From positions 13,768,273-13,832,272 of the forward strand of contig CM020510.1 of assembly GCA_009823395.1 (NCBI GenBank): DNA of 64,000 nucleotides, given 5' to 3'. Position 1 is the stretch's first letter; the number at the start of each line of letters is the position of its first letter. The notes beneath the pieces are model-generated. The model was not told the DNA's origin, did not search any database, and saw nothing but the letters and a program-made list of their open reading frames with translations. Source of the DNA: Thamnaconus septentrionalis (taxonomy: Eukaryota > Chordata > Actinopteri > Tetraodontiformes > Monacanthidae). Positions 1 to 64,000 of this stretch are shown piece after piece. A program made the position numbers and the translations under genes.

Positions 1-479
1 GCTGCGGTTCAGCATAACTGCTATATCACTGCAGCTTCAAATCGAGTAGAAAGTTTAACCTCGAGTTGTTGTTTTTTTTAGTAAGAACAAACCAGTGTCC
101 CAACGACATTAGCAGGAATGCTTCTGTCATTACAGCGGTCTCATTAACGATAGCAACAGTGCTATATGGCCAACATCAGGGGAGCAAATGTTGGCCGTGC
201 AACTGGACTGTAATCTCTTCGCGGTAGTTTATCGCTTTAACATCACTGTCTATAAACTGAAACAAAAACCTTAATACAGCTACACCAACAAACTGGCATC
301 ATTCAGCTGGTCAAATGAAACACAGGCATGTTTGGCTAACGAGCTAACCGTTTAGCTACCTTCCACAGGACTGCTTTTTTCCTGAATTGACGCAGCTTTG
401 ACTGAGGTAATCATGAATAAAACCACACTATAGTCGATGGAACTGGTCAAACGGTCGCCAAGCTTCACGACAAACTTAC

Positions 480-630
480 CTCGTATGTGCTTATGCCAGC
501 GCAATGTCGTACAACGTAGTTGGCCAAAGCAGAACTTAGTAGCGGCGTTGTTATCTCCACTAGATTGAAAGCAGTGGGACGTCCACACCCTCAGTGTACG
601 TGCTAACGTTGAGAGGAGGAAGACATTGCT
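480..630 (-). other. Possible non-coding first exon of a divergent gene
   Basis: On the minus strand a strong splice donor (ACGAG followed by GTAAGT) lies at 480/479, downstream of a CpG-containing stretch near 600-650. The open frame running into this donor has no ATG; it opens at a GTG, so I read it as at most a 5' UTR exon of a gene that leaves the window on the left, head to head with rrp8. One good donor is weak evidence and this may be chance. The rest of 1-1900 has no coding signal I can support; 967-992 is a poly-T run. Confidence 0.2.
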
Positions 631-1305
631 CCGCCCCCCTGCGACAAAAGGGAGAACTGCAGGAAGTAGATATTCAGCGCCTCAGGGCGCAGTTTTTCTT
701 CTGTTCAGGTAATTGGTAACTCCGATGTATTAAGACTGTAGAAGCGTAATTTCACATCACTCGTATTTCTATATTTTATATGTGAGTCATGCATATAAAA
801 ACAGGAAAATTAAGAATTTTAGCGTTTCTTAAATGCATGCTTTATAAATCTTTACAATCCCCACATTCATTATTATTATTATCAATATCTGCATTAAATA
901 TATAGGATTTAAAAAATTAAGTTTAACAATGAAAAACCCTAAATTCTTTCACATTCAAATTCTTTTATTTTTTTTTTTTTTTTTTTTTTTTTAAAGGGAC
1001 AAAGTACATTGATCAACATTTCCATGAGAAAGTAAACATACCCGAGTTAGCTGAAGGCAAATTTTCATCGGTAGTCCCTTTGCCAGGTGTTAATAGACTC
1101 TTCAATAAAATACACATGGAGACATAGACAAGAATACATCGTGAAGACAGATAGACAGATACAGTACAAAGATTAAATAATTAAATGAATAAAATTACAG
1201 TATCTCCAGTAGTATTTCCTCTAGTTTAGAATACTTACTTGACGACTGTAAAAATACGGTGCTAAATTGTCAGAGGAGCAAAGGTTGAACCTAAAGTTAA
1301 ACCAT

Positions 1306-1343
1306 AGTCAGTCACGCCTCACTTACTGAAGGCGTGACTGACT
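1306..1343. repeat. Perfect 14-bp hairpin
   Basis: AGTCAGTCACGCCT at 1306-1319 is exactly reverse-complemented by AGGCGTGACTGACT at 1330-1343, with a 10-base loop; the flanks extend the pairing imperfectly (ACCATAG against CTGTGGT). It lies about 570 bases upstream of the rrp8 start codon. It may be a relic of an inverted-repeat transposon end or simply a palindrome. Confidence 0.7.
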
Positions 1344-1495
1344 CTGTGGTCAACAAACCCCGCTGTTTTGCCCGCTGCTCGACTTATAGCAAAGTTATGC
1401 CAGTTTTAAGATTCTTTTATCACAAGAGGAGTCATTTCTTTCGCTTGATATCCTGTAATATTTATATCTTTTTTTATATACAGTATATATAAAAA

Positions 1496-1499
<4 letters not shown>

Positions 1500-1547
<48 letters not shown>

Positions 1548-1550
1548 CGC
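1500..1550. repeat. (GT)n followed by (GC)n microsatellite
   Basis: About 19 GT units run directly into about six GC units. Alternating purine-pyrimidine DNA of this kind is a classic Z-DNA-prone sequence. It sits about 370 bases upstream of the rrp8 start codon. Confidence 0.9.
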
Positions 1551-1914
1551 ATGCGTGCCTGTATGGCTACAAAACTACGTGTCCCACAATCCTCTGTTGC
1601 CCTCGAGTCATCAAAGTGCGCCTGTAGTTCTGTTTTGCTTCCCTCGCGCACATGAGACCAACCAACGTGGCTATTGCCGTTTTCTCCGGCCATTAAACGC
1701 AATAACCCGTTTATTACATACATTAGATTTGGATAAACAACAAAACCTGGGACCTCCCGACTAATCTTCCAGGTTCCCGCCTCCCTGGGGCGAAGCAGTA
1801 AGTGTTGTGTGGAGAAATAGAAGATAAATGAAACGGGACGTCACTGCTGGGGTTGTGAACTCAACAGTAAGTTAACAAATCTGTGTCCTTCGCTTCCACA
1901 GTCTGTGTGAAAAC

Positions 1915-4900
1915 ATGTTTCTTGAAGACGAAGACTGGGATGACGAACATGCGGGGCAGCCTTTGAGTAAAACTGTCACCAACATCCAGCAGGCGACCGG
2001 CGTCACAAATGTCAAGGTAAAAGCACATCCAGTGGCTAATGACGTAGCGGAAAGCTCAGGTTTAGCTTTCAGACAGAGGGAGAGGAAGAAAAGATAAACT
2101 ATAGTAAAACCATGTTTAAAAAATGACGCTCTGCATCACTGTCCAAAGTGGTAGGATGTAAATACAATTAGTGCACATCACTGCTCTTTGAATGCATGAC
2201 TTCCAGCAGGTTCTGCTTTCTAACTTTACTTCATGCCACTGAAATTATATAGTAATACAGTTACAACTTTGTTTCCATTTAATTATATTCCCAAAGTGCC
2301 TCTCTTTGAAGAGATTTAAAAGTAGACACTGTGGCTTCAATAGGATTGAACTATCTACGACAATGATTTTGTTTTGATCTGAAACCACAAAAAATGCTAT
2401 TGAAGGATCAGTTAAAATTCTGCTTAAGTTTATTCTGATGAGGTTTTGTTTACAGTTAAAGTAAATTAAATGCCAAGTGATGACCTTTCCAAATGGCATG
2501 ATGTGTGCATGCACATTGGTGTGTACATAATAATTATTTTGTTGATATATTTTGCTTTGAAGCTAGCATTTCATTTATCCACAGAAATCACTGCTAGTCA
2601 TAAACAGTTTGTTTTCCTTTGTTACAGATTTGTAGCTTGGATTTGGAAAAAAATGTATCCACAACACTTAAGATGGTTAGATTATCTCAACATCGCTGAG
2701 TCTTGTTTTGTCAGAGCTTAGATATTGCCCTTTCTGGGGGGAAAATGGTCTCATACCTTCAATTAAAAGCTAAAATCGTAATCTAAATATCTCCTCAAAC
2801 AGCTCAAGACTGTCAAAAAGAAGAGTCTGCTGCGAACGCTGAAGACTCTGGGTTCGGTTCCTGACTGGAAGAGCGAAGATCACCAGCAGGACAGCGACAG
2901 CGAGACTGAAGGGGCTCCAGCACACAAGAAGAAGAGGAAGAAGAAACGAAGCAAGAGGAGAAAGCCGTTGGAAAGTGCTGGGGAGCAGCCAGACGATGCA
3001 GACGTGGGAGCAAGCCTGGTGGAAGAACAACCTGAAGCCAAAAAGAAGAAGAAGAAATTAAACAAAGATGGTGAGTAATTCACTGGCTTGAGGTTTTGTT
3101 TTTTATTCACTTGTTGAAAGGTATAAAATCAAGTTGAGTTTTTTTTTTCTCTCTTTTGGGACAGCAAAGTTAAAAAATATCTCTGAAAACAAGACAAAAG
3201 ATAATAAAATTGCACAATCTTCCAAGGAGAATAAAGGGGAGCCAGAGAACACTGAAAGAGTGAGCAGGCAGCAGTGGAAAAACAAAATAAAGAACAAGAA
3301 GAAAAGTAAAAATAAATACAGACAAAATAAGCCTGAGGAAGCAGGAAAAAACAAAGAGTCTTCAGGGGGAATCGGGGCCAAAGAAGAGGTCAGAGCCGAG
3401 TCATCCAGCAACAACAGCTCTGAGAAGATCAGTCCGACGCCAGCCAAGAGAAAGGAAAAAGAATGTAAACCGCAGAAACGGAAAAACAGCGAAAAAGACA
3501 CTGATGCATCCTGTCCAACAAAAACAAAGACGGTGAAAGAGGAGAAGCAGATTCAGGAGGTGAAAAAAACAACAGATGGCGGAGCGAAAAAACGCGCAAC
3601 CGAATCATCTGTTGACGGATCGGGACAGAGAGTTCTGGAGATCACAGACGGTCAGCAGCAGCCTCCCACGAAAGGACTGAAACCCGAGCAGAGCAGGAAA
3701 CAGCGTCTGTTTAAAGAGAAGCTGCAGAAAATCCTGCGCGGCCAGGAAGCGGAGCAGCGGGACAGTCTGGCGGAGGCGAAAGACAAGCCGGCCGCTCCGG
3801 AGGAAGAGTCGCCGCCGGACCGCTCCGCCTCCCTCCGGTCCCGGATGGAGCAGCGGCTGGAGTCGGCCCGCTTCCGCTACATCAACGAACTGCTGTACAC
3901 CTCGTCCAGCGGCGAGGCCAAGCGCATGTTCAGGCAGGACCCGCAGGCCTTCTGCGTGTACCACAAAGGCTACACGGCCCAGGTCCAGAGGTGGCCCGAC
4001 AACCCGGTGGACAAGATCATCTCTTTCATCCAGCAAAAGTGAGAACACGCATTTATCCATCCATCTATTTTCAATACCCGCTTCTTCCTGAACTCAGGGT
4101 CACGGGGGTTTGCTGCAGCCTATGCCAGCTGTATTAGGGTGACGGCATGGTGACACCCTGGACAAGTCTCCAGTTCATCACAGGGCCACATAGAGATAAA
4201 AAGACAAACAACCGTTTCCAAAAAACAAAAAAAAACCAGCACGGGGTTGTTTAGCGACCCCCATTTAAAAGGCGTTTATACCAGTGCTTCCAGAACTGTG
4301 ACGTGCAGCGTGTGACACTGTACCTAATGTTTGTCAGGCCTGAGACAATCCCAATCCTAAAATATTCTACCACTAATCTGATGAGTTTGTAGGGGGCAAG
4401 GAGGGAGGTTTTTTTTAAAGTCAGTTATAACAGCCGAAAATCACAAAATATTTACATCATCATCACAGGATTCTCTGGTGTCTATATGCTGGCACTTAAG
4501 GCAACCCACATCTGTGAAAAAGAACAGAGGAGTACTTTATCTATGACAAGATAAAGTACTCCTCTCACAGCTACCCAGTGATAAGACAAAATCTGATACG
4601 ATTAGAGAGACAGCTCTTCATGTAATGCAGTTTTCATGTGTGTTTATGTGCATTTGTGCGTCCCTCTGGCGATACTGGGAACTTGTATCTTGCCTTTCCA
4701 TGCTCTGCTCTTGCGGTTCCAAAGTCCGGAAGGCCGTATTGTACTGTATGACCTTCCGAGACGTCTGTGGTTTTCTCGTACAGTCATATCGCCCACTACG
4801 GGCAGTCCACTAGTGCTGCGGTTGTGCACCTCCCTGCCAAACCATGTGCTTGCTGCAGGCACTGCACTAGTTCTTATTCAATTACAGCAACGGAAATGCT

Positions 4901-6103
4901 GTTTGTGACAGTAAGTTCTGAGTCCCCTCCAATGATACAACTTCCAAAGCTTTTCCCAAACGCTGGGCTTTTTGTGGATTATCAGCAATTGTATGCATGC
5001 AAACAACAGTTGATCATCTCAATATAAAGCCGTAAAGTCACACATCTCCTTCCCTGCAGGCCTCCGTCTCTGGTGGTCGCAGACTTCGGCTGTGGCGACT
5101 GTAAGATAGCACGCAGCGTGAAGAACAAGGTGCACAGCTTCGACCTGGCGGCCGTCTGCGAGCTGGTGACCGTCTGCGACATGGCTAAAGTGAGTTGCTT
5201 TCTCTCCTGTCTGCTCATCTGGCCTGCAACTCTGTGAAATTGTGAGGAAATCAGACACACGCGCTCCTCTCTGGTGCAGGTGCCGCTCGGGGACGCCTCC
5301 GTCGACATCGCAGTGTTCTGCCTGTCACTCATGGGAACCAACCTGGCGGACTTTCTGGCAGAGGCCAACCGTGTCCTAAAGATGGGGTAAAACTTTTCGT
5401 ACTGATTCTTCTTGCTTTTTGGGGTATCAAATGTAACGCTGAGTGCTTGTGCTCTTTTTTTTTTTTTAATCGTAGGGGTTTTCTTAAAATAGCAGAAGTA
5501 ACGAGCAGGTTCGAGAATGTGCGGAACTTCACTACTGCACTGGCAAATCTGGGCTTCAAGTTGGTTTCCAAGGTGAGGCAACAACAACAACATTAACAAC
5601 AACAACACAAACATGGCATCATCAGTGAGAGTTTTGCAGGTTTAGAGAAGTCATTTGTGTCTCCTAAAAGACTATGGTTAAATAATGAGCAGTCAGGTGA
5701 TAAATGGCAAGACTAATGACAAAAATAATTACATAATTGGATGTTCTCACCTTTACATTTTTCACTTTATCAGCTGTAACTTTCTTTCTTTGCTCATTCT
5801 TGCTTTACCTTCTTTCTGTACTAAGTTTTGTTTTTGTTTGTTTGTTCTTCTTGCTGGCACAAAGGGTGGATTTATTTTTAAAGATTCTGTTTTTAACAGG
5901 CTTCTTATGAAGAGACGTCAGAACATTGAGGTCCCCAAATGTGCCTGTAAATTACAAACCTACTGACATTTATTCTCCTCTTTCTTTAGGACACAGAGAA
6001 CACCCACTTCTTCTCCTTCGACTTCGTGAAGAATGGGAACGCTCCAGAAAATATCAAGAAATTTGGCCTGGAGTTGAAACCTTGTGTCTACAAGAAAAGA
6101 TAA
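1915..6103 (+). CDS. rrp8: Ribosomal RNA-processing protein 8 (nucleolar methyltransferase)
   Basis: RRP8 (nucleomethylin) is a nucleolar SAM-dependent methyltransferase that makes m1A in large-subunit rRNA and, in mammals, takes part in rDNA silencing. Coding exons, all joining in frame with GT/AG borders: 1915-2016, 2803-3070, 3165-4038, 5060-5189, 5280-5386, 5476-5572, 5990-6103 (predicted 563 residues; human about 456). The N-terminus [11 protein letters not shown] resembles the acidic vertebrate start. Exons 2 and 3 encode a long Lys/Glu-rich, probably disordered nucleolar-targeting region. The conserved domain begins late in exon 3 ([20 protein letters not shown]). The SAM-binding motif [10 protein letters not shown] is in exon 4, FCLSLMGTN and EANRVLK in exon 5, and the family C-terminus LKPCVYKKR ends exon 7. 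The start is the first ATG with this N-terminus. A possible AATATA poly(A) signal is near 6287. The gene looks intact; the extra length is in the disordered region. Confidence 0.95.
4046..4215 (+). repeat. Dispersed teleost repeat fragment, rrp8 intron 3
   Basis: Within intron 3 the stretch contains CAGGGTCACGGGGG, GGTGACACCCTGG and CATCACAGGGCCACA in that order. The same order of phrases appears inverted at 19750-19870 and partly at 35788-35850, so this is a family present at least three times here. It resembles a repeat that is very common in fish genomes; I cannot assign the class. Confidence 0.6.
4526..4565. repeat. Perfect 17-bp hairpin in rrp8 intron 3
   Basis: AGAGGAGTACTTTATCT at 4526-4542 is exactly complemented by AGATAAAGTACTCCTCT at 4549-4565, separated by six bases (ATGACA). 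In the rrp8 pre-mRNA this would form a compact stem-loop. The remainder of this 1-kb intron (4216-5059) shows nothing else I can name. Confidence 0.75.
5578..5608 (+). repeat. (CAA)n short tandem repeat
   Basis: About nine interrupted CAA/ACA units begin a few bases after the donor of the sixth rrp8 coding exon, inside the 417-base last intron. The rest of that intron is AT-rich with no other feature. Confidence 0.8.
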
Positions 6104-6518
6104 ATACACACCAAGGACTCTGTGTTTGTTTCTGTTTCTGCTACTTTCACATGGTTCTTGCACAGTTGTACGTGCTGTGAATGGATACATTGTGATTTCT
6201 TTTGTTTCTAATCACAGACTCTTGATAACTTGTTTCCATAAGGTTTCCTTGGTCACAGAGCTGTAATTGTGTGGGGAAATATGAAAAATATAAAATAATT
6301 GTTTTTTTTTTTTTTTAAAAAAAAAAATCTGATTGTATTTTGTTCATTTCATAAAAATGTTTTTAAAAAAAAAAAAACTTTGTTAGTTGTTAGTTTTTGC
6401 TGTGAGGATGTCACTGTAGTCCCAATTTAAGTGTGAACAGGTTCACTGTCTGTGTATGAATATATTTGAAACTGCTGCAAAACAGTCAACAAGGAACAAG
6501 ACTGTAAGAGAAAAAAAC
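6104..6518. other. Convergent 3' UTRs of rrp8 and the multi-Ig gene
   Basis: This AT-rich stretch lies between the rrp8 stop and the poly(A) signal of the minus-strand gene. It carries several A/T homopolymer runs (6300-6328, 6361-6376). The two transcripts probably end here tail to tail and might overlap. Confidence 0.6.
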
Positions 6519-6524
6519 TTTATT
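6519..6524 (-). terminator. Polyadenylation signal AATAAA
   Basis: TTTATT on the plus strand gives AATAAA on the minus strand, about 205 bases past the stop codon of the multi-Ig receptor gene. It is the first canonical signal downstream of that stop and is followed by T-rich sequence. Confidence 0.6.
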
Positions 6525-6729
6525 ATTTTGATTTTATATAACAACAATCCAATGTGCATCAGTACAAAATTTTAAAAAAGTGCATAATCACTCGGAAATT
6601 ACACGTAATGTAAAAAACAAAACACTTTTGCATTGCTAATGCTAATCAGGAACATTACAAACTCCCGTCATCGACAAACGATGGCCGTCCGGCTCCGCCG
6701 CACCTTTAAACCCAAATCACCTTTCGTCC

Positions 6730-6994
6730 TCACACTGAGCTCTTGACGTCGAGGACGATGGCGTAACTGAAGTCGCCGTCGCCTGTCATCACCGGCGGCT
6801 TCTTCACCTCAGGGGACCCGGGCTGCTGCATCAGAGATGTCAAAGCTGCCAAAGCCTCCTGCTCCTGGGTCAGAGTGCAGCTTTTCATTGCGGTGTCAGA
6901 GTTCAGAATCAGAAAGATGGGATCAAGAAAGAGCAAAACGAGGAAAGGCAGTGAATTTGGACTAACCTTGTACTGTCTTCTCCTGCTTCCTTTC
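6730..6994 (-). CDS. Multi-Ig receptor cytoplasmic tail exons
   Basis: A 28-base exon (6967-6994) encodes a basic stop-transfer stretch (KGSRRRQYK), followed by the last exon (6730-6864). I chose the acceptor CCCAG|GAG at 6865 because it keeps phase 0; a nearer-upstream AAAAG would break the frame unless a weaker donor (GTACAA) is used. The tail contains GDFSYAIVLDV, a YxxV motif, and ends KSSV, which fits a class I PDZ-binding C-terminus (S/T-x-V). The tail is unlike the neighbouring nectin, which ends EWYV. Confidence 0.75.
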
Positions 6995-9105
6995 CTGCAC
7001 ATGAAATAGAGAAAACGATATCAGCGCACTCTTCTCCCCCGACATACGTAATTTTACAAACTTGTAATGCTGAAATGCATCACTAGATGGCACTGTGGCC
7101 AAATCTGACACGCCAAGTCACATTCGGAGGAATGTGGCTTTGTCGAAACGTGACAGGAATATTTGAGAGGATGAGCGTTGACCCGAGCCCTCGTCATTGA
7201 TCTGTGATCTCAGGAGCAGCACACGACTTTGTGCATTACGAACCCGGCGACGTCAACAATCTGAAGATGCGCTCCACCCCTCAAGGTTATTGATAAAAAT
7301 AGCTTTGATCCCTGGAAGTCATGCGCCCCTGTGCACGGACTGCGACTGACCTTCCACATTTAGCCTGACAGCGGCCTCCCCACGGATGAGCGATAATGAA
7401 ACAGAGGCCTCACTGAGCAAAACGGCACCCGAAACCATCTGACTGATTTCTTTTTTTTCTTTTTCTTTTTTTTTGAATAACCCAACGCTGAACGACTGCT
7501 GCGCTACAAAGTGCATTTGCCTGTGATCGTCGTGACCCTGACCAACATTCCTGCGTGCAGCAAAAATCCGTCAGGGGACGGAAAAAAATGGCAGGAAAAT
7601 GCGACAGACGCTCGTAAAGTGGGGGAACGACTCAAGTGATGAACTCAACATTCTCTCTGATTAATGAGCGTCTGAGTTTCCTCGGAGCCGTGATCTTAGG
7701 AAGGTGTGGATTCTGCTGAACCCCTTTACCTTTGTTGATCTAAAACGTGGAAGTCGGGAGAATGAGCCAGATCGCAGCGAGCTCCCTGACAGAGTGCCAG
7801 AAGAAACAGTGCTAAAAGTCAAGAGAAGGAGGCTCTCAGCACCAGAGGGTGGTGGAGGTGGTGGTGGAGGGGGAGCGGGGAGGATATTTTCTACCTGCCT
7901 GCGACGAGCACGACTGCTGCGGTGGCACACACGCACCTGTCTGTTACAGCCGATACCACTTCCTGTTTTTCTTCAATTCTGGGGCTTCGGTGATTCACAC
8001 ATCCTGTTTTTCTCGTACTACATTTTTTTTCTTTTTTTTTGGACACCTTCGCCCTCGATTGCCAGCCGAGCTGCAGAGGCTTCGCGACTCACCGGCACAC
8101 CCAGAGGACGGCGAGCAGGACGATGAGGACGGCCGAGCCCGAGGAGATTCCCACCATGGTCACCAACCCTGAGAGAAAGACGACACTTGGTCACGACGGT
8201 TGCCAGGGTGGCTGCAGGCCTCGGCACGTTTCTCTCCAATGTAAAGGTGTCAACACTCACCGAACAGCTTTTCGTCACTCATCACCTCCACCAGGAAGCT
8301 GACCGTGGCGGTGTGGTGATAGAAGGATGCCCGGCAGCTGTACACGCCTGCGTCCCGCTCCCTCACCTTCTCCTCAAAGACCATGGCCGACTCCTCCATC
8401 GGCATCGGCGTGCCGTCGCTCCTGACACAGAAGCACATTATAGTGTGAGCATGTTTTGTTTTATGTTCTTTTTACATCCGATTCACTTATTTATTTTTTT
8501 GGTATTATTTATCGGGCCGTATGATTCCAAGCCTGTCTGCCACAAGCCAATAGAAACAGCGTAATTTCAAAAAATGCACACGAGCCGTGACACTGGTTTG
8601 TTTTCTTTGAAAGAGCCATTAAAAAAAAGAAGACTGCTGCTCAGACTTCTTCCTGAGGTCAAAGTTGGAGCAAATTCAGAGTCTGACACCAGGGCAGAAT
8701 TTGCTGCAGGAATAGAATATATATTGCAAACAGACACATATGTCGTCTGAAATGTCATGAAACATTCCCCCTTTTATTTTCCCTATCACTCAGGTTAATA
8801 CCAATATAATAAAGTCACTCAACAGGTAGTCGCTGAACCGAACTGTCTGGTTCACACTCTCACGCTCTACCTTTGAGAATAAATCTGTCAGCCATCATAA
8901 AGACGTTCAGAGCCTTTCCTGCTTGTCATTATAGCCAGCCAGGACAAGAGGGTTAAAAGATCTACACGCAGACAAACACATTTCATAATGCGTAGCGACC
9001 GTGCTTCGTCCTCATCGTTCATAGTTCAGATTATTTATTGCAATGGGAAGGAATCTGTTTTTGAAGTGAGTCTTTTAGGGAAAGAATACAGCACACAGGT
9101 GCCTC

Positions 9106-9163
<58 letters not shown>

Positions 9164-12100
9164 CGACAGAAGATACCTTCTGCAGCTGAGGTTGCGCTCT
9201 GGCACGTTGCCTTCCACTTGGAGCAGGACTCTCTGGTTGCGAAGATTTTCCTGGAGCGTCAGCCGACGCACGGCGACGCGCTGGCGGTCGTGGCGGCTCT
9301 GCAGAGGAGTCGTGTAGTTTACGACTCTCACGGCGGAGATGTCTGCGGAAGATCCACGCAGCGTCTCTCAATTTCGCGTCTGGTTGACCGATTCCAGGGC
9401 TCGGCGCGAGAACGGGCTGACTTACAGTATCTGGGGATCTGGACGGTTCTCTCCTCCTTGGTGCCACGCCCGTAGTGATGCACGCAGGTCAGGTTCTGGC
9501 CCTCGTGCAGGGCCAGGCTGAAGCTGTACGTCAGTCGGGCTCTCGGCACGTGGCCTTCGTACTCGGACTGCATGGACGTCTGACCCCTGGCGCTGTCGGG
9601 AAGCACCCAGGCGAGGTTGGTCCCGGCGTTGCACTCGCACACGGCCAGCCAGAGGGGGGAGTCGTGCTTTCTCTCCACGTGCACGTTCAGCGGACGGGCT
9701 TCTGGGAAAGACAACAGCGGGGGTGACGGGAAGAGGACAAAAAGGCTGCCGGTCAAGGTTTTTTTTTTTGCATGTGTGACACGAGGAAAGAGTTCTGTGA
9801 AAAAAAGGGGGAAATAAACACACTTTGCTCAGGAATGTGTGTGGTTCTTTTCTCCGGCGCCCTCAGGCTGTGGTGCCGCACCATGCAGGTCAGATCCTGG
9901 CCTGAGTACAAGGACGATAACAAGCGCACGGAGCTGCGGGCCAAAACCCGACCGTCACCCAGGTCTTCAGTCGCCGACACAGAACCCAGGGTGCTGCTGC
10001 TGCTACTGCTGCTGTTGTCATTCTTCCCGACATGCCAGGTGATTGCAGCAGCGGGGGCCTCGCTCTCCACCGAGCAGTCCGCCTCTGTGTACTCCTCGTC
10101 GTCCTCCCACCTGGAGCCCGAGCGGAAGGTGACGTTCGGAGGGGCTGCGTGGGATAAAAATAGACAAGTTTCTGTCTGGATGCAAGATAAAAATCTACAG
10201 CACTCTCACCAGAGCTGGCAAAATATTCACATTCTGTACTAAAGTAAAAGTACAGATACTAAAAAAAAGAGTACTGATTCAACTCCTTTACTTAAGGTTC
10301 TAAAATGTTTTATGTAAAAATGTTTGTTTTTTTTGCCATTAATGAAACAATACATTTGCAAAAATGAAAGCTCCCGTACTCTCAATACTAAAGTTTTTTT
10401 TTCTTTTTCAACTGCAGCACAACCAAACTGTAATCGCCAATGGTTACAGACCAATGAGCCATTATTGCATGTTGACACTTTCAATAACAATAACCAATAT
10501 TATCTTCTACATTTTTAGAAGATGACCCAAAAGCCAAAATAATCTCCCAATAGAGTGTCATCTACTTTTATATTTAACTGCTCAACTGCATAGTTCAAAT
10601 GGCTCCACTTTAAGCAACAGCAACAATGATAAGTGGATTATTTTGAACAGAATTTATAGATTTTAAACACTTTTAAACACAAAAGTAGCGAGCATGTTTG
10701 TTTGTTTGTTTTTTCAATGTAAGAAGAATAAAGTACAGATATTTGTGTACAAATGTAGGCAGTAAAAGTAAAAAGTCATTCGGCAAACAAATACTCAAGT
10801 AAAGTACTTTGTTACTTCCCCCCACTACTGACGCTCGCACAGTCAAAATGCGTGTTGCCGCAGAGAACCAATCGAGGGATTAGTGGAACGTACCGCACAT
10901 GGGGAGCATCACACTCCTGTTCTGCGGGGCCTGGAAGGCTGGGTGATTTATCACGCACAGGGCCGTGTTCTCCCAGGGCGGGCAGGCCGGGAGCAGCAGG
11001 ACTCCCCGAACGGAGTGGCTTCCATTACGAGAAGTGGAATTGAACCAGGAGGTTGCGGACACGCCCTCCGGCAGGAGCCAGGACACGTTGGCCGCGGGAA
11101 CGGCCCCGGCTGCCGAGCACACCATCAGCCAATGTCCGTCCTCGGCCCGCAAATCAACGGCTATCGTCGGAGGAACTGTGAGAGCGAGTTTCCAATTCAA
11201 TGTGTCATACTCGGGCCGCACGTAAAACTTTTTATGATGTCATCGTAAAAAAAAAAAAAAAAAAAAAGCGGGGAGAGAGAGCCAGGCATACCGAGGAGGG
11301 TGACGCGAGGTCTGACTGTGATGTTGAACTTGAGCGCCGCCTGGATGTGGTGATAGGAGGCGACGCACTCGTACTGGCCGCCGTGCCGAAGCTCCACCGG
11401 AGCCCGGACTGTGAGGCTGCTTCCAGTGACCTCCACGCCGTCAGGCAAAGGCTCGCCGTCTCTGTAAACGCACCAAAAGAGGAGTTTCGTGCATGGGTTC
11501 AGGCAAGCGGTGCAGGTAAATCATTATTTGTGATCAGCAGCATCTAAATCTGGTTCCTGTCTGTCTGTCTGTGTCTGTCACCTGTGGTTGGATGCCACAG
11601 ATGGTGTAACCACATCCCGTACACAACGTATAAGGTTGCTTTCGTTCAGTAATGCATGTGAGAAAAAAAGTACCCTTGTTGTTGGATTAAACTCTTTGTT
11701 TCTAGGTATTACAGGCTGGGAGCCAGCAGACGTTTGAAGGGGGGGAAAAGAGCTTTGCACAGAGTGATTTGTGGAAAATTGTCGCTTGATCTTTCGTTTT
11801 GCATGGATTTCTCCGTGCCTTCCTTACCTTTTGCAGGAAACGTTATAACCTGGCACGTATCCAACGACCTGCAGGCCAATGACGACGTCACTCTCCTGTC
11901 CTTCATGCATTCCCCATGAGTCTGCACTCTGGAAGTCAGAGCTCACTCCCGGATCTGAGCTCCACAACTGGACCGCGGACAAATCTGCAGAACCGGAAAG
12001 AAAGCACATCTGTGTTTTCTTCCGCAAACTCTCGAGAGTCCAAATGAGAAAGGCGATACTCACAGAAAGACGGCAAGGTGGCGACCCGGTGCTCCGTGTG

Positions 12101-15100
12101 CGAGAATTTGGGGTGTTGGAACACACAGGTGACGTCCTGCCCCTGGTACTCCGCTGCCGGGAGGACGGCCGTGTGTTTCTGAGTGTATGAATCCGAGCCG
12201 GTCTCAATCTGCACATCTTCATCGGTGGCTGGCTCCAAGTGGATATAGGTTTCTGGTCTACCTCCGGACGAGATGCAAGAGACCACCCAGAAATCACGTC
12301 CTCCTAGTTCTTCCATGTCTACTGTAATGGTCACATTTGGCTTTGCTGCAAAGCAGGAAGAAAGGCAAAGCAGAGATTGTCTTTCCTGGGGCCCCAAGTT
12401 GTTGTTGTTGTTTATTTTTCCGAACAAATTAAAAAGTCAGACAGTAAAATTGAGGCTTTGGGTGTTTTGGTTGTAAAGGGAAGCAGCAGCCGGATGATCT
12501 GGGCTGAACGGCGGCTAAACACAAGGCCCGCGAGGGGCTCCGGCGTGGTTTTTTAGCGCTGACTCCAGCTTATCACCTGTCCCATCTGTTGGCTGAGCCG
12601 GCGCTCAGAGCAGATGTCTGGCCCAGCTGCTGTCCGAACCAGAGCTGAGCGAGTCGCACTCTTTAATAGTGGGAATCAGCGGAGATCAGAGTCTATTATC
12701 AAGCAAATTAAAGTCGCGATGCCGCGCAAAAATGAGTAGGAGACGCGAGCTAACGCCTCATTATGGCTCAGCGGCCGGGGAAGGCTTTGAAAGGAACAAT
12801 GCACTTTGGCTCAGCGTGGGTTTAACCACTGCAATCGCGTGACATAATTGCATGTCTCGCGCTAATAGGATCGCCACACAGTAGGCAAACACAATATTCA
12901 GTTTGTGGAGTCGACTAACGTCACGCCGCACGCAGAGGCGCTGAACCGATTGGTTTGTATCCCCGCCCTCTGTTTTTTTTTTCTCTGTTTGTGCGGAACA
13001 TCAAAAGGCCCACGTGTGGGTTACGAATGTGGTAGTTTTTTTTTTCTTGCTACGCACGTACAACTCACGACACGAAGATGTTTTTGCATCACTTTGGTTT
13101 GAGGCGTTAACGTTTGTCTGTCCCTACGGTTGCGTATTTCAGTTTTATCTGCATCATCTGGCCGGCTGCGAGTTACACAAACAAGTTGTAAACGCTTCAC
13201 GTTCTATTCTTGAGTGTTTTCCTGTTGATGCAGTTTTTTTTCTCTCTCTCTTATCTTTTCCTGTTTTCTGCCTTTTCAAAGTTTGCAACGACACTAATCG
13301 ATCAGCTGAGGGAGCCTCTTCTGTTCGGAGGGCGCAATCGCATTTTTGCAACCTCCACTTCGGTGCACATTTAAGCAAAGTGCAATCTTACCGTAAGTTT
13401 CCACCGTCACGGCGGTGACTTTGTCCTCGTGGAGCGTCGGGTGCTGGACGGAACAGGCCACGCTGTCCTCGTCCTGCAGGTGGGTGGGGAAGCGGAGGAC
13501 GCTGCTCACGGTGGAGGTTCCGTTGGAGTGGTGCGCGTTGCTCACGTCGACAGTGAAGGGGTCCCCTGAGACGGGGACGCCTTTCACCAACCAGCTGATC
13601 TGAGCCTGAGGTCTGCCGGCGACAGCGGAGCAAACCACCGACTGGTAGTGGACGCCGTCCAGGGTTTCAGTGTTCAACTGGATCAGGATTTCAGGGCGAG
13701 CTGCGAATATGAAGATACTTCAATAAAGCATGCAATGCACAAGCTGTTGAAGTGTTATGTGGAGAAGCTCATCAGCAGTCCCCAAACAACACCCTCTGTT
13801 GGGTTGGAGTCAAATTTTTGAGATTTCAAGATGGATTTCTCGCAGATTCCAGGTTCCAATCTAAATTGTGATTGGAACACATTGAGAAAACGACACGACC
13901 GTTCAGCCAAACAGGTAGCTTCGGTCAGGGTTTAGTTACGAAGGAAAACAAAGAGCTTCTGCTCGCTTGTAAGTGATGCTAGCTGCGACGAGGATAGTGA
14001 AGTTTTTCTTCTTAAAAAACGAGCAAAAGCTTGAATAGTTTTGTTCAGCTCCTCACAGACCTTGAAACACTTTTGAGTTAACATCAAAGTGCGCTGCGGT
14101 CTGTCATCCCTCCCAGTTTATTTCTTCTTCTATTTTTCTCCTCATCTTCTGTGTTTCGACGCACATTCCATCGGGCGTGTTGTGTTATGCTCGGGGGGCC
14201 GCCGACCTTCATTGGGCCTCACCTACTACGGTGACGAACACGCTGTAGGCGTAATCATCTTCCTCACGCGCGAACTGGCACTTGTACTCCCCCTCCACCT
14301 CCACGCTGGACACGCTGGCCACCACCGTGAGGTTGGTGATGGAGTCAGGCTCAGAGAAGCCAAAGCGGCCGAACGGCTTCCCGTTGGAGAAGCCGGCCAG
14401 CCGCCTGGACGTCCCTCTGGAGTTGATCTGGCGCTTCCACTCGGAGCTCTGGAGGTCGCTCTCCTCTCCCAGGTATCTGCAGCTCAGGTAGACCTCCTCT
14501 CCCAGGAAGGCTGTGACATTTTGCGTGAACTCAACACCTGGACGTGGGAGGAAGACAATGAGGACTTGGATTAACCGGAGGAGGTCTTAAAAAAGTGCAA
14601 GCACAAGCAGAGCAGGAATGTCTTAAGAGGGGGAGTGTGATTGTTCCCTCCCGCTGCAAGCATGGACGTTGAGCTGATAGATGTCCGTTGACATTCCACG
14701 CGTCCTATTGTCTTTTCAGCGCTCCGATGAAACTGTGATGGATGAGCCGGGCCGACCAGCTCACTGGTCATAAGCTTCACAGTCATTTCATCATAATTAG
14801 AACGTGCCAATGGTGAATCAATACGAAAGACAAAGAGTCCGACGTCACGCTACCTCGGCTTCGGGGCTCGGCGGTGTTGCGCTTTACATGCACGCAATTA
14901 CGATGAGTAAGATGCTGACGTGCGGAAGGCACGGAAGTGCGCGTCGCTTGAGTGCATTTGGATGTAAACTTCAGCTAATAAGCACCGGAGAAAATGCTGA
15001 TAAGAGGCATTTTAGGCTAAAAAGTGATTATGTCGGCAACAATTGAAATGCACTTCCATCTAACCGAGGTTTACTTGAAAAGCACAGTGACATCAAAGCA

Positions 15101-15588
15101 TCAGCGTCATCTGGAAAGAGATTATTGAACTATAATATGCTTCAGACATTTCACAATTACATTTGAACAAATAACCAGATAACCAGCAAGCATATGGAGA
15201 TGAACTCTCTGCCTATCACAAATGTGTGAAAGAGATTTCAGCACCACACATTGAGAATGCTTTCTCTTGACAAATATCAGCCCAAAAAATTAAAAAAAAT
15301 AAAGGAGAATAATTGCAAAAAGCATTGTAATAAACATGGTCCGATAAAATCTCCACCAGCGGAACCCTGCTGGACAAGACTTTGTGCAAACAGTCAGCAA
15401 ATGTGCCATTTCCAACTCCATTATGTTGATAAAATGTAAACAGTCCAAAAGTGACACCCTGATCCGTCCTCGGCGCTGATGACCTCCGCTTCCAGCAGGG
15501 GGAGGGGTGCATCAGAGGAGAGGACATTTAATAGAGGCTGACAGGTTTTAGCACTTGGAGCGAGGACACACAGGCACACACCCACACA

Positions 15589-15638
<50 letters not shown>

Positions 15639-16749
15639 GCTGACTGTCAAAGTGCACCTGAGGACACTGTTTGCTCTGCTGTTTCACACAAATTCACAAA
15701 CTCCCACTCTAATGTACATGAGGAGTTGACTACACACTTCGCTGTTGCACCCCATCATGCATGTGTGTGCGTGCAGGCTTGTGAGTAACCAGCTGCAGCA
15801 GATGGATCTCTGTGCATTAAAAGCCATTAGCCGGGGGAGGCTGCCGGTCTTGCTATACATCACAGCAAATAGAAACAATGTGGAGCCTCTGGAGTCTTTT
15901 AAGGGGAAGAACACAATGGGAGAGAAATAAACACGCTGTATGGCTTCAATTATGCCTTCTGGCTCCATAATTCATTCAACCCTGCGGGGCTGCAGCGGGA
16001 ATAAATCTGAGCCGAGCGCAGACCAAGCACACCTTGAGGACGGAAACTCAGTCATAGCTGGGAAAGACATCAGGTATTCGTGTCGTGCGTCACTTTTCCT
16101 GAGTCCATGGAGGCTCCCTGCTTTGTTTTGGGATTTTTTTTTCTCAGCAGAAAACAGCCACTGAGCTGTGGCGCGACACGGCTCCTGCCCTTGCAGACGG
16201 GGGATGTGGTAAACAAATAGAAGTTTCATTTCTGAAAAAAAGTCTCTTCAAGTTCACACTGTTAAGCTTTCATCTCCCGCTGGAAGCCTCTTTGAGTCGG
16301 CAGAAACGAAGGCGGAGAGGGATCTTTAAAGATCCGAGGGTTTTCCCCTTACACACAGAACAAAGCTAACAACCGTCATATATTAGCTTTAAAGTGCCGT
16401 AAAGAAACGCACGTGGCTGCAGGCGGCGCCCCTGATCGATGACAATAAACAGTGGAATCAATACCGGCTTGCCATTGGCAAAGATAAGGCAGGAGGGAAA
16501 GTACATTCGGAATCTTTCAGGCGCGATCCTGCATGTGGCTTTGTTGGCTCCGTGTGACAATAACCTGGATCCATCATTGAAGGCAACCTTAGTGTGAAGT
16601 TAAAGAGGACCTTAAGGGGCCAGTAAATGGGCCCATAAAGAAGTGAAGTGTCACAGAAAGAAGTGCAGCCCCGCGGACTCACCTGGAAACTCCGAGCAGT
16701 GAGCGACAGCCAGGACCAGGCCCAGGGTCAGCAGCACACAGCATCCCAT
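6730..16749 (-). CDS. Nectin-like receptor with eight Ig domains (unnamed)
   Basis: Fourteen coding exons in transcript order: 16683-16749, 14223-14537, 13392-13700, 12064-12345, 11828-11984, 11292-11461, 10894-11175, 9824-10144, 9426-9701, 9177-9342, 8261-8421, 8093-8168, 6967-6994, 6730-6864. Every junction has GT/AG borders and keeps frame, giving 914 residues. Layout: signal peptide 1-20, V-set D1 (23-127), C-like D2 (128-230) and D3 (231-324), split I-like D4 (325-433), C-like D5 (434-527), D6 (528-634), D7 (635-726), split I-like D8 (727-835), transmembrane helix about 838-859, tail of about 55 residues. Whole-domain exons have phase 1-1 borders, so domains can be duplicated or skipped cleanly. 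The C-like domains carry the nectin domain-2 signature around the second cysteine (for example CVFQHP, CSVQHP, CVINHP, CMVRHH). Many N-glycosylation sequons are present. The function is inferred to be cell-surface recognition in the nectin/PVR group; no characterised gene with this layout comes to mind. Confidence 0.85.
6995..8092 (-). other. Multi-Ig receptor intron between TM and tail exons
   Basis: Contains a T/C-rich run (7447-7474) and a GGT/GGA-rich stretch (7848-7878). Open frames on the plus strand here are antisense or low complexity. No exon is supported. Confidence 0.6.
8093..8168 (-). CDS. Multi-Ig receptor transmembrane exon
   Basis: A 76-base exon (phase 1 in, phase 2 out) encodes LVTMVGISSGSAVLIVLLAVLWVCR, of which about 21 residues form one uncharged membrane helix ending in Cys-Arg. 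There is no charged residue in the helix, so pairing with an ITAM adaptor such as DAP12 is not suggested. Confidence 0.85.
8261..9342 (-). CDS. Multi-Ig receptor D8, split Ig domain with moved cysteine
   Basis: Two exons, 9177-9342 and 8261-8421, joined in phase 2, together 327 bases like D4. The B-strand position is Leu (codon 9221-9223) and the C-strand Trp position is Cys (codon 9182-9184, NLSCRR). The second half has DAGVYSCRASFYHH, matching GGQYECVASYHH of D4. The domain is membrane-proximal. A (CA)n tract (transcript sense) begins about 14 bases after the first-half donor, in the 755-base intron. Confidence 0.8.
9109..9162. repeat. (TG)27 microsatellite, next to a splice donor
   Basis: Uninterrupted TG units; in the receptor transcript this is a CA tract beginning about 14 bases past the 5' splice site of the first D8 exon. 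Confidence 0.95.
9426..9701 (-). CDS. Multi-Ig receptor D7, nectin domain-2-like
   Basis: One 276-base exon, phase 1-1. Core residues are WLAVCECNAG, LAWVLPDS and QNLTCVHHYG. There is an extra cysteine two residues after the first. The end (VQIPRY) leads into ISAVRV of D8 as the end of D3 (ATLPSF) leads into LSAVQL of D4, so D3-D4 and D7-D8 look like a duplicated two-domain unit. Confidence 0.85.
9824..10144 (-). CDS. Multi-Ig receptor D6, nectin domain-2-like with Ser tract
   Basis: One 321-base exon, phase 1-1, the longest of the C-like exons. Core residues are TEADCSVES, AITWHVGK and QDLTCMVRHH. An interrupted CAG/CTG triplet repeat (9991-10017) is translated as a run of about seven serines between the C strand and the later strands. 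The donor is AAA|GTGTGT, a weaker site than its neighbours. Confidence 0.8.
10211..10830. repeat. Dispersed DNA-transposon-like repeat
   Basis: This fills most of the D5-D6 intron of the multi-Ig gene. It has phrases such as AAGTAAAAGTACAGATAC near one end and AATACTCAAGTAAAGTAC plus GTTACTTCCCCCCACTA at the other, which resemble a widespread fish non-autonomous DNA transposon family. The ends are only imperfectly inverted and I see no clear target-site duplication. Confidence 0.5.
10894..11175 (-). CDS. Multi-Ig receptor D5, nectin domain-2-like
   Basis: One 282-base exon, phase 1-1. Core residues are WLMVCSAAG, VSWLLPEG and NTALCVINHP. Two extra cysteines (LLPACPP and LPMC at the end) could form an additional disulfide or link to a neighbouring domain. 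Four sequons are present (NVS, NST, NGS, NRS). A 21-base poly-A/T run lies just upstream in the intron (11247-11267). Confidence 0.85.
11292..11984 (-). CDS. Multi-Ig receptor D4, split Ig domain with moved cysteine
   Basis: Two exons, 11828-11984 and 11292-11461, joined in phase 2, together exactly 327 bases (109 residues), the same as D8. The split falls after NVSCKR and before DGEPLPDGVEV, the same point as in nectin domain 3 (FTWIR | LDG). The usual B-strand cysteine is Leu (codon at 11872-11874) and the usual C-strand Trp is Cys (codon at 11833-11835). The F-strand cysteine is kept (GGQYECVASYHH). The intron between the halves (11462-11827) contains a few TCTG units near 11556 and nothing else evident. 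Confidence 0.8.
12064..12345 (-). CDS. Multi-Ig receptor D3, nectin domain-2-like
   Basis: One 282-base exon, phase 1-1, the same length as D5. It has VVSCISSGGRP and QDVTCVFQHP; the C-strand tryptophan is replaced (TYIHLEP). It is followed directly by the first half of the split domain D4, as D7 is followed by D8. Confidence 0.85.
13392..13700 (-). CDS. Multi-Ig receptor D2, nectin domain-2-like
   Basis: One 309-base exon, phase 1-1. Canonical residues are SVVCSAVAG, ISWLVKG and DSVACSVQHP. The cysteine followed by a two-residue gap and HP is typical of the second domain of nectins and PVR. Its flanking introns (12346-13391 and 13701-14222) hold no other feature I can support. Confidence 0.85.
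14223..14537 (-). CDS. Multi-Ig receptor D1, V-set domain
   Basis: One 315-base exon, phase 1-1. It shows the B-strand cysteine (VYLSCRY), the C-strand tryptophan (QSSEWKR) and the F-strand EGEYKC. Sequons NVT and NLT are present. The N-terminal part resembles a nectin V domain (compare TQSSWDRR in the neighbouring nectin), but the region after the second cysteine reads QFAREEDDYAY, without the TFPxG motif that nectins and their receptors use for head-to-head binding. Confidence 0.85.
14538..16682 (-). other. First intron of the multi-Ig gene
   Basis: A 2.1-kb intron between the signal-peptide and V exons. It holds the (CA)n tract at 15566-15636 and otherwise unique sequence. The stretch near 15800-15970 and 16560-16680 is balanced in composition and free of simple repeats, so first-intron regulatory sequence is possible but unproven. 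Confidence 0.6.
15566..15636. repeat. (CA)n microsatellite
   Basis: About 30 CA units with two CCCA interruptions at the start, in the first intron of the multi-Ig gene. Confidence 0.95.
16683..16749 (-). CDS. Multi-Ig receptor exon 1: signal peptide
   Basis: The ATG at 16749 opens MGCCVLLTLGLVLAVAHC, a compact hydrophobic signal peptide with a small-residue end, followed by SEFP and the donor CAG|GTGAGT in phase 1. Phase 1 after the signal peptide is the usual arrangement for Ig-superfamily genes. No other in-frame ATG with a better context lies just upstream. Confidence 0.8.
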
Positions 16750-19700
16750 GATGTTGTCATTCACTGTCGGCTATCGGCGCTGTGTGTCAGCGCAAGTGTG
16801 TCGTGTGAGTATTCTGTGGTTTATGGTTAGTGGTACACACCCTGTACATCCTCAAACATTTTCTGCATGCTGCACTGAGCACATGTGTTTTTTTTTTTTT
16901 TTTTTCTCACTGCTGCCAACAGGCATTAACGCACCGCTTCTCTCTTTTGCTTCCTGGGCTGATAACTCGGCGTCTTTAGTTTTTGCAGATTTGCATGGCT
17001 CTAATGTTTTTGAACTTCATGCACAACAGGTCATCCTGCACAGAGAGTGGCCCTGAGTAATCCTCCTGTTTTTTTATGAACACCCAGCAGCCAAAGAAAG
17101 CCTGTGTTCGCGTAAAGCCGTAGTACAAGCTGTCAGACACTCCTTAAATTTTTTAGACCATCCCAAATATTATCATGAAATATAATATATGCATTTCAGA
17201 ACGTGAGGCTGCGAGGAGGAGTGTGGGTTGTGGGCGACTGGACGAAAAGAATAAGCACTCTGAGACTTAAGAGGGATTCTCGTGTTTTGTAAGTTTTGCA
17301 TCCCATAAAGGGATGTGAAATAACTGAGAAGTGACATGAGGGTGCAATGCATGGAGGCAAAATGACTCGGAGTCGTTCATGAGAATCCTTTTTCATGACA
17401 CAAATTCTAAACCCAGCTGGCCTCGCTCAGCTCCTATTTCCCGAGACAAACTGCAAACTAAGAGATGTGAGAAAAAACACTCAACAAATCAGAGAGCACC
17501 ACCAGATCGGAATCTTCTCAGACTGTGCCAGTCTGGCTAAGAACTTGCTGTGACGGTTGATCCATTTCGGAACTGACTCACCAAAAAGCCACACTTGGCT
17601 GCCAGTGAATGAACCTGACCCACTACTTAACAAAAAAAAAGCGCAACATCTCAGACACAACAGTCATAATGCGATTGCTGACGGGCCCACAGCAGTTTTC
17701 TGAATCATCTGCAAGGAAACTGGCAGCCGCCGCAAGACGCTTTGCAACCTGCGAATGTGTGTTTTACACGCAGAGAAAAATAGCCGCGTCATCTTTCCTT
17801 CTGTCCAAACTCCTCACACTTTCTCACACTCACTAAAGCAGCCGGGCTCGGGCTGCAGAAACAAACGTTTACAAGCCTGGAGTGGCCCTGCGTGCACAGG
17901 TCTGCTGTAAAATGCGGAATATAAAACCTCAGTCATGCATCTTTGTTTGCATTAAGGGCACCAGGCACTGAAACACACTTCAAATTTTAGCACTTGGAAA
18001 CGGAAAGCATATATTTTGTCTGCCGCTACTTGAGCATGATCTGAATTTCACTTTTTAGGTTCCCTTTAGGGCTCATCAAAGACACCGGTCCAGTGTTAAT
18101 AACCCCTAGTTTTCTGGTTATTGTGTTAATTAAAGACGGTATTACACCGGAGGTGGAAACTGATTAAATAAATGGGGCATCTGCCTGCACGATAAGCAAG
18201 ACTGAGGCCCTCATTATTTCCAGACGCTGATTTCATAGCGAGTGCGAGGCCACGTCTACGGAAAATTTGGCATCACACTGAAAATCACTTGCACCATTTG
18301 ATTCACAGGGCCGGCACTTGTCGCAAAGCGGAGCTTATCTCCGGATGGCCAATTTGATCACACACTTTATTTTTCCAGCTGATTAATTTGCCTGAAGTGG
18401 TGGTCCCTCTGGAGGAAGACCTCTGGAAAAAAGGGAGCGTGGAAACCTTTGGCTTTTTTCGCCGCGAGCTGATGCGTTTCACCGGCTGCGGACTATTTTA
18501 ACATGTCACACGCCGCGTACTTATATATATCGCAGATGTACCACTGGAAGCCCTCTCGCTCACTCCTCTGGCTTTCTCTTTATTGTTCCCACATTGGACA
18601 CGGACACGGAAGTCGAGCTGGAAACAGGAAGCTGGTGACGAGCCAGGAACAGTGCGAGTGTGCAAACCTGTCTTTGCTGTAAAATGTAACTCGCCGTTGT
18701 TCTCCCTGGAGGGAGGGGGGAAGAATCACAGCACTGAATCACCTCTGGTATTCATTTGCAGCTGAGTTATCAGCAAACACTTCAGCGTGCACACACGCAC
18801 GCACAGATTCCACACTGACGGCAAACCCTGATTGATTCGTTGCTATCAATCCGAGTCACATACCGCGAGTGGCCTGTGACACTTTTGGCATTCGCGCACA
18901 GAGACAAATGAAGAACAAAAGGTGGACGTATCAGTCTGGCCGCCGCTGTGGTTGGATGACGTGTTTTAATCTCTGCGGAGAAAGCGCAGGAGTCGCGCCT
19001 CAAAGGCCTTCTTATCTCCGAGCTCGTGTTCACTCCCCTGGATCTTAACATGCAATGTGTCTTCATTATGAGGCAGAACAAGATACGAACGTGGCGCATG
19101 TGTGATTTACCCTGTTAGACTGGATTTTTGTTTTTAAAAGAGACTGACTGACGTTGAACAAAAGTTTGATTTTTTTCCTCTAGGGGGAGGGGATGTTGGC
19201 TGGACCTTATTGCCAAGAGTTGAATAAGCATGAGAGAGTCCCTCATGAGTGTCTTCCTGAGTGAGAGGCCAGCAGCTCATTTGCTGCTCACAGGCCAGAA
19301 ACATCTGCCTTGGCGTCAAGCAGAGGCTGACAGACAGAATATCAGAACTCTATATTTCAATAGCTCGCAATTTAAAATGCTGAAACTCAAAGTGGATTTT
19401 GAAATGGGTCAGTTGACGTTTTTTTGTTTCAGTTTCCTTTCCACAAGTCTTTATTATTGCGAGGGTGACTTCTCTTCCGTAACGCCTGACCTTCTTTGCA
19501 AATGCAAAACAGTGCCAGCAATGGGTGTCGGCAACGTATCTCAGGGTCAACCAGAGGAGAAAAGTCACGTACAGAAGGTTTCAGTTTTGCCGGAGCAGTG
19601 TGAGTTTGCTGAACACACCCATTAGAGGCCCAAACAACACCACCGCAGAGATAAATCGAAGCAGGGCCGCGACACCATCTCTTCAGATCAGCGCAAACAC

Positions 19701-22700
19701 GCTAGTTTCACTTGCAAAACACAGAAGCAGAATTCTCATGGAGGGTTTGTTGTTTGTGAACTGGCGACTTGTCCAGGGTGTCACCCTGCCTTCGCCCTAA
19801 GACAGCTGGGATAGGCTCCAGCAGACCCCCGTGACCCTGAATTGGAATATAGAAGATGGATGGATGGATGGGTTTGTTGTTTGCAAAGAAAGACTGCAGT
19901 TTGATGCAGGTTAGCCATAGCATTAGTTAGCTAGGAAACAACATTTCCTCTGAAAGCTGCTCTCAGTCATCAGGTCTTGTGAACTTTCTGTTTGCTCTTT
20001 GACAGCGGGGCATTTCTACTCGTGTGTTTGTTCCCCTCGCGCTGCAGAGTCACACTGAAAGTTCACCTGAAACTCCCTCTGATCTTGTTTTCACGTGCAT
20101 CACATCCACCGATGGGGTCTTGTGAGACCATATAAAACATCATGCATGCTTCATGAGTCCTTACTTATTAATGAAACAAAAGCACACAATGAAAGTTCTC
20201 GGCCTGTTATATCTATTGCAAGAGTTTTACCCCGAAAGGCTTCCACCTTTTTATTTCCAAATTGTCCAAGTGCAATGAAGTTCTTCATGTACAATATATA
20301 ATTTAAAAAAATGACAACGAGGGTTTAAATGGAATTCAAATGGCTCTTGTAGCACTTTCATTCTTTTCTCTGAGTGACTCAGCAGTTCTCTCATTGTGCT
20401 CTTTCTTTGCTGTGAGCTTCAATGGTTGAAAGACCGATTGCCGAGTGCTTAATGGTGTTTTAGTTGGTGGGAATTACTCAGAAGCACTGTGGCCATAGTG
20501 AAGATGATGCATCGGAGGCTTGGCCGCACGAGCCATTTACCGTATGTATTTCAACGGTTGAGGCTGCAATACTGAGTGCTTAATGGTTATTCAGTTAATG
20601 GAAGTGACTCCATCATGCTCCGGAGAAGTGAAGTAGAAGATGTCATTGCAAGCAGAGGATGGAGCGAACAGCAGTGAGCTTGTGATGAGTGTTGCAGCCT
20701 TGAAACCTGACTCAGGAAGGTAAGAGCCCATTGTTTTTTCAGGCAAAATTCAGTAACCATGTGTCCAGCCAGCTGAACCCTCGAGTTCTGGTGGCCATGG
20801 CCCTGTGTCTGGTGGAGGATTAGTTTCCTTGAAGGGGCAAAAAGGGGCAGCCAGGAGGGGAGCTGCTGGCAGAGCTTCAAGTGAGTATGTAAGTGAAATG
20901 GACAGCAGATGGCTCTGGTTGGTGCACCGGTTGTTTGGGACATGCTGAGCATGGCTGTGCACCTTCCAGACCTGGCAACCGTCCTGCTTCCATCCCACAA
21001 CAGGGCTCCTGGAGCAGCAGGCCGTGAGTCTGTCCTAATACAATGTGTACAACTCCCGCCGGGGGGGAGAGGGGAAGAGCCACCCAAGCAAATCCAACCA
21101 AATGGTCCCTTTGACACAGACAAATCCTCCACAGGCCATGAATCAGGAGCCACGAAAGGGTCTTTAGCAACATATTCTGACTGTCACATGTCAAGAGACA
21201 AAGAGAAACGTTCATGCTTTTGACTTCTTTTGCTCACTCTATTTTCAAAACGTGTGAAAAAAAAAGATGATGTCACAAAGGGAACCTAACTGAGGCGGTT
21301 GCTCCAGCCTTCCAAACAACAAAGCACCCATTTTTTTTTATCGCGGAGCTATAACCTTGCATTTGGACAGGAGGCTGTAAACAGAGGGCTAAAAAAGGCC
21401 TGTTTTCCGGGATCAATATGCTATTTTCCAAAATCAATAGAGGTTAATTTGGACGATTAATCATGCGTGCCTGCTCTGCTCAAGTCCGGGACGGTGAAAT
21501 TCAGGTCTGGGAGTGGGTACGGTGGCTCGAGTGCTCGGTTGGTTCTGAACAAAAAAACAGATTAAGGGAGCAACGTGTGAACCTCAACCTATTTATTGCT
21601 GCAACCACAGAGCCAAAAAAAAACCCCACCTTTGGTGTGAAAGCAAGTAAGCAGAGTTAGCGCACACCGCAAAAGGCTCTAAAATTACACTTTAAGCAGC
21701 AATTATGGCTGCTGAAAAGCTTGACTGTTCTTTACAGGTACCAAAATAAATTCTTCAAATTGAGAGAAGACTTAAGCACGTTTGCATGTGACATTTTGGA
21801 TCTCAGGCTTCAAACTTGTGAAGGAGAGATCAATTGACAAAGAGGAGAATACATTCAACTTCAGAGTCACGTCCAAACGATTCCCTGCCTCACGTTTACT
21901 TCTCGCTGGCTCACTGATTCTGTTTGTCTATCCAACTCTTGGATAGCAACGTGATGTGATGTGATGAAAATTTAAAGGAGAAACAAATGCTGTCCCCCTC
22001 TCCTGTTACCGCACGGCATAACAACCGCAAAGTGTGTCTTGTAATTTGATGCATGGCTGTCGCGCGAGTGCAGACACTCCTGCTGTCCAACAGCACTGAC
22101 AATCCCTCGGTATTGACCGGTGTCATGCAAAACCCCATATTTACTGAACAGCCTCTAAAATGATCTGCTGAACATGTATAATTACCAACAACTGCACAAA
22201 CACTCTACTGTGTATATATATATACATACATATAATGCACAGATGTGATTGTGCGACCCTGCTCTTTGCAGATAAGGGGCGACAAAGAGTTGAAGTTGTC
22301 AATTCTTGTTGACACGGCGCTCTTAATCAAAGCAGCGGCGGGCGGGGTGATGAGAGTTCACCTCTTCCCGAGCAATGCGCCGCACTAAAACCCGGCTGAC
22401 GCGACAGAAAATTCACATGCAACCTCAGACCTGGAGGGACAAATTACTGTGGCACGGCTGAGCACAGAGCGTGCACGAAGGCACGCAGCAAATTAACGTT
22501 GGCTCACAGTAGCCAAGATGAAGTTCCCTCCCGGCTCCACTGTATTTCACTTTCTGGGTTCAGGTTTCTATCGAAATAAAAAAAGAAAGAGGAGGCAACA
22601 TGTTATCCATGCACAGTCAGTGCCAGTTGGCAGATCATTTGGGCCTCAGTTGCAAAATAAAGGAAACTCGTGGCTGCCACCTATGGGCACAAGTGACACA

Positions 22701-23160
22701 TTTTTACACCTTTGTTGATGAGAAGAGGCAGTACTCTGAGAACTTTGCTCAACTGTAGGGAATGTTTGTTTTTTTTCCCATTATAATGTTGCTTTTGTGT
22801 TTCCATGATTTTCTTACACTTTTAGTGTATCACTATCAATCTGGTATCTTGCTAGAGGTTGAGGACTGAAGCATCAGCACTGCTACTTGTAGAGGTTCAC
22901 AAGATTAACATGACTTTATCATTTTAGAGACAATTATTAATTGGTTCCCTTCATTAAAACTGTGTGTTATTAGTGGACATTAGGAGTTATTAAAAAAAAT
23001 AAATTATAAAAAATGTCAACACAGCACATAAACGGCTGCTCATGTCACCCTAAAAATAAAAAGGTATTTCAGAAGGATGAGATCTCACGCAGCTGATTTA
23101 AGCTGTGCGGTGGGCAGAGACTGTGCCTGTTGGTCAGTACGCTGACGTGCGGAGATAGAC
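16750..23160. other. Intergenic, no gene recognised (part 1)
   Basis: This lies upstream of the multi-Ig gene, so its promoter should be close to 16.75-17 kb; I see no clear TATA box. Runs of T occur at 16889-16905. Two diverged copies of an 80-90 base unit sit near 20420-20520 and 20550-20640 (both contain GAGTGCTTAATGG). Minus-strand open frames around 20.6-21.2 kb look random in composition. Confidence 0.5.
19750..19872 (-). repeat. Dispersed teleost repeat fragment, inverted
   Basis: Contains CCAGGGTGTCACC, GACAGCTGGGATAGGC and CCCCGTGACCCTGAA, the reverse complement of phrases in the 4046-4215 copy. It ends in a short GGAT tandem run (19857-19871). Confidence 0.65.
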
Positions 23161-23161
23161 A

Positions 23162-23206
<45 letters not shown>

Positions 23207-23313
23207 TCAGGGAATATAGGACTGTAAGTGTTCTAGTTGATTACATGTGTTTGAGGAAAGCCTGCACCTGCAACTGCACACACACACACACACGCACACA
23301 CACACACACACAC
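23161..23313. repeat. Two (CA)n microsatellites
   Basis: (CA)n at 23165-23205 and again at 23277-23313, the latter interrupted by one CG, with about 70 bases of unique sequence between. Confidence 0.95.
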
Positions 23314-26300
23314 CTTCAGACATCCCCACGGCGCCTCCTGGAGTCTCATGAACTGCTTAACCAGCATCACACTGTCAGCCTGCTCCGTATTAATGCTTGT
23401 TTCATCGGCGACAACGGAATCTAAAGGGACATTTCCACTCTTTTAGCCTGCAACAGGGCGAAATCTAATCTGCCCGCAGTTATCAATAGCTCGAGGCGTC
23501 TTCTGTGTCCCAGAGTGACTGCTGTCGCCGTCTCTGCCAGAAACACTCAGCCTGACCTTCACTGTGACTACACCGACTCAGCAGTTTCCGCTAAATGTTA
23601 AGTGATTATGCTGCCGGTGACGCCCTGTCCAATATCCTCCCAACCACAAAGTAAATCCCGAGGATCCCAACTGCATGAGACCACTGATGGGACGCTCCCG
23701 TTTACTTTAAAAAAAAAAAAAAAGTTGAACAATTATTGATAAGCAACAAGTCTGTTTATTGTGGTGCATTAGAACCCTTTTAATAGGATAGGATGGCCTT
23801 CGATCAATAGACATTGAGTGCAGGATAAACAGCGATAGACAATGGATGGATGATGTATAGTTTATTTTTTCAAAGCTTGACAAACCCCTTTTCAATGCCA
23901 CTTTGTTTTTAAGTGGATTAAAAAACCTCTAAGAGTAAACATTAATAATAAAAAAGCCATATTTTTGCATATTAGCATTGAATCCATCAGTATGTGAAAT
24001 TGAATGAGTCACTTTAAGCTCCTACATTGACAGAAATAAGTGAGATTTATGTAACTTCAGGGATAGGAAAAGCTGAAGCTATTTAAAATGAGGAAACGCT
24101 GCTGTTTTAGCAGCGCTGCCAGTTCCAGCAACAGTGGTCAGATTTCCAACCTCTCTGGTCAAGACAGAAGTTTTTCTACTCCTCGCAGAACGATGAATCA
24201 TTTACTCTGGTCTTCCCCAGCTTCCCCTCTTTGCCATTACGATTCACTCATGCGGATTCTGGTGCAATAACATGACACCCGTAGGTGGCGTTGATCTAGT
24301 TGGCCATCATCAGATACAATTCAATATGCTTTATAATTTTCAAAAAAAAAAAAAAAGAAGTGCTGCATGCTTGGAGCCATGATGCAAAGAGATAAAGCAT
24401 TTTGGAAACTATTTTCCTTTATTTGCCACCGTTTCTGTGGAAAACACTGCTAATTCCCCAACTCTTCTTTTGCAAGCTGTCCTCAGGTGTAACATGTCAG
24501 TAAACAAACAAGACTTTCTCCTAATGTGTCCCAAGACTTCAACCACCTGACGCCACTGTTTGAATTGTAAAGTATCACCAGAGTGTCGGCAGCAATTTGC
24601 ACATAGGCTCAGAAAATCTCGCAAGAAGTTGTAAATGGAACTTGGTTGCCCTGCGAGTGACCCGCCCCTCACCCTGACCTCTGCGCTGCTCGCTGCTTTA
24701 TTTTGAAAGTAAAACATGTCACCTCTTTGAGCCATCTTGTACTGATTTGGGAAATGATAAACTGGGGCGGAGTCTTGTGCGTCTGGCGAATCAAAAACAG
24801 CGGCACACATGGAAATTATTTAGTTTTTTTAATTTCAAAATATACAAACTGCATAAGAGATCTCAGAGTTTATTTTACTTCTTGAGCCAACACTTATCAT
24901 GACTTCAACTGCCGAGTAATCTCTGACAGGGTCCTTACATCATCTTTAAGGTTCACCAGATAGCAACCAAAGCCCCAGCAGACCAAACATCGGCTGCGGA
25001 GTGGAACCTTGTTGCATTTCTAGCAGCCTCCATATAAATCCTTTGTGCTTTGAAGCGAAGGGTGGGGCAGCGGAGTGACTTGTCAGCGTCATCATGGATC
25101 GGATGGCTTCAATGAAAACAAAGTATCTCCCCGATGAGCTACAACTTCCTTCAACCCCATCTATTTTCCTTTTGGAAGGTAATATCCTCTCAGGCCGGTA
25201 ATTATTTGCGCAAATTATGATGCACAACAAGGTGGGACAACACAGAAGCCATTAGTTTGCTTTCGAAAAGTCGACCATAGCCAACTGTGAGATAATGTCT
25301 AAGGCCTGAGACACAGTTTCTGCTCACAGCTGCAACTCCTTGGCCAGTGTAAACAAGGGCTGACCGGAGTGCAGTGACCTCTGTCCCCGCTGGTGTCTTG
25401 CTTTGGTTGACATGCGCTGCCTCATTATAACACATGTGACTCCCTTCCCTGTATAATTACCGACTCTCCCCTTGGCCAGCAGCTGTTTCGTAGCAACTCA
25501 GGAGGAGTAGAACAGATAAAAGGGACGAGGAGTTTGAATTCTGAAATTTACACTCTGCTTAATAAAACCGGGAGCGTTCAATGTTTTTGTGAGCAGAGTT
25601 GGAGCCAGACACGGAGGCCAGACAGTTTTATTGCATTCTGGGATTACTAGATGGCTGAACTGCAAGTGTATCGTCATGGCTACCAGACCCCTGATCCCCA
25701 AGGCTGTCGGGGAGGTGGCGGTGGGGGGGACACCAGTGTTTGACCTCTAAAGGTAACACAGCCCCAGGAGGTTCCTTTACAAGAGCAAACATGTTTTCTT
25801 CTTAAGCCAAAAAAGACTGGCCTGTCAAAGTCGTCATTATGATGCCACTGCAGGAGACACCTGGAAATTCAGCTAATGAGGAAACGAAGTACTGGCTACA
25901 CTGTTGGAATCAGCTGCAGTGAAACTTTCAAACAACATGCCAAAAATAGCAGATTCTTGCAGATTGTTGTTTAAAAATTCCTTAATGTTTCAGTCATTTA
26001 CTTACAAACACAGCTGACACAACTGAACATGGGTATAAAGAGATGATGCCTTAAAACTGCTCAGCAAAGTAACAGCAGCGCTCAACAATAAAGAATGCTG
26101 TTTAAATTTCTGATACACAGGTGGCAAAGGAATGATTCAGACTTTCTAGTTGAGCTGCTTAATGTGCCATTATAAACTAAACGCTGAATGCAGTGCAATT
26201 ACTACAAAATAATGACACATAGCAATCAGATTGCTACCTTATAAACCTTGCCATTCGCGGTGTAATTATATCTTCCCATGAGCTCAACATTTCCTTGAAA

Positions 26301-29300
26301 ATTACGGCTGACTGACGATCCAGTTTGGCTGACAAACTGGCACCGTTCACGTCTGCTGTCAAATCTCCACTATAGACTGCAAAACATGATCATTCCGTCT
26401 CGGGTCGTCCCAGGATGTGCCAGAGAGCAATGTGGTTTGGCAAGAAGGAGGGCAGCTGGGACGAACTGGCACCCAGTACACATTGCTGAACACCAAACTG
26501 GGCCCGACTGATCATCCGCAGCTCTTCCACCAAGGCCAAAATGTCATGACTGAATGTAGTTGACGGTGTAATTTGTTCAGTTACATCTGTTAAACCCATA
26601 AAAGGGAGTAACTTGTAAATGAGGGTGTCATCTGCATATGGGCACATCTCAGTAGCTCAGCAGATCATTGCACACACTTTGCTGTCTTTGCAAAAAAAAA
26701 AATGTTTTCTCTTTAGACTTGTATTGGTATGAAAATGAAAACTATGAAAAAAAATATTGTTTATACATTCTAGTTTGGTATTAGGACATTTAAGCCCACG
26801 TGTTTATCTGCTGAGGTTGGAAAGTCATTGGCCAATCCTGACATCGCAGCAGGAAGTGAAAGTCAAAGGTCAGCACGTGTATCCTCATTCTCATTCACAC
26901 CATCACACCTTTAAACGGAGCCTCTCCTTTTCCAGGAAACCATGCCGTCCCCTCTTGATCTGGGCAGGGAGCATTAACATGTGATTGGTCAGCAGGGAGT
27001 AACCTGGGATCATTACTGCCAATAAGGCAGAGTGGGCATGAAGGCTACGTCTGATGGGGGGATAAAAAGCGAGAGGAAATTTGTAATTTGTTGGGCATCC
27101 GACACATCTCAAGTGGAAAACAGGAAGCGGGCTGAGTTGCGTTTAGCTAACAGTCCAGAAATGATACGAAATGCAATCAAGCTTTTGATTTCCCACCCTG
27201 CCGGTAGACGCAGCGGAAAACCTGTTTTGTATTCAGTTTTTTGGTCTTCTTCCTTTTGAAGCAGCCCTGCTGCGGCGGCAGCGGCCTCCAACTCCTGACC
27301 GTCGCAGCGTGAGCGCAGCGCCGGCCAGTGCTAAGTCCCAGTAATTAAGACGTCACGCTGGTGGACTTTAAAAGCTTCTAAGTGGGCCTCCCGCCGCCGG
27401 CCGTCCCTCCTCGTTTGGGGAAATTTATCCGAACTGACGTGCGCTGTGCTTCACCTCATCCTCGCCTCTCCCGCCACGCACGCCCAGTGTTGTGGTGAAA
27501 CAATGGAGCTCGTCTCCTTCCTTTGTCTCCCTTTGCTCTTGTCATCCCGGCTCCTGTGCCTGATCATGGCTGGGTTTAATTGGGTCAGAAGTGACTCTGC
27601 CTCGGACAAAGCCACAGACGATGAAGAGTCAAGTGGCTCATCATGGAAGACTTTCGTAAAACACCTCGAAGATGAAAAATGTAATTTGTATTTTCGCTTT
27701 TGCATCTCATTAAATTGTTGTATTCTTGTTTTAGGACCATCTGATTGTTGTTTTAGACCACTGCTGAAATAGAGTTTCAGTCAATGCAAGAATCGATGCA
27801 CTCTGACACCAAACGTAAGAAGGATGAATGCGTGTTGTGAGGTTGACATGTTCAAACATTTATCAGCTTACAGACTTAAAGAAGCCGTCCACAAGGCCTT
27901 CTTGTGTTATGGCACCCGACTGACTTGTCGCTTTTTTTTTTTCACCTTGTAGTTGTTGGAGAATTTGAACATTTATTGCGAGAGAAATGGGTCAGAATTC
28001 TATTACCACTTACAAAATTACCCAGACTTCGCCTGTCATCTAATCAACACTCACTTTATCTTAAACCCAACGTCACAGAGACATGGAAACATCTGACTAT
28101 CTCGAATCAGCCCTGCTGAACATGCTGATACCCCCATCTCTCTTTGACTTTCCGTTGCGTAGATACAAAAGAAATAAAATTGTTTCATATTGCAGTATCT
28201 CTGGAGCCATAATTCATCACAGACTTGTGTGTGGTACTATGGGAAAGCCTGTGGTCACATTAGGGGAGGCAGAACTTTGTCTCATCTGGCTATGGCCTTC
28301 CATTCAAAAATGACCTCACCCCCCCAACTCTAACCCCAACACCAACCTTCGCCCTAACTCTAAAACCAACCCCAACTCCAACCTCAACAAGGAAAACTCA
28401 AAGGTTTCTATCTCTGGGTCAGTTTCACACAATCCTGTGGCAGGGCCAGGCGATATAAACAGCCAAAATGACATACACCCCCTACGTTAATAAAGCCATA
28501 AAGAGAACAATGTATCGCTCTTTATCTGCTCTGATGTAAACGCTCTTGTCTGGCTGCCCCTGCGGTAAGTCGGCCCATAAATCAGGTGAGTTAAGGCTCT
28601 GCTGATGTTGTTGTAACAAAAAAGCGCACGTCCTGAGCCTGAGCCACGGCGATACATCACCGGGCCAACAGCTGAGCGTGACAGCTTCATCTGTCCCGGT
28701 CCGGAGAGGAGAGGCTGAGAAACACACCCAGCAAAACCTTATCGGGGCTTAAAAAAAATGAAAAGAAAAATGATCAAACACAAAGAAACCCAAAACTAGC
28801 TGGTGGTTCACGCTCGGCCGAACCCGCCGGGGCCAAATGCTAAGCGAGGTCTTATGTGCACTTCGTCTGCTCTAAGCGCTTGCAAGTGAAAACGACAGCC
28901 TCCGACGGTGGTCTCGCCGACCGCTGGGCTCTGACACCGAGGCCGGCTGCCGTCACATGACGAGCGCGGTCACGTGCGCCGTTCGCGGCGGTAGGAGCGG
29001 CGAGCGCGGACGGGCCGGAGGCGGACTGTCAGAGCGCGTCCAACTGTTCGGGGGAAGCATGCGGAGGGAGTGGTGTGTGTCTGGTCGGCCGGATTAAATG
29101 CCACTGGCTGGCCCGGCCGGGTGATAGACGCGGGCAGGTGAGGGGAGCCTTGACGCTAAAAATACCCGGAGGTAGACGCAGGCAGACAAGGCGGCCGGCC
29201 AGCCGGCAGACGGGCAGGCAGGCAGTCGGAGGACGAGCTGTGATAGATGGTGAAGTTCCGACATTCATTTCAATTCTTTGGGCCATTCGAGCTGTGAGCC

Positions 29301-32300
29301 ATCCGTGTCGGTTGGAGACTGAAATATCTCGACAACAGTTGGAGGCATTTTTGTGCGTTGGTGGCCCCTCTAATCCCCCCCCCTCCCCCGAAAAGAATAT
29401 ATACTGCCACTGCTGCGTCACCACATTTGTTTTGGAGCGAAGGCCTCCGATATTAAATGGATTTCATTAAAACCTTCATTAAAATAATGCGTACAGCGTT
29501 GCCACCAGCAGGCCAAGCTTTTTTCCTCTGAACTAACAATTACAACAAGACGTTCCTACAAACTGGGTAATAAGGAACAGCATGAGGAACAAAAATAAGG
29601 TTTATGTACATTTTGAACAGTTTTTCAAACCTAAGGATATCAAGGCCTTCAACAAGTTAGTGTTAAGATGTAAAAGTGGTCGTCAGTTTCATGGTGTCAT
29701 TTTCTAACTCTGTCGTCCAAGTCTGCCAATTTCTCCAAATTGGAAGTGTGTATCAGGCGAGGGTGTTTGAATTTGTTACTGGGCGAATAACTTTTTATCA
29801 TGTGCACAAAACAAATAATTTTCAGCTCGCTTATAAATTTCTCGTTAATTTAACTATAACTAATCCAACTGTGTGCGGCCATGCAAAAATGTATTGTGCG
29901 GAGATTCTAGCGTAATGCTACACTCAAAACTTCTCATAGCAGTTCAGCGGTCGAGCTCAGGCTAAACCAAAGTCCGCTTCACTCAACTGGCTGTCGTTTC
30001 CCCCCCATTTTTTTTTTTTTATACCCTACGGACATTTCCCAGGGTACATTGCATTGTTTTGCAGGGATTAAAATTCACTGAAGATTATATCTGCTCCAAC
30101 ACTGCAGAACAATGCGGGGGGACGTGGGAGTCTCCCACTACGATGGCTGCCCACCCATTCCGATCAGAGCCTGTGGTATGCCATGAGCCCGTTTAGAGGC
30201 TGATCCATAAGAAAAACTCCCATTCTCGTATGTCACTGCTCGCTCCGTGCACTCCGACGTGTGCATGTTTCTCGTCTTGTGAAGGACCTGCCGGCCTCGG
30301 TCTGCAGCCGTCACAGCCCAGTAACACAAGTCGAGGGCAGAGCAGCAATTTTCCGACAATCCGCACGGCCCAATTTGTATGTTTAGACTCCATTTATTGG
30401 CCCCTGGAGAAAACCCTCTCTCAATCCCCAGTTCATTCCATATTGCGCAATGAGGCCTCTCGAGCTCTTTCTGTTTTTAAAAAAATTGTCCAAGGGAAAA
30501 CCTTCTGAGTCAGCAGGGAGAAATGCAGACTCACACTGCTTCTGAGAAGCTCGCTACCCCGGGTGCGGCACAATACATGACAGGAACTGATCCGGGAACA
30601 GCCACTCGATGCGGTCTAAGGTAACAGCGAGGCTCGTTTCATTGTCCGCTTGCTCGTCCTCAGAGGAGTCGCTGCACAATGGAGGGTTTCTGTCGCAACC
30701 TCCCGTCTTTGTCGGACTCGTCAACGCCGTGGCCCCGGTCCAAAATCCGCCAGTGACGTGGCAAAAAAAGATGCTGGAGATCCTACAGATATATTAAGAA
30801 ATATTGCTGAGTTTCACGCTTGCATCAATTGATGATTCATTGTTTTGCCACCACCGGTGGTACAAGTCCAAACCTCTGGGGAGGTTTTCCAGAGGAAAAC
30901 ACAGCAGCGCAAGGCGGAATGCTTTGCGTGTGACTGACACGCGATGATATATTGCATCCTTCAGACGGCCCACTATACATCACAATGAAAACCTTCACTT
31001 GCGGCTTGTAAATCACAAAAGGCCGAGCGCAAGAGTGACAGTCCGCAAACAGAAGGAGCGGAGGCGGCAGAGTGCCTCCTCGCGCCATATTCTATGTTTG
31101 TTTGCAGCCTTCCAAAGAAGAATGGAATGTTTATTTGTCTGTTTGTGCCTCTACGGTTTGGACGTTGTGCGACCGAGGCTATTCATGCCTCTTACTGTCT
31201 TTGCTAGCTCTATTGTTAAGGCTGGCATTTGTCTTTTTGGGGGTATTGGGGGGGCGAATAAATACATTTACTTATTTTCCTGTACGTTCAGTTCAAAAGT
31301 TTTAATTTTCACCAATAGGGTCACCACTTCGAGAAGTGCTGCGTATATCTGTCAGGCAGCTTTTGTCCTTTTTTAAGCATGCAGCGGAAGATTTTTTACG
31401 GATGATACCAACTATCCGTCCTCTCCCAAAGGACTTTTTTTTTTTCTTTTGCAGTAAAACACTGATGAGTGAGATGAGATTGAATGAAAGCAGAAGTTCA
31501 AACAAAAATTAATGAGCTGAAAGTTGCTGCGCAGGTTTTTGTAAAGCTGCATGAAACTGCTGAGTCAGTCTCTGTAGGATCTCTGGTGTGGGCAACTCCC
31601 TTCCTATTATTCCGTGTTACCATGAAATCCGGATGTTGGCGGCTTGAAGTAGCTAGTTAGGGGTTACAGAACTTAAAAAAAAAAAAAAAAAAAATTCAAG
31701 AAGAAAATGGAAGCCTTTTGTTGAATTCCATAAACGAACCATTCATCACAAGAGCAGACCAGAGATTTCATTTCTTTTCCACCACTGTCTCAGCCTTTTT
31801 GTGGAAGCTGCCCCGAAGCCTAACACACTTCACACTCAGACGAGAGGCAGCAGGGCCGCGGGCCATGTGACAACATTTTTGTTGTAACTGCTCCACACTC
31901 TCCCACCCTCTGCAGCATTTCATTATTTCCGAACCCACGAGCTCAAACAATTTGTCTGCTCGGCTCAAGTCAGCTGCGGCCTTTGATGTGAACTCCCCGG
32001 TGCTGCTGCTGCTGCGCTCGCGCTCATTAGCTAACGACCAGCGCTAGCACAGAGGAGCGGGCCGGGGGAGGAGTCAAACTAAAAGTGGATTTAGTGTTGG
32101 TTAATAAATACAAACTAAAAAGATGGCAGCATATGTAGATACGTGAGAAAAAGTTGGAAAGATTTTTTTTTTTTTTTTTTTTTTTACTTTGATGCTCATC
32201 TCCAACCTGGGCGTCTCGAGGTGGGGTCTGAAGTGAAGGGGCCCACCGTTGTTTTTTTACGAGGCAACAACAAAGAAACACATTTGCTGACGGATTCATT

Positions 32301-32915
32301 AAGTGTGAAAAAAAAATGCCCCTCATCGCCATCTGCCCAAAACTAAAGGAAGGCAAACGGAGCGGTAACCCAAGCCCACCAGCATGGCGTTATTTACCCA
32401 CAGTGCCTGCGCAAACATGCAGCTGGTAGCAGTGATGGATTAGGGCCGAGGTTATCCCAGTCAGGCAACACCGCGATAATTGAGCGAGTGCTTTTGGACC
32501 GGGGCGACGTGGACGTGAAGTGATGAAAGTGAAGCCCAAGAAGGGGAGATTTCTGCCCAACATGCCACAGAGGATTAGGTATCTGGTTTCTCCTCCGGCT
32601 TCTAATCTGGACCAGAGGGGACGATTGTCACCCGGGGGAGGGGGAACAAAACGTATTGATAGTGTCCACATCACCTCCAAAGCCAGGTTAACGCCGGGGG
32701 ATTACGCGCAGGCACTCAGAGTGGGCGGCCCCAAATTAGGGGGTTTTATTGCAAATTCCTTTGTAAATGTTTCCGAGGGCATAATTTCGTTGGGATAAAT
32801 TAGCAGCGTGCGAGGAGGACGCGCTCTCCACACTGGGGGGCTGGCGACTGATACCAGGAAGCTGTGGGTGGTCGGAGACCAGCCCCATCAGCCCAGTTGG
32901 TGCAGGTGTGACAGA

Positions 32916-32959
<44 letters not shown>

Positions 32960-34800
32960 CAGGTATCGTGACTTTCCCCTCCTCAGTGAGCGGCTGATGA
33001 AGAGGGTGCTGAGTTGGATGGAACGAAGAAGCTGCGTTTGATGGGTGAGTTGCTAACGACCACAGGTGAGGACAGTGGAAGAGGCGAAGGTGACAGAGAG
33101 TGATGGTCGAGGCAACACCAGCAGCCAATGAAATAATCCCCTAACAAACACAACACAGCAAAACAATAAAAGCATAATGTGTCTGCCTGTTGAGGATGTT
33201 GAGACATTTTTTGACTGGTGGGGCCACAGTGGGTTCTAAAATTTGACAGAGGGGCAAGAACAGGAGCAGATTGAGGGAGTGTTTTGTGATATGTAGAAAA
33301 CATGTCCTTTGATATCAATTGAAAATTAACTAAAGCGTTGCAACAAAGTATGTGTCTTTTGAAGCCCCACGGTAAAGGCTCTATGCCTGAGAGACGATGA
33401 CGTAGTTCCGGCAAAATCTCAGGATTGTTGGTAGTTTCCGGTCAGCGCTGGTTGTTATGTGATGCTAGCAACAAAGCCACCAAAGCTGCATGCAGAGTTA
33501 TTTTTGGATTTTTGGATTTTATTTCACCCTTTATTGAAAGAACTCTTAAAACACAAAAAAATGATGAAATACAGCTATTTTATTACTTACTTACTATTAA
33601 TGTAATTTATTCAAATTCGCCAGGCCATATTAAAAATCTTAACGGGCCACAAACGACCCCCGGGCCATAGTTAACCCATGCCTGCAACAGACTCTAGAAT
33701 TAAATTTTAAGCAAAATGGCCTTCAGACCAGTTCAGTGGTTGGCAGAAATGTATGTGAAAGTCGCTCATCTACTGTGGAAGGCCCAGTGTTCAGGCTGGT
33801 TCAGATCAGGACGACAGGATGTCATCATCCTCTACTGTGGGTTCTGTGATTTGACCCTCGTGCAAAGCCTCATCATCAAAGATGCGCTAAGCCACCAAAA
33901 TGAAAACAGGACAAGCAACAATAGAACAAAGTTTAAACTGACAGACTGGAGACACACAAGGTAATATTAGAAAATAAAGGGAAAATGAATTTTGCACAAT
34001 ATGGGACCTAAAGACATCCATCTTCTGTGACTCGATTTCTTCATAAGGCGCTAAAAAGAAATTGCTTTTACTTAGCAATGCTGTGTGAGCATCTTGAAAG
34101 TGTCCTAAAAACGTCTGAAAACTGCAGTTTATTGTTTGGGTGTAGACAGGAAACAGGGTTTTGTTTGTTTGGGTTTCTTTTTCTGGCCCGTTCTTTTCTG
34201 TTTGACATCATCTTTGGTGTACAACATGTGTTTATGTCCTTGGATAAAGGGATAAATGTCTGGCAAAATGTTGCTGCTAGTTTTAACTTTTTTTCCAGCA
34301 GAATATTGCACGTGTCCAGATCAGAGGACACATCCACTGTCCTGCTGGCGGAGGGGCGAGAGGCATCAGAAGGTGTTTTTCTTTTTGCCATTAACCTCTT
34401 ATTAGCTTCATTGTGTCTGGCAAAGTGTTCAGGCTTCTGATTGGCCAATGAGTCCATTGTGCCGTCCTGTTGGTTTGATGTACTGTATTACTGACACTGC
34501 CAGTCAGAACAGTAAGACACTGTTTTCAAACTGACAGAAATCTGAAATTCAGAAATGTGATTTTACCAGATTTTAATATGAAAACAACATTTTCATGGTC
34601 TAATAAAATATGCTTTTTATCAAATTGCCAGTTGTTTAATGTTCAAGAAGCTTTTATGCTTAAAACAGCAAAGTACAAAACAGCCTGATGCACAGATCCA
34701 TTAAACGTGAAGAGCAGCATAGAATAAGAAAATTAAGGCCCAGCTGTGAAAAGCTGAAAAAAACCCCAACAAATTCCAGGAAGCATTTGGGTGCAATAAT
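23314..34800. other. Intergenic, no gene recognised (part 2)
   Basis: No exon is supported. Visible content: poly-A/T runs (23708-23723, 24342-24355, 31677-31694, 32163-32186); a degenerate AACCCC-like tandem stretch at 28320-28390; a CpG-rich patch around 28880-29260; a (CA)n tract at 32919-32955; a fragment near 33600-33690 ending with CCCCCGGGCCATAG that resembles a common fish transposon end. A minus-strand YADDTLIY sequence at about 26.6 kb is discussed separately. Confidence 0.5.
32919..32955. repeat. (CA)n microsatellite
   Basis: About 18 uninterrupted CA units in intergenic sequence. Confidence 0.95.
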
Positions 34801-36261
34801 GATGGTCTTTTATTGCAAACAAAGAAACAAAAATACAATCTACCGCACTTTCAATCTCCGATTCCTGCGAGACATCAATCATTCCGAGACAGACGTACGT
34901 ACAAATAGAAAATAATTGGTCAGAAACTCCCCAGAACAAATAGAAAATGCAGCGAGAACAGCGGCAAACTACGGCTCCCCGTAACACTTGTAAGTCAAAC
35001 TAATACTCTGTGAAAGTTACAGACCTCATACAAAAAAATAAGATTCTTCAATAATAATAATAATAACAATAATAATAATAACAATAAAAAAAAGCCTGCA
35101 TATTTACACAACAATATTTCCTAGGAACCAGGCTCGCCTCAATTTCCCAAATGAAGCTCCTCCTGACAAGGGTTTCTGCTTTGTTTCTCTCCGTAACTGA
35201 TGTGTTACATGTGTCTTTTCAAAGAGTATAAGGCATGACGATCAACCTTTTGTCTTCTCTCAAACCTTTGGACCGACGGCCACTCATAAATATTGCGACG
35301 GAAGACGTGGTAGTGGACAGTGTCTTTTTTTTTTTTATATTAACGCTCTGGATCATCGTCGCATCTCAAAAGTTTCTGTGCGTTGCGCTGCCCGTCTAAG
35401 GCACCGACTTCAGTGGTGGGTGGGGGAGAGGTCGGGTTCGGGGGGGGGTCCAGGACAAAGCTCAAACTGCTAAACCAAGCCTACGCTAATCTGGAAGCAC
35501 TATGTACACGTGTATGAACACCGGTGATGAGAAACAATCCGCCGCGACGTCGCGAATAACTTAATTTACAAGCCACCGAGTTTCTGAGACGAACTTTACA
35601 GACAAAACTTAAATCAGCAGTCATTTTTTTTTAAATTTTATATTTTTTTCTTCTTTTTTCATTTTGTCTTCAGAGGAGAACAAAAACAAAACAACATATG
35701 TACTCTTTCAGGAGCGGAGACAGCAGTTACCGAACGAGCATGATGACAGCCAGAGATCTCGCTCTCTTTCTGTCCCTCCTCCTCCACCAGCGCTTATCCT
35801 GCACTCAGGGGTCACGGGGAGGGTCGCTGGAGGTTATCCCAGCTGTCTCTGAGCCGAGGGGAGTGCGCGCAGGCACGCGCACTCCCAACTCGCACTCCAA
35901 CGATGGGGAGTGGGGGGAGGGGGGGAACGCCGCCATACCTGGAGGAGAACCGGCACCCAACACGGGGAAGAACTTTCAAACTTTCAATCTTGTGGGAATC
36001 AACTTTCTCGCTTGCCACCGCCGAACCGCCTCCGCCTCCGCCGCACAGCAACCCTCTGAAAAACTGAGTGCGAGCTGATGGCCTTTTTTTTTTTTAAACC
36101 ATAAATCACCTACAGTTGCAGTGCTCGAGTCGCCGAGTGAAAGGGAGGGAAAAAGACCGCGAAAAATTTAATTAGAAAGCTCACAAGTCTGGGAAACACA
36201 CACACACACACACACACACACCGAGGGCCGATCTCTCTTGAACGCGGGGCCGCAGCGGCAG

Positions 36262-36296
<35 letters not shown>

Positions 36297-36403
36297 TGTG
36301 TGTGGCGGCTGGCGGCGTGCATGCGACAAGAGCGAGATTAAAGTAGTTTATTCTCAGACATCCAAACCTTGGAGTGGGAGCCTCGGCCTGGGAAAGCTGA
36401 GAG

Positions 36404-36444
<41 letters not shown>

Positions 36445-38714
36445 TGGTGGGGGCAGTCGTTTTATATTAGAAACCTCATAACAGGAGAGAAACGAAGCTC
36501 GGATAACGGACGAGCGCCGATTCCGGGTTTCCGCTTTCCTCCAGCAACAAACTCTCTGACCGAGTACACAGGGATGTAAAGTGTGTTTTCCTTTGGTGCG
36601 AGGCTCTGCGCCGGTTACTGGGGAAACCGGAGGGGAGGTGAGGGGGGGGGGTAAGGGGGGGCTACGTGGAAAAGTGGAAGGTCAAATCGAGGCGCGAGCG
36701 ATGAGATCACGGACGTCCCGCTCGGCCGTTTCGAACCTTCACGTCACCGAGTTTGTTGTTTGTAGGAAAATTACCCCCGCCTCTCTCCCCGCAGACGGCT
36801 CAGCTTGACGGTTCTCAAACACAATTTTTTTTCTTATTCTTCATTTTCCGCCAAACTCACTCGCGGATTGAGTTTCGTCGACTTTCCACTGGGGCTGCAC
36901 AGATCCTCGGAGGAGCCAGGACCTCTCTCTCTCTCTCTCTCTCTGTGTTGGTGCCACACCGCGCGGGGCCTCCGTCCCGTCGCACTTCAAACGCGCGGCG
37001 GCGAAAGACGGATTTATTAACGCTCTGCCGTTTCTCCCAACCCCCCCCCTCAACCGGTATCCCGCTTTATTTACCGACGTGTTCGCGGCGGTGCCTTAAA
37101 ACCATCGGCGGTTGGAGGAGCCACATAATGTCAGAGGATGGCAGCTGCGTTACTCACATCTGGTCCTTATGAAACACATTTCTTTGATCCTATGTTTGAA
37201 ATTTCAAAAGAAAAAAAAACTATAATGAGCGATTAGTGTTGGGTGCGCAGACTGAAATCAGAGGAGGGAAAATGGAAAGAGCAGCGGCGCAGCCTGTTAT
37301 CATGGCGACGTGAAGAAGGCCGAGGCCCGCTTGGCTCCCCTTTGATGTGCAATAATAACAGAGTCGGGTTTTCTCCCACTGCAGGAAAGTGACTAGATTA
37401 ACACATCCGAACAGCAATAACAGACTGCTGGTTATAGTTAGAATCCTCCAGTTAATCTCCCTCTGCAGCCAGCAATGTTTTTTTTTTCCTTCTTTATTCT
37501 GAATCTGCTGTTTAATACGCAGACATGGAGGAACTTTTTAATATCCCCGTATTTTCTACTGGCAGGTTATTCTGTTGTCAACACTGTTGAGACCATCGTC
37601 AGTGCAAGATGGTCACATTGGCATTTTTGATTTTGTGTGGCTTTTTTTTTTTTGTTTCACTTTCTTTTGCGAAACTTCCCCAAAACTTCAGAACTGGGAG
37701 GAAGCGTCGCCGCAGTGCGTGCGAACGCTGCTGGAGTTTTGCTATGCAACACAACCATACAGTAGCAGTGCCAATGGGTCCGCGCTGAAATCTTAGGAGC
37801 AACAACGCTGGGAACAGAGGCACCTGCAAAATAAATAAGTAAGCGAAACTAAAGCGGATATCAAAAGCAGTTCCATTCAGGGAAAAAGAAAATGAGACTT
37901 TGTACTTAAAGTGATGGCCTCTGTATTTAGCGAATAGTGTCCTCAGCCTCCCAGGGTTTAATAAAAGGAAGTGTGTCTGTTATTGTGCAAATGCTTTGTT
38001 TGTCCCTCTGCCTGTGTGATTCTCCCTTTTCATTACGTGATTGAAAAACTTTTCCCTTTACCCTCCCGACACAGTTTGCCTTGACAGTTCATCATGCGGT
38101 GGAACTGTACTGTAAGTATTGATTGGCAGCAATGGGATCACATTTCACATGTATGTTATGTAAACGTCGCGAGCAAACAATAGAAAGTATTTTTTTTTCT
38201 CTCTCTTTTTTGAAAAAATGCCCCCAGATGTTTGCGAGGTTCTGACGGGAGCGGTGGAGTTCGTCCAGTCCCAGGTTTTAAATACAAGAGTCACAGCGAG
38301 CGAGTCCCGACGCCCGGCGGGCCCGGCGGGCCCGGCCTCTGAACTCTGCTAGACGGGTGTGAACGCAAAAGTGAAAACCTTGTCCACGACAGCTGGGCAG
38401 CGTCACAAAGGCATCCAGCTCGGTTGTAGCTTCCTGAAACGCTACAAACAAAAAAAGAAAACAAAAAACAAAAAGTGTGACCCACGTTTCGTGTCCTTAA
38501 GGTTAAAGTGGTTACAATCAAAGGCAGAGCAGTGTTGTTTCGGACATGCTCACTGCGGAAGCTGAGCTAGGAAACCGTATTTCGTCCTTGAGCTGAATCG
38601 ACCCTTTGGGTGACGGTCGGATCCGTCCGCTCCGTAAATTACCGCCGCCGGTGGCCGGGTGGGTTGGTTGGGGCGGGGGATGGGTGGGTGGTGGGCGGGG
38701 TCCGCGCCGGCCCC
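34801..38714 (-). other. Possible long 3' UTR and flank of the nectin-like gene
   Basis: This follows the nectin-like stop codon on the minus strand. Poly(A)-signal matches on that strand (TTTATT on plus) occur at several points, including near 37064, 37492 and 34809, so the 3' end cannot be placed. It includes microsatellites at 36196-36221 (CA), 36263-36304 and 36408-36442 (TG), and 36922-36944 (CT), an AAT-rich run at 35049-35090, a fragment of the dispersed repeat at 35788-35850, and a GC-rich stretch at 36480-37110. Confidence 0.3.
36196..36442. repeat. Cluster of CA and TG microsatellites
   Basis: (CA)n at 36196-36221, (TG)n at 36263-36304 and (TG)n at 36408-36442. The first two are complementary and about 40 bases apart, so a single strand through this region could fold back on itself. 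Confidence 0.9.
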
Positions 38715-39369
38715 TCAGACGTACCACTCCCTGCGCGAGATCACGGACCCGTCCAGGTGGGACACGTAGTCGCTGTCCGTACCGTTGTCGTAGCAGTCCT
38801 CCGGCAGGTAGGGGGAGCCGTTGTTCACCATGGGGCTGTGCACGGGGGGCCCGCAGGGGTGCATGTTCTGGGTGTTGTAGTGGTCGGGGTAGTAGTTTCC
38901 CTCTTTGAGGCCCGCGTGCGGGTCGCCCCGGTCGGCCCAGTCGTCCCGGTCCTTGCGCTCGGGCGTGTAGTCCGGGTAGATGATGTCGCCGCCCAGCTTG
39001 GGCTTCAGGTCCTGGCTGCCCTTGCTGGTCTTGTCGCCGTACACCTCCTGCAGCTCGTGGGGCTGCAGCACGTCCAGCTGCGACTCCTTCTGCATGTCGG
39101 AGGGCCCCAGGTACTGCTTGGTGTAGTAGTCGCCCCGGAAGGTCCGGCGCTTGCGCATGAAGCAGGCGCCGCCCAGGATGAGCAGCAGCGCCAGGAAGAG
39201 GACGCCGCCCACGGCGCCGCCCACGATGGTGCCCAGGCTGCTCTCGGGCAGGGAGGCCAGCGTCGGCGAGGTGAAGAGCGACTTCCTCTGGTCGGCGGCG
39301 GTGCCGCGCGCGACGTGCCGTGGGCGGGCGGCGGCGTGGTGCTGGGCGCCGACGTGGTCGGGGGAGGAT
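38715..39369 (-). CDS. Nectin-like last exon: stalk, membrane helix, tail
   Basis: In the frame set by the preceding exon the stalk reads [18 protein letters not shown], which matches the DPP-Thr start of nectin-3 stalks. The membrane helix ([20 protein letters not shown]) and the roughly 145-residue tail ending EWYV lie in another frame. One missing base between about 39290 and 39350, a GC-rich run, would explain this. EWYV is the afadin PDZ ligand of nectins. Confidence 0.75.
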
Positions 39370-39635
39370 CTGCGGGGCGACAAAAGGATATACGACGGAA
39401 AACTTTTAAGCGGGGGAGGAGAGAAGGGAGCGAGACGGGCTGAGGGGCCGTAAAAAGGAAGGAGACTGGAGTTTACGTCCTGCAGTGACTGACTGACTGA
39501 CTGTTTCGATTCATTTGTTACAACACTGCGGCGCTGCAGCGCAGACATTCCTCTCCGGATGCTGCGCTGAAAGTTTTGCAGTGGAGCGAGAAAAGAGGGA
39601 AAGGGCCAGAAACAGGTTCCACACTGGAACTCAAA

Positions 39636-39672
<37 letters not shown>

Positions 39673-42600
39673 AAAAGACAAAGAGCGATCGAGCGACCGA
39701 AGACGTGCACTGCGAGCGTCTGAGTGAGCGTGACCGGCTTCTCCCTCCGAACCCCCCGGTGCGGCCGAGTCATGTGAGAAGATGAAACCCTGCGTGATCG
39801 ATTCCAGTTTCCTGCATCTGATTTGTTCTCCGGTGGCTGGAGCCTGCCAGGGTTGGAGGCAGAGGAGGAGGGGGAGGGGCTGCGCCGAGCTATCACTACG
39901 CTCAGGATAAGCGTCTCCGTTTTGACCTCTGGGCTCCGGCAGCTCGGAGGAGCCTGACACCGCCGGTCGATTCCTGCTCAGACACATCGAGGGGCCGTCT
40001 TGACGGCGGAGGCGACGTTCAAGTCCCGCTAACGGGAGCAGCTGCGTCTTTAAGCCGTTTTGGGCAGCAGCGACTGAAAGCAAATTTATTCTCGCTTGGC
40101 ACTGTGGATTCTTGCATTCTTTGCCTTGCCAACCTTCAACAGACAGCGTTTTTAGTCTTAAGATTTCATCGTCAGCGTCAGCAAGAAGGAGCCCATCCAA
40201 GATGGCCCAAAAAAGCAAAGAGTGATCTGGAAAAAATACCAGAGACTAAAAGAAGAAGCTACTGCAAATTATAAACAATGATCCACAGTTTACCGTGGAT
40301 GTGGCTATAGCAGCAGTTTGTTTTTTTTTCTTTTTAAAATAGTATGTCTCAAAGCATAAAAACAACAATGAAGGCTTTTCTCTGTAGACAACAGTGTTTC
40401 TTCCCTTTGGACTGGTTTTGGCAATAGTGCCATGAAACAGTAGCTGCGTTTCAGTACAGTTTTTCGCAAAATAAAAGCGATATTTCGAAAATTTCGACAA
40501 AGTACAATTGCGATTTGCAGGTGTTTCCATCGAAGTGCATTGGCCGGAATTCTCGTAAAATCTCGTCCTGCGAGATCTGTAACTGCGAAAGTGTTTCCAT
40601 GACACTTTCGCGATACGCCTCTATATCAATACGTCTGAAAAACCACCTCATGAGAGCGTAAAGACCTTTTTCAAAGTTTAGGTGTTTCATTTTTTTATTG
40701 TGATATTTACCATTTAAGCAATTTTAGGGGTAATGGAAACACAGCTAGTGTGGTGCACGGCAGCCAACCACGGGGGCGGGGACACGTGGATTATGTCACG
40801 GCATTCACCAATTGGGAGCCTTTAGCTGTAGCGACCGGGCCAAAACTGGTGCTAACAACTGTAACCAGTCCTTTCCAATGTGACGAACAGATGGTTTGTC
40901 CAATCACTTTCCAAGCTTTCCTCAAACGCTCTTCACGGGCTCTTCGCCAGGCGGATGCGTGTCAGAGGAGTTAAAGGATTCGGGAAATGCTCCAGTGGCG
41001 TGCCAGGGTAGAACAAATTCCACCGATTCGCGGAATGGATCCGCAGCCTCATTATCCGCGGCTCTACATCGCGGTTGAAGGTAAAGGCCCGAGAGAGGAC
41101 AATGAAGACGGATCAATGTCAGCAAACTGATGCGCTGGCATCTGCCTTCCTCTGTCGGTCGTGTGTCGCACCCCTGCAGCGCGACACTTTAACCTCGCAC
41201 GGGTTACCAACATCTGCAGCCACGTAGGCGATCGCGCACGCGAGGAGCTGCCAAAAACCACAGGGCTGCCCGGGGAAGAGGGGGTGGGGGCGAGGATGAG
41301 GCAGCTCCGCCAAGCAGGCGCGGAGGCGGTGGTGGGGGGTCCATACTGAGCTCGACCGGACGGTTTCCACAGGGAGGAAGTGAGACGCTGCGTGCCCAAA
41401 GTCTCGATATCTGACAAGCAGGGCAAGATAATTGCCCGGCGCAGGTCCGTCCAGCACAGGATGTCAGCTGTGCTTTCATTTGCAGCACAAGTCCAAATAG
41501 GGGGCTTTTTTTTTTTTTTTTTTTACGCAGATGCATCTTGACAGGCATTTTTTTTTTTTTTTTTTTTTTCCTTCGGGTGGGGGAAAGGCGGGGGGGGGCT
41601 CCTCTGACTCTTTTCCGCTCGACAGTGAGAAATACAACATCTCTTTAAAGCCGCTGTTGCTTTGTTTGGAACGGGATGAGAGGGGAAAGAAGAAGCGAAA
41701 AAAAGAAGCGATGCTCAGCTCCCAGGGAGCCACGCCCTGGCTTTAGAATAATAAACATTTAGACAGGCAGAGGACGCTTTCAAACCTGTTCCAGTTCTGC
41801 CTGAGGAGGCTTTACGCTGCTAAACAGTCGGCGTTTAACCCACTCGGGAGCAGGGAAACCCCACTGATTCAGGGAATTCCCATCTCAGGCTAATCGGGTT
41901 TGAATCTGGGCAGCGTTTAAGTGTAATTCACCCAGACAAAACCCTTTGGGAACAATCAAATGTTTAGGATCAAACTGCAGGAAATGCATGTGTACTGCAC
42001 AGCCACGACCCACCGTGAACCTCCCCCACCCCCCCTGCAAGAAAACCAAAGCAAAGGTCTACGTGGGTGCATGCATTGTGGAACAAGCAAGGGTACGCAC
42101 CCACTTCCTTATCTATGAAATCTAATGTTGCCAAAACCACAACAGCAAAAGTGTTCAGTGCTCTTAATCTGCACTTTGTACTGCCGCTTTGCCAGGAATG
42201 TGTGAAAGTGGATCCGGTCGCGGGCATTTGTTTTGAGGCTTAGGGCCGCTTAGGGCGATGAATGGGGAGCGGATTCTATCGATTGCTTTTAACCTCGGAT
42301 GCCAAGCGATATTTACTTAGTTTAAAAGGAGCACTTGTTGTATCTGACGAAGCGGAGCGGAGGCATCAACGCACCTTGGACCCAGAGGTTGACGTCTTGA
42401 CTGCGGAGGCCAATGTCGTTCAACACCTCGCAGCGGTAGACGCCCGAGTCGTTGCGCTCCAGGGGCCGGTTGAAGGCGAAGGTGTTGTTGGAGATCTCCA
42501 CGCCTTCGGGCATCGATCCGTCCAACCTGGGCAAAAAACAAACCGTGTGTTAAAAGTGTACGCAGAAATATTCAGATTTTCATTAAAAAAACTAAATCCT

Positions 42601-45600
42601 TTTTTTTTTGGGAGGTGACTTTAGCTGCGTTCACACTGCCAGCCAAAATCCGATTTTTAGCCCATCCAGATTTAAACTGGATGGCTCTTTTGTAGTGTGA
42701 ACAGTCACAAATCACATGAAATCTGATTGTTTGCAAAACGGATTGAAACCACTTTCAGGTGGTAGTTTCAAATCGCATTTGGACAGATGCGTCTCAGTGT
42801 GAACAGCTTCAAACACACCGATGGGTTTCGACTGTCCGTGACGTCACTCTACACGACGCAAGAGCCAATGCGCCAGACCAGAGAACGCCATTGGAGGTGC
42901 AGAGCTGTAACGTAATGGAGCAGACAGAAGAAGTCTGATCCCATTTGGACACTTGCTAAAAACAGTGTGGACAGTCAGCCCTAAAAATCAGATTTGAGAC
43001 GGAATCTGATTTGAATCAGATTCGCCTGCAGTCTGAATGCAGCCGCTAACTTAAATTTCTTCAGTTCCTTCTTTCTGTGGCAAACTACTACACACCAAAC
43101 TACCACAACCTTATTTTTAAAGAACACAACAAAAGGTTTCCGCATCAAGCACACTTGTCCTCAAACGGGGTACACACAATATTAGTAGAGAGGGAAGAGC
43201 GCGTCTGTCTTGACCTTGCGAGAAGTGCCGCGCTAAACGAAACCACTTCCTGTTGCCAAAGTGAGGAGACAAAGAGCTGCCAAAGGACCAGTGGCGGCTC
43301 TGATGCATGAACCATTTGGAATCTTTTATTTATAGCAGCGAGTCCCGTTGGGGGGCAGCAGGGCGTTTGACAGCTCCAGTGTCCGGGCTGGCTGAAGCAA
43401 TTTATAGAGCGACTCCTCCGCAAAACGCCACTTAACCTGTGTTTGTCCAATCCGTGTCCGAGACGTGGGCCCCGAGTCACCCAAGTTCCACCAGTGATCA
43501 CAGGCGGTGGCGGTGGGTGTGGTCTTTTAAAGGACAACCACCTTCTTTTAATTGTTTTAGTTTGATAAACGAGCAGAAACGTTGTAATAAACGTCCAGGA
43601 GAATCCAACAGTAGCAGACTCGCCGTGTCATTTAATCAACTGTAAATTTCGTCATCAATCTAACCAACGGTAAAAAACAAAAAAAAACAACAAAAAAGAA
43701 AAGCAGTCAGTCTGCCAGTCTGTCTGGATCAAAATTTAGCTCTCAATTCCCTGTTTAATTTTGTGCCCGGTGATGAAAGAAAGGGATAAAAAATGTCTGC
43801 AGCCAGTTTGAGCAACATTTTAAGTGTGACCAAAATGCCTCTGCTGCAGCCGCAGGAGCTAAATACCAATGTTAAATTGTGTTTCATTATAGCCTATCTA
43901 ACTGAGGGAGGCGTAATTTACTTGAACGCATTTTTTGAGCCATTTCTTCTCCCGTCTTGAAAAGAACAGGGTGTTTTACTGGCTTAAAGTAATGATATGG
44001 ATTATGATTACGTCGTGTAATTAATGTTGGTCGATTTGGAGATTCAGCAAAGTGTATCTCCAACAACTCTGACACTAGTGGCATCAGCAAAAGGCAGAGT
44101 TATGTCCCATGAATGCGGGACAAAGAGCGCTGCTGCAGAATACGGGCCGGAATGTGGCGGCCAATGCGAATGCACAGCAAAACTAAACTGTTGTTGTATT
44201 TGCAAAAAAAAGAAGAAGAAATAAAGTGTGGATTCGTGCAGCAGGATGCAGGACATCACTAAATTTTATCTCGAATTACAATTAAGTTTAATTAAGTTTA
44301 AGTTTTATCTGACAATGTGAAAGGAGTTCAAGCGGCGATGCAAGCATGGATTGAACTCCCCTTTTCTCTTCTTCTAAAATATTAAGCCTGCTTCCAAATA
44401 TAAAAATTACAGGCTGCCGTAAAAGCATCATTAACCTTATTGCAATCATTTCTCTTAGTCCAACCCTAGTATGGCTTACCACACATAAACGCCTCGTTTT
44501 CTGAGGAAAATGTGCAACCATTTATTTCCAGTGCTCGTTTTTTTTCTCCCCCCCCCGACCCCCTTTAATACGGCGAGGGGATTTATGTTCCAACATTAAG
44601 ACGGCACCAACGCAGCGTTCTGACGCAGCGCCCCCCCACCCCTCCTGTTTGTTTTAGCGAGCGGCCACGGCGTTTGCCGCTCACTCATAACGTCGAGGAT
44701 AAATCCAAACTTTCCACACCTCCGGCATTAAAACGCTGTGTTTCCAGCTGCAGGGGTGTCAAGGTCAGGCCTGAGGGTTTCTTCTCAGGGTGACAGTGCT
44801 GTGAATACTGACCTGATCCACGTGAACAGGTGTGCAGAGGGGTTGGCTTTGGCGCTGCAGATGAACTTCACATTCTCCTGACCAACGTGCCAGTTTTTGT
44901 CGTTTCCCACTATTGACACCACAGGTGCAACTGCAAGAAAAAACACAAAAATCAAGTTAAAGTGCTGCATTATTTACAACTTTAACATATATATTTTTTG
45001 TTTCAAGTCAAGACCCCAACAATCAGCCACTGTGATCCCGGTAGCCTGGTGACAAATGAGCTTTTCTTATTTTCTTCTTTTTTTCCAGAAGGAACAAAAG
45101 CGTGCATTATAAGTACAGTAGCGAGTGATGAGAAAAACAAAGGCTGCGCGGGAGAGCGGCGGGATGCAGCATCTGCCGGCAAACGGAGGCAAGTGAGCAA
45201 ACAAATGACCCCGGTTTTGGTGGCAAGTCATGACAGACAGACGCGCCGCAGCTAATAATAAACTCCCGGCTTCACCTTGACAAGAGGCGAAAAACAAAAG
45301 AAGGCAAGAGGTCGGCCAAATGAAGCCCGGCTCATGCGACATGTAATAAAACACGACAAACACCAGCCTTGGATATCCAATTTTTCATTTTGATTTCTCC
45401 TGAGGACAAATGAGGAACTCATTACAGCGACGCGGGAAGACGCCTTCGCTGACCGCGTCCGCTGACCCCTTTCGCGCGGCACCGCATAAAAAAAAATTGT
45501 GCTTCTTTTGCACTTAAAATCCCCTGCCTGTGCGCATCTGACATGATTTATTGATGCGGAGCGCCACTTTCTTGCTGTATTAACCCTGATTTGTCCGTGT

Positions 45601-48600
45601 CTCCGTCCACTGCCCCCGGCTGCGTCCTCCCACCAGCGCTTGCTGCTAAAACCTGATCAATAATTCATAAGACGCCTTCATTAGCCCGCGCTCACGGTCC
45701 AAACACAAACCAAATCCTAATGCCGCTCAGGCATGGAACGCGCATCAATGGTATTAACGTTAGGATGACTCTTTAAAGGGCTCCTTTATGGGCAAATAGG
45801 GAGAGCCAGTGAGTAAGCTATGCATAACATAAATCATGCTATTAGCACAGGGTTTCATCGGCTAGGTACACCGCTCCGATTACAAATGCACAGTTAGAGC
45901 CATGATAATTATTACCTCCGAACAGCTTGCTTATGACTTTTCATCGTTGCACTTTGAAGAGAGAGAAACTTTGTTCTACATCTTGCAAACGAAACTTTGA
46001 GCAAACATCTAATTCCAAAATTCAGAACAAGTGCATTCTCACTAGAATCAAAGCACAATGTGCACAAGTTTCGACACAGTTTATCTTCCGCTTTAAGACT
46101 TCAGCTGGCAGATATTCTAACAACTGTGTTCCAACGCTAACAAAGCAGTAGTAGCAGTGTGAGCCTGGGGAGGGGTAAAAAGTGAGAAGAAAAAGCCTTT
46201 CAGCACCTGCAAAAACAATTAGCGGCAAAAGAAAATACAGTTGCCTTCAATCTGATCAGTGCAACAGCGATGAAACTGAACCGCAACACTCTGCCACCTG
46301 CGGGGGGGAAAAAGGCGACGGCAGAGCCGAGCGGAGACTCACACTGAATGTTCAACGTGTACGGGATGCGAAACTCGGTCTGCAGGGCCAGGTGGCGAAC
46401 CACGCAGGTGAGCTTCTTGCCCTGGGCGTAGCTCTGCGGCTGCCACAGGTAGCGCACGTGCGTGGTGCTGGTGCCGTTGGCCTCCTCGTGGCTCTGCTTC
46501 TCGCTGCGCCCGTACAGCTCCGTGTCCCAGAAGACCTCGGCGGCGGGGCGGCCTCGCTCGGCGATGCAGGTGGCCACCAGCGACTCGTTGGCACCGTCCA
46601 GCAGGGCGGTGGGGCCCGCGGACACGTAGACCTTCGGCTCCACTGAGGAGGAGGAGGAAGAGATAACAAGGAGAAAGATTACAAAATGAATATTGATCTT
46701 TTGTGCATGGACATAAATAAATAATGCTTTCACATAGTGCACGGACAATAGGAAGTGGCTCTCGCACGCTTGACCAGGCCGGCTTCTTCCCTTTGACATT
46801 AGCACATTAAACATTGATAAACCAGAGTCCATCGCACAGGCATTCCAGTTAGTCAGAAGTTTCTTTGACAAATTGTCTTCCTTGATGAAACTTCCCCGAC
46901 TGCAAGACTCTGCTCATCTCAATCAGTCGCCGATCTCAAGGGAGAACTCCTTAAAACTAGAGAGTCCAGCAGGCCCCCGAACCGCAAAACACTCGATTTG
47001 TTTTCCTGTTGCTCAGGAAGATGAGATGTTGAGTAACTGAACACTCCCAGGCAACGTGCAGCTGCTGCAACGTTACACTGACTTACAGTAAAAGAAAGAC
47101 GCAGGGATTTTCAGACACATCTGGGGGTTTTTTTCCTTCTTTTTATTTCAACAAAGGCTTAAATAAATAATGCGAGATGGGCTTGAACGGAGCAGATCAT
47201 GCATTTATTTTGGCCTGCCGTCGCAAGCCGTCCGAGATCCAAGACGGAGGTTGCGCACAAAGCTGGGAAATGGCATCAGCTGGCCGCGCGAGTTCGCGGG
47301 TAAAGTTTCACGCACGGCCGCCCGCCCGCCACCGGAGCTCCTTCTGCGTCCTGATTCTGCTGGCCTCCAAGGGGCTGCGCCTCCTCCGTCCCGCCGTCTG
47401 CAGGCTCTTAAAACAACACCGACAGCTGTTCCACTTACTGCATCGGCGACAGTTTTACAGGCAGCACGTGCGGGCACACATCATCCCGGCCCGCAACACG
47501 AGGCCGTCACCTTCCAAAGACATCTGCCACCCACCCGGCCGGTCGGCCCTCCCAAAACACAACCAAATAACTCTCGGCACCCTCCTCTTTATTTTTTTTT
47601 TCTCCTTTTCCAAAAATAAAACCCGGCGTCTCCTGCAGCGGCTGCACCTCCTGCATTCTTCGCTCACTTTCCTCGGGGCCCCTCCCCGCAAAACCTCTGA
47701 CGGTAAAAGAGTAGCAGCTTTGTTAGCGGCTGGTCGGGGGGTTGGGTTGGGTGGGGGGGTGGGGGGGCTTGGCTACGGCCTCAGAATAACTAAATCAGAG
47801 AGACGTGTTAATTTGGAGCGCTGTCAGGAAGGGAGGGGAGTGGGGGGGGGGTGGAGAGATGAGAGGAGTGGAAAGGCTTTAGTGGAACGGGTAATGATTT
47901 CCTTTCACAAAAGTGGCTTGCATAAAGGATTTCCCGCCCACGCCCCCCCACCCTCCAACCCTCAGCCACATGTGCAGAGGGAGCCACGGACGTCAGAGCG
48001 GGAGTCACTAGAAAGAGTACAACTCGCTGCCGCAGTGGCTCTAAGAAAGAAAAAAAAAAAATAAAAAAGTCAACAGCCGTAATTTGTCCGGGGTCTCCGA
48101 CGCGATTGGTGAAATATGGAGCTTGGGATCGCAGTGATTAACACGCTGAAACATGGCAGAGCAGCGAAGATCGATAGCCTCAACCTCCAGTATGATAATT
48201 AGACGGTCGCCACCGCGCAGGCAAAATATAATTTCGTCTGATAGGCTTTAGATAAAGTTGGGGAAATACTGTGTCATTCGCCAGAGCCGGACGAGCTCCT
48301 TCGCTGCAGAAAGAATCACGCGTTCAGTGTTGCGTGCCTTTCCAGGCCACTTCCAGCGTCTCTCTGTAGATCATTTTTCAAATGAATGACTGAGCCTAAA
48401 CAAGAACTGCTGAACCAACTGCAAAATGATGGAGCGACTTTAAAAACAAAACAAAAAAAAACAAAAACGCACTACAGGCCTGGAGGATAAAGATAAATAT
48501 GAACATAAGTGCAGAAAGGCAGGAAATGATCTGCAGCAACAGCGAAGCAAACCTGGCCAACTTTAGGTGAGCGAACAATTTGTTTTTGCAAAAACACAAA

Positions 48601-51160
48601 CTGCAGTTCATTACGTCCTTCTATTCACTTGTCAGCGCTTTCAAACAAAGGGTCATTCTAATTCAGTGACTTTATGTGTCATATTTTCCTCCTCCGGTTC
48701 CTTCCTGTTGCTTACTGGCCGGGGCTTTTTGGCTCGCGTGCTGCAACAAAGTTCCTGTTGGACATTTTTTTTTTTTTTTTTTTCTGAAAAGCTTGGCTCC
48801 GTTTTTTAAGAGACTGCAGATACACGGATGAAGAGAAGGGAACGAGGTGTTTTGGCCAAGACCAATAGTGTGTCGAGTATCAAATGATGCTGATCAAATA
48901 AAAGAAGACGTCGTTGTCGGGAGTGTTGCCTTTGAAACAGAGTCAATTTTAACAGCACCTGTTTATCATTAGGAAGTCGTTCTAGACTAGTTCCTCTTCT
49001 GGAAAGGATTGATTTTTTTCATTCTACCCGAGTTTATCTAAGGTCACTGAAAACAAAGTCAAGAGGTCCCATAAGTTTTCAAGCTCACACAAATCAAAAC
49101 TGAGGACTTTTTCAAAGTGAAATTTAAGTTGAGATGAACTAAGTGAATAAATAAGATAACATGAATAAAATAAAAATATTCAAACATAGCACGAACATAT
49201 TAATTAGAGTACAGTCATTTTGTAACAACAACCAAACAAACAGAAACAAACAAAAGCAAACGTAATTCTTGTAAAATGTCGCAAGATGAGATTTGACGAG
49301 AAAAACTGACAAATCGCACTTTCACTTTGTCAAAATTTCAGAACTATCGCTTTTATTTTGCAAAAAACTGTAACGGAAACCCAGCAAATGACTCCTGAAC
49401 AACGGCCTCATTTTAAAGCAGAACTCCGAATGTATTGTGGCAGGGTGCGAATGCATGTGTTTGCAGGAGCTTTACCCCTGCGACCGCCCGGGCGGGAGAG
49501 GTGTAGTTAACTCCGAGGTCCCAGACACGGTGGCTGTCACAGCCGCCCTTCAAGTACTACTTATTAGTCATCAGACCCATCTTCACTCTCCGAGGGGAGA
49601 CGAGAAACTACTGCTTACACTGCAGGCTACCTCTCCCAACCGGCCATTTAGGGCTTTAGAGCACCAGCTTGTGTGCACTGAGCAGGAGCCAGGGCGTATT
49701 TCATGTGCATAGACTGGGGATGCACCGATACCAGCATCGGGTATCGGTACCAATAACTGGGTTGAGTACTCTACTCGTTCTCGTTAATAAAAGCAATACC
49801 ACCCTGTTCTAGAAAACATGCTGGGGAATGTTGTTCAAATGACAGAACATCTATGTAAAGTAATTCTATAATGTGTAGCGGCCTTATTAGGTACTTGGTA
49901 TCACTGAGAAGTGAAAAGCAAGTACTTGTACCGTAAAAAAGTGGCATCAGTGCATCCCTAGCACAAACAGAAGAATATATAAACATGAGTACACTCAAGT
50001 ATTCTTGGATAAAAAGACAATGAGGATCGCTGTTCATTTTTTTCAAACCCACAAAATAAGCTACATGAGGATGTACGATATATATGGTTTCTGCATATTA
50101 CATTATGGGTAAAAAAACAAACAAAAAAAAAAGCTACCGGATTTGTTGTCTTCTAGCCTGAAGCCAACGAGGACTCCACGAATGTGGTTAAATCAGACGT
50201 CGGGCGGTAGATTTGTAATTAGGGTAACTAACGGAACTAACGACGAGCCTCGCTCCCGCAAAGAAAGTAGATGTTGCACGCCGCTGCTCCGAGGACCAGG
50301 CGCCGCAAATAAAACTCCTTCATGCGACTCGGGTCGAACGCGAGTGGACGTCACGAGAGTGGCGCTGCCACTCTCCCTGCAATTAAGTTGTTGTGCCGTG
50401 CATCAAGTAGCGTCGGGAAGGGAGTGTGCCGCTTGTTTTCATGTTTGGTTTTTTTGAGGGGGGGGGGATAAAGATCTAGTGTGTATTTGTGCCACGGTTA
50501 ATATGTTGGTGCCGTTTGGTGAATGAGTGGCCCAGGACAGCGGCTCGTCTTCCCTTCTGGCTCGGTTAAGATTAGAAGGCTTCTGCACAGCTGCACATCG
50601 CTACGGGGATTAATGTTTACGCAGCCTTTGTCCAGGCAGTAATTTGCAAAGCTCGGTGCCCTGCCCTCGAGGAAATAAAAAAGAAAAACACCTAAGCGGT
50701 CACGTCAGTTTTAGTTAATCACGAACGACGGTCGGCTTGGAAAGCAAGACCGAAGTAGAGCCAAAACAGCAGCAACAGCAGCGGAAAGAGACAGCGGGAC
50801 GCTGTGCCTCACCTAGTACATCAACGGTGGTCAACGCCTGGTCGATGCCCAGGGGGAACGTCGACACTTTGCAGATGTACGTCCCGATGTCGGCGAAGGT
50901 GGCTCCGGCGATGACGATGGTAGCGTCCCGGGCGGACGGCGACACGAAGGAGACGCGCCGGGCGTACTCCTGGGGGATGTAGATCCCGTCCCTGGGGTTG
51001 TAAACGGCCAAGGTGATGGTGCCCGAGGGCAGGCGGCGGTCCCAGGAGCTCTGCGTGAGGGTGATGTTGGAGCCGAAGTCTATCCTGCAGCTCAGCGTGA
51101 TGTTCCTGCCCAGCACGGCGTTCACTTTGTCGGGGACCAGCAGCTGGTTGCAGCTCACAC
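38715..51160 (-). CDS. nectin3: Nectin-3-like cell adhesion protein (5' partial)
   Basis: Nectins are Ca2+-independent adhesion molecules that pair across cell contacts and bind afadin inside. Coding exons in transcript order: 50813-51160 (V), 46343-46642 (C), 44813-44930 and 42375-42526 (split third Ig), 38715-39369 (stalk, membrane helix, tail). All borders are GT/AG with phases 1-1, 1-1, 1-2, 2-1. The V domain ends with [11 protein letters not shown], the nectin binding motif. The tail has [27 protein letters not shown] and [14 protein letters not shown], closest in my memory to nectin-3; nectin-1 and nectin-2 tails differ. The signal-peptide exon is not found. The stalk and membrane helix are in different frames. 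The teleost a or b paralogue cannot be told. Confidence 0.75.
39636..39673. repeat. (TG)n-(GA)n microsatellite
   Basis: About 11 TG units followed by about seven AG units in the nectin-like last intron. Confidence 0.9.
40442..40746. mobile_element. MITE with 3-bp target duplication (copy A)
   Basis: A 305-base element with ends AGCTGCGTTTC and GGAAACACAGCT, flanked on both sides by AGT (40439-40441 and 40747-40749). Its inside shares with the 54989-55348 copy the phrases TTTTTCGCAAAATAAAAGCGATATTTC (in parts), CACCTCATGAGAGCGT and TTTCCATGACACTTT. A 3-bp duplication and short inverted ends fit a non-autonomous PIF/Harbinger-type element. It lies in the nectin-like last intron. Confidence 0.75.
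42375..44930 (-). CDS. Nectin-like exons: split third Ig domain
   Basis: Exons 44813-44930 and 42375-42526, phase 2 between them. The first ends [10 protein letters not shown]...FTWIR with normal Cys and Trp; the second starts [11 protein letters not shown] and has [11 protein letters not shown]. The intron between them (42527-44812) contains the hAT-like element at 42625-43042 and otherwise no exon. Confidence 0.9.
42625..43042. mobile_element. hAT-like non-autonomous element
   Basis: About 418 bases beginning CTGCGTTCACACTGCC and ending GCAGTCTGAATGCAG. The inside has several copies of AAATCAGATTT/AATCTGATT-like phrases. The ends resemble a fish hAT non-autonomous family. No clear 8-bp flanking duplication is left. 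It sits between the two halves of nectin-like domain 3. Confidence 0.6.
44931..46342 (-). other. Nectin-like intron between domains 2 and 3
   Basis: No exon seen. The stretch 45650-45910 is free of simple repeats and has several TAAT and TGCAT-type homeodomain-like words, so a conserved non-coding element is possible. Confidence 0.5.
46343..46642 (-). CDS. Nectin-like exon: second Ig domain
   Basis: 300 bases, phase 1-1. It has [20 protein letters not shown] and [11 protein letters not shown], the standard nectin domain-2 pattern. This is the pattern repeated five times in the multi-Ig gene. Confidence 0.9.
49260..49385. mobile_element. Truncated copy of the 3-bp-TSD MITE
   Basis: Contains AACTATCGCTTTTATTTTG, CAAAAAACTGTAACGG and AAACCCAGC, matching one end of the copies at 40442 and 54989. 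The other end is missing or too diverged. Confidence 0.6.
49715..49961. mobile_element. hAT-like MITE with TSD
   Basis: A 247-base element with ends TGGGGATGCACCGATACC and GGCATCAGTGCATCCCTA. The flanks GCATAGAC (49707-49714) and GCACAAAC (49962-49969) match at six of eight positions, fitting the 8-bp target duplication of hAT transposons. Confidence 0.7.
50813..51160 (-). CDS. Nectin-like exon: V-set domain
   Basis: 348 bases, phase 1-1. The mature N-terminus begins near [15 protein letters not shown]. It shows [15 protein letters not shown], the F-strand DIGTYICK and the TFPLG motif of the nectin interface. Together with CD226, TIGIT and CD96, nectins use this motif for head-to-head pairing. 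Confidence 0.9.
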
Positions 51161-54100
51161 CTGTCGATGGGGGAAAAAAGCCTTTCAAATACAAAACCAG
51201 CAGCGTGTCGTAACAGTCTGCGTGTCACATTAAAGCGGGGGTGCGGATTTCAGTCGGCGTGAGGCGAGAGGGTGAAGAGGGTTACAAGGAGGCAGCTGAT
51301 TGGCTGCGGCGACCACTGACGGGGACAGACGAAAGAAAATAACATTTGGTATCGAGGATTTGGGGGGGAAAAAAAGAATTTATAACTCGATTGTGCGCCT
51401 CCGACTGTCATTTTTACTGCACCACTGTGAAAGCCAGGACACCAGAACACATTTTACGACTTCTGCATGTGCTGCAGCAGCCACGACATTCCGCGCTTTC
51501 GCCAAACCAGCAGTGAGTTGAGGATTTAACTACTGATTTGCTTTTTTACACGCTGCCACAGCATTTACATTCTGCATTTATCAACATCATCTACAACGTG
51601 TCATGAAAACCAAATAATAGGCTATACTAATCTGCATCTGCTCAGGGGTAAAAAAGTCACAAATCATCAGCACCTTTTTAAAACCAGCAGCGGAAAAAAC
51701 AACCCAGTGCAAAGGGATGGAACACAAGAGCGAGTCAGCATTTTTATTACTTTTACTTTTATATGGGGTTCTTAATTTGAGTTAAAACCTGCCAGTGGGG
51801 TTTTTTTTTTAATTCATTTGTTGCAATAAGTCATTTATACTGATGTAAGGTGAGCAGCCAAAGAAAGAATTTCATTTGCATTATTGTGCATGTCGATGTA
51901 TTATTATTATTTTTTTATTTTTTTTTGGAAGAATCACTGGACCCCTGATTGATACTTCAGAGTCCTGAAAACTTGGCCACAGCACGGTCACTCTTTCTTT
52001 CAGCAGTTTATATTTGGTTGCGTTAGCTCTTCATATTAAAGTTGGGTCAAGTGTTTGGAGTGAACCCACACCAGCTGTTCCTCTGAAAAGATCCTTGGTG
52101 CTTTAAGAAGAAGCATTGGAGAGTCAACTGTTTAGACAGTTGCTTGAGCCGACGACGCTCGTACTTCACACAGAACTCTTATTTTCTTAGGCTAATTTTA
52201 AAGCTCTTCAAAGGCAACCTCAACATTGTGTGCGAGCGAGCATTCTAGCCCGCTTGAACTGTGATTATTGTCCAAGTTTGACGGGAGTCAGTCTGTCTGC
52301 AAAAAATATTTGGATGGATTACTTGTATCGTGTTAACGCTGAGAGGTTTGGTGACAATTTCATTTTATGGAGAAAACAGAAGGTTGAAGCAACTGAGTTG
52401 ATCAAAAAGCACAAGACAGCAAATATTTTAGTTTCAGGTTCCAGGAAAAAAGTAGAAAATAACACTATAGAGAGTTGGCGCAAATGTTGCACGCTGCACT
52501 AAGAGTAATGTGAGATTCACTGTTGCCAAATGAGAGACAACATGGAGGCAAAATAAAAGAAAGTGCAGTATTTTGAAAAAAAATATTTAACTAAAAATAT
52601 GACTTTAAAGTAGCTAACACTGGTGTTTTTTGCTGTGAGCTTAAACAGAAACGAGTTGCTGATTAACACATTCAGCATTGTAAAGCCAAAAGAAAATTGA
52701 AGAGAATTTAATAATCCTTGTGAAAAAAGTTTGATTTCATTTTAAGTTACTGCAGATGTAGATGTGCATCTTTTCCTCATGGATGGAGTGAGAGTGCGCT
52801 ATGTTTGGGAGTCATAAAGCTCTACTTTGAACATGGTTGCGGATGTGTATGGAGTAAATCTTGTTAAAAAAAAAAAAAAAGAGAGAGAGAAAAAAAAAGG
52901 TCCACTGGCCGGTATTTTGAGTCCTTGGCATGAATGTGAGCGGTAACCCACAGTAATGCTATCTTGGTTTGTGAGGAAAAAAAATCCAAAAGAAGGCAGA
53001 GGCTCACTGAGCTCCATTTTGCCCCCTGTAATTTTAGTGATTACACACACAGACACACACAAAAACACAGTGAGGGAGAGTTTCCCTCCTCCAAAATAAG
53101 GAATAAAAGTGTGAGATGCTTGTTAGAGTCATGTATTTATTTAAACCGTCTTAAATGTATGTTGCCTATTGTCGTGTTATAATTCTCTGACTTCCCTGTT
53201 TGTTTGTTTTATTTACGGCCGTCTCAGCCCAAGTTCAGTTTTCAACTATGTTTAGCTTTTCTTTTCAATCTTGGATAATCTGAAGCCTTAAAGGAAACCT
53301 ACCGTCTTTGTCACATGGCATAAATGCAGTATAGGCTCTAAATAGAATTTTCTCAAGACTACAAAGACAATAAATAAGAACCTGGTTCTTTAAAATGCTA
53401 TGAGCAGTGCTATGATATGCTTGCATTGTGTGTCTTCCTGCGTTTGCATTGTGTCTGAGTCCCGCAGGCGCACAATCAAGGTCGGGCCTGTGTTGTCTTA
53501 GGGAACGCCAGGACCATTTGAACTGACACAACAGCTGTTTGTTGCCAACTTTAAAGAGCGAGTCGGTTATTTACGTGTCTCCAATTCTTTCATTAAAACG
53601 GTACAAAACGATAAACACTGATACACGACGGCCGGACAGTGAATAAAATACTTCGTGAAATCGTAAAAACTATTAGTGATCCCGCTAGTAAACCGAGAAG
53701 CGTGGCACGCGTCGGATTGCACTGACACATGCAGACCACGCTCTACTCGACCGTGCCCTACATACTGCAGCTACCTGACCCGCCGCCGCGACTGCTAGCG
53801 CGCCACAATTTGTCGATCTCAGCATGTCGAGTTCGAGACCTGTCAAAACACACAAAGAAACACGAGGACGTCTGTGCTATGCAGTTTGTTTTACAGTAAG
53901 CAACCGGGAGTGACTCGGGGAAAAAGGGAGGGTAGACGGGAGGAGGGAAGTGCTGAAGGCGACTCCACCCATAGTGGAGGGGAGACAGATGGCCTCTGCA
54001 TGGGATACCTTCAGCCAGTAGGAGAGTGGGGGAAACTTGGCACCGGCAGCCGAGAGCGTGAAGAACACAGCCGGGGCTCGCTGTGAGAAGACCGCGAACC

Positions 54101-54988
54101 CCGTTCTCTGAAAAGCTACACCGACATCACGGTATCATAGAGTACACAGGTACTGTACAGGGCTGAGGCACGACCCATACATTGGCACTGCCACTGTTGC
54201 CAAACTGTTGTGGTAGAGAATACTAAAGGACAAACGATAACATGAGGTTGGGGTTTTTTTTATTTTTGGTTTGGCTTCCAAACTCTGTGGGAAAGTCGTA
54301 CCGTAGAACAGGAAGAGGTCCGCGAGACCTAATTTGTCCGAAGAGAAATACACTGCACTTTTGCCCCCTCTCTCCCTGAGAACCTCTAGGAAAGAATGAA
54401 CTCATGGGAAGGCTATGCTCGCTCTTTGAAGAAATGCTTCATATTTGTTTCTTTCCCTCCTGACATCACTAATTGCGACAAGCTGCGCGAGAAGAAGCAT
54501 TGGTAAATCAAAACATTCCTCCTTGCCTGGTAACCGGCTAAAACATTCCACGTCGGCCACTCGATGAGCCAAAATCTCCACCTCCTTCGATCCGACCCAG
54601 CTACGGCCCGTGACATCCGCACGGGACGAGTCGCTCCTGGCTAGAGATCGTTGACATCTGAGCCTGCACGCCGCGACAGTGTGAAATGGGCGGCATCGAC
54701 GGCCAGAGTGCTTTCAGAGGCAATATATGCGCTGAGCTGTATGTAATGTTTATGTAGACAAACTCTGCGCATAGATTATGATGTCAAATGGCGCTCGCGA
54801 GGGGCTGATCTGAAGACCTCACAGGAGAAGAATGCAGACACGAGATCTGTGCCGGTGGGACTGTGGTCGAGGACTAAAGCAAGAGGAAACTCTGAGTGCT
54901 CAGCATTCAGGATCGACTGCAGTGAAAGTGAGGATGAACAAGCGCAAAAAGCAAGAAGCCAGAAGAAAAGAGTGTTGAGGGTGACACA
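51161..54988. other. Nectin-like 5' intron or flank, no exon recognised (part 1)
   Basis: If the signal-peptide exon is upstream, this is intron. No minus-strand hydrophobic leader followed by a phase-1 donor was found. Visible: poly-T at 51797-51811 and 51911-51927, A-rich and GA runs at 52865-52900, a short (CA)n near 53045-53060. Confidence 0.5.
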
Positions 54989-55348
54989 AGCTGTGTTTCC
55001 ATTACCCCTAGAATTGCACAAAACCTAAATATCGCAATAAAAACTGGTAACAGAAACACCTAAACTTAGAAAAAACCTTTCAAATATCGCTAAAAGGTTT
55101 TTACGCTCTCATGAGGTGGTTTTTCAGACGTATCCATATAGAGATATATCGCAAAAGTGTCATGGAAACACTTTTTTCATATTTCCGTGTCAGTGGACGT
55201 GACGTACGGGGGTCACGTGACCAGTTCACTGAAAGTGAAAATGGCGCGTTGTGTTTGGACGGAGGAGGAGACTGAATGTTTTTTGCAAGTGTCGAAATTT
55301 CCGAAATATCGCTTTTATTTTGCGAAAAACTGTAATGGAAACGCAGCT
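54989..55348 (-). mobile_element. MITE with 3-bp target duplication (copy B)
   Basis: A 360-base element with ends AGCTGTGTTTCCATTAC and GTAATGGAAACGCAGCT, a 17-bp inverted repeat with one mismatch, flanked on both sides by ACA (54986-54988 and 55349-55351). It is inverted relative to copy A at 40442. Inside, the plus strand reads ATGGCGCGTTGTGTTTGG and onward as MARCVWTEEETECFL, which looks like the start of a Myb/SANT-like DNA-binding domain; PIF/Harbinger elements carry such a gene beside the transposase. Confidence 0.75.
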
Positions 55349-55351
55349 ACA

Positions 55352-58300
55352 GATAGGCCAAAGATATTAGAGACATACAAGAAAAACATGGTTTAAGAAA
55401 AACAGACGGCTGCTCGTAAATCATAATACATCACAAAAGCAAAAAAAAAAAAAAAAAAAGTGATGCATGATGGTTAATTTAAACAAACATTTTTGGGCAG
55501 CTGATTTACAATCGTTTTAACACAAGTTTTACTATGCCCCGCACACAGTTTTTATTGGTTGTGATTACTTGCATTACTCACAAATCAACTGCTGACACTC
55601 TCAAACGCTGATACGTCTAATGCGGCCAATAACAAGTAAATGACGATATACACCATAATGAGAAAGACATGAAAATCGGCAGCCCTACAGTGTTAATCAT
55701 TAGTGTGGCATGACTTCACATGTCACGTTTGTTTATCGCACTGCCGAACAGATGTTTAATCAGTAAACTCAGTTTTAGTCCCGCAAGGGCAAATGATCAG
55801 GGGCGCTAACAGTGCTAAGGCCTCAAACACAACAACAGCAACGACAATAGAGCTATATTGCGTTTCCTTTTCTCACACGAACCACTCCTCAACAGTCAAT
55901 GGAGGGAGTGTCCGGGACAGTGGTTCTCTGAGGAGACCAGCCAAACTTTAAAATGCGGACACTCGAACTGACTACATTCCAGCGTCATTCACTTCTAGGT
56001 GAGAGGACGATGGACACGTTCAAAGGAGCAGTTTTCATTTCTACCTCCAGGCACAGAAGTCTGGCAAGGGCGAACGGCAACATCTGATAAACTTTTCTTT
56101 AACTCTGCGTTACTTTGGACAATAGAAACTCAAAGAAGTCAATGGGGACTGTGGAGCCATTGTTACGCTCAAAAGAGGTGAACAAAAAAAAAAGAGGTCA
56201 GACAATACACGGCCTCCACACCCTCTGGGTGATTTATTATCAAGTGGCCCGCAAGTGTCTTAATCAGTTCGAGACAGGACGGGCCAAGTGGTCAATTGCC
56301 TGTTTTACGGCACGCCTTTATCGTAAGAAATATTTGTGCAGTGCGACGAAAACATGAGTCGTACACCAGTTCCAATCTACCCCCTTCCTTCCTAGCATTG
56401 TATCCTGTGAGGGCAGGAGGCTTTTTTAGTGGGCTAATTCATAGTGGAGACAAACACAGACTGACAGGCCCTTAAAAAGGGGGGCGGGCGGGACTCTTTC
56501 ACATGTCACCGTCCTCCTCGAAAGTCTTTCCTTATTGCTGCTCCCCCGCGGCACCGCATTGCCCTTCTCATCCAATTGACGTCTCATTAGAGACCCGTGC
56601 GTAATCGCGAGAGATCAATATCGTCGGCGTAGTGAGTGTCGCGGTCGGCTGCGACTGCTCGTCAACTGCAACCCCGTTCGCCGCGAACGGCAGTGCCTGC
56701 CCCCGTCTATCAAAGCAACACCAAACACAAACACTCCTACGGCATCCTGCTCCGCTGTGTGGGATTTGTTTGCGGTGGTGGGGGCTTGAGGTATGCACAC
56801 GCGGTGCTTTGGATTCACGGAGGCACGGCATTGTTATTTTTCCGTGCACCAGACAGTGTGTCACGAAATGTTTCCATTTCAAAACTTGAAAGAAAAAGCT
56901 AAATTTATATCTGAATGTATACTGGTCCAAAAATTACCACAAAGGCCTTTTTTTCCCTGCCGTGCGGAGTATATACACTTGGAGGCTACTACAAAGGAGG
57001 TCTTTCTCAATTAGAGCTCAAGTATGATATCCCTGACATGCTGATGCCATTACCAAGTTAACTGCAATCGCCGCCAAAATTACTTGAGGGTCTGTGTGGA
57101 AAGTGACTTGGGGGGTAGATGCTGGTCATATGGAGGTGCACTAAATCACGAAACGTGCACTTACTTGTCCGGTCCCTTTTCAGATGGCTGAGCGATAGCA
57201 ATTTAAAAATGAAAAAAAAAGAGTCTTTTCATCTGAAGAGTGTGACAGCTCTGAGAAAGCGTCATCCACTAACTGAAGCAATTAGTCTGACACCACACAA
57301 CGACAACTGAATCATCAGCACGTCTGGAACAAGTGGTTTTATGGTTGGCCAATACCAGTAATAAATTATTCACACCACTCACTCCGACTACCATTAAGCT
57401 AAGGAAAAAGAAGAAAAAAAAGTCGCCACATTTGCCTCAAACATCAAAAGCAACAATTTAAAAAAATTATTAATGACTTAATTAAAATATAATCCTACTA
57501 ACTTTTAGTTCAGTAACTTCATCAACTCAAGCTTGAAATGTATGTTTTCTGACAAAAAGAGATCAAGATCTGGGGGCTGGATGGAGTAAGGATGGACGAT
57601 GCAGTGCTAATGATGAACTCCTCAGCTGCTGACTGGCTCTAAATACACTAGTGCACTTTTATTACTCTAATCCAACACAATGAAAACAGTTCCCCACACA
57701 CCGCATAGACCCCAAAGGGACTTTGATTGTTTTCCTTTCTAATGATTCCCATAATTGTGCCATTTTAGATTTTCCGATACTTGTTACAGCAAAAAAAACC
57801 CACTAACAACACTTTTTTATTTCAAGGGATTTGAATATTACAGTCATTAAGACTGTAACTTATTAATTTTAGTCATTCAAATGGCAGTTTCAGGAAAAGT
57901 ACAATGATTTAAAAGGATTTGTGGCATGAAAAGCAAGAACATTTTTGCATGAAATACACAAGACTCAATGTTGTTGTTTTTCCCAATTAAGCTGTGTCAC
58001 GTTAATTACAGTAAAGAATTTGCTTTTTGAAATCTATTTTTACTAATACAGTCACAATACATTTTTGTTTCGTTCTTTATAAATATCAACTTCATGTTTA
58101 TAAGGACGTGTGTAGTATGACAAGGCAAATAGGACAAACTTGTTTTGAACATTTTTGAGCAATCTGCATCACTGCAGACGTCACTTATCACCACTTCACA
58201 ACCCAGAGGGACGTGGTGCCGTCCAACCAAAACCTGTCTCTGCATTGTGGTCATCCGGTGGTCAATAAGAACAGTAAGTGGCATGGTCAGTGTGGCATTT

Positions 58301-61300
58301 CAGCTCTGGGCTGGTGAGACGCAGCTCATTTTCTCATCACATGAGGATTTTCTGGAACACAGTCTTAACCTGTGTCTGCAACAGATTAAAGCAATAGTCT
58401 TGATTCACTCTTACCACCCACTTTGAAAATTTGATTCCAAAAAACACATCTATACTGATCCCACAACAGAACACAAACAACATGTTTCAGCTGGTAAGTG
58501 AAGTATTTAGCTAAAGTGTTTCATTTGGAACGACATTATGCACAACATCCAAAACTATGCACTGGATTTAAAGAAGCGACAACTCACTTCTTGGATTTAA
58601 GAAAAAGAAAAGCAAAAACCCTGTGGAAAAAGTCCATTGGAAAACCTGCTGGGACTCAGGTTACATGTTAGCTTTGACATAGTGTTCCAACAGCATGAAC
58701 CAAAGTTGGCACCAGTCACCAGTGCCCCATTTATATGGCTTAAAAAAAAGTGAACGGTTAAACTTCACTACAATGTAAAGCAGTCCAGTCTATATTTAAA
58801 GAACAAGATGTTTGTGCTCTTAAATTAGAACGTGGCGCTTGTTTTGCTGGACCTGCTCACAATCTTCGCAGAAGCAAATCGGCGACGAGCCGTCATGTTT
58901 GTTAGCAGTAAGCACTTATCCAAGCGCGGCTCCTGATAACTGTCAGCACCCAAATGTCTGACACAGTATCCCAGGGCTTTTTGTCAAGAAAGAGGAGCAA
59001 CACTGTAACCATTTTGCATCCTGTTTCTGCCCCCACATAAGCAAAATTAAATACACGGGAAACATTGGGCTTTTGAGTTAGTAAACTATTCCCACAGTTT
59101 AGTAATCCCTTTTCGATGTTTATGCTGTGCCCGCAGAGTAGCAAACCATGCCCTGAGAGATTTCACCCTCTATGGCCTGTATGGTTTTCCGACATATCAT
59201 GAAATGTTGTTTGTTCTGCACAGCTGCTGTTAAACTAAAATCAAATTACACGGTGAATTAAATGACATCACATTATCAAGTCTTGTTATCGTAGCCAATA
59301 ACACACAAGACAACAGCTCAAAATGACTGAGATTTCGACAATTGCTACGGCCCATAAAATATGGCGCTTATTTTTTACCCCACTGGTTAACAGACGGCAG
59401 CTACATCAACCAATCGCAACAATGAAGACTCAATTGGCAATCTGTTAGCGTGGGCCTGCACTGGTCTTAACCAACACTGATATTCTTCAGATATCTGATC
59501 CCTCAAACAGGACAATAATACCGAACATTTGGTTGCAACAATCAACAATGCTTTTTATTTGACTGGTGGGTGTTAACCTCCCACTTGGGTGGTGCTGGTG
59601 GGGTGTCTGTGCATACAAGCAACTGTGTACTCTTCCCAAACATCATAGCCACCTGACCACCAACAGAACGAGTGAAACAAATAAGACCAGAGTGGTGAAA
59701 AGCAACCACACCTGTTTCCTATAACCCTGGCACTTCTCTCCTGGGGGGATTCAATTGCTGACTGCGCACAATATGCATGTATACCTCTTTAATATGGACT
59801 GTGAAGCCACAGTGTAGCCAAATGGGTCTAACCACAGTCGCATACTTGTGACTCATTCTTTCGGGGAAAATCCGTGAAAACAGCAGGCAAAAAACGGGTT
59901 GCAAGGTTTCCCTCTGTGCATTCACAGACACTAACTAACCATGGAAGCATCCGGGAGGCATTTTTAGAGAGTGCTTTCCTACAAATGCAATCATTCATAC
60001 CAGTCGATTTCTGTCAATCTGTAAATTACTCACTCTGCAAAACCTACAAGATAAAAGACAAAGTAAAACAAAAACATGTCTAATATTAACATGTCTGTGT
60101 GTTTTTTCGTGCTTGGTCCGCCATTCCCTCCCTAATTTTGGGAGGAAATGGCTGATTACCAGTGCACTGTAGTCCTAATGACTGGTAACTCCCAAAGTTG
60201 GTCTGGTAAGAATTTAACACAAAATAACACAGTAACACGGAAACTTGCTACTTTGAGGCAGGATGTTTCCCTCGATTTGTTTTATCATTAGATCACATGG
60301 AAAACATTTCAGGGTTGTTTTTTTTTAGTTGAAATGTTTTTCAACTTCCCTGCCCTGTCTGTAGCACTCTGGCCCAAAACTGATTTCCTCTTCCTGCTTC
60401 TTTATAAATATGAATTCAGCTATTACAAAGCTGCATTTTTAAAACAGTTGGATACTTATTCTCTATGAATGAATAGCTACTATTTGTGGTTCCAGCAATG
60501 TGGAGGGGCTGTTACTCATAAGTACAGGAGATTCATTAAACCCTGGTTTGTGTGTGTACTGGAACCGACAGTTTGCTATTTTCAGGACAACGGCGAGGGA
60601 GTAGGTGTTTCATTCATTCATGGTTTCTATGAACCCGCTGAAACAAGGAAATAATAGGCTATTGGTGAAAGCAGCAATCAGCAGGCTCTGGTAAAAATGC
60701 ACAGTTTAGGTGAAACGAGAGGGTTGAGCTTTGAGCTTGAAAAGCATGAGCAGGAGGTAAGAACCGCATCATCCTGCTACTTGACCTATGGTTGTTTGTT
60801 TTCTCCAGTGCGTGGACTAACACAGTGAGCCACTGAGGATAGACTGCGGGCATTTTTATGCACCCAATCCGAGGGGAACGCAAATGACATGCTTGACATG
60901 AAAATGACATGATGCCCGCAAACTGCAAAACAACCAAACCAGACTTGTGCAAGCAGCCGGCTGACAGTAATCAAGTGCAGGGGTGCGCTACTGCAGCCAA
61001 GCGCTCCGAATTTACTAATGGAACACCAGCGAACGCATACAAAAGCATCCGACAGTCACATCTGTTGGTGAGGAGGAAGCAAAGGGTGGAGTCTGCAGAA
61101 GCCGGTGACCACAGCCAGCTCCCTGAACCCCACACACAGCCACAATGACCCACAATAAAGCGGCCAGCTCATCTGCTCCTCAAAAGAAAACAGTGCATCC
61201 ATTTAAAGTGATTAAGAGTTTTCAGTCTGCTGCTAACAGAGTGCAACTGATGAAGGCTACAGCTGCAGCCCACGGACACACTGCCCAGGCTCAAATCCAC

Positions 61301-63350
61301 TTTAAGCGTTTCCAATGCTGAATAATGAATTAAGTATTCACTGCAGCTGACATAAGTCATCTTTCAAAATTGCATCTGCATCCCCAGCGGAAATACTTTG
61401 TAAAGCCACGCACTAAGCTCAAAAGTTGTTTTAGGAATCTGGACAATACAAAGACATCAAGTGAGCTGAACCAGGCTGTGTTCACAGCACAGGTGGTCCA
61501 CACATCCAGTCGTGATGTAGTGATTCCATGCAGATTTATCTGGCACGAGGCGCTGAGCCCAGCTTAGCTTTTTGATACAGAGTCTGCATCACACTACGGC
61601 TGCCAATCACAATCTCTTTTGCAATTTCACACAGATGTGGCACAGCAAAGCGCAATACTCGATGTCAGACAGTGGATCCAGTTACATTAACATGGTAAGA
61701 CGGCCCTACGACATTTCAACGCAACACTTGACTCGGTGTGAATGCAGCAGAAGTATTACTTTCATTAACACCAAAGTAACCAACTTAGCCATCTTATAAT
61801 TATAGAAGCACCTTACCAACACAGACATTTCTTTCTTGACAATGTCTTGTTGACACTTATTAACCAGTGATGCACCTCAACTCAACCAGGACCAAATCTG
61901 TTCAGCTAATCCACTGCTTTCTAAAAATCTATTTCTGTGTAAGTCTGTAATTTTGGGTAGCTCCATTACTAGATTATTTATTTATATTATAAATCATGCG
62001 GGCCCCAAGAGAAGAAACCTCAAAACTTGGTCTACAATTACAGACCTTGCAGCCAGTGGCCACGCCTTCAACGAATCCCCTCCTCAGGAGTCCGTCCGCA
62101 CTATAAGGAATCTAAAAATGTCCCAGTGAAGGAAAACGGCACCAAAGGTGCCCTCCCCCCTTTCACCTCCCTCCACCAAGTCCCCTTGCCCACTTGTGCT
62201 CTGATAAAAAAAACAAAGCAGTTGGCCCTGGACCACATGGGTCACAACCATATGTTGCTGACAGTTAAAACCTCCTCATGTTTCTTTTCTAAACATTACA
62301 CCAACGCTAACCTTCTCTATCCGCTGTGCGAACAATCTGCTGAATTCCCTATGGAAGACACTGACTGCTCAATGAAACTACAAGCAGATGTAATAAATCA
62401 CATTTCTGAATCAGCTTAGTTAGCAACTGTACATTAATGGTTCCTTTTAGATTTCTAAACAAAAAACAAACAAACAGGTTTTTGGTAATGACAGAAAAAG
62501 CTCCATAATAGAGGAAGGTCTGTGTTTGAAGTGTGTCATCATGACTGAGAGGCGAAACTGGTTGCAGCTGTGAACAGTGCTTGCTTCAGACGTGACCATA
62601 TCCGCTATCCACCCATGTGCCGGAATCGTGCTACAGAAGAACTGCTACACTGGGAGCGCATTGGAACACATTGTAAAACAGTCTCCACCAAGGAGGCTGA
62701 TGTTTTAACCGAGTGGTTGCACTTACATGACATGTCGTCTTTAAAGGCGCAACAAATACTGATGCAATCAACAAAATCAAAATATTTTGTGATATCATCA
62801 CTTAAAAGCTAATGCCAAAGATACAAACACCATGACTTAATTTTTCCCCCACTTTATTACTTTGTGCAGTTTCAGAAATGCACCCAAGGTTCCACGGACC
62901 CTATTTTTAGATTTTGCCGTTATTGCTATGAATCACAGGAGGAAATGGGATAACAAACTCCAAGGCAGTATTTACTTCAGCATCCATTATCATTTGTCTC
63001 TACTCTCCAGCCGTGTGCCTGTGCTGTAATCCCCAGCTCAGGAAGAGGACATAGCAAGAGCTCTGCACTACCCGGGACGATACAGTGACTGGAGGGTTCT
63101 CTTGGGTTGGCATGGAGCCCAAAATGCAGGTCAATACTTCCAGAGACTGCGTGACTGCAGTGTCTCCCCCTGAAATATGTCTTCATTTCCCCCCTCCTGC
63201 CACCTCTCACGCCCCGGAGCGGACAAGACTGTCTTTCCTCTCCTCTTCTCTGCCTGTCTGTCTGTCCTGTCCCCCTGCGTCGCTTCCATCCCCCCATCCC
63301 GCCAGAGTCCAACCACTTAGCGAACTTTTTCACAAAAGGCGTTCCTCTTT
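55352..63350. other. Nectin-like 5' intron or flank, no exon recognised (part 2)
   Basis: No gene, RNA gene or complete mobile element recognised. Poly-A at 55441-55459. Open frames are short and random in composition. CpG content is somewhat higher around 56490-56800. Confidence 0.5.
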
Positions 63351-64000
63351 TTGCTCACCATAAGTGACACTCGGGATACTCAATTTCGCTTCTATTTTTG
63401 TGCCGCCGCAATTCCCCTCGCTGCTGCTGCTGCTGCTGCTCGGCGCTTTTCGTGCGATTAAGTCGGAGACAGCCCTGCCCCCCCTGGCTTGCCCCTCTGC
63501 TGGGCAGCCGTGTCAATCATGATGCGACGTACAAACTTCAACCGACGATAGAAATGCACTCGAGGGGAATTAATGCCGTTAACTCTGCGCCGAGTTTCAA
63601 AGTTACCGCCTGGCCAAAGTGCGCTATCTTTGCCAAACGAGACACGGAAAAAAAAAAAAAAAAAAATTCTCCTCGTTGCCGCTGCGTGGAATCAGCAGCG
63701 GGCAGAAGTGGAAAATGTCGTAGTTAACGGGATCCAAGTCGTAAAAACAAAAGGAGGGGACGGCGTTGGCTAACGGTGAACGTGCGCTACTTTCGTGTTT
63801 CGGCCACGACCCCGGCGGCTAAAACGGAGCTAGCTTTGCTAATGAACGGAACAACACGGCCCGGTTCCGGGGAGACAGGCTGGTTTTTGTGAGTGTGAAA
63901 CTCAGAGCAGCAGCAACTTCTCAAAAGAGAAGCGTGGCTGGCGAGGTGGGTGGAGGTAAGTCAGAAACTGAGCGGCTGGTGGCGGTGGGGAAAAGAGCGA
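63351..64000 (+). promoter_or_regulatory. CpG-rich segment, possible promoter and first exon
   Basis: CpG is frequent and a (CTG)n run lies at 63420-63441. On the plus strand TGGAG|GTAAGT at 63955/63956 is a good donor with no coding frame before it, so a 5' UTR exon of a gene running right is possible. It could equally be a promoter for the minus-strand nectin-like gene, whose first exon is missing. Confidence 0.25.

Follow-up and report, generated by a model that had tools for sequence, protein, structure and literature searches.

The nectin/PVR group comprises cell-junction molecules and, in mammals, the TIGIT, CD226 and CD96 checkpoint axis. The vertebrate members described in three sources (PMC7286890, PMC5966540, PMC12066663) have no more than three Ig domains; one of these sources also lists a nine-domain starfish protein as a possible ancient homologue (PMC7286890). 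The window analysed here, a 64,000-nt stretch of Thamnaconus septentrionalis DNA, holds an exon chain that reads as an eight-Ig receptor, and it raises the question of whether this chain is a real gene, whether it belongs to the nectins, and what such a receptor might do.

The eight-Ig gene and its relatives

Rebuilding the gene from sequence gave 14 exons on the minus strand at 16749-6730 of the window (Table 1), whose joined frame encodes 914 amino acids followed by a stop, in agreement with the 915-codon open frame given in a preliminary description of this DNA. All 13 introns have GT-AG borders, each of the five remaining frames across the joined exons has between 8 and 36 stops, and none of 20,000 equal-length random joins from the same strand was open, which bears out the earlier statement that such a frame is hard to obtain by chance. 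The predicted protein begins with a signal-like N-terminus, has at least two cysteines in every Ig domain and contains one strong membrane helix, whose 19-residue peak starts at residue 841; an AATAAA lies about 206 bases 3′ of the stop codon.

Table 1. Coordinates of the eight-Ig gene and its neighbours in the window
Feature	Position	Strand	Remarks
Exon 1	16749-16683	-	start codon and signal peptide; ends phase 1
Exon 2	14537-14223	-	D1, V domain (nectin D1 class); phase 1-1
Exon 3	13700-13392	-	D2 (nectin D2 class); phase 1-1
Exon 4	12345-12064	-	D3 (nectin D2 class); phase 1-1
Exon 5	11984-11828	-	D4 first half (nectin D3 class); phase 1 to 2; end within Arg codon
Exon 6	11461-11292	-	D4 second half; phase 2 to 1
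Exon 7	11175-10894	-	D5 (nectin D2 class); phase 1-1; best-conserved domain, four cysteines
Exon 8	10144-9824	-	D6 (nectin D2 class); phase 1-1
Exon 9	9701-9426	-	D7 (nectin D2 class via D3 and D6); phase 1-1
Exon 10	9342-9177	-	D8 first half (nectin D3 class); phase 1 to 2; end within Arg codon
Exon 11	8421-8261	-	D8 second half; phase 2 to 1
Exon 12	8168-8093	-	membrane helix
Exon 13	6994-6967	-	cytoplasmic tail, beginning
Exon 14	6864-6730	-	remaining tail, ending ...FSYAIVLDVKSSV; stop 6730-6732
Alternative 16-base extension of exon 14	6865-6880	-	acceptor before 6880; frame shift
Nectin-3 V-domain exon	50813-51163 (upstream end approximate)	-	STFPLG kept
Nectin-3 D2 exon	46343-46642	-	phase 1-1
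Nectin-3 D3 first half	44813-44930	-	phase 1 to 2
Nectin-3 D3 second half	42375-42526	-	phase 2 to 1; in-frame join to eight-Ig exon 2 possible
Nectin-3 membrane and tail exon	38715-39200 (upstream end approximate)	-	protein end EWYV
Presumed RRP8-like gene, convergent neighbour on other side	3092-6104 (extent putative)	+	Methyltransf_8 match in 3092-4039 frame; last exon end 6104

A protein search with the predicted sequence, scoring only the 8000 candidates with the most shared words, returned 115 matches, the best of which (P0001 from the filefish Nelusetta ayraudi) is 93% identical and covers 95% of the query; 23 further teleost proteins are 40-64% identical over the alignment. Of 148 proteins, counting the one from the window, 111 have exactly the domains D1 to D8 in this order, and the relatives range from a catfish (P0139) to pufferfishes, with no zebrafish or other cyprinid protein among the matches listed (120 of 149 in one listing, some rows being nameless or having cut names). 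A genome-wide check placed 13 of 13 matches inside the window, giving one copy. A chance or dead assembly is exceedingly improbable as an explanation of the chain and, since the gene is conserved, in effect refuted: the random joins, the identity to the Nelusetta protein and to the more distant teleost proteins, and the coding exons being single in the genome and all within the window speak against it. Conservation in other fish is decisive here, and from sequence and conservation the chain is confirmed as a real, conserved gene.

Fish relatives carry the placeholder name si:ch211-149e23.4. The gene had been introduced as an unnamed, uncharacterised one; because it is already predicted in many teleosts, "unnamed" gives way to "placeholder name", while "uncharacterised" stands, a search for this name in the open-access literature (subscription literature being outside its scope) having found no paper. 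Nor was an eight-domain nectin seen in the titles and abstract openings of related open-access literature.

Domain classes and kinship to nectins

Pfam recognised a V-set domain at D1 and four C2-set_2 stretches in the eight-Ig protein, and hhalign placed D1 in the class of nectin D1, D2, D3, D5, D6 and D7 in that of nectin D2 (D7 indirectly only), and D4 and D8 in that of nectin D3. Against the corresponding nectin-3 domains the probabilities were 95 for D1, 85-97 for D2, D3, D5 and D6, 97 for D4, and 85 in one direction and 65 in the other for D8, with D4 and D8 reaching 99.5 against each other; D7 was weak against nectin-3 D2 directly (3-6) and is linked through D3 and D6. The domain string V, C, C, I, C, C, C, I proposed earlier was upheld in its eight-domain order and corrected in its label "I", both domains so labelled being of the nectin domain-3 class. 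Within D4, D8 and nectin-3 D3, an intron of phase 2 lies at the same place, splitting an Arg codon just before (L/-/S)DG, a comparison for which the window's own nectin-3 served as the sole reference.

In D4 and D8 of the eight-Ig family a cysteine is shifted in the alignment, implying a putative disulfide between strands C and F. The disulfide of CD4 domain 2 links the same two strands. This inter-strand bond of CD4, an unrelated receptor, is described as allosteric and reducible in part of one source (PMC3352085), whereas that of the eight-Ig family is derived from alignment only.

Searched against the PDB, a profile of eight full-length relatives gave 84.7 bits to nectin-3, 84.0 to nectin-1, 72.7 to PVR, 50.6 to nectin-2 and 38.1 to nectin-4, while a D1-alone profile was weak all round, its highest score going to a 48-residue titin stretch (33.9 bits), closely followed by nectin-1 (32.3), with DCC reaching 26.7. 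As the full profile matches human nectin-3 and nectin-1 equally and D1 has no preference for CD96, CD226 or TIGIT, these comparisons support the view that no named family fits the gene as an ortholog. Among single-stretch PDB matches to the window protein, PVR scores best (39 bits); CD276, which headed the first PDB list, owed its score to two repeated stretches and fell below nectin-1, nectin-3 and PVR by profile. Descent of the eight-Ig gene from a nectin, and with it the nectin-group membership first claimed for it, is supported by the domain classes, the shared domain-3 intron and the tandem nectin-3 gene.

This nectin-3 gene, the next gene upstream on the same strand, scores 252 bits to human nectin-3 and 186 to nectin-1. 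Nectin-3, considered both in this neighbour and in the human protein (PDB 4fom), resembles the eight-Ig protein in its D1, D2 and D3 classes, its phase 1-1 V and C exons, the phase 2 intron splitting D3 at the same codon, the same-strand tandem and a PDZ-type C-terminus. It differs in having, like nectins proper, three Ig domains instead of eight, in keeping all three V-domain motifs and a canonical C-W-C in D3, and in its long tail ending in EWYV, presumably an afadin ligand, as opposed to the STV end of the eight-Ig family. Farther out, one side holds ILK and APBB1 and the opposite side P4HA3 and UCP2, names that were assigned partly by eye. Contig C4 carries a second nectin locus, which was dropped as a nectin-3 twin, its downstream frames resembling RTN2 and PPM1N by eye and presumably pointing to nectin-2; no eight-Ig match lies beside it in the 40 kb searched.

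The V domain and the cytoplasmic tail

The motif set of nectin V domains, as given in part of PMC12066663, includes T(F/Y)P, (V/I)(S/T)Q and AX6G. T(F/Y)P was found in the D1 F-G loop of 0 of the 120 proteins with a recognised loop (of 137), as against 4 of 4 nectin-3 heads in fused models, which are predicted proteins of three fish lineages with a nectin-3 head joined in frame to the eight-Ig protein. Among 23 D1 rows, a count that excludes P0111 and P0097, neither [VIL][ST]Q shortly before the Trp nor AX6G occurred (0/23 each, versus 4/4 nectin-3 D1 rows each); the bare [VI][ST]Q was present in 1/23 D1 rows and 0/4 nectin-3 rows, nectin-3 reading LTQ or similar. By these counts the eight-Ig D1 lacks every one of the three motifs of nectin V domains, with 0/23 rows against 4/4 for nectin-3.

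The tail of the family looks like one built for signalling and scaffold binding, 124 of 137 tails closing with the PDZ-type motif [ST]x[VILM] (STV in 101 of these) and 100 of 137 containing the ITIM consensus [VILS]xYxx[VIL]. A strict ITIM is absent from the window's own tail, FSYAIV, because position -2 lacks V/I/L/S and the upstream YAQL is lost; the PDZ-type SSV and YxxV are kept. PVR (CD155) has an ITIM in its tail, according to part of PMC7286890, and exists in isoforms with and without it (in part of PMC5966540); it differs from the eight-Ig protein in its three Ig domains and is described as confined to placental mammals and as having no PDZ end (passage in PMC7286890). An acceptor 16 bases upstream of exon 14 (6880) would yield a frame-shifted short tail in an 893-aa form without the tyrosine and PDZ motifs, and P0001, annotated as "isoform X2", carries that short tail with one residue different. 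Tail-less and nectin-3-fused forms may be gene-model errors.

Proposed origin and function of the receptor

Beyond the observed open exon chain, domain classes, tandem neighbour and conserved tail, we lean towards a reading in which the gene, present in one copy, encodes a cell-surface receptor of teleosts and goes back to a nectin-type gene next to nectin-3 whose domains multiplied, with long-reach adhesion and signalling as its most likely role. Nectin D2 and D3 exons would have multiplied to give D1-(D2-D3-D4)-D5-(D6-D7-D8), the block D2-D3-D4 probably having been copied to D6-D7-D8 and D5 added. In hhalign comparisons the best partner of D3 itself is D6, not D7, and in a domain tree D3 joins D7 with support 78/69, none of the pairings D2 with D6, D3 with D5 and D2 with D3 being rejected; tested by this tree, the block copy was neither shown nor rejected. 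A rod of seven domains would hold the variable-type head well away from the membrane, and the head may bind a partner on another cell through an interface unlike the classical nectin T(F/Y)P lock-and-key, while the tail would relay contact through its tyrosine motif, ITIM-like in most relatives, and its last residues may anchor the receptor to a PDZ scaffold. Splicing probably sets the output, given annotated forms without the tail motifs and a nectin-3 head annotated as spliced on in some fish.

Somewhat unlikely, in our judgement, is a pure adhesion or junction molecule whose PDZ-type end would bind a scaffold as nectins bind afadin and whose YxxV would serve endocytosis and not inhibition. 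No other tail feature counted is kept as widely as the PDZ-type end, the window retains it though not the ITIM, and PDZ-binding ends are attributed to nectins in part of PMC7286890, which the eight-Ig family matches as a sequence motif only. Against this, a residue suited to an ITIM stands at -2 in 100 of the 107 proteins with a YxI core, which probably exceeds what a sorting signal needs, and the STV end differs from the EWYV of the nectin-3 neighbour.

CD96 lies 3′ of NECTIN3 in mammals, and the eight-Ig gene lies directly 3′ of nectin-3 on the same strand. The gene could correspond in fish to CD96, acting as an inhibitory receptor of lymphocytes for nectin-family ligands and sharing with CD96 an ancestral gene beside NECTIN3, an identity that we regard as quite doubtful. 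The outer neighbours ILK, APBB1, P4HA3 and UCP2 fit human chromosome 11, not 3q13, and eight domains stand against three domains and a stalk in CD96. In weak scores from one domain, D1 matched CD96 with 18.1 bits, nectin-1 with 32 and TIGIT with 25, CD96 ranking behind nectin-1, TIGIT, nectin-3, nectin-4, PVR and CD226; CD96 was rejected as an identity by sequence, the D1 profile having no preference for it. A table in PMC8672115 places NECTIN3 at 3q13.13. Both receptors have short tails, that of CD96 being described in part of PMC5966540 as having 45 residues, an ITIM and a proline-rich tandem; the ITIM-like tyrosine of most relatives fits this description, but the proline-rich tandem is absent from the eight-Ig tail consensus. 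CD96 also keeps a T(F/Y)P-like stretch (FTLYPEG in a mouse peptide in PMC3352085), and no such loop was seen in the eight-Ig family.

That a conserved relative with eight Ig domains stands in tandem with nectin-3 shows how the nectin/PVR group was remodelled outside mammals. The gene is a candidate, open to testing, for the checkpoint axis on the fish side, and two adjacent genes may share one ligand-binding head through splicing. Taken further, although we hold this to be unlikely, the gene may encode a checkpoint-type receptor of teleosts whose head can be exchanged, being either its own V domain, which would have left the lock-and-key, or the nectin-3 head acquired by read-through splicing, and could replace CD96 in fish. 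Such splicing would omit, in frame, the nectin-3 membrane exon and the eight-Ig signal exon, so that the whole nectin-3 head would sit on the eight-Ig rod with its signalling tail, and other splice choices would drop the tail. The alignment of the fused models shows residues of the nectin-3 C-x-AKANP-W stretch.

Gene model and relatives of the eight-Ig receptor

The eight-Ig receptor gene is an open, conserved exon chain, its product a receptor-type protein of nectin descent that crosses the membrane once and has a conserved tail. The coordinates in the preliminary description were borne out, with the 14 exons joining on the minus strand into 914 codons plus a stop. The accompanying claim that chance would not easily give such a frame also held, as none of 20,000 same-length random joins on the same strand was open. 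All 13 introns start with GT and end with AG, Ig domains encoded by one exon have phase 1 at both exon ends, D4 and D8 are each split in phase 2, and third-position GC of the joined frame is 78%. The protein carries 15 glycosylation sequons and at least two cysteines in every Ig domain, including three in D7 and four in D5, and some 206 bases after the stop codon there is an AATAAA. As far as the genome search shows, the gene is present in one copy, with 13 of 13 matches falling within the window, which occupies C10:13768273-13832272 of the genome.

A search with the predicted protein over 5.8 billion proteins yielded 115 matches among 8000 scored candidates, the best being a Nelusetta ayraudi protein with 93% identity over 95% of the query. 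Four matches were without a name, and we take all named species to be teleosts. Labels included many instances of 'uncharacterized protein si:ch211-149e23.4' as well as hemicentin, synaptogenesis protein syg-2, nectin-2, and poliovirus receptor, and these differences indicate that automatic naming of the relatives is not settled. A profile search gave 149 matches, the named ones among the 120 listed again being presumably teleosts, and a third search with D1-D4 as the query, which admitted shorter proteins, gave 13, including weak or unrelated matches (P0146 and P0147) and a catfish protein from Neoarius graeffei (P0139) with the layout D1-D2-D3-D4-D6-D7, from which D5 is absent.

Domain content was compared across 148 proteins, namely that of the window and 147 found by searching, a number that includes isoforms and partial models and is thus not a species count. 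The exact D1 to D8 layout was present in 111, the window's included, while four carried an extra nectin-3 head, nine, all salmonid by name, were without D5, and the remaining 24 were partial, altered, or unrelated. The D5 exon is phase 1-1 and could be skipped in frame. Conservation is also highest in D5, whose mean pairwise identity in 31 of 32 aligned proteins is 0.74, versus 0.55-0.66 for the other domains; even so, D5 is missing from the nine salmonid forms and the catfish form. A predicted 683-residue protein of Centroberyx affinis (P0115), in which D1-D2 run into a lengthy repetitive IPSPAVQ tract and then an end classed under PF16064, is likely a gene-model or transposon fusion.

Positions of features in the window, or on the named contig where one is given
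Feature	Position	Strand
Eight-Ig gene	16749-6730	minus
D4, two exons	11984-11292	minus
D5 exon	11175-10894	minus
D8, two exons	9342-8261	minus
Eight-Ig stop codon	6730-6732	minus
RRP8-like gene, end of last exon	6104	
Nectin-3 V exon	near 51163-50813	minus
Nectin-3 exon	46642-46343	minus
Nectin-3 exon	44930-44813	minus
Nectin-3 exon	42526-42375	minus
Nectin-3 tail exon, end EWYV	at about 38715	minus
Olfactory-type receptor frames	C10:13850659-13859856	
Second nectin gene	C4:5262519-5267043	

Descent from nectin and departures from it

The eight domains were compared as profiles with each other and with the three nectin-3 domains, using 21-23 rows per domain (two predicted relatives, P0111 and P0097, were dropped) and four rows for nectin-3. 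D1 paired with nectin-3 D1, while D2, D3, D5, and D6 matched nectin-3 D2, and D7 matched D3 and D6 and, weakly, nectin-3 D2. Nectin-3 D3 scored 97 against D4 and 85 against D8 (65 in the reverse direction), and D4 scored 99.5 against D8. The strongest single mark of nectin descent is the intron within D4, D8, and the window's nectin-3 D3, which is in phase 2 and splits an Arg codon right before (L/-/S)DG. As the best partners of D6, D7, and D8 were D2, D3, and D4, respectively, the profiles suggest that a D2-D3-D4 block may have been copied to D6-D7-D8. Against a simple block copy, the best partner of D3 was D6 rather than D7; in a domain tree every domain formed one group, and the D2/D6, D3/D7, and D4/D8 pairs were neither established nor rejected.

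The receptor differs from the nectins in having eight Ig domains. Excerpts of PMC7286890 give three domains for each of the nine human nectins and nectin-like proteins, note that zebrafish and other ray-finned fish have nectin relatives left unassigned, and table a nine-Ig-domain starfish protein as a possible ancient homologue; these excerpts make no mention of an eight-domain fish form, and no paper on the gene name si:ch211-149e23.4 was found in the open-access literature. V-domain motifs of the nectin group are named in an excerpt of PMC12066663. T(F/Y)P was found in D1 of none of 120 proteins with a recognised loop and in all four nectin-3 heads of fused models, while [VIL][ST]Q ahead of Trp and AX6G were each found in 0/23 receptor D1 domains versus 4/4 nectin-3 D1 domains.

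In D4 and D8 the B-strand cysteine is lost, a cysteine occupies the position of the C-strand tryptophan of nectin D3, and the F-strand cysteine is kept. Across the 148 proteins, all 118 recognised D8 domains showed this pattern, as did 134 of the 135 D4 domains recognised, the exception (P0076) being a model with a duplicated D3, and none of 255 D4 or D8 motifs had a B-strand cysteine. With one cysteine moved to strand C and that of strand F retained, the sequences imply a predicted C-F disulfide in both domains. In domain 2 of CD4 the bond connects strands C and F. An excerpt of PMC3352085 describes this inter-strand bond as unusual and reducible.

Cytoplasmic tail and possible function

The family consensus for the end of the tail is SKEYAQLxSYSIVIDVKSTV, with a PDZ-type end in 124 of 137 relatives, an ITIM consensus in 100, and a YxxL-type motif directly ahead of the ITIM in 82. 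Since the window's tail reads FSYAIVLDVKSSV, YxxV and the PDZ-type end remain and a strict ITIM does not; the upstream YxxL-type motif is lost. Use of the acceptor at 6880 in place of 6864, which adds 16 bases (6865-6880), shifts the frame and gives a shortened tail with neither the tyrosine motif nor the PDZ-type end, as annotated in the Nelusetta ayraudi protein (P0001). Several of the 13 proteins missing the PDZ-type end stop right after the membrane helix, possibly through gene-model error.

We think it fairly probable that a rod of Ig domains would hold the V domain well away from the membrane, where it would bind via a surface other than the nectin lock, and that the tail would convert contact into tyrosine signalling (of an inhibitory kind should SHP phosphatases be recruited by the ITIM-like motif) and would also tie the receptor to a PDZ scaffold. 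Adhesion without inhibition is a less likely alternative. Overlapping with the adhesion-signalling reading is the improbable proposal that the receptor is the counterpart of CD96: NECTIN3 and CD96 adjoin on human 3q13, and the likeness to that mammalian pair is limited to nectin-3 and the receptor, the outer neighbours being genes that we take to lie on human chromosomes 11 and 17. CD96 is described in excerpts of PMC5966540, and a table in PMC8672115 puts NECTIN3 at 3q13.13.

Neighbouring genes and predicted nectin-3 fusions

Nectin-3 is the upstream neighbour on the same strand, its ectodomain scoring 252 bits against human nectin-3 and 186 against nectin-1. Four predicted protein clusters (P0036, P0079, P0113, and P0116) from Labrus bergylta, Oryzias latipes, Oncorhynchus gorbuscha, and Oncorhynchus nerka have nectin-3 D1-D3 fused in frame to receptor D1 at a position corresponding to exon ends, leaving out both the nectin-3 membrane exon and the receptor signal exon, and the same join in the window (42375 to 14537, minus strand) would be in frame. 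As these predictions recur in three lineages they suggest possible recurrent read-through splicing; alternatively, the fused models may come from shared gene-prediction habits.

Tail-to-tail with the receptor is an RRP8-like gene (Methyltransf_8, 86.6 bits), followed by ILK (121 bits over 55 residues, ankyrins being higher when repeats are summed) and APBB1 (145 bits) frames. Upstream of nectin-3 are four near-identical olfactory-type receptor frames in tandem, with 7tm_1 in the one tested. Also on that side are a gene for prolyl 4-hydroxylase alpha (P4Ha_N, 103 bits), which by eye is P4HA3, a frame that resembles C2CD3 by eye and has no Pfam match, UCP2 (179 bits), a frame that resembles CAMKK by eye, and a 14-3-3 gene. 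The first two domains of a second nectin gene, on C4, are 61-67% identical to those of the window's nectin-3; RTN2-like and PPM1N-like frames were seen by eye downstream of this gene, which is probably nectin-2.
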